33,533 bases of DNA from Bacteriovoracaceae bacterium (GTDB lineage Bacteria > Bdellovibrionota > Bacteriovoracia > Bacteriovoracales > Bacteriovoracaceae), in assembly GCA_023137315.1 (NCBI GenBank), contig JAGLPP010000126.1:1-33533 (forward strand), written 5' to 3'. The notes beneath the pieces are model-generated. The model was not told where the DNA came from. It searched no databases and saw nothing but the letters and a program-made list of their open reading frames with translations. Position 1 is the first letter of the stretch; each line of letters begins with the position of its first letter. The position numbers and the translations under genes are program-made. This document shows positions 1-33,533 of this stretch, one piece after another.

Positions 1-40
1 GCGAGCTTCCCATTTCTCCATTTGGATAGAAAAATATCAG

Positions 41-730
41 TTATGTCGGGCACTTTAATTTACCCTCTAAAAGAAGATTTGTTTTTTCAATGATCATTTT
101 GGTTACGTTTTCCGGTGTTTTCTCACCGTCGATGACGGTTATTCTGTCTGGAAAGATGCGGGAGGCCTCTTCATAACCATCGATCAGGGACTGGTGGAAT
201 TGTTTTCCCTGGGACTCAAAGTAGTCTTTTTGGTTGTTTCTGATTCTTTGCCTTTCCATTGAGGTTTCAAGGGAAATTCTGATATAGAATGTCAGATTTG
301 GGACAGTTGTAAGTGGAAAGTCCTTGTGAATTTCAAGGACGGTTTTTACTCCAAGTTTTCCTGCGTGTCCCTGATAGGCGAGGGAGCTGTCAATATATCT
401 GTCACAGATGACAATGGTTTTCGGGGTTTTCAGTTTTTCAAGAATAATCTCGTAAAGGATTTGTGCTCTTGCAGAAGCAAACAAATGTGCTTCTGCTATT
501 GGGTGAAGTTTACGTTTGCTCTGTAGAATTGCCTCACGTAATTTTTCGCCGAATGTGGTGCCACCTGGTTCACGTAATAATATGACATTGTGTCCTTTGT
601 TTTTAAGGTGGAGTTCGACTTGTTTCATTTGTGTGGATTTGCCTGAACCTTCAATGCCTTCAAAGCTTAGAAAATATGAGTCCTGAAAACAGGGGGCCTT
701 AAACCTAGAAATTAAATCTTCCGGATACAT
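41..730 (-). CDS. tmk: Thymidylate kinase (dTMP kinase)
   Basis: This enzyme phosphorylates dTMP to dTDP with ATP in the cytoplasm, a required step in dTTP synthesis. The 229-residue protein shows the P-loop FEGIEGSGKST near residues 23-33, the substrate-binding DRY motif in ICDRYIDSSLAYQG and a lid-region arginine cluster (ERQRIR). Length is close to the usual 205-215 plus about 15 extra N-terminal residues. No Met lies between residue 1 and the P-loop, so the ATG at 728-730 is kept although the bases before it (AAAAAATCCC) are a poor ribosome site. It starts 52 bases after the stop of the GYF-like gene on the same strand and may be co-transcribed with it. The family assignment is firm; the exact start is less so. 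Confidence 0.96.
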   Translation of the reverse strand: MYPEDLISRFKAPCFQDSYFLSFEGIEGSGKSTQMKQVELHLKNKGHNVILLREPGGTTFGEKLREAILQSKRKLHPIAEAHLFASARAQILYEIILEKLKTPKTIVICDRYIDSSLAYQGHAGKLGVKTVLEIHKDFPLTTVPNLTFYIRISLETSMERQRIRNNQKDYFESQGKQFHQSLIDGYEEASRIFPDRITVIDGEKTPENVTKMIIEKTNLLLEGKLKCPT

Positions 731-782
731 TGGGATTTTTTATCATAGTGATCGTGTTTTGACGATTAATTTCGCGTTTGGA

Positions 783-1874
783 TTATTCTTCTTCCTCTAC
801 ATAATCCTCGCCAGAGTCAATATTTTCGTCTTCCACGGCCCTTTTCAGCTTATCAAGAAAACTTGTTTTTTTCTTGCGCACAAGACCATGTTCTCCCATC
901 AGCTTGTCTTCATCAGACTCACCGATTTCGTCCTCATATGGGTCGAGGGTTTCTTTTGAGAGTTTTTTTCTTATTGGATCGAGTTTGACCGGGTCACTGT
1001 CTTCATGCTTATAACGAATAATGTTATTTTTTGGGCGCACTTTATTTCGGATTGTTTTTTTTACGGTGGGTGTTGTCACCTTGTTTTCATCCTGTTTCAC
1101 ATCGATCGGTTCTGTGTTCTCGTCATTTTGAATTGATTTCCAGATGAAAAAACCTATATAAAAACCTGTAATGGTAAAAAGAAGGAGCATTATATACAAA
1201 ACCGGCCTTGTTTTTAAAATTCCGGTAGGGTTGTCTTCATCTGTTTCATTATTTTTTTCTTCGCTGGGGTATCTGGTGATTTCAGCGAGATTGGCAACTA
1301 TGTCAGTCTTCTTCTCATGATTTTCTTGCTTGTTTTTTACTATTTGAATTGTGGTTGTATTGAGATCCAGTGGTGGGGATTCCGGCAGATTATCTGTTGG
1401 TGATTCAAGACGTCTGTCAAATTCCGTGTACTCATGGATACTGGCCCAGGAGGTTCCTTCGTCCGTGGATATTATATCCGTTTGGAGAAGCTGTTTTTTA
1501 TGAAGTTTGCTTTTAAGTTTTGAAATGCTTATCGGGCCTTTTTTGATTCCTGATTCCAGATAGTAAAATCTACTTCCCTGTGAGATCTTTTTACGTTTAA
1601 CAACACTTGGACGGCGTCGGGAGAATCTTGGATGGTCATAAATTGCAATCCAATTCTTGGTTGTAAAATTACGAACAGTGATTTCCGGGTCCAGCGTATT
1701 GTTTTGTAAAAACTCTGCAAGATTATGTTCCCATACAGGGCCCAGTGTCTGGTTATCGATTTTGAGGTAAAACAGCTCATCCTCGGGGATGTTGTGTTGT
1801 TCAATCTGGTTTGAATTGATGACAAGGTCAACAATGTCACTAATCTGAATATGATCTGGTTTTGTTTGTCCCAT
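783..1874 (-). CDS. Membrane protein with two GYF_2-like domains
   Basis: The 363-residue product has two tandem segments of GYF_2 style: about residues 35-80 (FYLKIDNQTLGPV, ending in NWIAI) and 103-152 (FYYLESGIKKGPI, ending in SWASI). Each has the aromatic start, the central GP and the closing Trp. A charged linker follows, then one membrane helix at about 225-245 and a Lys/Glu/Asp-rich tail ending in four Glu. Known GYF domains bind proline-rich peptides; the GYF_2 form is frequent in uncharacterised bacterial membrane proteins. The likely topology is cytoplasmic N-terminus and extracytoplasmic acidic tail, which is inference. The start at 1874 follows AGGAGCAGGTG. It lies upstream of tmk on the same strand. 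No specific function can be given. Confidence 0.85.
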   Translation of the reverse strand: MGQTKPDHIQISDIVDLVINSNQIEQHNIPEDELFYLKIDNQTLGPVWEHNLAEFLQNNTLDPEITVRNFTTKNWIAIYDHPRFSRRRPSVVKRKKISQGSRFYYLESGIKKGPISISKLKSKLHKKQLLQTDIISTDEGTSWASIHEYTEFDRRLESPTDNLPESPPLDLNTTTIQIVKNKQENHEKKTDIVANLAEITRYPSEEKNNETDEDNPTGILKTRPVLYIMLLLFTITGFYIGFFIWKSIQNDENTEPIDVKQDENKVTTPTVKKTIRNKVRPKNNIIRYKHEDSDPVKLDPIRKKLSKETLDPYEDEIGESDEDKLMGEHGLVRKKKTSFLDKLKRAVEDENIDSGEDYVEEEE

Positions 1875-1968
1875 AAAGATACACCTGCTCCTGCAAGGTT
1901 TTTCGGAACAGTTGTTTCATGATTTTAAAAAAAAGGTCAGATCTGGTATGGCAGGCAATTTTTTCTTG

Positions 1969-2014
1969 AAAAAAAATGGCCCGGACTTTCCATGGAAATC
2001 TCCTGCCGGGCCAT
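1969..2014 (-). terminator. Rho-independent terminator of the 47-residue lipoprotein gene
   Basis: On the minus strand a 9-bp perfect stem (ATGGCCCGG with CCGGGCCAT, at 2006-2014 and 1976-1984) is followed by a run of eight T (1976-1969). It lies 25 bases after the stop of the small gene at 2039-2182, so that gene is a separate transcription unit. Confidence 0.85.
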
Positions 2015-2038
2015 TAAACTGGCTGTTACACAGTCCTA

Positions 2039-2182
2039 CTACCTGAACGTTGTTTTTGCCGACTTGAATTCAATGGCCGGACTTTTCCAGGTACCGGTAC
2101 TTTTGCTTCCAGTGGAAGCGCAAGAGGTGTAAATAACTGTAACTGTTAAAAGACTTAGAAATAGGAGTACATTTTTGACCAT
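2039..2182 (-). CDS. 47-residue putative lipoprotein
   Basis: This short reading frame encodes MVKNVLLFLSLLTVTVIYTSC followed by a Ser/Thr/Gly/Lys-rich mature part ending in TTFR. Residues 4-20 form a hydrophobic signal and Cys21 would be the lipidated residue; the -3 position is Tyr, which is weak for a lipobox, so lipidation is probable rather than certain. The ATG at 2180-2182 is preceded by GGGAGG at good distance. The gene is bracketed by a sigma-54-like promoter (2229-2244) and a strong terminator (1969-2014), which argues that it is real and separately regulated. The mature peptide would have only 27 residues. No family is recognised; it resembles the tiny entericidin-like lipoproteins only in size and form. 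Confidence 0.75.
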   Translation of the reverse strand: MVKNVLLFLSLLTVTVIYTSCASTGSKSTGTWKSPAIEFKSAKTTFR

Positions 2183-2228
2183 TAAAAACCTCCCTGTTTT
2201 TTGTGGTCTCTCCGTTACTTATTAGTAT

Positions 2229-2244
2229 TGCCAATTTCATGCCA
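2229..2244 (-). promoter_or_regulatory. Sigma-54-like (-24/-12) promoter
   Basis: The minus strand reads TGGCATGAAATTGGCA, against the RpoN consensus TGGCACG-N4-TTGCA. The invariant GG and GC are exactly 10 bases apart and only two consensus positions differ. Transcription would begin near 2218, giving a leader of about 36 bases before the ATG at 2182. No enhancer-binding site was identified. Confidence 0.55.
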
Positions 2245-2315
2245 GAAAATTACCGGATATTAATGCAATGAGGTTGCATTGTGACAATAGTTTGGTGTCA
2301 AAGCGAATGCCTTTT

Positions 2316-2342
2316 AAAAAAAAGGGGACTAAATGTCCCCTT
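2316..2342 (-). terminator. Rho-independent terminator of the porin-like gene
   Basis: On the minus strand an 8-bp stem AAGGGGAC / GTCCCCTT with a 5-base loop is followed by a run of T (complement of 2316-2323). It lies about 40 bases after the stop of the gene at 2380-3429. Confidence 0.85.
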
Positions 2343-2379
2343 ATGCTAAAAATTTATTTATATTTTACAAATTTTGCAG

Positions 2380-3429
2380 TTAGAATTTGTATTCGATAAT
2401 CGATTTAAGATTATATGAGCGATCCCGGTCACTGTCGGCCCTGATGCCGGAAATGTCAGCGATGCCAACGATCATGAAGGCCTTGGTGAATTTGTAATAG
2501 TATTCGAAACCGATCTCATGAACCGATTCAGCTGTTCCATTTTTTTGGTAGACAAAATAGATGTCAGCTGAAACCTTTTCAGAGAAATCTTTTCCAATCT
2601 CAATGTAGTTCTCTATTACAGGCTTGATATTGTCCGTATATTTACGCCACATGAACTGATTAAGAATCCATGAGTCGCATGGCAGGTTAAAAGTCAGGTC
2701 CGGTGTAAACTGGCGGTATTCCGCTACGTCCTCCATGTGGGAACCGTTAAATCCAAGTCCCATGTCAATCTTAAAGTCTTTGGAAGCCTTGACGCTGTAT
2801 GAAACACGACCGCCGTAATAGCTTGCCTCTGGTTCGTCGGCAGGACTCATGCGCTGGCTTTCATCCATATAAATATATGACATATCAAAAGAGAAGTTTC
2901 CATATTTGAAGCGAGGAAAGAATCCAAGTCCGACCTCAAGTTCGGCTAAAGCCAGAACATCGTATTTGTGGTGGAAGTTAATGTTTCTTCCGGCATCGAT
3001 TTTAAAGTTTTCATTATAGGTATATGTCGTATATGCGCGAGCGAAGTAAATGCCCGGCGTCGTTCCGCCATTAGCGTTGGAAAGAGCTCCGCTATTAGAG
3101 TTGGAAAAGTGTCCCTGCCTGTAGTCAAAGCGGGAGTGAAATGCCCAATGCTCGTCCTTTTGTCCGTCCACATAAAAACGAAAGTATGGCATTCTGAGAT
3201 TCTTGTCAGGGTCTTCGGTGAAATACATATAGAGTCTTGTGAAGCCATGAACATGTAGTGATGATTTTTTCTTTTTATCGAAGAAAAGTTTGTAACCATC
3301 ACCAACCTTGCTTTCGCCTCGAAGTGCTACAGAGGTGTCTTTTTCCCCTTTTTTGCTGGTAGCTGCAAATGCCGAGGTTGAAATTAAAACCATAAGTGTC
3401 ATTATGATTAGAGCGATTCTTAGCAACAT
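2380..3429 (-). CDS. Porin-like outer-membrane beta-barrel protein
   Basis: The 349-residue protein begins with a clear signal peptide (MLLRIALIIMTLMVLISTSAFA, cut after residue 22). It continues as alternating aromatic and polar strands such as FTRLYMYFTED, YFRFYVDGQKD and FARAYTTYTY. It ends in YKF, the terminal aromatic expected for BAM-dependent barrels. It most resembles general or phosphate-selective porins in form, but substrate cannot be read from sequence. The ATG at 3427-3429 follows CAGGAGA. The leader holds an inverted repeat (3465-3479). It has its own terminator and is monocistronic. The signal peptide and barrel are well supported; the porin role is inference. Confidence 0.8.
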   Translation of the reverse strand: MLLRIALIIMTLMVLISTSAFAATSKKGEKDTSVALRGESKVGDGYKLFFDKKKKSSLHVHGFTRLYMYFTEDPDKNLRMPYFRFYVDGQKDEHWAFHSRFDYRQGHFSNSNSGALSNANGGTTPGIYFARAYTTYTYNENFKIDAGRNINFHHKYDVLALAELEVGLGFFPRFKYGNFSFDMSYIYMDESQRMSPADEPEASYYGGRVSYSVKASKDFKIDMGLGFNGSHMEDVAEYRQFTPDLTFNLPCDSWILNQFMWRKYTDNIKPVIENYIEIGKDFSEKVSADIYFVYQKNGTAESVHEIGFEYYYKFTKAFMIVGIADISGIRADSDRDRSYNLKSIIEYKF

Positions 3430-3464
3430 GATGTCTCCTGGTGTGAAAGTTGGATATATTTCCG

Positions 3465-3479
3465 AAGGTTATATACCTT
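3465..3479. repeat. Inverted repeat in the porin leader
   Basis: AAGGT-TATAT-ACCTT, a perfect 5-bp inverted repeat, lies 36-50 bases upstream of the porin start codon. It could be an operator or a small leader hairpin; sequence alone does not decide. Confidence 0.3.
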
Positions 3480-3598
3480 ACCGAAACTCTTGGTTTAAAT
3501 ATTTACACTATTTGCAAAAAGATAATCAAGAAAAATTTTTTATGAATACAAAAAAGCGGGCAAAATTGAGACATGTCAAGTGTTGGAAAATGTAAGAA

Positions 3599-3634
3599 TT
3601 GACCCGGCAAGGGATATGATCCTTACGGGGTCAA
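3599..3634 (-). terminator. Hairpin, probable terminator of the 60-residue lipoprotein gene
   Basis: A long imperfect hairpin has an outer stem TTGACCC / GGGTCAA and an inner stem AAGGAT paired with ATCC(C)TT. It lies 30 bases after the stop of the gene at 3665. The following minus-strand bases (TTCTTACATTTTCC) form only a weak U-tract. Confidence 0.5.
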
Positions 3635-3664
3635 TTTCAAGGTGTTGAGTCTTATTACTTGTCG

Positions 3665-3847
3665 TTATTTTTCAGTAGTGTAGTGCCTTTTCTTTAGCTT
3701 CTTTTCACGCTCCTGCCAGATCATGTCTTGATCTTCAGGGGAATGAATACTTGCCGTATCCCTTTTTCCCTCATAGTGGGAACAGGAGACAAGCACTAAA
3801 GAGCACATAAACAAAGTAATAATGCTCAGGGTAGTTATTCGTTTCAT
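3665..3847 (-). CDS. Small lipoprotein, 60 residues
   Basis: The product starts MKRITTLSIITLFMCSLVLVSC, a lipoprotein signal with lipobox LVSC and lipidation at Cys22. Ser at +2 is compatible with outer-membrane sorting in well-studied Gram-negatives. The remaining 38 residues are highly charged (QEREKKLKKRHY near the C-terminus). The ATG at 3845-3847 is preceded by GGGAGGG, a strong ribosome site. A hairpin follows the stop. No family is recognised. It is read divergently from the WaaA-like operon. Confidence 0.75.
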   Translation of the reverse strand: MKRITTLSIITLFMCSLVLVSCSHYEGKRDTASIHSPEDQDMIWQEREKKLKKRHYTTEK

Positions 3848-3939
3848 AAACCCTCCCAGTGGTACCTATGCAGACTTGTCGGTGTGTGGCGTAAAAACTT
3901 TAGCGTTTTTGTCGGTTTTTGTTGCGTGAGTGGAGTGCC

Positions 3940-3968
3940 GTGACAATTAATTGTGTGTTTCGTACGAT
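3940..3968 (+). promoter_or_regulatory. Sigma-70-type promoter of the 4020-7031 operon
   Basis: GTGACA (3940-3945), a 17-base spacer, and TACGAT (3963-3968). A perfect 12-base palindrome ACAATTAATTGT (3943-3954) overlaps the -35 and the spacer and could be a repressor site. Predicted start is near 3975. Confidence 0.5.
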
Positions 3969-4019
3969 TTTGGTAACTTATATCAATAGCATTCCTTGGT
4001 GACGTGTTTGAGGTTTTTC

Positions 4020-5405
4020 ATGACGCGATTTTTTCTGGTCGGTTATTATTTTATTGCCTGTCTTGTTAGAACGGTGATTTATCCGTTGCTGCATGTTGTC
4101 TCAACTTTTCATCCGTGGATCCGGCGTAGAAAAAAATTCGAGGATAAAAATCGAACTGATGAATTGTCAGTTTCTTTTCTTGAAACAGGAAGAAGGGCCG
4201 ATATTGCGTTCGAGGTATCCAGTGAGGGGGAGCTTGAACAAATCAGACCGGTTTTATTGCAGGCACTTGAAGAAAAACAAAATGTGGAACTTGTTTATTC
4301 CAGCGAAAGTGTTGAAAAAAAATGTGTTTCCCTGGCATCAATGCACAGGGATAATTTGAGAATTCTAAGACTTCCAATTATCACGTTTTCGTTGTTTCCA
4401 TGGCCTTCTTCGCAGAATATTTTTAGCTGGTTGACAGCAAAAAAACTGATTCTTTGCAGGTATGATTTTTTTCCGGAACTTATGCTTTATGGGGGAAGAA
4501 GCGACGTTGTTTTTATTCTATTGTCCGCAACGCTTAAAAATAAAAAAATACATGGTTTGAGAGGAATTTTTTGCAGGGAAATTTTTAATTTTTTCAAACT
4601 CATTGTTTCGGCAACCGACAGGGATGCGGATCGTTTCATGGAGCTTGGAATTGAGCAAAAAAAAATCAGTGTATTTGACTTCAGAGTCATTCAGATAATG
4701 GATCGCATGAAAAATGCCGGCAGTGTTTTAAAAAAGTGGGATTTCTTTGAGGATTATAATGGATATCTGGATGGTTTTTCCATTGATTCCAGACTTTTGT
4801 TTGGCAGTGCATGGCCGTCAGAGATGGGCGTTTTTAAAAATCACGAGTTTATAAAATGCATTATGGATGGAAAAATTTCGGTCACCATTGCTCCTCATAA
4901 ATTAGGGAAGGGATTTATTGATGAAATTATTAATTCAATAAAAAAGTTCGCTAATGATCCGCTTCTTGAAATTTATCATTTGTCCGGTGATATGAATTCC
5001 GATGAGATTCGGGAATTGTTTTTAAATTTGAAGAAAAAACCCGGTATTCTTGTCAGTTCGGTTCCCGGTATCCTGTGTGAACTTTATTCGTTGCATGGAA
5101 ACGTCTTTGTTGGAGGAGGGCATGGAAGATCAATTCATTCCGTGTTGGAACCATATCTGGCAATGGCGAATGTTTTTTGCGGGCCAAAGGTTCACCGCTC
5201 GACAGAATATGATTTTATTCTTGATAATTCCCCGGATTTTATCACTATCGTTTTTGAGATTGATAAATTTTATGAGATATTCAATGAGAGATACCAAAAA
5301 GTTATTGATTCTGGAAAAAGGAAAAAGTTAATGACAGGATTTGATGTACAATTCATTGATGTCTATCGGAAGATTCTTGGGAAGGGGTGCGATTTGTATG
5401 CTTGA
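4020..5405 (+). CDS. Divergent WaaA/KdtA-like Kdo transferase (GT30-like)
   Basis: The family transfers Kdo from CMP-Kdo to lipid A precursors at the inner face of the cytoplasmic membrane. The 461-residue protein has an N-terminal membrane anchor (MTRFFLVGYYFIACLVRTVIYPLL). VSSEGE (catalytic Glu near residue 71) sits where the family has SVGE. GSAWPSE falls at the start of the second Rossmann half, and VFVGGGHG at 362-369, with Glu377 in the LEP motif and FCGP, corresponds to the family's nucleotide-binding GGS...HNPLEP...GP block. The ATG at 4020 is chosen because GAGG lies six bases upstream; earlier TTG and GTG codons at 3996 and 3999 lack a ribosome site. The loss of the usual NPLEP wording suggests a diverged acceptor or role. 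It overlaps the next gene by 8 bases. Confidence 0.7.
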   Translation: MTRFFLVGYYFIACLVRTVIYPLLHVVSTFHPWIRRRKKFEDKNRTDELSVSFLETGRRADIAFEVSSEGELEQIRPVLLQALEEKQNVELVYSSESVEKKCVSLASMHRDNLRILRLPIITFSLFPWPSSQNIFSWLTAKKLILCRYDFFPELMLYGGRSDVVFILLSATLKNKKIHGLRGIFCREIFNFFKLIVSATDRDADRFMELGIEQKKISVFDFRVIQIMDRMKNAGSVLKKWDFFEDYNGYLDGFSIDSRLLFGSAWPSEMGVFKNHEFIKCIMDGKISVTIAPHKLGKGFIDEIINSIKKFANDPLLEIYHLSGDMNSDEIRELFLNLKKKPGILVSSVPGILCELYSLHGNVFVGGGHGRSIHSVLEPYLAMANVFCGPKVHRSTEYDFILDNSPDFITIVFEIDKFYEIFNERYQKVIDSGKRKKLMTGFDVQFIDVYRKILGKGCDLYA

Positions 5406-6816
5406 GAAAAATGTTGACATGGCCCTGATAGGAAAAAACTATCCATCCTTCTTATTGGGACTTGATCTATTGAAAAAAGGTAAAAAGGTATTACTCCTGG
5501 ATGATGATCGTTTTCGTTACGGGGAGTCGTTTACAAATTATATCGGCGATATTGAAAGAAATTTTCTTATTGAGTGTGGAAAGGAACTTGATTCGGGGCC
5601 TTTGATCAAAATTGATAATTACCTTAAAAGAAAGAACCTGACATATGATTTGTTGAATAAGAGGATACGTCTTGGTGCTGATCCATGGATGAATTTTTTG
5701 GAACTTTCCAGAAAGTTTTTCTTTTGTTGGGATAACGAAAAAAATTTAAAAAGGAATGAATTCCATGCACTGATCAAGAATTGCTCGGGCCGCAAAGAGT
5801 TCAATGTCCATTATGACGGTGTTGTGAAAAAGATGGCGTCCATGATTTTTCAAATGGACAGTACCGTGGAGCTGACTTTTGAAAATATTACCAAATGTAA
5901 TCTTGGAAACCTGATTGATCTGTTCATACCTTTTCGAAAATCAGTTCTTTCCGATGACCTTTCCGTTGATACCAGATTACATGACTTCCATACGATGATT
6001 TATGCGGCCAGGGGGTTTTACCATAACAAACCTGCCTTCTTTGGAAATGATCTTGAACTTTTGCATCTTTTTCTCGGATTATTGTCGCCGCTGTATGAAG
6101 TTGATAATGAACGTTTGCAGTCTGATCTTATGGACTGCTTCACAAGAGAAGGCGGATATTTCAAAAAGGCCTGGATCAGTGAATATTTTTTCGATAAACA
6201 AGTTCCATGGGCCATGGAGCTTGATAGCTTTGAAGGGGTTGTATTCCCCGAAATGATTTCTTTTTTGGGGACACTACCTGAGGGGGTTCCAATAAAATTT
6301 GCACCTCAAAGTGAATTGTATGCCTCGGCCGTAATTTCATGGAAGAACGATGATGTTCGTCCATGTCATGAGGAGAATGAAGTTTGGATTTTTTCATCTG
6401 TTGATAAAATTGGCACAAATGAACCGTTTTGGCAGATGTGGTTTTCTGAAGGACGGATAACGGCAATGATTTATTTTTGTCACCAAAAAGGGATGAAGCT
6501 CAATTTTGTAAAAAAATCCCTTATGAGGAATCTGGAAAAGGAATTGAAAAGGCATGGGTTTTCGGTTTCTGAAGGATTTCAGGATGCAGACGTACAATTC
6601 TCCACAGATGTTTGTATTCGTGAAGAGAAAATATCCATTTCGCAAATGGACAGGCAGATTCAGGGAAGGATTGCTCCAAGGGTTATGAGCATGGATGAGA
6701 ATGGAGGCCTGCAGTTACTCAAAAAGGTCTATTATTTGGGGCCTGTGGTAAAGAAGCCTCTTGGATTGATTTCCACACTTCATGAATTGAATGTCAGTCG
6801 AAAGGGATGGGTATGA
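5398..6816 (+). CDS. Rossmann-type protein of unknown function
   Basis: The 472-residue protein opens with MLEKNVDMALIGKNYPSFLL and continues into KGKKVLLLDDD. This has the shape of a nucleotide-binding beta-alpha-beta unit (hydrophobic strand, glycine turn, helix, second strand ending in acids), as in FAD/NAD(P) oxidoreductases, but the GxGxxG glycines are not intact. No second recognised motif was found and no transmembrane helix is obvious. The start at 5398 follows GAAGGGG and overlaps the WaaA-like stop by 8 bases; the 3' end overlaps the next start as ATGA. Such coupling suggests that the three products act together, perhaps in envelope glycolipid or surface modification, but no reaction can be assigned. 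Confidence 0.7.
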   Translation: MLEKNVDMALIGKNYPSFLLGLDLLKKGKKVLLLDDDRFRYGESFTNYIGDIERNFLIECGKELDSGPLIKIDNYLKRKNLTYDLLNKRIRLGADPWMNFLELSRKFFFCWDNEKNLKRNEFHALIKNCSGRKEFNVHYDGVVKKMASMIFQMDSTVELTFENITKCNLGNLIDLFIPFRKSVLSDDLSVDTRLHDFHTMIYAARGFYHNKPAFFGNDLELLHLFLGLLSPLYEVDNERLQSDLMDCFTREGGYFKKAWISEYFFDKQVPWAMELDSFEGVVFPEMISFLGTLPEGVPIKFAPQSELYASAVISWKNDDVRPCHEENEVWIFSSVDKIGTNEPFWQMWFSEGRITAMIYFCHQKGMKLNFVKKSLMRNLEKELKRHGFSVSEGFQDADVQFSTDVCIREEKISISQMDRQIQGRIAPRVMSMDENGGLQLLKKVYYLGPVVKKPLGLISTLHELNVSRKGWV

Positions 6817-7031
6817 AGGCATTTATATGTTCCAAAAAGGGACAGACGGCCGTTGAATATCTTCTAATGCTTATTGTTGTGGTTACCATGATCTACACAT
6901 TTATGGGCAAGGTTAAGGAGTATTTTTTTGCTGAACGTGGAAGTTGTACCGAATCTTCAACAAGTTTTATTTGTCAGTTTGAAAAAATGTATAATAATCA
7001 AAATTTTCGATGGTTTGTTATCAAGAGATAA
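6813..7031 (+). CDS. Flp/class III signal-peptide pilin-like protein, 72 residues
   Basis: The short product reads MKAFICSKKGQTAVEYLLML followed by an unbroken hydrophobic helix and a polar C-terminus with two Cys. The KKGQTAVEY segment is the signature of Flp-type or class III prepilins: cleavage after Gly10 by a prepilin peptidase, Glu at +5, then the helix that packs in the pilus core. The ATG at 6813 overlaps the previous TGA (ATGA) and has AAAGGG six bases upstream. The ATG at 6807 abuts that site and is unlikely. No tad/flp assembly genes lie in this window. It could instead be a membrane peptide that uses the prepilin peptidase without forming a pilus. Confidence 0.75.
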   Translation: MKAFICSKKGQTAVEYLLMLIVVVTMIYTFMGKVKEYFFAERGSCTESSTSFICQFEKMYNNQNFRWFVIKR

Positions 7032-7043
7032 CGGTTCCCATGG

Positions 7044-7084
7044 AAAAAAGAAAAAGCATCCGATTCCGGATGCTATTTCTTTTT
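7044..7084. terminator. Bidirectional Rho-independent terminator
   Basis: An 8-bp stem AGCATCCG / CGGATGCT (7055-7074) with loop ATTC is flanked by an A-rich run on the left and ATTTCTTTTT on the right. It can therefore end both the plus operon 4020-7031 and the minus gene 7121-8194. Confidence 0.85.
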
Positions 7085-7120
7085 GTTATTTTAACCATTA
7101 GGAGTATTCAGGTAATAATC

Positions 7121-8194
7121 CTAGAAGGTTACAAGTAGTCCAGCATTTATGGCAAAGAAATGTGCTTTTTCGATATCAGAGCCAAATCCTTCGAGTCTTT
7201 GCTGGTCATGGTTGTTGTATCTGGACTTGACATCCGCTTGGGTGTCGATTCCCCCTAAAAACCCTTTTGAATAATTCAATCCGAGCACCATGCCCACATG
7301 ATCGGTAAATCTGACCTCTGAGCCCAGAAGAAGCGATCCTGAAACGTAGCTTGAGGAATATTCCTCGTCGCCGTAGTAAACGTTATTGTAGGAATATGGT
7401 TGTGACTTGTCCTGATCAGTGTATTTAAGACTGGCACGGTTGTAATTTACACCCAGCCCGACATAAGGCCTGAGTCTGGATTCCTCTGTTAGAAAAAATT
7501 TGGAATTGATTCCGACAACCGTCTGGCGATAGTCAATCTCACGTCCCTGTCCATAAGTGGAATAATATGCGGAATTGTAAGGAGCACTTACATAATTGTA
7601 GCTACTGCTATTATTCTGATCAACGTCAGTGAGTGCCATAGTGGCGTAGCTGAACTGGAGACCCACTGAAATCCTCTTGGTGAGCATGGATTCAACGGAT
7701 ATTCCTGCGTTGATTTTTGATTCGAAATCACAATTTTCCCCCTGAATATTAAGCACACCCAAAGTTGGAATGATTTTGACTTCTTCTACTATTTTTTTCT
7801 CTGGTTCAGCCTGCACAGGGGCCGGAGCAACCACTTTTGGGGCCGCTTGTTGTACAACCACCGGTTGTTCATCCATCGCCTGAAGCTGACCCTGAAACAT
7901 TTTCTGAAGCTTTTTAGTCATTTTCGCTTCAGCTTTCATTCTTTCATCTTCAATCTTCTTTCTGGTCATCTCTTCGTTTTTCTTTTCCAGCTTGCGTCTC
8001 ATTTGTGCCAACTTGTCTGCAGCACTTTTTCTTCTGAAGCTGCCATCAACATCAAGTTGTTGTGAATTAAGCACATCTTCAGTTTCGTCTAGCAAGGGAT
8101 CAATTTGCGCCATGGCCGTCGATGCGCCTGCCGCGATAAGTATGGAAAAGACCACGGGTAAATATTTACGCCCTTTCCTGTTTGTGGATTTCAT
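7121..8194 (-). CDS. Outer-membrane beta-barrel protein with periplasmic coiled coil
   Basis: The 357-residue protein has a signal peptide (residues 1-29, ending STAMA). A charged, Lys/Glu/Met-rich segment at about 55-105 is predicted coiled coil, followed by a Pro/Ala/Val linker. The C-terminal half is an eight-strand-type OmpA-like or OMP_b-brl barrel: VGLQFSYATM, RPYVGLGVNYN, GSLLLGSEVRF, and a final GLLVTF ending in Phe. The ATG follows AAGGAGG at ideal spacing, so high expression is likely. A 17-base leader hairpin (8214-8230) lies just upstream of that site. It shares the bidirectional terminator at 7044-7084. The coiled coil before the barrel could span periplasm or form oligomers; the role is unknown. 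Confidence 0.8.
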   Translation of the reverse strand: MKSTNRKGRKYLPVVFSILIAAGASTAMAQIDPLLDETEDVLNSQQLDVDGSFRRKSAADKLAQMRRKLEKKNEEMTRKKIEDERMKAEAKMTKKLQKMFQGQLQAMDEQPVVVQQAAPKVVAPAPVQAEPEKKIVEEVKIIPTLGVLNIQGENCDFESKINAGISVESMLTKRISVGLQFSYATMALTDVDQNNSSSYNYVSAPYNSAYYSTYGQGREIDYRQTVVGINSKFFLTEESRLRPYVGLGVNYNRASLKYTDQDKSQPYSYNNVYYGDEEYSSSYVSGSLLLGSEVRFTDHVGMVLGLNYSKGFLGGIDTQADVKSRYNNHDQQRLEGFGSDIEKAHFFAINAGLLVTF

Positions 8195-8213
8195 GCTGAC
8201 CTCCTTAAGTCAC

Positions 8214-8230
8214 CCTGATTTAAAACCAGG
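8214..8230 (-). promoter_or_regulatory. Leader hairpin upstream of the barrel gene
   Basis: In RNA, CCUGGUU pairs with AAUCAGG (one G-U pair, 3-base loop), ending about 8 bases upstream of the AAGGAGG ribosome site. It may influence mRNA stability or ribosome access; this is inference. Confidence 0.3.
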
Positions 8231-8463
8231 AAGCTTAGTCGTTTTATTACACATAGCATCACAATTGTTTTAGCTCAGTTTTGCCTTTTTTTCATCATTT
8301 TTACGCGTTGCGTGAATATTTTACACAGGGCCGCGAATTGTCCCTAAATAATATCTGTGGGATTGTTTATTTTTTTCCAATTATTCCGAATAGTTCTTAG
8401 TATTTTGACGATGAATGTTTGTAAAATAATGGACAACGAATAAGTTGTTCGAGGTTATTGATA

Positions 8464-9789
8464 GTGCTGACAACGGAAATTGAACAGGGACATGCTCTGG
8501 ATCGTGAAGTATTCCATGAATTTCTTGGAAAAGGTGAGATTCTTGTGGTTGATCCGGTACGTGTTGCGGCAGAAAGATTGCGAAATATTCTAGTTAATCT
8601 TGGAGCAGATGAGAAAAAAATAACAATCGGCCTTAATTTTGATGATGCTGTAAAAATAATGAGCGATAAAAGGCCGGATGTTGTAATTAGTGAGTATGTT
8701 CTTGGTGATGGTTCAGCGTTTGATCTTTTTCTTAAGTACAGGGAAATCAGGGATGATCAAATTAACTGTCTTTCCATCATGGTTACCTCCAATACCTCAC
8801 AGGTCCATGTTGCGCGTGCTGCAGAAGAGGATGTGGATGCCTTTATAATAAAACCATACGACACGGAATTGATTAAAGAGGTTCTTGTTGAAGGGACTAA
8901 AACGAAAATCAATCCATCAAAATATATCAAGTTTGTTCGACAGGGCATGGATATGCTTTTGCAGGGAAAACCGTATGAGGCCATTGAGATATTGAGTGAA
9001 GCAAAAAAAATGACGGATAAACCAACGCTTGCGCATTATTATCTCGGACAGGCGGATGTTTTGATTCAGGCCATGGAATCTGCCGAGGATAATTATGTTG
9101 AAGGACTTGACCACAACGAAATTCATTTCAAATGTTTGAATTCCCTATTTGATATTTTAATGGAGGAAAAGAAATACCAGAACGCCTATGAGGTGGTAAA
9201 AAAACTTGTAAAGTATTTTCCGGCCAATCCTGAACGCTTGAGCAAGATTTTAAGACTGGCCATTATTACTGAAAATTATGAGGATATCGAAAATTACTAC
9301 AATATCTTTATGGATTTGGAATTTTCTAATGAAGGTCTGACAAGGTATATTTCGGCAGGACTTGTCACCCTTGGAAAATACTTTATGGGCCAGGGGCGAA
9401 GAAACAGTGCACTCGATATCTTTAGAAATGCCGCTGAAGTCAGCAACGGAAAACCCATTATATTAAGAAATATCATCGAAGGACTCGTGGATCGTCGCAT
9501 GTTTGTTGAAGTGGAAGCATTCATGGAACGTTTTGCAGATAAAGACAGGGAAACACAGGATTACAGGATTTGTGATTTTTTGGCCGGCGGGTTTACCGGG
9601 GATGTGGATGCGTCCATTGATAAGGGATATAAACTTGTTAATGGGGAAATGGTGTCCAATAGAACTGTTTACAAGGTTTTGGATTTTCTTCTGATGGCAT
9701 CTGATAGAAATGCCGAGGCCGTTGAAATTCGTAAAAAGAAAGATAAAATTTTTGGTGCTATAAGGATGGCCAAAAAAAGTGCCGTATGA
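8464..9789 (+). CDS. Pseudo-receiver (CheY-like) protein with TPR-type helical domain
   Basis: Residues about 23-145 form a CheY-like receiver: EILVVDP, then DVVISEYVLGDGS, SIMVTSN and FIIKPYD. Aligned on Thr108 and Lys130 (matching CheY Thr87 and Lys109), the phospho-acceptor Asp is replaced by Glu77, and one of the two metal-binding acids is Pro, so normal phosphorylation is not expected. The rest, to residue 441, is helical with TPR-like pairs (GKPYEAIEILSEAKK, HYYLGQADVL). GTG at 8464 is preferred because GAGG lies nine bases upstream; the TTG at 8458 is only three bases from it. It is probably a phosphorylation-independent scaffold or output protein. The gene is followed after 12 bases by a LolC/E-like permease, a likely operon. 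Confidence 0.85.
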   Translation: MLTTEIEQGHALDREVFHEFLGKGEILVVDPVRVAAERLRNILVNLGADEKKITIGLNFDDAVKIMSDKRPDVVISEYVLGDGSAFDLFLKYREIRDDQINCLSIMVTSNTSQVHVARAAEEDVDAFIIKPYDTELIKEVLVEGTKTKINPSKYIKFVRQGMDMLLQGKPYEAIEILSEAKKMTDKPTLAHYYLGQADVLIQAMESAEDNYVEGLDHNEIHFKCLNSLFDILMEEKKYQNAYEVVKKLVKYFPANPERLSKILRLAIITENYEDIENYYNIFMDLEFSNEGLTRYISAGLVTLGKYFMGQGRRNSALDIFRNAAEVSNGKPIILRNIIEGLVDRRMFVEVEAFMERFADKDRETQDYRICDFLAGGFTGDVDASIDKGYKLVNGEMVSNRTVYKVLDFLLMASDRNAEAVEIRKKKDKIFGAIRMAKKSAV

Positions 9790-9801
9790 TACAATTTTCA
9801 T

Positions 9802-10968
9802 GTGTTTCTGGAATTTTCACGATATTTTTTCAATTATATCTTCAAAGGTAAAAACAAGCAGCGCCTTTTGCTTTTGGCCGCGTTCGGGTTGTTTATTTCC
9901 AGCTTTTCCCTGTTAGTGCTTCAGAGCACGATGGGAGGTCTCCAGCACAAGCTTGTCAAAAGATCAAAAAGAGTCATGGGAAATGCGATCTTGTATCTTG
10001 ATAATGAGGATATGAAATTCGCAAGGAAGGTTAATGGTTTTCTTGAAAAAAACTCAATAAAATCCGTCATGGAATATGAAATTGAACTTCTTCTTAGAAA
10101 TGAAAAATATCCGTCTCCTGTTGTTGTTCATGGAATTGATGAAAACGGGCCGATTCCGGAGTTTTTAAAAGGTGTTTATTTAACTGATCTGGTCATAGGA
10201 GGAGATCTTGCGATTAAGATAAATCTGGTGGACCAGGGGGAGAAGGTGAGATTGATATCACCTTCCCATGTGGATTCCTTTATGGGGGATATACCGCGAA
10301 CAACTTCCCTGTTTGTCGATAATATTATCACCACTGATGTTCCGGAAATTGATTCATTTCACACATGGACATCTCTTTCTGTAATTCAGAATTTGATAAG
10401 GAAAATTGCGGTCAACAGAATCAGAATTTATGGAGAAGTGGATTTTAAGAAACTGAAGTCATCACTTTATACGCTTTTTGGAAACGGGATTGAGTTTAAA
10501 ACATGGGAGGAGGAAAATAACACCCTTGTATGGGCACTCCGGCTTGAAACAACTGTTATGGTTTTTCTTTTTGTTGCCATGACCGGACTTGTTTCCCTGT
10601 GTATAACCTCGGGATTCATGATTTTTTTCGGTAAAATCAAAAACGATATGGCAAGTCTTTGGATCATGGGGGCAAGCAAGAAAAGGCTCGAAAGAGTTGC
10701 CATGCTTTTTATAAATCTTTTGAGTGCGTTCACTGTCCTGGCCGGCTTGTTTGCAGGACTTGTTTTTTTGTATCTTTTCGATCATTACGGTATTGATGTG
10801 ATGCCGGATATCTTTATTGACAGGAAGATTCCCGTTCATATTACGATGAAGGGGATTTTTATTTCAGCTGCAATTCCATATGCAATCTCAATTTTCTTTT
10901 CAATGTTTTCATTAAACCAGTTTAAAAGACAGGTTGACTACCTCAAACATGTTAGAACAATTGGTTAA
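9802..10968 (+). CDS. LolC/LolE-FtsX-type ABC transporter permease
   Basis: The 388-residue protein has the MacB/FtsX/LolCE layout. There is one membrane helix near residues 20-41, a large periplasmic domain of about 200 residues, then three helices near 248-275, 296-325 and 348-368. The LWIMGASKKRL segment between helices matches the cytoplasmic coupling loop LxxMGAsxxxI of LolC/LolE. Known relatives extract lipoproteins from the inner membrane with the ATPase LolD; no ATPase gene is adjacent here. The GTG start at 9802 has only a weak ribosome site and lies 12 bases after the receiver-TPR stop, so translational coupling is likely. Substrate is inferred from family only. Confidence 0.8.
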   Translation: MFLEFSRYFFNYIFKGKNKQRLLLLAAFGLFISSFSLLVLQSTMGGLQHKLVKRSKRVMGNAILYLDNEDMKFARKVNGFLEKNSIKSVMEYEIELLLRNEKYPSPVVVHGIDENGPIPEFLKGVYLTDLVIGGDLAIKINLVDQGEKVRLISPSHVDSFMGDIPRTTSLFVDNIITTDVPEIDSFHTWTSLSVIQNLIRKIAVNRIRIYGEVDFKKLKSSLYTLFGNGIEFKTWEEENNTLVWALRLETTVMVFLFVAMTGLVSLCITSGFMIFFGKIKNDMASLWIMGASKKRLERVAMLFINLLSAFTVLAGLFAGLVFLYLFDHYGIDVMPDIFIDRKIPVHITMKGIFISAAIPYAISIFFSMFSLNQFKRQVDYLKHVRTIG

Positions 10969-10990
10969 TTCGAAAGTTTTTTTGTAAATT

Positions 10991-13309
10991 TTATTTCAGC
11001 TTAAAATCCTTCAAAATTGCGAATGGATTATTTTTTAGCGGTTCGTCAGTTATTTGCTGTTTTTTGGCCGGCATTCTTGATTTGCCTTTATCACCTGTTT
11101 GGGCCGTCGATTGTGTATTGGCATTTACGGAGCTGTCCTTTTTACGTGTCAGCGATATTCTCTTTCTTTCAAGGTCAATATTGAGAACCCTGACCTTGAC
11201 GGATTCGCCGACCTTTAATTCATTGAGGGCATTTTCGACAAACTTATCCGCCATCTGGGAAATATGGAGTAATCCATTTTCCTTGATGCCTATATCAACA
11301 AAGGCACCAAACTGTGCAATATTGGTGACCACACCCGGGTACCATTCACCAATTTTAATATCTGTTATCTCGCTTAGATCTTTTCTGAAGTCCGTGGATT
11401 TAAACTCTGTTCTCGGGTCCTGGGAGGGGGCCTTCAGTGAGCTTATTATATCCTTGAAGGTGAATTCTCCGAGCTTCTTTTTTAGATTATTGTCTTTTTC
11501 AAGCTCTCCGATTATTTGCTCGTTGTTGACGAGATCAGCTATGGAATGATTATGATCTGTCGTCCAGGCCTCAAGGTGTTTGTAGCTTTCAGGATGAATA
11601 AATGTTCCATCAAGCGGGTTTTTACTGTTGTAAATTCTTAGAAAACCGGCGGCCTGTTCAAAAACCTTTTCAGAAAAACGCGGTATTTTTTTAAGCTCCA
11701 TCCGTGAAGTGAAAATGCCGTTTTTTTCACGATGTTTGACGATATTATGCGCCAGTGTCGAGTTGATGCCAGAGATGTGGGAAAGTAGCGGGGCCGAGGA
11801 TGTGTTAAGATCAACGCCAACGTGGTTGACACAGTTTTCAATAACACCACAGAGTGATTTTTTTAACTGTGTCTGATTCACATCATGCTGGTACTGGCCG
11901 ACTCCTATTGATTTTGGTTCGATTTTAACCAGCTCCGCCAATGGGTCCTGGAATCGTCTGGCGATGGAGACAGCACTTCTTACAGTCGGTTCCTTGTCTG
12001 GAAATTCCTGGCGTGCGATATCGGAGGTGGAATAGATGCTGGCACCGGCCTCGGAGGTGATGGTTGCCTTGACCTTTCCTGTTACAACTCCTGAAACATA
12101 TTTTTCAAAAAATGCAAGTGTTTCACGACAATAGGTGCCGTTTCCAATAGCTATAAATTCTATATTGAACTGATGAATAAGTGCATCAAGAATTTGTGCC
12201 GACTGTGTCTTGTGGTTTTGCGGAGGATGCGGATAAATAACGGTATCCACGATATATTTTCCTGTATGATCTATAACAGCGAGCTTGCATCCGGTTCTGA
12301 TGGCCGGGTCTACGCCTAAAACGGATTTGGGCCCGAGATATGGGGCAAGCAGGACGTTTTTCAAATTAACCTGGAAGATTTCAATGGCATGAATGTCGGC
12401 ATTTTTTTTAAGCTCACTTTTTAGTTCAAGGTCAAGCGATGAGTGGATGTAATTTTTCCATGCCCGTGAGATACAGTCTGTCATTAACTGTTCACACTTT
12501 GAGGAAGTGTTTAAATATTTTGAGGAAATGATCCGTACAGCTTCATCCTGTTCGAATGTAACGTTGACTTTTAAAACCTTTTCATTCATTCCGCGTCTGA
12601 TGGCAAGATAGCGGTGGCATGATTTGGCATTGACCAGTTTGTTCACTGGTTCGTTGTATTTAAAATAATCGCGGTATTTATTGTGAGTCTTGATTGTTTC
12701 TGCACTCGATTTTTTTTCGGCAATCATAAGGGAATGGTCCCAGTACAGCTTTCGAAATTCATCCTTGAGTTGTGTATCATGTGCAATCGTTTCTACAATG
12801 ATGTCCATTGCTCCATTGATGGCATCGTCAAATGAGATTATCTTTTTTTCAGGATTTAAAAAATCATGGCCGTATTTTTTTTCGATCTCATCTTTTGACA
12901 TGTCTCCTTTCATGATAATTTCAGCAAGTGGATGGAGACCTGCCTCTTTTGCCAATACTCCCTTTGTTTTTTTTCTGGCCTTGAAGGGGGAGTAGATATC
13001 CTCAAGCTGATTAAGCGTTTGTGCCTGGTTTATTTTCTTTTCAATTTCAGGGGTTAGTTTTTCCTGCTTTTCTATGGCCTGTAGAATGTATTTTCGGCGT
13101 TTCTCTGTTTCAAGATATTCCTCATACTCCTCATGGATTTTCATGATTTTGACTTCATCAAGATCGCCTGTTTGTTCCTTTCTGTAACGGGCAACAAACG
13201 GAACGGTACATTCTTCGGTAATCATCAGCCTGAGAACGCTGGTAACAATGTTTGCGTGGATATTTGTTTTTTGCGCCACATGTCCGATGGCATCAACGAC
13301 CAGATCCAT
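10991..13309 (-). CDS. tex: Transcription accessory protein Tex
   Basis: The 772-residue protein matches Tex in length and order. It has the helical N-terminal domain (VPFVARYRKEQTGDLDE), the YqgF/RuvX-like RNase H-fold domain beginning VLGVDPAIRTGCKLAVID (about 333-450), helix-hairpin-helix repeats around 490-570, and a C-terminal S1 RNA-binding domain at about 652-722 (GVVTNIAQFGAFVDIG). A Lys/Gln-rich tail follows. Tex binds nucleic acids and the transcription machinery; the exact role varies among species. The ATG at 13309 follows AGGAG and a good sigma-70 promoter lies upstream. It converges with the LolC/E-like gene with a 22-base gap and no clear terminator hairpin. Confidence 0.96.
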   Translation of the reverse strand: MDLVVDAIGHVAQKTNIHANIVTSVLRLMITEECTVPFVARYRKEQTGDLDEVKIMKIHEEYEEYLETEKRRKYILQAIEKQEKLTPEIEKKINQAQTLNQLEDIYSPFKARKKTKGVLAKEAGLHPLAEIIMKGDMSKDEIEKKYGHDFLNPEKKIISFDDAINGAMDIIVETIAHDTQLKDEFRKLYWDHSLMIAEKKSSAETIKTHNKYRDYFKYNEPVNKLVNAKSCHRYLAIRRGMNEKVLKVNVTFEQDEAVRIISSKYLNTSSKCEQLMTDCISRAWKNYIHSSLDLELKSELKKNADIHAIEIFQVNLKNVLLAPYLGPKSVLGVDPAIRTGCKLAVIDHTGKYIVDTVIYPHPPQNHKTQSAQILDALIHQFNIEFIAIGNGTYCRETLAFFEKYVSGVVTGKVKATITSEAGASIYSTSDIARQEFPDKEPTVRSAVSIARRFQDPLAELVKIEPKSIGVGQYQHDVNQTQLKKSLCGVIENCVNHVGVDLNTSSAPLLSHISGINSTLAHNIVKHREKNGIFTSRMELKKIPRFSEKVFEQAAGFLRIYNSKNPLDGTFIHPESYKHLEAWTTDHNHSIADLVNNEQIIGELEKDNNLKKKLGEFTFKDIISSLKAPSQDPRTEFKSTDFRKDLSEITDIKIGEWYPGVVTNIAQFGAFVDIGIKENGLLHISQMADKFVENALNELKVGESVKVRVLNIDLERKRISLTRKKDSSVNANTQSTAQTGDKGKSRMPAKKQQITDEPLKNNPFAILKDFKLK

Positions 13310-13348
13310 ACTAACTCCTGATGGGATGGGTATTAGAGTGTAATCTTA

Positions 13349-13377
13349 ATAATTTAAAAAAACTGCCCAATTGTCAA
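13349..13377 (-). promoter_or_regulatory. Sigma-70-type promoter of tex
   Basis: The minus strand has TTGACA (complement of 13372-13377), a 17-base spacer and AATTAT (13349-13354). Just upstream, CAATTGGCC...GGCC...CAATTG can fold and is followed by TTTTTTT inside the spacer, so the end of the preceding gene (13404-13916) and the tex promoter appear to share the same bases. Confidence 0.6.
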
Positions 13378-13403
13378 GGCCGTTGGCCAATTGAGTGGAG
13401 GCG

Positions 13404-13916
13404 TCAATTAAAAAAAACGCAGAGATTATCATCATTGTTTTTTAAAATGTTCGAGGATAATTTTGAATCAGTTTCAAGAATGTTTATGATTGCGTTAAGA
13501 TATTTTAGGGGATTTATGATCCGGCCATGTTTTTTGAGGCAAAGTTTTGTAGGGCCGTTTTTTTCAAGTTTTGCCAATATAACCCTTGAACGCTCAAAGG
13601 AATCGAGAAAATCCCCGTTTTTAATCTCGTCAAGTTCAATTTTTGGATTGAGTGAGGCGATTGTTTTTACAAAATAGTAGCAAGTGACCATCCCGTCACC
13701 TTTTTGAAGTTCCTCAAAAGGGCCGTGATGTGAGCTGTTTTTGATATTGCTTATATAAAAATCCAGGATATCGACTTCATTGGTATCGGAACAAATTCTA
13801 ACCTGGGAATATTCATTGAGTTCCTGCTGGCCATGGATAAGTTTCTCCAACAGTGAACTGTTCGCGTTGGAAATTGAGATGAGAAACAGTAAAAGGAAGG
13901 AAGTCGTTTTAATCAT
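13404..13916 (-). CDS. Small secreted protein of unknown function
   Basis: The 170-residue product begins MIKTTSFLLLFLISISNANS, a typical signal peptide. The mature part contains several Cys (ICSD, VTCYY, KLCLK, NLCVFF) that could form disulfides, and is otherwise helical and charged. The start at 13916 is chosen because GAGGGG lies six bases upstream; an in-frame ATG 33 bases further out would put eleven polar residues before the signal peptide. It lies between tex and tRNA-Met on the same strand, with a promoter candidate at 14026-14054. No family is recognised. Confidence 0.7.
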   Translation of the reverse strand: MIKTTSFLLLFLISISNANSSLLEKLIHGQQELNEYSQVRICSDTNEVDILDFYISNIKNSSHHGPFEELQKGDGMVTCYYFVKTIASLNPKIELDEIKNGDFLDSFERSRVILAKLEKNGPTKLCLKKHGRIINPLKYLNAIINILETDSKLSSNILKNNDDNLCVFFN

Positions 13917-13987
13917 ATTGGCCCCTCTGGTTGGGGGATAGGATGACATTTTTCCATGTTGATTTTCAAGACGATTGTCATTTTTAC

Positions 13988-14006
13988 AAAGGTACGTGAT
14001 ACCTTT
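13988..14006. repeat. Perfect 7-bp inverted repeat in a 5' leader
   Basis: AAAGGTA-CGTGA-TACCTTT. It lies about 90 bases downstream of the tRNA gene and about 70 upstream of the small secreted-protein start. It could be the end of the tRNA transcript or a leader hairpin; the following T-run is short. Confidence 0.35.
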
Positions 14007-14025
14007 TATGAGCAGTGCAGGATTT

Positions 14026-14054
14026 TATTTAATAATTCTGTGTACTTAAGTCAA
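14026..14054 (-). promoter_or_regulatory. Candidate promoter of the secreted-protein gene
   Basis: TTGACT (complement of 14049-14054), a 17-base spacer and TAAATA (14026-14031). The predicted leader is about 100 bases and contains the inverted repeat at 13988-14006. Confidence 0.4.
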
Positions 14055-14097
14055 TTCTAAGAAACTTGTTTACTGGAATATCAGATTAATATGAACA

Positions 14098-14174
14098 TGG
14101 TGGCCAGACCGTGAGTTGAACACGGGACCTGCGGGATATGAATCCGCCGCTCTAACCAACTGAGCTATCTGGCC
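14098..14174 (-). tRNA. tRNA-Met (anticodon CAT), elongator type
   Basis: A 77-base cloverleaf: acceptor GGCCAGA / TCTGGCC, D-arm GCTC-AGTTGGTTA-GAGC, anticodon loop TTCATAT with anticodon CAT, T-arm with GTTCAAC, discriminator A and encoded CCA (14098-14100). The anticodon stem GCGGA / CCCGC has an A31-C39 mismatch next to the loop. A CAT anticodon also fits tRNA-Ile2, read through lysidine. The TTCATAY loop followed by CCC and AGGTC resembles elongator Met of Bacillus, and the acceptor has A5, so Met is preferred. The divergent neighbour tilS encodes the enzyme that must tell the two apart. Confidence 0.9.
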
Positions 14175-14206
14175 ATGAGATTGAACTTGAAATCAGGACG
14201 GTTTGC

Positions 14207-14235
14207 ATTTTAGAGGGCGGCGTGCTAGCTGTCAA
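14207..14235 (-). promoter_or_regulatory. Near-consensus promoter of the tRNA gene
   Basis: On the minus strand TTGACA (complement of 14230-14235), a 17-base spacer and TAAAAT (14207-14212), followed about 33 bases later by the tRNA 5' end. It lies inside the tilS leader on the opposite strand. Confidence 0.75.
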
Positions 14236-14252
14236 TTTCTTTGTGAAAGGTC

Positions 14253-15569
14253 ATGATAAATATGAACAGTATTGAAGTTAAAAAAACGCACCACTTGGTC
14301 AAATGGGTTTCCCGCTTTGCCAATGAGGCCGGAATTATTCCCGAGTCAGGAAAAGTTTGCGTGGCAGTATCGGGTGGAATGGATTCAATGCTTCTTTTAT
14401 ATGTCGCGAAGGCAATGGAAGTGAGTGGAATTTTATCAAAAGTGAGTGCTGTGCATGTGAATCATGGCACCAGAAAAGAAAATTATTGCGAGCAAGTACT
14501 GGTTTGTGAATTTGCAAAAAAGCTGGGGGTTCCACTCGTCGTAAAAAAAATAAAACTTTCAATGAGTGATGGTAACTTTGAGTCAAGGGCCCGTGATCAA
14601 AGATACGCGATCTTCAATCAGGAAAGAGGAGCGGGTGATTTGATCTATATGGCCCATCATATTGATGATTCATTTGAATGGTCGCTTATGGCCAGGCTGA
14701 AAACAGGCTCCAGTGAAAGTGGTCTTGGTATTCCCGTTATCAGCAGATCCGTTGCAAGACCTTTTATGTGTCTGACGAAAAAACAGATTAAAAGATTTGT
14801 ACGGGAAATCGGAATTCCTTTTTTAAATGATCCGAGTAATGGAAATATCAGGTTTGAAAGAAACTATTTAAGGGAAAAGATAATTTCCCCAATAAAAGGG
14901 CGTTTTCCCGGATATTTGCGTCATTATGTTTATCAGTCAAATGATCTGGCCGGCAGTATGGGGATTTCAAGATTGGTGAAAAAAAATGCGGATAATTTTC
15001 AGGTGTTTGAGGATTCCTGTGGCGGAATATCACTTGTTAATGGGAATTTTGAGAAGGAATTTGCCTCCGTTGAGAATAAAATCCTATCCATTATTCAAAA
15101 TCGTTCCACAGATACAAGAGGTGTGTTGAGATCCCAGGTTAATAAAATAATTCATGCAGCACGCAGGGGGAGTGGCGGGCCCTTGAGATTTTCCGGAGGG
15201 GTATTGGGATATATTTTTCATGGAATGCTCTATTTTATTAATGAAAAGGATCTTTATAATATTGATTTATTTGATGAAATGTTACTTGGGAAATTGATAG
15301 CGAAAAAAGGTGCGCATATTCCCGGCATTGATCTTAACGAAGCGAAAAAACAACTTAATGGACAAATGACGCGTTTTCTTGTTTTTTCAGATGATCCAGC
15401 GGCAAAGGGAATTTGGCCATCAATAAAAAAAATTCATTCGCTTTTACCAAAAACCTCGTCCTGGACAATGGAAAAAGGTGTGTGGCTACAGTCGCCATTT
15501 AAGCTCCTTTATAACTGGTCAAGACCGAAAAACAAAATGAAGAAACTTCGTCTTATTGTTCCGTTATGA
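14253..15569 (+). CDS. tilS: tRNA(Ile)-lysidine synthase
   Basis: TilS converts C34 of tRNA-Ile(CAU) to lysidine with ATP and lysine, switching its identity from Met to Ile. The 438-residue protein has the PP-loop SGGMDS at residues 40-45, the VHVNHGTR strand-loop, and MAHHIDDSFEWSLMARL, where the family has HHxDDQxET. The LNDPSNGNIRFERNYLRE segment corresponds to the family DxSN...RNxLR. A weaker C-terminal region may be the substrate-binding TilS_C part. The ATG at 14253 is only two bases from GAAAGG and the ATG at 14262 is eleven bases away, so the true start is uncertain by three codons. It converges with ogt, with a 3-base gap. Confidence 0.95.
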   Translation: MINMNSIEVKKTHHLVKWVSRFANEAGIIPESGKVCVAVSGGMDSMLLLYVAKAMEVSGILSKVSAVHVNHGTRKENYCEQVLVCEFAKKLGVPLVVKKIKLSMSDGNFESRARDQRYAIFNQERGAGDLIYMAHHIDDSFEWSLMARLKTGSSESGLGIPVISRSVARPFMCLTKKQIKRFVREIGIPFLNDPSNGNIRFERNYLREKIISPIKGRFPGYLRHYVYQSNDLAGSMGISRLVKKNADNFQVFEDSCGGISLVNGNFEKEFASVENKILSIIQNRSTDTRGVLRSQVNKIIHAARRGSGGPLRFSGGVLGYIFHGMLYFINEKDLYNIDLFDEMLLGKLIAKKGAHIPGIDLNEAKKQLNGQMTRFLVFSDDPAAKGIWPSIKKIHSLLPKTSSWTMEKGVWLQSPFKLLYNWSRPKNKMKKLRLIVPL

Positions 15570-15572
15570 GTT

Positions 15573-16091
15573 CTAGGACGACTCAAGGGCCAAAAGTACT
15601 TTTTTTGTTGATAATCCGTCACCACCAGAAAAACCACCGAGATTTTTTTTACCAAGAATCCTATGGCATGGAATTATAAGTGGTATTGGATTTTTGGCCA
15701 TTGCCTGTCCTACGGCCCTCGCTGCCCCGGGACTGCCGGCCATAAGAGCAATCTCACCATAATTTTTTGTTTTTCCAGGAGGAATTTTTCTTACCAGATG
15801 ATAAACTTTCCTGAAAAATTTCGTGCAATTTGAAATGTCGATTTCGATGTTGGTGAGATTTTGTGGTTTTCCCGAAAGATGTTTTTGAATGAGATCGATA
15901 TGTTTTTTTATTTTGGATGGAATGATTTTTGTTGTTTTGGATTCCGGATGATCTTTTTTAATCTTTATCAGGGCCTGTTTGGGATTTTTGTGTGGGAGAA
16001 TGAATGAGATGACTTTCCCTTCACGGTAAATCAGCGCAGCTATTCCGAGATTGGTTGAAAAAATCACATGAAAAAGTTCATGATGCGTCAT
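15573..16091 (-). CDS. ogt: Methylated-DNA--protein-cysteine S-methyltransferase
   Basis: This suicide repair protein moves the alkyl group from O6-alkylguanine to its own Cys. The 172-residue product has the active-site IPCHRI with Cys142, the recognition-helix motif GAARAVGQAMAKNP, the YGEIA turn before it and the GGFSGG loop after it. Length and order match Ogt/MGMT without an Ada domain. The ATG at 16091 is chosen because GGAG lies seven bases upstream. A TTG twelve bases earlier overlaps that ribosome site and is unlikely. It reads away from ftsH. Gene name could equally be mgt or ada-like C-terminal domain; the activity is well supported. Confidence 0.93.
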   Translation of the reverse strand: MTHHELFHVIFSTNLGIAALIYREGKVISFILPHKNPKQALIKIKKDHPESKTTKIIPSKIKKHIDLIQKHLSGKPQNLTNIEIDISNCTKFFRKVYHLVRKIPPGKTKNYGEIALMAGSPGAARAVGQAMAKNPIPLIIPCHRILGKKNLGGFSGGDGLSTKKVLLALESS

Positions 16092-16164
16092 ATTTTTCTC
16101 CAAAATTTCAAATATACACGAGGAGCGAAACCTTCTAAGGCGGTATTATCACGACTAATTAGGA

Positions 16165-16193
16165 TTGTCTCAAGGACGATACCATGGTAATAA
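16165..16193 (+). promoter_or_regulatory. Candidate promoter of ftsH-folP
   Basis: TTGTCT (16165-16170), a 17-base spacer and TAATAA (16188-16193), 37 bases before the ftsH start. Match to consensus is moderate. Confidence 0.35.
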
Positions 16194-16229
16194 TAATGTT
16201 AAACATAATTTGTAATTCGTAAGGGAAAT

Positions 16230-18170
16230 ATGAAACCTCAACAAAAGACCTTGGCACTATGGATTCTCATTTTTTTGATTTTTATACTCTTTTTCAAATT
16301 TCTCTCAGAAGATAAGCAGAAGCAGGATCAGATCACTTATTCAAAATTTATTGAAAAGGTTGAGCAGGGACAGGTACAGGAAGTCACCTTCAAAGGAAAA
16401 GATGTCATTCTTGGCCGCTATAAATTTTCAAAGAAGGACGAACAGGATAGATTTCAGGTGATTGGAGATACAGGTGAAAATACATTCAATCTCCTCAGAA
16501 AAAATGGCATTACTCCGAACTATGAAAAAGAGGAAAAGGACTCCTTTGTCCAACAGATAATCATTAGTTGGGGCCCGATGATCATATTGATCGTTATCTT
16601 TTACTTCTTTTTGCGTCAAATCCAAGTCGGTGGTGGAAAGGCCATGAGTTTTGGTAAGTCACGTGCAAAGATGCTTAGTGCTTCGGACAAGAAGATTACT
16701 TTCAGGGATGTGGCCGGTGTTGAGGAGGCAAAAGAGGAATTGAAGGAAGTTGTGGATTTTTTAAAGGATCCAAAAAAATATACCTCTCTTGGAGGAAAAA
16801 TTCCAAAGGGGGTTATTCTTGTAGGCCCTCCCGGAACAGGGAAGACGCTGCTTGCCCGTGCGGTTGCAGGTGAGGCCGATGTTCCGTTTTTTTCAATTTC
16901 AGGTTCGGATTTTGTGGAAATGTTCGTTGGTGTTGGTGCCAGCAGAGTGAGAGACCTCTTTGAACAAGGAAAAAAGAGTGCCCCATGTATTATTTTTGTG
17001 GATGAGATTGATGCTGTCGGCAGGCACAGAGGGTCCGGCCTTGGCGGCGGTCACGACGAAAGAGAGCAGACACTGAATCAGCTTTTGGTTGAAATGGATG
17101 GTTTTGAATCCAATGAAGGTGTTATTCTGATTGCTGCAACCAACAGGATTGATGTTCTTGATCCGGCTTTACTCCGTCCGGGAAGATTTGATCGAAGAGT
17201 TATGGTGTCCATACCGGATGTTCGCGGAAGGCTGGGAATCCTGAAGGTTCATACCGTAAAAACCCCCGTATCAGAAAATGTTAATCTTGAAAATATTGCA
17301 AAAGGGACTCCTGGATTTACGGGAGCCGATCTGGCCAATCTTGTCAACGAAGCGGCACTTTATGCGGCACGCTTGAATAAAAAACATCTCGAAAATGATG
17401 ATTTTGAACACGCCAAGGACAAGGTTTTGATGGGGCCGGAGCGAAGATCAATGATAATTTCCGATAGGGAGAAAAGGAATACTGCCTTTCATGAGGCTGG
17501 CCATACCTTGGTTGGATTGCATTTGCCGCAAGCGGATCCGATTCACAAGGTTAGTATTATTCCGCGAGGACAGGCACTTGGTGTGACGCAAACCCTGCCT
17601 GACGAGGAGATGCTGAGTCTCAGCAGGGAAAAGGCCAATAATTATATAGCTTTTTTAATGGGTGGACGTTCAGCAGAGGAGTTGGTGTTTAACGAGATGA
17701 CCAACGGGGCCTCAAATGACATTGAACGGGCCACGTCACTGGCCAGAAGCATGGTTTGTCATTGGGGAATGTCGGAAAAACTTGGGCCTGTAAATTTCAA
17801 GAAAACGGCCTTCAGCCCATTCCAGTATGGGGAACAGTCTGATTATTCGGAAAAGATGTCACAGGTTATTGATGAAGAGGTTTATCGCATTGTTGATGAG
17901 AATCGCAAGATCGCCTTTTTGATTCTAGAGGAACACCGTGATGTGCTGAACAGGATTGCTGAGGCATTGATCTTGTGGGAAACGCTGGATTATGAACAGA
18001 TCAAGCAAATTGCTGATGGCAAGGATATAGGTGTCCCGACTTTTGTAAAAAAGGATTCTGATGATGGTGGGGATAAAAAAGAGGAAGATGAAGAAAAAGT
18101 GTCCTTGCATGCTGATCCGGATGAAACTCTCGCAGTAAAAAAAGATTCAAAAATCATTCCACAAACGTAA
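16230..18170 (+). CDS. ftsH: ATP-dependent zinc metalloprotease FtsH
   Basis: FtsH is a hexameric membrane-anchored AAA+ protease that degrades misfolded membrane proteins and regulated cytoplasmic targets. The 646-residue protein has membrane helices at about 8-25 and 110-128 around a short periplasmic domain. Walker A is GPPGTGKT at 199-206, Walker B is [11 protein letters not shown], the second region of homology is [20 protein letters not shown] and the zinc motif is HEAGH at 421-425. The acidic C-terminal tail (about 605-646) is variable in the family. The ATG follows AAGGGA. folP starts two bases after its stop, the same ftsH-folP pairing known from Escherichia coli. Confidence 0.98.
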
Positions 18171-18172
18171 AC

Positions 18173-19081
18173 ATGATTTTACCAGGTCTTGATTTTCCAG
18201 CATGTATGGGGATTGTTAATGTAACTCCCGATTCATTTTCCGACGGAGGACGTTTTGATTCATCCGCCGGGTTTGAAAAAAAAATCATGGAATTACTCGA
18301 ATGGAAGGTTCCAATCTGGGATATTGGGGCCGAGTCCACAGCACCTTTTAATGATTTGATTTCAGAGAAACAGGAACTGGAACGATTTGAGAAAACTTTT
18401 TTCGCCTGGGCCCGGAAAAATCACATACCTGAACATATAATTCTGTCAATTGATACATACAGGGGAACAACCTTCAGGAAAATTTACGATTGCATGAGGC
18501 AGCAGGGAATAAAAAACACCATGATTTGGAATGATGTTTCCGGGGTTATTGATGATGAGCTTTTTGAAACGCTCTCGCTTTGCCCCGATGCTTATTATGT
18601 TTTTTGTCATACCGGGACGGATCAAAGAAAGGATTCTGGAAACCATATGAAGAAGGTTTTTGGTTTTAACGAGAGGTGTGCCGTATCTGAAATTTGCGAG
18701 TACTTCATGAATGCGCTCGATCTTTTGGAGAGCAGGGGGATGGGAAACAGGGTGATTCTTGATCCGTGTTTTGGATTTTCCAAAACGATTGAACACAATC
18801 ATTTTTTGATAAAGAATATTGGAAAAATTATGGATCGTTTCAAGAAAGGGACGATATGGCTTTTTGGAATTTCCAGAAAATCATTTTTAAAAAAACTTGT
18901 AGAAAGAGAGTCCCTTGATAGTAATGTTCGTATACAAAGTGAGTATTTTCATACCAATATTCTGACAAGGTGGTTTAAAACACTTTCTGATCATCATTAT
19001 ATAGTTCGTTTACATGACCCGGGATTGTGGCAAGTATCAAAAAAATATATTGAAATACTTGATCTGGATCATTTGTCGTAA
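18173..19081 (+). CDS. folP: Dihydropteroate synthase
   Basis: The enzyme joins p-aminobenzoate and dihydropterin pyrophosphate in folate synthesis. The 302-residue protein shows MGIVNVTPDSFSDGGRF (12-28), DIGAESTAPF, SIDTYRG, IWNDVSG, ILDPCFGFSKTIEHN, FGISRKSF and VRLHDP, all in family order. One deviation stands out: the second mobile loop normally reads ESTRPG, but here the conserved Arg is Ala and Gly is Phe. The catalytic pterin-site residues (Asn of NVTPDSFS, the two Asp, Lys of SRKSF, Arg/His of the last motif) are present. No good ribosome site precedes the ATG, so translation is probably coupled to ftsH, whose stop is two bases upstream. Confidence 0.92.
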   Translation: MILPGLDFPACMGIVNVTPDSFSDGGRFDSSAGFEKKIMELLEWKVPIWDIGAESTAPFNDLISEKQELERFEKTFFAWARKNHIPEHIILSIDTYRGTTFRKIYDCMRQQGIKNTMIWNDVSGVIDDELFETLSLCPDAYYVFCHTGTDQRKDSGNHMKKVFGFNERCAVSEICEYFMNALDLLESRGMGNRVILDPCFGFSKTIEHNHFLIKNIGKIMDRFKKGTIWLFGISRKSFLKKLVERESLDSNVRIQSEYFHTNILTRWFKTLSDHHYIVRLHDPGLWQVSKKYIEILDLDHLS

Positions 19082-19203
19082 TCTAATGTGTTGAAATCAC
19101 GAACAGTTTCCAGTGTATTAATGTAAAAATTTCACTTTTAGGGAAGGGCCTACACATATTAGTTGGGGACGGATATACTTGGGCCACATTAAGGGAGGTT
19201 ATC

Positions 19204-20259
19204 TTGAAAAAGTTATCAATTTTGAGCGTTGTTTGTTTGTTATTGTCAATAGTTATATCAGGATCAGCATTTTCCAATCACCATCCTGTATCTTTTGAGT
19301 ATTTTAACGAAATTCTAAGTAATATCGACAAGGTTGTTTATGGGGATGATAACAGGGTTTTGGTTGGAAATTATGTTGACGAAAAATTCAAAAAATTTGC
19401 CGATTCAACCGCTGCCTTGATTCCAAGAAAACAGATCATTTTTAGAGATGGATTTGCCGTTGTCAACAATAAGACATTAATGCAGGAATTAGAGATATGT
19501 GAAGATGAACAATGGGCCAATATATCAGCTATTGCCATGTGTTCCGGTTTTTTGGTTGGAGAGGATCTTTTGGCAACTGCCGGTCATTGCGTGATGACAC
19601 AGAAGGAGTGTGAAGAAAATGTCTCATGGGTATTTGATTACAGGGCGGATATCATCGGTGACGGAAGTTTGTTGTATCTCCCGAAGGAAAACGTTTACCA
19701 TTGCAAGGAAATCGTTGAAAGAAAGCTAAACGAACACACAGAGGTGAGAAGTGATTTTGCAATAATAAGACTTGATCGTGCCGTTGTCGGAAGGGATGTT
19801 TTAAAGGTAAGAACTGAAGGAAAGATAGAGGATGGTTCCGAGCTTGTTATTATCGGTCATCCATCCGGATTGCCAACAATAATTGCAGATGGTGCCAATG
19901 TCCGTGATAACGATGCACATTATTTTTTCAGTGCCAACCTTGATTCCTTTGGTGGAAATTCTGGATCGGCCGTTTTCAATAGAGAGACAGGGCTTGTTGA
20001 AGGTATTCTTGTTAGGGGTGAAAGGGATTATATACTTGATAAAGAGAAAAAATGCTACCATGTTAACAAATGTTCGGATGATGAATGTCGCGGTGAAGAT
20101 GTTTCAAGAATAACCGCCATAAATACCATTGCTCCGTTTGGAAAAGCATGGCTCGAGCCGATTCCAAACGAGGATAATCTTAAGCCATACAACCCATGGC
20201 CATTTCCATTTCCGTTTTCTGATTTCTATATTCTTAATTTTGACGGGGGAAATAAGTAA
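19204..20259 (+). CDS. Secreted trypsin-like serine protease (S1), paralogue A
   Basis: The 351-residue protein has a signal peptide (about 1-24), then VVYGDDNR at 44-51 and a chymotrypsin-fold domain. The triad is His128 in ATAGHC, Asp184 in SDFAIIRLD and Ser253 in GGNSGSAV. After the domain comes a Cys motif C284-x5-C290-x4-C295-RGEDV and a Pro/Phe-rich tail to the end. The TTG start at 19204 is supported by GGGAGG upstream; no ATG is nearby. It is a paralogue of the gene at 22943, which has the same N-terminal and Cys motifs but lacks the long tail. Exported protease; the target is unknown. For a predator it could digest prey or remodel the bdelloplast, which is inference. Confidence 0.9.
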   Translation: MKKLSILSVVCLLLSIVISGSAFSNHHPVSFEYFNEILSNIDKVVYGDDNRVLVGNYVDEKFKKFADSTAALIPRKQIIFRDGFAVVNNKTLMQELEICEDEQWANISAIAMCSGFLVGEDLLATAGHCVMTQKECEENVSWVFDYRADIIGDGSLLYLPKENVYHCKEIVERKLNEHTEVRSDFAIIRLDRAVVGRDVLKVRTEGKIEDGSELVIIGHPSGLPTIIADGANVRDNDAHYFFSANLDSFGGNSGSAVFNRETGLVEGILVRGERDYILDKEKKCYHVNKCSDDECRGEDVSRITAINTIAPFGKAWLEPIPNEDNLKPYNPWPFPFPFSDFYILNFDGGNK

Positions 20260-20299
20260 AATTTTGCAGTAGCAGCACTGTGATGATAAGGTTATATAT

Positions 20300-21127
20300 G
20301 TGGGATATGTCTTATGTATGTTAATTGTGTGGCCTTTGTTTGTTTGTCCATCATTGGGCATGGAAAGTGGTTTGCCAGAGACACTGAGAAAAAAATGTGA
20401 TCTTAAAGACCCCGAGTCCTGTTTTGCGCTTGCTTATCACTACGATCTTTCCGGAAAAAATGACGACGCCTTCAGCGTTTATAAAAACGCCTGTGAATTA
20501 AAATATCTGCCAGCATGCTATAACCTTGGGCTTTATTTGATTGAGAGGAAGGAAAAGGACAAGGCAAGGGAATATTTTATAAAGTGTTGCATGGGAGATC
20601 ATTACAAGGGATGCGTAAATCTTGGAATTTGGGAACAAAATTACGGGAAGAAAAATGATGCCGAGGGGTACTTTCGTATGGGGTGCACTGGAAGAGTTCC
20701 TCTGGGATGTTTTTATCTTGGAAGTTTTTATGAGCGGAAAAAAGATAAGTTGAATGCACATAATGCCTTTCTTTCAGGATGCGTACTTGGGGATTTGGAA
20801 AATTGTTTAAAAGTTGCAATGTACGAAATGGAAGAAGGCAAACAAAAGAAGGCCATGGATCGTTTTAAGGATCTTTGTCGGAAAGATCTGGCCCGTGGAT
20901 GTCGTTATTATGGTTTTCTTCTTGAAAAAACCGGAGATCTGGTTCAGGCAAATAAAATATATCAAAAGGCATGTCATTATCTGGATGCCGGAAGTTGTTG
21001 GTTGTATGCAAGCAGGATCAAAAAATCACAATTTGCAGTTGCTAAAAAATATTTTGACCGATCCTGTAAATTGAATTTTGAGAGTGCATGCCATGAGCTT
21101 GAAAAAATGAAAAAGGGCCACAAGTAA
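20300..21127 (+). CDS. Secreted Cys-rich Sel1-like repeat protein
   Basis: The 275-residue product has a signal peptide (about 1-20) and then about seven helical pairs of roughly 33-36 residues. Each carries Cys near the helix ends and an A-x-x-x-L-G or C-x-x-L-G core (SCFALAYHYDL, ACYNLGLYLIE, GCVNLGIWEQN, GCFYLGSFYER). This resembles the Helicobacter Hcp family, where each Sel1-like repeat is closed by one disulfide, and suggests an oxidising periplasmic or extracellular location. The start GTG at 20300 follows AAGG at eight bases. It lies 40 bases after a secreted protease and just before the VOC-fold gene, likely one transcript. Binding partner unknown. Confidence 0.8.
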   Translation: MGYVLCMLIVWPLFVCPSLGMESGLPETLRKKCDLKDPESCFALAYHYDLSGKNDDAFSVYKNACELKYLPACYNLGLYLIERKEKDKAREYFIKCCMGDHYKGCVNLGIWEQNYGKKNDAEGYFRMGCTGRVPLGCFYLGSFYERKKDKLNAHNAFLSGCVLGDLENCLKVAMYEMEEGKQKKAMDRFKDLCRKDLARGCRYYGFLLEKTGDLVQANKIYQKACHYLDAGSCWLYASRIKKSQFAVAKKYFDRSCKLNFESACHELEKMKKGHK

Positions 21128-21141
21128 TATTGGAACATTGT

Positions 21142-21525
21142 ATGAATCTAGGAGAGATATTATTTTATTCAGAGGATACAAAAAGTTTATCTAGGTATAT
21201 TCAATCGCTTTTTGATCTTGAGGCCGTTCTGGATGATGATGTAATCAGGATAAAGCAACCCGATGTGACATTTTCAATTAAAAACAGGCAATTGCAATCT
21301 TCAAAGGAAGTTGAAAGTAACATGGTGTTGGATTTTCATGTGGCATCAATGGATGAGCTTTCAAACTTTTTGGAAAAAATACAATTTTATTACTATCGAT
21401 TAAAAGATGAGTTCAAGGTGGAACCTGACGTGCCCGAAATTGTTCAATCGGGAAATGTTTACTTTTGTGAAATATCCGATCCTGATGGCCGTGTGTGGAG
21501 GTTTTCCTACAGGGATTTGCAATAG
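21142..21525 (+). CDS. Glyoxalase/bleomycin-resistance (VOC) fold protein
   Basis: The 127-residue protein shows two beta-alpha-beta-beta-beta halves typical of VOC proteins. GEILFYSEDTKSLSRYIQSLF is the first strand and helix, LDFHVASMDELSNFLEKI the second module, and NVYFCEISDPDGRVWRFSYRDL the closing strands. His in LDFHV and Glu in FCEISDPDG sit at usual metal-ligand places, but a full four-ligand set was not verified, so catalysis is open. The ATG at 21142 has TTGGAA upstream; the TTG at 21130 lies only two bases after the previous stop. pyrC follows after 25 bases. The VOC family is functionally broad, so no substrate is named. Confidence 0.7.
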   Translation: MNLGEILFYSEDTKSLSRYIQSLFDLEAVLDDDVIRIKQPDVTFSIKNRQLQSSKEVESNMVLDFHVASMDELSNFLEKIQFYYYRLKDEFKVEPDVPEIVQSGNVYFCEISDPDGRVWRFSYRDLQ

Positions 21526-21550
21526 GATATTTTTTATTTCCGGGGATATC

Positions 21551-22843
21551 ATGAATAAGATTTTGGAAGGATTGGTTGTAAGTTCTGCAGGTATTGGCAG
21601 AAAGCAGATTGTTTTTGATGATAATACCGGTCTTATTACAAGTGTTGGGGATGTAAAAGTTCCCAGGGAAAATGTCGACTATTTTTATGATGATGATTGC
21701 CTGGTTTTTGCGGGTTTTATTGATATTCATGTTCACGCCAGGGAGGATGTGACAGGAAAATTCAAATACAAGGAGGATTTTCGTTCGATATCCCGTGCCG
21801 CCGTAAATGGTGGAGTGACGGCAATGGCGGATATGCCTAATAATCCATCTCCTCCGATTGATGAGAAAAGTTATTATGAAAAACTTTCCCTGATATCACC
21901 GATGAAAGTTCCAATATTTCTTTATGCAGGTATCGGGAATACAACCTTGCCGCTTGGATTCGACGTACCTTATAAACTATTTATGTCCCAATCGGTGGGG
22001 GATTTGTTTTTTGATAGTGAAAAGGCGTTGGAAAACACGCTCAGGCATTATGAGGGTGAAAGTGTAAGCTTTCATTGTGAGGATGGCGATATCCTGAAAA
22101 AATGTAAAAACAAGGACGATCATTTTGCCAGAAGGCCGGCAGAGGCTGAGGTTGTCTCAATCGGAAAGGCCATAAAATTAATAGAAAAATATTCCCTGAA
22201 AGGAAAAATTTGTCATGTGTCCACAGGTGAAGGACTTTTAAAGATTCTTGCCGCAAAGGATGCCGGGATTTGTGTGAAGGCCGAGGTAACGCCGTGGCAT
22301 CTTTACTATAACCATGAGGGGTTGAATACTTTTGAAAGAAATTTTTTTCAAGTGAATCCCCCAATTAGAAAGAGGCATGATCAGCAGATGCTTTTGAAAC
22401 ATTTTATCCGTGGTGATATTGATTTTCTTGCAACGGATCATGCACCGCATACATTAACGGAAAAACAGGATGGGATATCTGGATTGACGGGACTTGATAC
22501 ATTTGGCCCCTTTGTTAGCTGGATGATAAAGGAAAAAAATGTTTCTTTGGAAATCATCGCCAAAACCTGTGCGGAAAATCCCGGTACATTTTTAAATCAG
22601 TTTCTCCCGTCATTGAATGAGGCTTTCGGACTATACAATAATCTTGGAAAAGGCCTTGGTCTCATAGAGGAAGATCACACTGCGTCATTCACTGTTTTAA
22701 ACACTAAAAAATCAATAACAATAAGAAATAATCTAATAAAATCAAAGGCATCCTGGTCCCCATTTGAAGGGAAAACATTTCCAGGAAGCGTTCATGAAGT
22801 TTTTGTTAATGGGCGAACCAATATTGACAAATTAGTAAGGTGA
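21551..22843 (+). CDS. pyrC: Dihydroorotase
   Basis: The enzyme cyclises carbamoyl aspartate to dihydroorotate in pyrimidine synthesis. The 430-residue protein has the amidohydrolase metal motif DIHVHARED (His60, His62), followed by EDFRSISRAAVNGGVTAMADMPNN. It also has the metal His segments FHCED and CHVST, the catalytic LATDHAPH with Asp296, and a C-terminal beta-sandwich part (SVHEVFVNG). Length fits type I (PyrC/PyrX-like) rather than the 348-residue Escherichia coli type II form. The region where many enzymes have the carboxylated Lys was not resolved. The ATG at 21551 follows GGGGA. The larger upstream frame lacks a ribosome site and overlaps the VOC gene. Confidence 0.88.
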   Translation: MNKILEGLVVSSAGIGRKQIVFDDNTGLITSVGDVKVPRENVDYFYDDDCLVFAGFIDIHVHAREDVTGKFKYKEDFRSISRAAVNGGVTAMADMPNNPSPPIDEKSYYEKLSLISPMKVPIFLYAGIGNTTLPLGFDVPYKLFMSQSVGDLFFDSEKALENTLRHYEGESVSFHCEDGDILKKCKNKDDHFARRPAEAEVVSIGKAIKLIEKYSLKGKICHVSTGEGLLKILAAKDAGICVKAEVTPWHLYYNHEGLNTFERNFFQVNPPIRKRHDQQMLLKHFIRGDIDFLATDHAPHTLTEKQDGISGLTGLDTFGPFVSWMIKEKNVSLEIIAKTCAENPGTFLNQFLPSLNEAFGLYNNLGKGLGLIEEDHTASFTVLNTKKSITIRNNLIKSKASWSPFEGKTFPGSVHEVFVNGRTNIDKLVR

Positions 22844-22874
22844 AAACCTGACCTGTAATGTAAGAAGTTGTTAG

Positions 22875-22904
22875 TTGTCATTCCTGTAGCCGTTCGTGAA
22901 TAAT
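22875..22904 (+). promoter_or_regulatory. Candidate promoter of the second S1 protease
   Basis: TTGTCA (22875-22880), an 18-base spacer and AATAAT (22899-22904), each one base from consensus, 39 bases before the ATG at 22943. It would drive the protease pair 22943-25189. Confidence 0.45.
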
Positions 22905-22942
22905 AACCGAGCTGATTGGTTGCCGTTAACAAAGGGAGTAGT

Positions 22943-23812
22943 ATGAAATTGAATTTTCTTGTTTTCCTGGCCTTGTTTTTTGTGAATTCTATGACATGTC
23001 ACGCTACAAACAAGGTGGTTTACGGTGAAGATAACAGGATTGATATTGTTGAGGCCACAAGCAATATTTATGTTGAGCTGGCAAAATCAACTGCGGGAAG
23101 GATTACTCCTTCAAGATTAAAGGTCAAAGATAATGTTGTGACCATTACTGGTGATTCGCTTGTTTCAAGAGGAATCTGCTCTGATGAGCGTTTTGCAAAT
23201 CAGATTTCAGCAACTGATTGTTCAGGGTTCCTTGTAGGCGAGGATTTGTTGGTAACGGCCGGACATTGTATGAGGGATATGCGCGACTGTTCTGGATACA
23301 GATGGGTTTTCGACTTCAAATATGACGGATCGGATACTTACGAAGTTCCACAAAGCAGTGTCTATGAATGTGCTGAAATAGTTGATCAAAAACTCAGTCG
23401 CATAACGAAGGAAGACTATGCGCTCATCAGACTTGATAGAAAAGTTACCGACCGTGAACCACTAAGGGTAAGAAAAACCGGAAGAATTGCCGACGGAACA
23501 GAGCTTTTTATCATCGGACATCCAACCGGGCTTCCCACAAAGGTCGCTGACGGAGCAGCTGTAAGAACCAATACAAATGATTACTATTTTGTTTCAAATC
23601 TTGATTCATTCGGAGGTAATTCCGGATCGGCCGTGTTTGATGCCGACTCTGGTACAGTGGAAGGAATCCTGGTTCGTGGAGAAGTCGATTATGTCTATGA
23701 TCCTTCTGCTGGTTGTAGGAGAGTGAAGCAGTGTGACAGTGATAGCTGTAGAGGTGAGGATGTTACCCGGATAACCAGGGTGGCCAAGCTTATGGAAACG
23801 CTGAATAACTGA
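22943..23812 (+). CDS. Secreted trypsin-like serine protease (S1), paralogue B
   Basis: The 289-residue protein has a signal peptide (1-21), VVYGEDNR at 25-32, and a triad of His108 (VTAGHC), Asp158 (EDYALIRLD) and Ser217 (GGNSGSAV). The tail is the motif C248-x5-C254-x4-C259-RGEDV-TRI. It is clearly paralogous to the protease at 19204 along its whole domain. The VVYG segment near the mature N-terminus takes the place of the IVGG activation site of trypsin. Whether it is a cleaved propeptide junction is inference. The ATG at 22943 is supported by AAGGGAG; a TTG 27 bases earlier would run through that ribosome site. The subtilase gene follows after 27 bases. Confidence 0.92.
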   Translation: MKLNFLVFLALFFVNSMTCHATNKVVYGEDNRIDIVEATSNIYVELAKSTAGRITPSRLKVKDNVVTITGDSLVSRGICSDERFANQISATDCSGFLVGEDLLVTAGHCMRDMRDCSGYRWVFDFKYDGSDTYEVPQSSVYECAEIVDQKLSRITKEDYALIRLDRKVTDREPLRVRKTGRIADGTELFIIGHPTGLPTKVADGAAVRTNTNDYYFVSNLDSFGGNSGSAVFDADSGTVEGILVRGEVDYVYDPSAGCRRVKQCDSDSCRGEDVTRITRVAKLMETLNN

Positions 23813-23839
23813 AGTTTTTGAATCTAAATAGGAGTTAGA

Positions 23840-25189
23840 ATGAAATTGATTGTTGTGTTGATGTTTGTTGTTGTATTGCCAGTTTATGCGTCACTTGTCG
23901 CTGTTGTTGATTCTGGTGTTGATACAAGTCACCAGGATTTGTTGCCAAAAATCTGGACGAATTCTATTGATAGTGTTGAAAATGGAATTGATGATGATCA
24001 AAACGGGTACATGGATGATATTTTTGGATGGAACTTCGTTGACAATAATAATCTTGTGTTTGATCGTTCTCATGTCAACAAGGTCACTGATGATCTGAAA
24101 AAGTTCATGATTCTTTACAGTAAATACCAGCTTGGAACGGTTACATCTGATGAAATTTCATGGCTTCGTGAAAAGATAAACGATAATGAGTTGATGGGCC
24201 TTATTGGTTCTTATGGTGGTTATGCTCACGGTACGCATGTTGCGGGAATTTTGTCGAAAAATTCATCAAACAGCATCTTGAGTGTTAAATTTCTCAAATC
24301 CGGATTCAGTAGCATCTTTGGACTTCATGTAAACAAGAATGATGTCGAAGTAAGCGAAAAGGACCCGAGAGTTGAGTTGGACGAGGCAGCAAGAGGGTCG
24401 GTTGATAGATCAATTGTGATGGCAGAATATATTAACGGTCATAATGCTGATGTTGCCAACGGATCATATGGGACGAGCTATGAGCAGGTGTTTGGATTTA
24501 TTTTGGAGCAGATCAAAGAGCTTTACGGTGAGGACGCCACAGAAGATATGGCACACGAGCTTACACGACATTATTTTTCAAGATGGATAGAGTATTCAAG
24601 TGAATTTGTCGAGACGGCCGGGAATACTCTTTTTGTTTTTGCCGCAGGGAATGAAAGTTCGAATAATGATGAATTTCCATGTACTCCGGCAAATATTGAT
24701 GCTGCCAATGTGATTACTGTAGCCGCTTCCAAGGGAAGAGGCGATCTTGCAAAGTTTTCAAATTATGGTGTATCAAAAGTCCATATTGCTGCCCCTGGAG
24801 TTGCCATTTCTTCTTCAGTTCCATCAGCGGAAGAAAATCTTTTGCTTCCAATGTCTGGAACAAGTCAGGCGGCACCGTTTGTTTCCAATGTGGCCGGAAG
24901 GGTAAAGGATGCCAATTCAATGCTTAATCCCGGGGATATCAAGCAAATTCTTATGGAAACTGTTGATGTAAAGGAATTTCTCAAGGGAAAGGTGATGTCT
25001 GGTGGAATTGTTAACAGTGAAAGGGCACTTTATGCTGCTAAATTGTCAAAGGATATGGGAATCAATGAAGCGGTTGCCATGTCAAAAACAGCGGTGAAGG
25101 ATATTGTTTCAGAAGAAGAGAAAGTTCTTCCGAATTTTGTAAAAATTAAAAATATTGTTAGATCACTGCCAAGTCCTGATTTCAAATAA
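23840..25189 (+). CDS. Secreted subtilisin-like serine protease (S8)
   Basis: The 449-residue protein starts with a short signal peptide (1-17, ending VYA) and goes straight into the catalytic domain: Asp24 in VAVVDSGVD, His130 in YAHGTHVAG, oxyanion Asn271 in FAAGNES and Ser342 in MSGTSQAAP. The usual I9 propeptide of 60-80 residues is absent. A long insertion (about 140-250) lies between the His and Asn motifs, and a helical charged tail (about 395-449) follows the fold. The ATG follows ATAGGAG. It is downstream of the S1 protease and probably co-transcribed. Folding without a propeptide implies either assistance in trans or an intrinsically fast-folding variant; the target is unknown. Confidence 0.93.
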   Translation: MKLIVVLMFVVVLPVYASLVAVVDSGVDTSHQDLLPKIWTNSIDSVENGIDDDQNGYMDDIFGWNFVDNNNLVFDRSHVNKVTDDLKKFMILYSKYQLGTVTSDEISWLREKINDNELMGLIGSYGGYAHGTHVAGILSKNSSNSILSVKFLKSGFSSIFGLHVNKNDVEVSEKDPRVELDEAARGSVDRSIVMAEYINGHNADVANGSYGTSYEQVFGFILEQIKELYGEDATEDMAHELTRHYFSRWIEYSSEFVETAGNTLFVFAAGNESSNNDEFPCTPANIDAANVITVAASKGRGDLAKFSNYGVSKVHIAAPGVAISSSVPSAEENLLLPMSGTSQAAPFVSNVAGRVKDANSMLNPGDIKQILMETVDVKEFLKGKVMSGGIVNSERALYAAKLSKDMGINEAVAMSKTAVKDIVSEEEKVLPNFVKIKNIVRSLPSPDFK

Positions 25190-25215
25190 CTGACCACACT
25201 TAACTGATCACACTA
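25188..25215. repeat. 14-base tandem duplication between two stop codons
   Basis: AACTGACCACACTT is followed at once by AACTGATCACACTA (12 of 14 identical). The pair spans the end of the subtilase gene and the stop codon of the convergent recombinase gene. No terminator hairpin is seen here. Confidence 0.5.
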
Positions 25216-26169
25216 ATAATCGAGTTTATAGACAGGGGAGTCGGAAAGTTTTCGCCTCCTCTTGTCATATTCCTGTGTTGTCTTGACTGATGAGTGGTTG
25301 ACCTCTTGTGCTACGCGATAGATATCCACACCAATTTCAAGAAGTTCACTGATAAAGGTTGCACGGGCCGAATGTGGGCAGATATTAAAGGTAAGATTTA
25401 TTTTTTTGGCATAGTTATTTAGAATTTCGTTTATGGTCTTTGGATTTAAGGGCTTATTGAGGTTTTTTGGATCGGCCGGATTTTTTGTTGGTTGAAAAAA
25501 CCAGTCTTCCGGGATGTGCTCCCTTTTTTGATCTTTCATCCACTGAAGATATTCTTTCAGGGCATCCACACAGATGGGATGGAGAATCTTCTGGCCGCGT
25601 TTACCACCTTTCCCTCTGTATTTGAGAATATGATGTCCGTTGAGCTTTGTGTAATCCTTTCTTCTTAGATGCAGAATTTCCTGTTTGCGAAGCCCTGTTG
25701 TAAAAAATGTTAAAAGAAGTGCCTTATGCATTTTTCCGGATTTTTTATTTTGATCTATGGCATCAATAAGTGCTCTGACCTGTTCTCCATTGAGCGCATT
25801 GGTCGGTGTTACGACTTCACTTCGTGGTCTTTTTATTGATGCAGTTGGATTGGATTTTACAATATTGCGTTCAGAAAGATAGTTGAAATAGCTGGAGATT
25901 GCGGCCAGTTTGCGGCATATGGTTTTAGGAGAGCAGGGATCACCATCACGACCTCCTGTCTCATAAAGGAAGTTTCGAAATTTCACCACATGTCTTTTTT
26001 CAATGTCAGCAAGAGTGTTTATGTTTGAAAAACCATCTTGCATGAAGTCAAAAAATTGTTTGATATCCCGGCGATATGAAATACGTGTATGTTCCGAGGT
26101 AAGTTCGTCAAAAAAATCCTCGTAGAGTGGAAACTTGTTTTCTTCATCATTATATGTGGAATTATTCAT
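25213..26169 (-). CDS. Tyrosine recombinase of XerC/XerD type
   Basis: The 318-residue protein has an N-terminal SAM-like core-binding domain (about 15-110) and a catalytic domain with all active-site residues. These are Arg161 in TTGLRKQE, a Lys in the YRGKGGKRG turn (about 185-188), His266 and Arg269 in CPHSARAT, His292 in EVNHSS and nucleophile Tyr301 in QEYDKR. LGH of XerC/D is here VNH. It could be the chromosome-dimer XerC/D or a stand-alone integrase; there is no partner, att site or phage gene beside it. The ATG at 26169 follows AAGGT. It converges on the subtilase gene and diverges from the FecR gene through a symmetric -10 element. Confidence 0.88.
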   Translation of the reverse strand: MNNSTYNDEENKFPLYEDFFDELTSEHTRISYRRDIKQFFDFMQDGFSNINTLADIEKRHVVKFRNFLYETGGRDGDPCSPKTICRKLAAISSYFNYLSERNIVKSNPTASIKRPRSEVVTPTNALNGEQVRALIDAIDQNKKSGKMHKALLLTFFTTGLRKQEILHLRRKDYTKLNGHHILKYRGKGGKRGQKILHPICVDALKEYLQWMKDQKREHIPEDWFFQPTKNPADPKNLNKPLNPKTINEILNNYAKKINLTFNICPHSARATFISELLEIGVDIYRVAQEVNHSSVKTTQEYDKRRRKLSDSPVYKLDY

Positions 26170-26189
26170 TTATTTACCTTGTTTATTTT

Positions 26190-26197
26190 ATTATAAT
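26190..26197. promoter_or_regulatory. Symmetric -10 element between the recombinase and FecR genes
   Basis: ATTATAAT is a palindrome that offers a perfect TATAAT on each strand (26192-26197 plus, 26190-26195 minus), 20-35 bases before each start codon. The -35 regions at 17 bases are weak on both strands. Symmetric -10 sequences are known to allow divergent initiation from one spot. Confidence 0.5.
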
Positions 26198-26231
26198 CTA
26201 CGCGGTACGAATTAGAAAACAGGAATGTCTT

Positions 26232-27566
26232 ATGAAAAAAGAACTTATTTTAATGATATGTTTCGTCCTCGCTTCGCTTTGTCCCCTGAATTCCTTTGCA
26301 GCAAGAAAGGTCGCCAAAGTGATCATGGTAAGAGGAAATGTTTTTGTGCAGGATGCATCCACGCGTGTTTTTAAAAAATTGGGCAAGGGCAGGTGGTTGA
26401 ATGAAAATGCAAAAATAAAAACTTCAAAGAGAAGTATTGTAAAACTTCTCTTTATCGATAAATCCCAGCTTACTCTCGGCCCAAACAGCGAAATGAAAAT
26501 TAACAGGTTTCCAAAAAACAAGGTGGGAATGCTTACCTTGTTAAAGGGAAAGATGCAGACCAAGGTTATGAAGAGCCGTACCGGAGATAATAAGGACAAG
26601 CTCTACATTAAAACCCCGTCTGCCGCATTAGGGGTTAGGGGAACGGATTTTATAGTCATGCATAATCCTCACAGTAAAAGATCATCGACACTTGCCTTTT
26701 CAGGCCGTGTTTCTTTTGCACAAATTCCAAAAAGGGCCAAAAGAAAGGCCAGGACGAATATTCGAAAATTGCTTTCAGGCGATAAAGCGGTGATGGTAAG
26801 AAGAGGTCAGTATTCAGGTTCAAGTAACAAGCTTGGAAGGGCAAATATTCCAATAAGAATAAGTCCCTCGCAGTTTTCAATACTAAAAAGAAGAGGAATA
26901 CAAACCGGAAAAACGAATAGAAAGAAAAAAATATTTCGTTCTCCGGTACCGTCGGGTATTTCCTCAAGGGTAGTGGTTACAAACGGTGAAAATGTCAGCA
27001 AGACTCTTGGCAGGGTCATGGGAGGTGGACGCGTTAAGGGTTTGATCGCCAAGGCGAAAAACAAAATTGAAAAAGAGATGGTTAAGTCTGATGTTCGTGC
27101 GGAAGGGATGTTCAACAAGAATACCGGGGAATTTGCTCCCAAAAATGGCGGTATTGTTAATCTGGACACTGGAACATATTATGCTCCACCGGCCGGTAGT
27201 GTTTTGGATCCCACGACAGGAACATATCAGATTCCCGCCACACACGGTGGAATTGATGCAAACGGGCGATATATGCCACCAGAGGGATATCAGGTTACCA
27301 AAGCTGGAACTGTTAAAAAAGATGAATTGGTGAGTGGACCTGAACAACCTTCGGACAAACCTGTGCAACCCAGCTTGCCAGAACCATTTCCTGACGATGA
27401 TCTGCTACCACCTCCACCAGATGAGCAACCATCTCCTCTTCCAGAGCCAGAACCTCCTCGTCCACCTTTTCACCCATTTAGTGTGATCGGTGGTGGTAAT
27501 GAACCCGATACAACAACGGAACAGAATTCCTTTTCGAGGGTCATTTTCAACATAACTGTACAGTAA
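26232..27566 (+). CDS. Secreted FecR-domain protein with short tandem repeats and a Pro-rich region
   Basis: The 444-residue protein has a signal peptide (1-22). A FecR domain follows at about 25-150 (KVIMVRGNVFV, LTLGPNSEMKI, LLKGKMQTKV, TPSAALGVRGTDF). A basic segment leads to four 15-16-residue repeats of the form TGxYxxPxxGx[VI][ND] at about 295-355. A Pro/Glu/Asp-rich stretch precedes the C-terminal FNITVQ. FecR domains outside iron regulation are common in secreted or envelope proteins and probably bind surface polymers. The ATG at 26232 follows AGGA at eight bases. The TPR-barrel gene begins 11 bases after the stop, so the two probably work as a pair. No function is assigned. Confidence 0.8.
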   Translation: MKKELILMICFVLASLCPLNSFAARKVAKVIMVRGNVFVQDASTRVFKKLGKGRWLNENAKIKTSKRSIVKLLFIDKSQLTLGPNSEMKINRFPKNKVGMLTLLKGKMQTKVMKSRTGDNKDKLYIKTPSAALGVRGTDFIVMHNPHSKRSSTLAFSGRVSFAQIPKRAKRKARTNIRKLLSGDKAVMVRRGQYSGSSNKLGRANIPIRISPSQFSILKRRGIQTGKTNRKKKIFRSPVPSGISSRVVVTNGENVSKTLGRVMGGGRVKGLIAKAKNKIEKEMVKSDVRAEGMFNKNTGEFAPKNGGIVNLDTGTYYAPPAGSVLDPTTGTYQIPATHGGIDANGRYMPPEGYQVTKAGTVKKDELVSGPEQPSDKPVQPSLPEPFPDDDLLPPPPDEQPSPLPEPEPPRPPFHPFSVIGGGNEPDTTTEQNSFSRVIFNITVQ

Positions 27567-27577
27567 TAAGGGTTTTT

Positions 27578-29185
27578 ATGAAAAAGTTGTTTGTAGTTAT
27601 ATTGGCCGTTATCTCCATTAGTGCCTTTGCTGTGAGTAAGTCTGAAAAGCTCTTTTCCGATGTCATGCTCAGCTATCAAAGAGGTGATTATTATGATGCA
27701 ATCAATGGCCTTGGAAAAACTGGTAGATATAAAAAATACCAGGCCGTCAGCTATTACTGGAAGGGAATCTGTTACTCCAAGCTGCAGGAATTTGACAAGG
27801 CGATTATTAATTATAAAAAGGCAATCAAGCTAAAATCCAGTCCCGAGGATATTTACTATCAGCTTGGGCAAGCTTTTTTTGCCAGTTCAAAAAGGGAAGA
27901 GGCACGAGAGGCATTCAAGCAATCAGTTCTAAGGCGTTTCAAGGTTGCAGAGTCATTTTATTATATTGGAACAATTGATTTCGAGCTTAAAAATTATGAC
28001 TCGGCAATTAATTATTTCAGTCGGGTAGGGGAAGTTGAAGATATTTCCGATGATATGAATCAGTCGGGACAATTCATGCTTGGTGAATCCTATCTTGGTA
28101 AAATAGAAAAGTATAACAAGAGGGTTACAAAGACGGTCAGAAAAAAGGTCATGAACTTTGTGATACCATATATGAAGGAAGCGTTGAATGTTGACTACGA
28201 AAGCGATATGGCCGGCAAAATTTATAAACGTCTTGAAGAGGTAAGAAAAAAATATCGGATCAGGAAAAAAACATTTATCAATGGAAAGGCATATCCTGAA
28301 AAAAGATTTACACTGTGGCTTTCAGAGAAAATTTCCTATGACAGTAATGTTATTTTGGAATCATCCGATGCCGAGGCCAGCACAACGGCAGTAAACAAGG
28401 ATTCACTTATTTTTAACACATCTGCGTTTGTTAATTCGACGGCAGTACATAAAAGACGTTTCGTCTTTGCTCCCGAGCTGTTTTTTCTGCATACATATCA
28501 TTCCCGTCAGAGTGATTACAGTATTTATCAGAATGATTCGATATCGATTGCCCCGGCATTAAAAAATCGTCTGGAGCATACGATTTTTTCACGGCCGGCA
28601 TCAATTCTTTTTAATCTTGAATTTGATATGACATCCAGAAAAAGAAATGCCCCGGTCGACAAGAGCTTGCATGAATACGGGAAAACCACCGCAGTTGTTC
28701 TTGGGGAAAAACTTCAATTCTCTGAATCCTCTTACACAACGTTTGATTATAAATACAGCTCATTTGCCGCATACGATGTTGCCTTGAATACGAAGACCCA
28801 CAGAGTGAGTGTCGATCATCAGGTGATGTTGCCAAATAATGATACTTTCATCATTTATGCGAAAGCGGATTTTATCAAGGCCAAAACGAGTTTTAGTGAC
28901 AGCGATGAATACTATTTCAGGTTTGACTGGATGGGGTCTGAATACTGGAAAGGCTTTGATCTTGCCTTGGCGATGGCCGTAACAATGGTCGATACGAAAA
29001 AGCAGAAGACAATCAGGGGGACTGAAATGGTATATAACCCATCCGTCACCCTTTCAAAAACATTGAAGAAAAAATGGGATATTGTCTTCGGCTATAATTT
29101 CACCCAAAAAACATCAAAGCAAAAGACAATTTATGCATATTACCAACATGTATTTGATGCCGGAATCAAATACAATTTTTATTAG
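27578..29185 (+). CDS. TPR protein with C-terminal outer-membrane beta-barrel
   Basis: The 535-residue protein has a signal peptide (1-18). Several TPR units follow at about 20-190 (YDAINGLGKTGRYKKYQAVSYYWKG, with later AIKLKSSPEDIYYQLGQAF). A long C-terminal part (about 240-535) has alternating aromatic strands ending in IKYNFY. A periplasmic TPR half plus a barrel is the layout of SLAM-type and PgaA-type outer-membrane exporters, which move surface lipoproteins or polysaccharide. Which cargo applies here is open, with the FecR-repeat protein encoded just upstream as one candidate. The ATG follows AAGGG at six bases. It converges with dapD with a 2-base gap. Confidence 0.78.
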   Translation: MKKLFVVILAVISISAFAVSKSEKLFSDVMLSYQRGDYYDAINGLGKTGRYKKYQAVSYYWKGICYSKLQEFDKAIINYKKAIKLKSSPEDIYYQLGQAFFASSKREEAREAFKQSVLRRFKVAESFYYIGTIDFELKNYDSAINYFSRVGEVEDISDDMNQSGQFMLGESYLGKIEKYNKRVTKTVRKKVMNFVIPYMKEALNVDYESDMAGKIYKRLEEVRKKYRIRKKTFINGKAYPEKRFTLWLSEKISYDSNVILESSDAEASTTAVNKDSLIFNTSAFVNSTAVHKRRFVFAPELFFLHTYHSRQSDYSIYQNDSISIAPALKNRLEHTIFSRPASILFNLEFDMTSRKRNAPVDKSLHEYGKTTAVVLGEKLQFSESSYTTFDYKYSSFAAYDVALNTKTHRVSVDHQVMLPNNDTFIIYAKADFIKAKTSFSDSDEYYFRFDWMGSEYWKGFDLALAMAVTMVDTKKQKTIRGTEMVYNPSVTLSKTLKKKWDIVFGYNFTQKTSKQKTIYAYYQHVFDAGIKYNFY

Positions 29186-29187
29186 TC

Positions 29188-29937
29188 TCAGCGTAGGGCC
29201 TCTTCAAGAACCAGTGAGGCATCGCTTTTTTCATCACGGTATTTGATAATAATCGCGCAGGATAATTTTAGTCCGTGGGCCCTTGTAAAATCATTTTCGT
29301 TTTTAAGATTGCGACTGCCTGGAATGACGACGGAGTTTTCGGGTATTGGTTCACCTTTTTTCAGTAGGCGCTGGTGGACGGCATCGTAGACAGGAACACT
29401 TCGCGAGAGAACCACTCCGGGAGCGATGACCGAGTTTTTATAGACATGCACTCCTTCAACAATAATTGATCCGGCCCCAACAAAACAATTATCTTCGATA
29501 ACCACGGGAGAAAGGCCCACCGGTTCAAGGACTCCTCCGAGTTTTACACCGGCCGCAAGATGGACATTTTTTCCAACCTGCGCACATGAGCCGATAAGAA
29601 CGTGACTGTCGACAAGGGTTCCTTTATCAACGAAAGCTCCGATGTTGATGTATGATGGCGGCATGATTATGACTCCCCTGGAGACATAGGTACCGCGACG
29701 GACAGTACTTCCAAATGGAACGATTCTTACCTCATCGGCGGGTTCAAAAACACGGGGAGTGAGATTATGTTTGTCAATATAGCATGCCTCCATAAGTGAA
29801 AGCTCACCTTCGCTGAAGGCCTCTAAAATGGATTCTTTTACCTCGATATTTGGCACCCATTTCCCGTTTTCCTTGGTGGCCGATCGAATTTCACCTGACT
29901 CAAGTTTTTTAAAAATTTCCTGCCAATGTACCGGCAT
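29188..29937 (-). CDS. dapD: 2,3,4,5-tetrahydropyridine-2,6-dicarboxylate N-succinyltransferase
   Basis: The enzyme uses succinyl-CoA to open the ring of tetrahydrodipicolinate in the succinylase branch of lysine/diaminopimelate synthesis. The 249-residue protein shows the left-handed beta-helix of hexapeptide repeats. Family-specific segments include NIGAFVDKGTLVDSHVLIGS, CAQVGKNVHLAAGVKLGGVL and VIEDNCFVGAGS, aligning closely with Escherichia coli DapD. The ATG at 29937 follows AGGAG at seven bases. A frame extended to 29994 would overlap dapA and lacks a site. It starts one base after the dapA stop, so the order of transcription is dapB-dapA-dapD. Confidence 0.95.
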   Translation of the reverse strand: MPVHWQEIFKKLESGEIRSATKENGKWVPNIEVKESILEAFSEGELSLMEACYIDKHNLTPRVFEPADEVRIVPFGSTVRRGTYVSRGVIIMPPSYINIGAFVDKGTLVDSHVLIGSCAQVGKNVHLAAGVKLGGVLEPVGLSPVVIEDNCFVGAGSIIVEGVHVYKNSVIAPGVVLSRSVPVYDAVHQRLLKKGEPIPENSVVIPGSRNLKNENDFTRAHGLKLSCAIIIKYRDEKSDASLVLEEALR

Positions 29938-29938
29938 G

Positions 29939-30832
29939 CTATTTCTCCTGTGTTTGTTCTTTAAACCATTTTTTAATGGCGTAATCCATTTCAAGAAGTC
30001 CGGCCGTCTCTTTTAAATCCCTTGAAGAAAGAGGGGGTCTTGTGAGCGGGGTTTTGATTTTTTGCTGCAAGTGAAGAAGTGCTTTAACTGGAATAGGGTT
30101 GCTTGCAGTAAAAAGTGAGTCACAGGCCTTCTCCCAGAGCTTTTTTTCTGTAAGTTTGTTTTGAAGTGCCTGTTCGACATAGAGGGCCGTTTGTTCCGGC
30201 CAGGCGTTTGAAGCGACGGACACAAGTCCCCTTGCTCCAAGTTTTGCGTGTTCTGGAAAAAATGCATCATCCCCGCTGTATAGATTCAGATCAGGTGCTG
30301 TTTCCCTGTATTTTTTGAATACGTCGATATTTCCGCTTGCCTCTTTTAAGGCCCAAAGTCTCTTATGGCCAATTAGTTTTTTGAGTGTTTCAAAGTGAAG
30401 TGTTATGCCGGTACGGGATGGAATATTGTAGAGCATGACAGGTTTGCCTGCCTGATCCATGAGTGTTTTAAACCATTCATATTGTCCCATGACACCAGGT
30501 TTTGCATAAAGCGGGGTTACCATCAGGTAGGCGTCGATATGGTTAAAGTTTTCCAAAAAACTGATCCATTCCTGCATTGATTTCAGATTGGCACCGCCGA
30601 CTCCAACCATTAGCGGAACATTGTGTCCAATGTCGCTTGTAAAATCGATAATTTTTTTTCGTTCTTCAAGATCAAGATTTAAGGATTCCCCGGTGCTTCC
30701 CAGAAGTAAAATACCATTTCCGGCATTCTCTTGTTCTTTGAAAAGTTCCTTCAATGCAGTGAAATCAATTTCACCGGATTCATCAAGTGGAGTAACAAGT
30801 GCGGTCCAAAGTTTTGTTTCCTTAATCTTCAT
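29939..30832 (-). CDS. dapA: 4-hydroxy-tetrahydrodipicolinate synthase
   Basis: DapA condenses pyruvate with aspartate semialdehyde, the committed step to diaminopimelate. The 297-residue TIM-barrel protein has GSTGES (Ser46, Thr47), Tyr135 and Arg140 in LYNIPSRTG, and the Schiff-base Lys163 in WALKEASGN. These positions are within two residues of those in the Escherichia coli enzyme. Ser replaces the first of the two usual Thr of the proton relay, a mild change. It overlaps the dapB stop by 11 bases, so its translation is coupled; the ribosome site lies inside dapB. Feedback by lysine cannot be read from sequence. Confidence 0.96.
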   Translation of the reverse strand: MKIKETKLWTALVTPLDESGEIDFTALKELFKEQENAGNGILLLGSTGESLNLDLEERKKIIDFTSDIGHNVPLMVGVGGANLKSMQEWISFLENFNHIDAYLMVTPLYAKPGVMGQYEWFKTLMDQAGKPVMLYNIPSRTGITLHFETLKKLIGHKRLWALKEASGNIDVFKKYRETAPDLNLYSGDDAFFPEHAKLGARGLVSVASNAWPEQTALYVEQALQNKLTEKKLWEKACDSLFTASNPIPVKALLHLQQKIKTPLTRPPLSSRDLKETAGLLEMDYAIKKWFKEQTQEK

Positions 30833-31508
30833 TATTTGTCTCTTTCATTTCCTGCCTGATGAGTTCGTTGAACTGATGCAGGCCAGGATCTATCTTTTTA
30901 TTATTTACAAGTTGGTGCGCGGCCCAGACGGCACCCTGGGCGAAGACTTTTCTGTCTTTTGCCGAATGTTTGATGCTGATGGACTCATTTTCAGTGTCCA
31001 GTATGAGTTCATGAGTTCCAACGGCATCGCCCTCGCGGATGCTTGTGATCTCCATTTTTTCCCCCAACCAGTTTTCCCATAATATGGCAGTGCCGCTTGG
31101 AGAATCCAATTTATTTTTGTGATGGATTTCGTTCAGCGAAAATTGATAATCATCAAAAAGGAGCGGAGCCTTCTTGAAAACTTGAATCATTTCATAAATA
31201 AGATTCATTCCAAGAGAGAAATTACTGCTATGGGCCCATTTGAGTTTTCTGCTTTTTAGCGATTCATGAATGTCTTTTGGCCAGTCAAATCCAGTTGATC
31301 CTGTGACGACTGGAATTTGTGTTTCGATAAGCATTGGAATTAAATTCAAAAAAACCTTTCCAGGAGTAAAGCAGATGATGACATCGTGGTTACGAAGCTT
31401 GTATTTGTTTGGTGTATTTTTTGTGTTGAATATTGTGAAATCAGATCCACTTAAAAGATCAGCTACCTTGCTTCCGGTTTTTCCACAACCTATCAGGGCG
31501 ATTTGCAT
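30822..31508 (-). CDS. dapB: 4-hydroxy-tetrahydrodipicolinate reductase
   Basis: DapB reduces hydroxy-tetrahydrodipicolinate with NAD(P)H. The 228-residue protein is shorter than the 270-residue enterobacterial form. It has the Rossmann start MQIALIGCGKTGS, STGF in the middle, and the catalytic EIHHKNKLDSPSGTA block with His129, His130 and Lys133, plus the closing AHQL segment. The nucleotide motif GCGKTG lacks the usual GAxGRMG, as in short DapB forms. The ATG at 31508 follows GAGG. It is first in the dapB-dapA-dapD operon and divergent from asd. The predicted leader is about 22 bases, too short for a lysine riboswitch. Confidence 0.93.
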   Translation of the reverse strand: MQIALIGCGKTGSKVADLLSGSDFTIFNTKNTPNKYKLRNHDVIICFTPGKVFLNLIPMLIETQIPVVTGSTGFDWPKDIHESLKSRKLKWAHSSNFSLGMNLIYEMIQVFKKAPLLFDDYQFSLNEIHHKNKLDSPSGTAILWENWLGEKMEITSIREGDAVGTHELILDTENESISIKHSAKDRKVFAQGAVWAAHQLVNNKKIDPGLHQFNELIRQEMKETNNED

Positions 31509-31536
31509 ATAAACCTCAAAGAAAAAAGACTACGTC

Positions 31537-31565
31537 ATTGTAACAATTACCGTTGTTTGTGTTAA
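31537..31565 (-). promoter_or_regulatory. Sigma-70-type promoter of dapB-dapA-dapD
   Basis: TTAACA (complement of 31560-31565), a 17-base spacer and TACAAT (31537-31542), each one base from consensus. Predicted start near 31530. It interlocks with the asd promoter on the other strand. Confidence 0.6.
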
Positions 31566-31580
31566 CCTTAATTCGATAAT
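31553..31580 (+). promoter_or_regulatory. Sigma-70-type promoter of asd
   Basis: TTGTTT (31553-31558), a 16-base spacer and GATAAT (31575-31580). Its -35 lies inside the spacer of the dapB promoter, so two polymerases are unlikely to bind at once. Confidence 0.5.
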
Positions 31581-31605
31581 AAAATCCGTAAAAGACGGGG
31601 TGAAA

Positions 31606-32685
31606 ATGACAAAGGTTGGATTTGTCGGATGGCGTGGCATGGTGGGCCATGTTCTTATGGATAGAATGAATGAGGAAGGTGATTTATCACGGATTAATCC
31701 CGATTTTTTTTCCACATCAACTCCTGGACAAAAAGGCCCTCAAGATCAAATTTTAAAGGATGCCTTTTCCATTGATGAGCTTTCACAGATGGATATTATT
31801 TGCACTTGCCAGGGGAGTGATTATACAAACAAGGTTTATCCTGAATTAAAAAGAAGAGATTGGAATGGATACTGGCTGGATAGCTCATCGGCCATGCGAA
31901 TGAATGAAAATGCCGTGATTATTCTTGATCCGGTTAATGGAAATGTCATTGATCGCGCGATTGATCAAGGCATTAAGATTTTTGTCGGCGGTAATTGTAC
32001 TGTCAGCCTTATGTTGATGGCCATAGGAGGACTTTTTAAGGAAAATCTTGTGGATTGGGTGAGTACGATGACCTATCAGGCGGCTTCCGGCGCAGGCGCA
32101 AGACATATGTTCGAGCTGATGGATCAAATGTCTTTTCTTGCAGGCAGCGCTGTTGATAACAAGGATGCTCTTTCGCTTGGTAAACTTGTTCAGAAAAATA
32201 TGGAGCATGCTTCATTTCCAACCGGGAATTTCAATGCACCATTGGCGGCAAGTCTGATCCCGTGGATTGACGATGGGATGAAAGACGGTCGGACAAAAGA
32301 GGAATGGAAAGGTGAGGTCGAGCTTAATAAAATTTTGGGATTAAAACCGCCAGTGCCGGTTGATGGCATCTGTGTGCGGGTTGGTGCTTTTCGTTCACAT
32401 AGTCAGGCACTTACCATAAAACTTAAAAGAGATGTATCCATAGCGTCTATTGAGGATATCGTAAAAAATTCAAATAAATGGGTGAAAGTTATTCCAAATG
32501 AAAAAAAACAAACCCTGGATAAGCTCACTCCGGCAGCGGTTAGCGGGACGCTGGATATTCCTGTTGGAAGAATGAGAAAAATGACTATTGGAAAGGAATA
32601 TCTGACATTGTTTACAGTGGGAGATCAGCTTTTGTGGGGGGCCGCAGAGCCAATACGAAGAATGCTCGGGATTTTGTGTCGATAG
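31606..32685 (+). CDS. asd: Aspartate-semialdehyde dehydrogenase
   Basis: Asd makes aspartate semialdehyde for lysine, threonine and methionine synthesis. The 359-residue protein begins MTKVGFVGWRGMVGHVLMDR, the NADP-binding start of the enterobacterial-type enzyme. It has the nucleophile Cys131 in GGNCTVSL, the YQAASGAGARHM segment and the late active-site His in GAFRSHSQALTIKL. The ATG at 31606 follows GGGG at five bases; a GTG two codons earlier overlaps that site. The last codons (IRRMLGILCR) lie within a sequence repeated 633 bases downstream at 33286, so the 3' end of this gene is a junction of an inserted islet. Confidence 0.96.
   Translation: MTKVGFVGWRGMVGHVLMDRMNEEGDLSRINPDFFSTSTPGQKGPQDQILKDAFSIDELSQMDIICTCQGSDYTNKVYPELKRRDWNGYWLDSSSAMRMNENAVIILDPVNGNVIDRAIDQGIKIFVGGNCTVSLMLMAIGGLFKENLVDWVSTMTYQAASGAGARHMFELMDQMSFLAGSAVDNKDALSLGKLVQKNMEHASFPTGNFNAPLAASLIPWIDDGMKDGRTKEEWKGEVELNKILGLKPPVPVDGICVRVGAFRSHSQALTIKLKRDVSIASIEDIVKNSNKWVKVIPNEKKQTLDKLTPAAVSGTLDIPVGRMRKMTIGKEYLTLFTVGDQLLWGAAEPIRRMLGILCR
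32653..32683. repeat. Direct repeat, left copy (inside the asd 3' end)
   Basis: A 23-base exact core, ATACGAAGAATGCTCGGGATTTT in two parts (32653-32672 then 32673-32675), is followed by 8 bases with 2 mismatches. It is identical over 29 of 31 bases to 33286-33316. It encodes the last residues of Asd, up to two bases before the end of the stop codon. Confidence 0.85.
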
Positions 32686-32837
32686 CCATGGTTCCATACA
32701 GATACTAAAGCTTTTACATACTAACAAATTTTTGCTTGATCGGGTACGATGCGAGGTGCTACAAGTCTCTTTGTTCACACATATTGGTAACATTCTCAAC
32801 AGAAGAACCAGATACCAGTATTTTGGAGGAAAATATT

Positions 32838-33272
32838 ATGAAAAAACTACTATTATTTGTATTATTGCTGACTACAACAATTGCATTTGCAAATGAAAAC
32901 CGCTGCGGAAAGATTTATGTATCAAGTAGTTCTGGCGAGATAATGGAGTCATTAGATCAGGCAAATATCAAATATGAACTAGTTGATGGTGCTTACGACG
33001 CAGAGCAGAGACTTGAAAACACAGATATTTATCTAGAAATGTGGTATTACGAAACAAATCATAGAAATTTTACAACATTATGGAATCACAAAACTGTTGT
33101 TTATTTTGGAATCAAGACCTTGGAAATGACAAACAATCAATTAACAGAAATAGATGAAAAGAAAGCAAAAGCTTCGTACTATAGAGACATAGATGGTTTG
33201 CAAAAAGTCGAAAACAAAATCATGGCCAATACCAGCAAAGTTATAAATCAATTAAAAGAATACTGCAATTAA
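32838..33272 (+). CDS. Small secreted protein in the asd islet
   Basis: The 144-residue product begins MKKLLLFVLLLTTTIAFA, a clear signal peptide cut after Ala18. The mature part has two Cys (ENRCGKIYV near the start and KEYCN at the very end) that could pair, and an alpha/beta look (KIYVSSSSGEIMESLDQANIKYE, then VVYFGIKTLEMT). The ATG at 32838 follows GGAGG. Codon use is much richer in A-ending codons (CTA, ATA, ACA, GAA, AAA) than in neighbouring genes, which fits recent transfer. The gene stands alone between two direct copies of the asd 3' end. No family is recognised. Confidence 0.8.
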   Translation: MKKLLLFVLLLTTTIAFANENRCGKIYVSSSSGEIMESLDQANIKYELVDGAYDAEQRLENTDIYLEMWYYETNHRNFTTLWNHKTVVYFGIKTLEMTNNQLTEIDEKKAKASYYRDIDGLQKVENKIMANTSKVINQLKEYCN

Positions 33273-33285
33273 ACATATAGGGCTG

Positions 33286-33316
33286 ATACGAAGAATGCTC
33301 GGGATTTTATATCGAT
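33286..33316. repeat. Direct repeat, right copy (displaced asd 3' end)
   Basis: It matches 32653-32683 in 29 of 31 bases and in the asd frame still reads IRRMLGILYR. It runs directly into a terminator hairpin, as expected if this was the original downstream flank of asd. Confidence 0.85.
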
Positions 33317-33332
33317 TCCCGTTGTTTTTTTT
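33300..33332 (+). terminator. Rho-independent terminator overlapping the right repeat
   Basis: CGGGA (33300-33304) pairs with TCCCG (33317-33321) over a 12-base loop and is followed by TTGTTTTTTTT. The stem is short but the T-run is strong. It now ends the islet gene; before insertion it would have ended asd. Confidence 0.55.
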
Positions 33333-33390
33333 GAGTTCTGGAAAAATTGTGTGATGCCTTTTTTGATAGACGCTCCAGGTAACTGGATGC

Positions 33391-33533
33391 TCAAATTTCA
33401 AAACTTATAATATATTCGGTGTTTTCAGGAAGACTTAGTTTTGGGGGAGAGATATCCCATTTCCCAGAAATCTTCATTTCTTTTAATGACAGTTCGAGAT
33501 GGCACATTGCAATTCCCACATCAATGTGTTGCA
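33391..33533 (-). CDS. C-terminal fragment of a probable nitroreductase-family protein (runs off the window)
   Basis: On the minus strand the last 46 codons before a TGA at 33391-33393 are open to the window edge. They read QHIDVGIAMCHLELSLKEMK, then ISGKWDISPP and a C-terminus in EYIISFEI. The pattern [DE]xGIAMCHxELxxKExxxxGKW followed by a terminal YI[IV] strand is that of the C-terminal end of a nitroreductase-like flavoprotein family. This is pattern recognition on a short piece, so the family call is moderate. It converges with the islet gene. Confidence 0.6.
   Translation of the reverse strand, partial: QHIDVGIAMCHLELSLKEMKISGKWDISPPKLSLPENTEYIISFEI

Follow-up and report, generated by a model that had tools for sequence, protein, structure and literature searches.

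The intact asd gene of the window (the whole stretch of DNA that was analysed, 33,533 nucleotides) is followed by a 602-bp islet that carries a single gene for a small orphan protein and that is bounded by two direct copies of the asd 3′ end. There is good support for an insertion that separated asd from its terminator. The islet looks like a one-off insertion scar, of a kind already known; a travelling cassette system is without support. As to how the DNA arrived, we lean, tentatively, towards a decayed or miniature integration at the asd 3′ end, resembling the elements known as CIMEs. The islet offers a clean, small case of a gene added behind an essential metabolic gene that is left unbroken and whose terminator is taken over; as known so far, it is a single, unrepeated event.

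The asd tail repeat and the gene between its copies

The asd gene encodes a full gamma-type enzyme (TIGR01745, 536 bits, above cut-off), and its last 31 coding bases recur at a start-to-start distance of 633 bases, with 29/31 bases identical and a 23-base exact match (Table 1). A longer alignment of the two copies covers 48 nt at 81% identity (32646-32693 and 33279-33326), and their in-register identity falls to background about 15-20 bases out, on the left as on the right. When up to 3 mismatches are allowed, the 23-mer has two sites in the 3.15-Mb genome, both at the edges of the islet. Within the window, the asd pair is the sole exact repeat of at least 16 nt at a spacing of 60-6000; in stretches sampled from the same genome, 186 kb with the window counted in, further exact repeats of this length occur solely inside one tandem-repeat gene. 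The asd-tail repeat is real and non-random, not the product of chance.

Table 1. Features of the asd 3′ region, in window coordinates
Feature	Position	Strand	Basis or remark
asd, aspartate-semialdehyde dehydrogenase, intact	31600/31606-32685	+	TIGR01745, PF02774, PF01118
Left copy, attL-like	32653-32683	+	Final asd codons and first base of the stop codon; without terminator hairpin
Cargo gene, orphan 144-aa protein	32838-33272	+	ORF, GGAGGA ribosome site, signal-peptide-like start
Right copy, attR-like	33286-33316	+	Displaced asd 3′ end, without stop codon
Terminator-like hairpin and T-run	33299-33332	+	Folding; formed from the right copy plus the following bases
TM1586-type nitroreductase, 3′ end	33391-33533	-	Convergent; continues on contig C189, 25-nt overlap
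asd-like core against which att sites would be matched			ATACGAAGAATGCTCGGGATTTT

Translated in the asd frame, the right copy gives IRRMLGILYRFPLFFLSSGKIV and then a stop codon, but it has no stop at the position of the asd stop, so that the original 3′ end either had a 12-codon extension or was mutated later. Together with the bases that follow, it forms a hairpin (CGGGA...TCCCG) before a run of eight T residues, with a folding energy of -10.9 kcal/mol and a z of -2.65 (fold of 33290-33333), which was not called by a simple terminator scan that considers loops of 3-8 only. Folding of the left copy yielded no terminator hairpin. The terminator that once adjoined asd seems to have been carried to the other end of the islet. 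With the terminator-like hairpin confined to the far copy, transcription of asd is expected to continue into the cargo gene, and we infer read-through via this gene to the displaced terminator. These results bear out three statements of an earlier note made from the sequence alone: that the asd tail is duplicated 633 bases downstream (here with just two sites genome-wide), that the right copy is still readable in the asd frame and runs into a terminator (here a terminator-like hairpin with its T8 run), and that DNA was inserted behind an intact asd, which the hairpin on the far copy and the asd flank of a relative (see below) both support.

The islet proper (32684-33285) has a GC content of 33%, compared with 40% for the window. 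The single secreted-type gene of 144 residues that the earlier note placed between the copies is present, with a signal-peptide-like N-terminus (MKKLLLFVLLLTTTIAFA), and the islet is free of an integrase, as had also been noted, its one ORF being without a family match. Judged by eye, the cleavage site is likely AFA-NEN, without a lipobox, and the mature form has two cysteines close to its ends. No Pfam, PHROGs or PADLOC family matches the cargo protein, nor does any NCBIfam family above cut-off, and a search of 368 further genomes of the phylum and of plasmids, phages and viral contigs turned up no credible relative. The best match in the phylum (E=3.5e-4) contains two stop codons and was treated as noise; likewise, a gene behind acs on contig C92 was rejected as a relative, its likeness consisting only of a ribosome site and a signal-peptide start. 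An Rfam search gave no match. A low-confidence, single-sequence AlphaFold2 model of the cargo protein (pLDDT 68.9, pTM 0.60) predicts the order beta-alpha-alpha-beta-beta-beta-alpha, for which Foldseek returned LptE, CT253, GNA1162 and PelC (best E 4.7e-5, TM 0.33-0.50); a viral fold library contained no match at E <= 0.001. The modelled fold gives a hint of a weak resemblance to the LptE/PelC type of small periplasmic accessory protein, short of an assignment.

The asd flank in relatives

The right copy ends 217 bp before the contig end, which falls inside the 3′ end of the convergent nitroreductase gene. Contig C189 overlaps this end by 25 bases and continues the nitroreductase frame, unbroken, to completion; beyond it lie genes for a trypsin-like protease and a 134-aa protein, followed by more genes. 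In a genome of another genus of the same family (G017), 7 bp separate asd from a convergent ortholog of the C189 protease (51% identity), which is followed by an ortholog of the 134-aa gene, and synteny extends to the other side of asd (dapB-dapA-dapD and TPR genes). Given this adjacency of asd and protease, the islet and the nitroreductase gene are both surplus to the G017 arrangement. A more distant protease (36%) is located 0.3 kb past asd in a second genus (G093, locus L105), an arrangement that favours a gain in the lineage of the window over a loss in G017; the protease family is multicopy, however. The nearest asd among the compared relatives, none of which is of the same genus, has 60% protein identity.

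Several smaller observations concern the same region. Three paralogous trypsin-like exported proteases surround the asd/dap region (window 19204-20259 and 22916-23812; L152:839-1750). Four relatives (L021, L022, L023 and L024) have a short motif similar to CGCAGATTCC or CCAGATTCC 5-40 bp past the asd stop. A possible third asd remnant in the gap between nitroreductase and protease is weak (21/31 bases; equalled in 4/200 shuffles, with two queries) and is not claimed.

The earlier note had further suggested that asd may be a hotspot that holds other cargo in relatives, and that the islet may be a passive cassette mobilised in trans. Neither suggestion was supported. A duplication of the asd 3′ end in the downstream DNA (up to 10 kb), above shuffled controls, was seen at 0/57 same-family asd loci, several genomes being counted twice with a short and a long stretch. 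With up to 2 mismatches, the 23-mer is absent from the 368 other phylum genomes; 18-23-mers of the repeat are absent from viral contigs. In the comparison of asd downstream regions that the note had proposed, G017, of another genus, lacks the islet, and other cargo between repeats was found at none of the same-family loci. Its proposed search for a recombinase linked to the same repeat revealed no asd-like site near any of the integrases tested.

In three species of one genus, a tyrosine recombinase gene lies 0.8-3.4 kb downstream of asd (G136:C1, L120; G120:C6, L125; G121:C39, L131), preceded by a gene for a protein of about 195 aa, and in congeners the space from asd to the same MoxR/transglutaminase backbone is occupied by other genes. 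These recombinases were considered and rejected as insertions of the islet type: they belong to a conserved two-gene neighbourhood and have no asd 3′ repeat.

Possible origins of the islet

The islet would be the scar of one insertion of DNA into the asd 3′ end. The incoming DNA would have brought its own last asd codons together with the gene for a small orphan exported protein; asd would be intact because these codons were supplied with it, and the original 3′ end with its terminator would have been pushed 633 bp downstream to become the right repeat. In the reading that we put first, with some reserve, a small element integrated at the gene 3′ end, leaving the left copy as attL and the right copy as attR. 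It may have been miniature at the outset or have shrunk later, as a CIME or microCIME does from a decayed integrative element, and a tyrosine recombinase may have carried out the integration before decay set in. At present, the islet is probably immobile; it has no recombination gene of its own.

CIMEs (cis-mobilizable elements, which are decayed ICEs or IMEs with attL and attR retained) and microCIMEs that keep att sites at gene 3′ ends have been described (PMC7563491, PMC5704250); in Streptococcus salivarius, microCIMEs measure 130-220 bp and hold no genes, and CIMEs measure 1.2-13 kb (PMC7563491). Like these, the islet has direct repeats (the asd-tail pair, as putative att sites) at the 3′ end of an intact housekeeping gene, and it contains cargo and no integrase, transfer or other recombination gene. 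Unlike them, it holds one gene in 602 bp, a size between those of published microCIMEs and CIMEs, and no parent ICE, IME or integrase with its site was found near the integrases of the genome, two of which lie on short contigs that may lack their element ends; reuse of the site, another property of CIMEs, was seen at 0/57 same-family asd loci, and a hotspot role of asd in the family is without support. In favour of 3′-end integration, the repeat stops where the coding sequence of a conserved housekeeping gene reaches its stop codon, and similarity fades soon on either side; the uniqueness of the repeat, the hairpin confined to the right copy, the gene order in G017, the low GC and the orphan cargo also speak for it. 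Against it count the lack of a linked recombinase and of a second use of the site, and the missing stop codon at the asd position of the right copy. If strain-level genomes had other cargo at the same core, a lower size limit for att-flanked cargo (~0.6 kb, one gene) would become firmer.

A close rival, if a less probable one, is homology-facilitated illegitimate recombination (HFIR), in which linear DNA of a relative (the asd end and the next gene) recombines homologously within asd on the left and is joined illegitimately near the recipient's asd 3′ end on the right, shifting the old 3′ end and terminator downstream. Such events have been demonstrated in competent species and, as a rarity, during E. 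coli conjugation (PMC3240628), and the same route has been proposed for modules of T6SS and Rhs loci that displace an old gene 3′ end (PMC5361080). Their hallmark, a duplicated recipient end behind the insert with no recombinase, is present here. HFIR needs no recombinase, second site or hotspot, and fits the negative results. A suitable donor layout is plausible, as a co-directional exported-type gene stands behind asd in 20/50 relatives, which by this liberal heuristic is no enrichment over local background. The islet resembles the T6SS and Rhs displacements in that the old 3′ end sits downstream, behind a newly arrived gene, and differs in what was displaced: 31 bases with at most a terminator, compared with whole immunity genes or long 3′ regions (PMC5361080). 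HFIR is rare, however, and the illegitimate joint must fall, by coincidence, within the final 31 bases of a ~1.1-kb gene. A duplicated piece consisting of exactly these last 31 bases is canonical for site-specific integration and a coincidence for HFIR, whereas the absence of a recombinase, a second site and alternative cargo favours a one-off such as HFIR. On balance, we place 3′-end integration slightly ahead.

Campbell integration, in which a small circle with the cargo gene and a piece of the asd 3′ end enters by a single RecA-type crossover, would yield the same direct-repeat layout and is, in our view, unlikely. Homology of ~23-31 bases, which is all that the copies offer, is very short for an efficient RecA crossover, and no related circle or plasmid was found. 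As such, the integration of circularised DNA by a single crossover has been described (PMC3240628).

Somewhat less likely still is a local duplication of the asd end (in tandem or as a gene-conversion scar) with later divergence and with the cargo gene already in place. It would account for copies that are linked and in the same orientation, but a tandem duplication should also repeat the DNA behind asd, where similarity fades within ~15 bases, and in G017 just 7 bp separate asd from the protease.

We hold it very doubtful that the islet is a one-gene, integrase-less cassette that enters the asd 3′ end, rebuilds the last codons, is mobilised in trans by an unlinked tyrosine recombinase from other mobile elements of the host and swaps exported-protein genes among related bacteria. 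An integron gene cassette is likewise one small gene in a unit of ~0.6 kb, but the repeat of the islet is a duplicated asd 3′ end in one pair, there is no array, and no tyrosine recombinase of the genome reaches the integron-integrase cut-off. Least probable of all is an artefact of assembly or of mixed strains close to a contig end: the assembly has 223 contigs and the islet lies 217 bp from the end of one, but the right copy differs in sequence from the left, and C189 joins by its 25-nt overlap with an unbroken nitroreductase frame and shares its gene order with the asd flank of G017.

Tyrosine recombinases of the genome

The genome encodes five tyrosine-recombinase (PF00589) proteins, one in the window and the others on contigs C122, C82, C141 and C164. 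None of the five reaches the cut-off of TIGR02249 for integron integrases (265 bits), and none has a link to the islet; the nearest is the Xer-like gene at 25213-26169. Counterparts of this gene with 43-70% identity occur in over a dozen genera of the family, frequently on the contig that bears asd, and its closeness to asd is probably ancestral; as it is a conserved resident, a link between it and the islet was rejected. A search for the asd-like core near the integrases of the genome gave nothing beyond shuffles, C122 and C82 being short contigs on which element ends may be missing.

Some of these recombinases lie in neighbourhoods of interest in their own right. C122 (L060) and C82 (L061) are related, each with a phage-type integrase, a helix-turn-helix protein, an SSB-like gene and a toxin-antitoxin-like pair, and are probably two related integrative elements or plasmids. 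On C141 (L062), a transposase-like gene shares the stretch 7311-13688 with a divergent phage-type integrase, a replication-relaxation-like gene and two Fic-like proteins.
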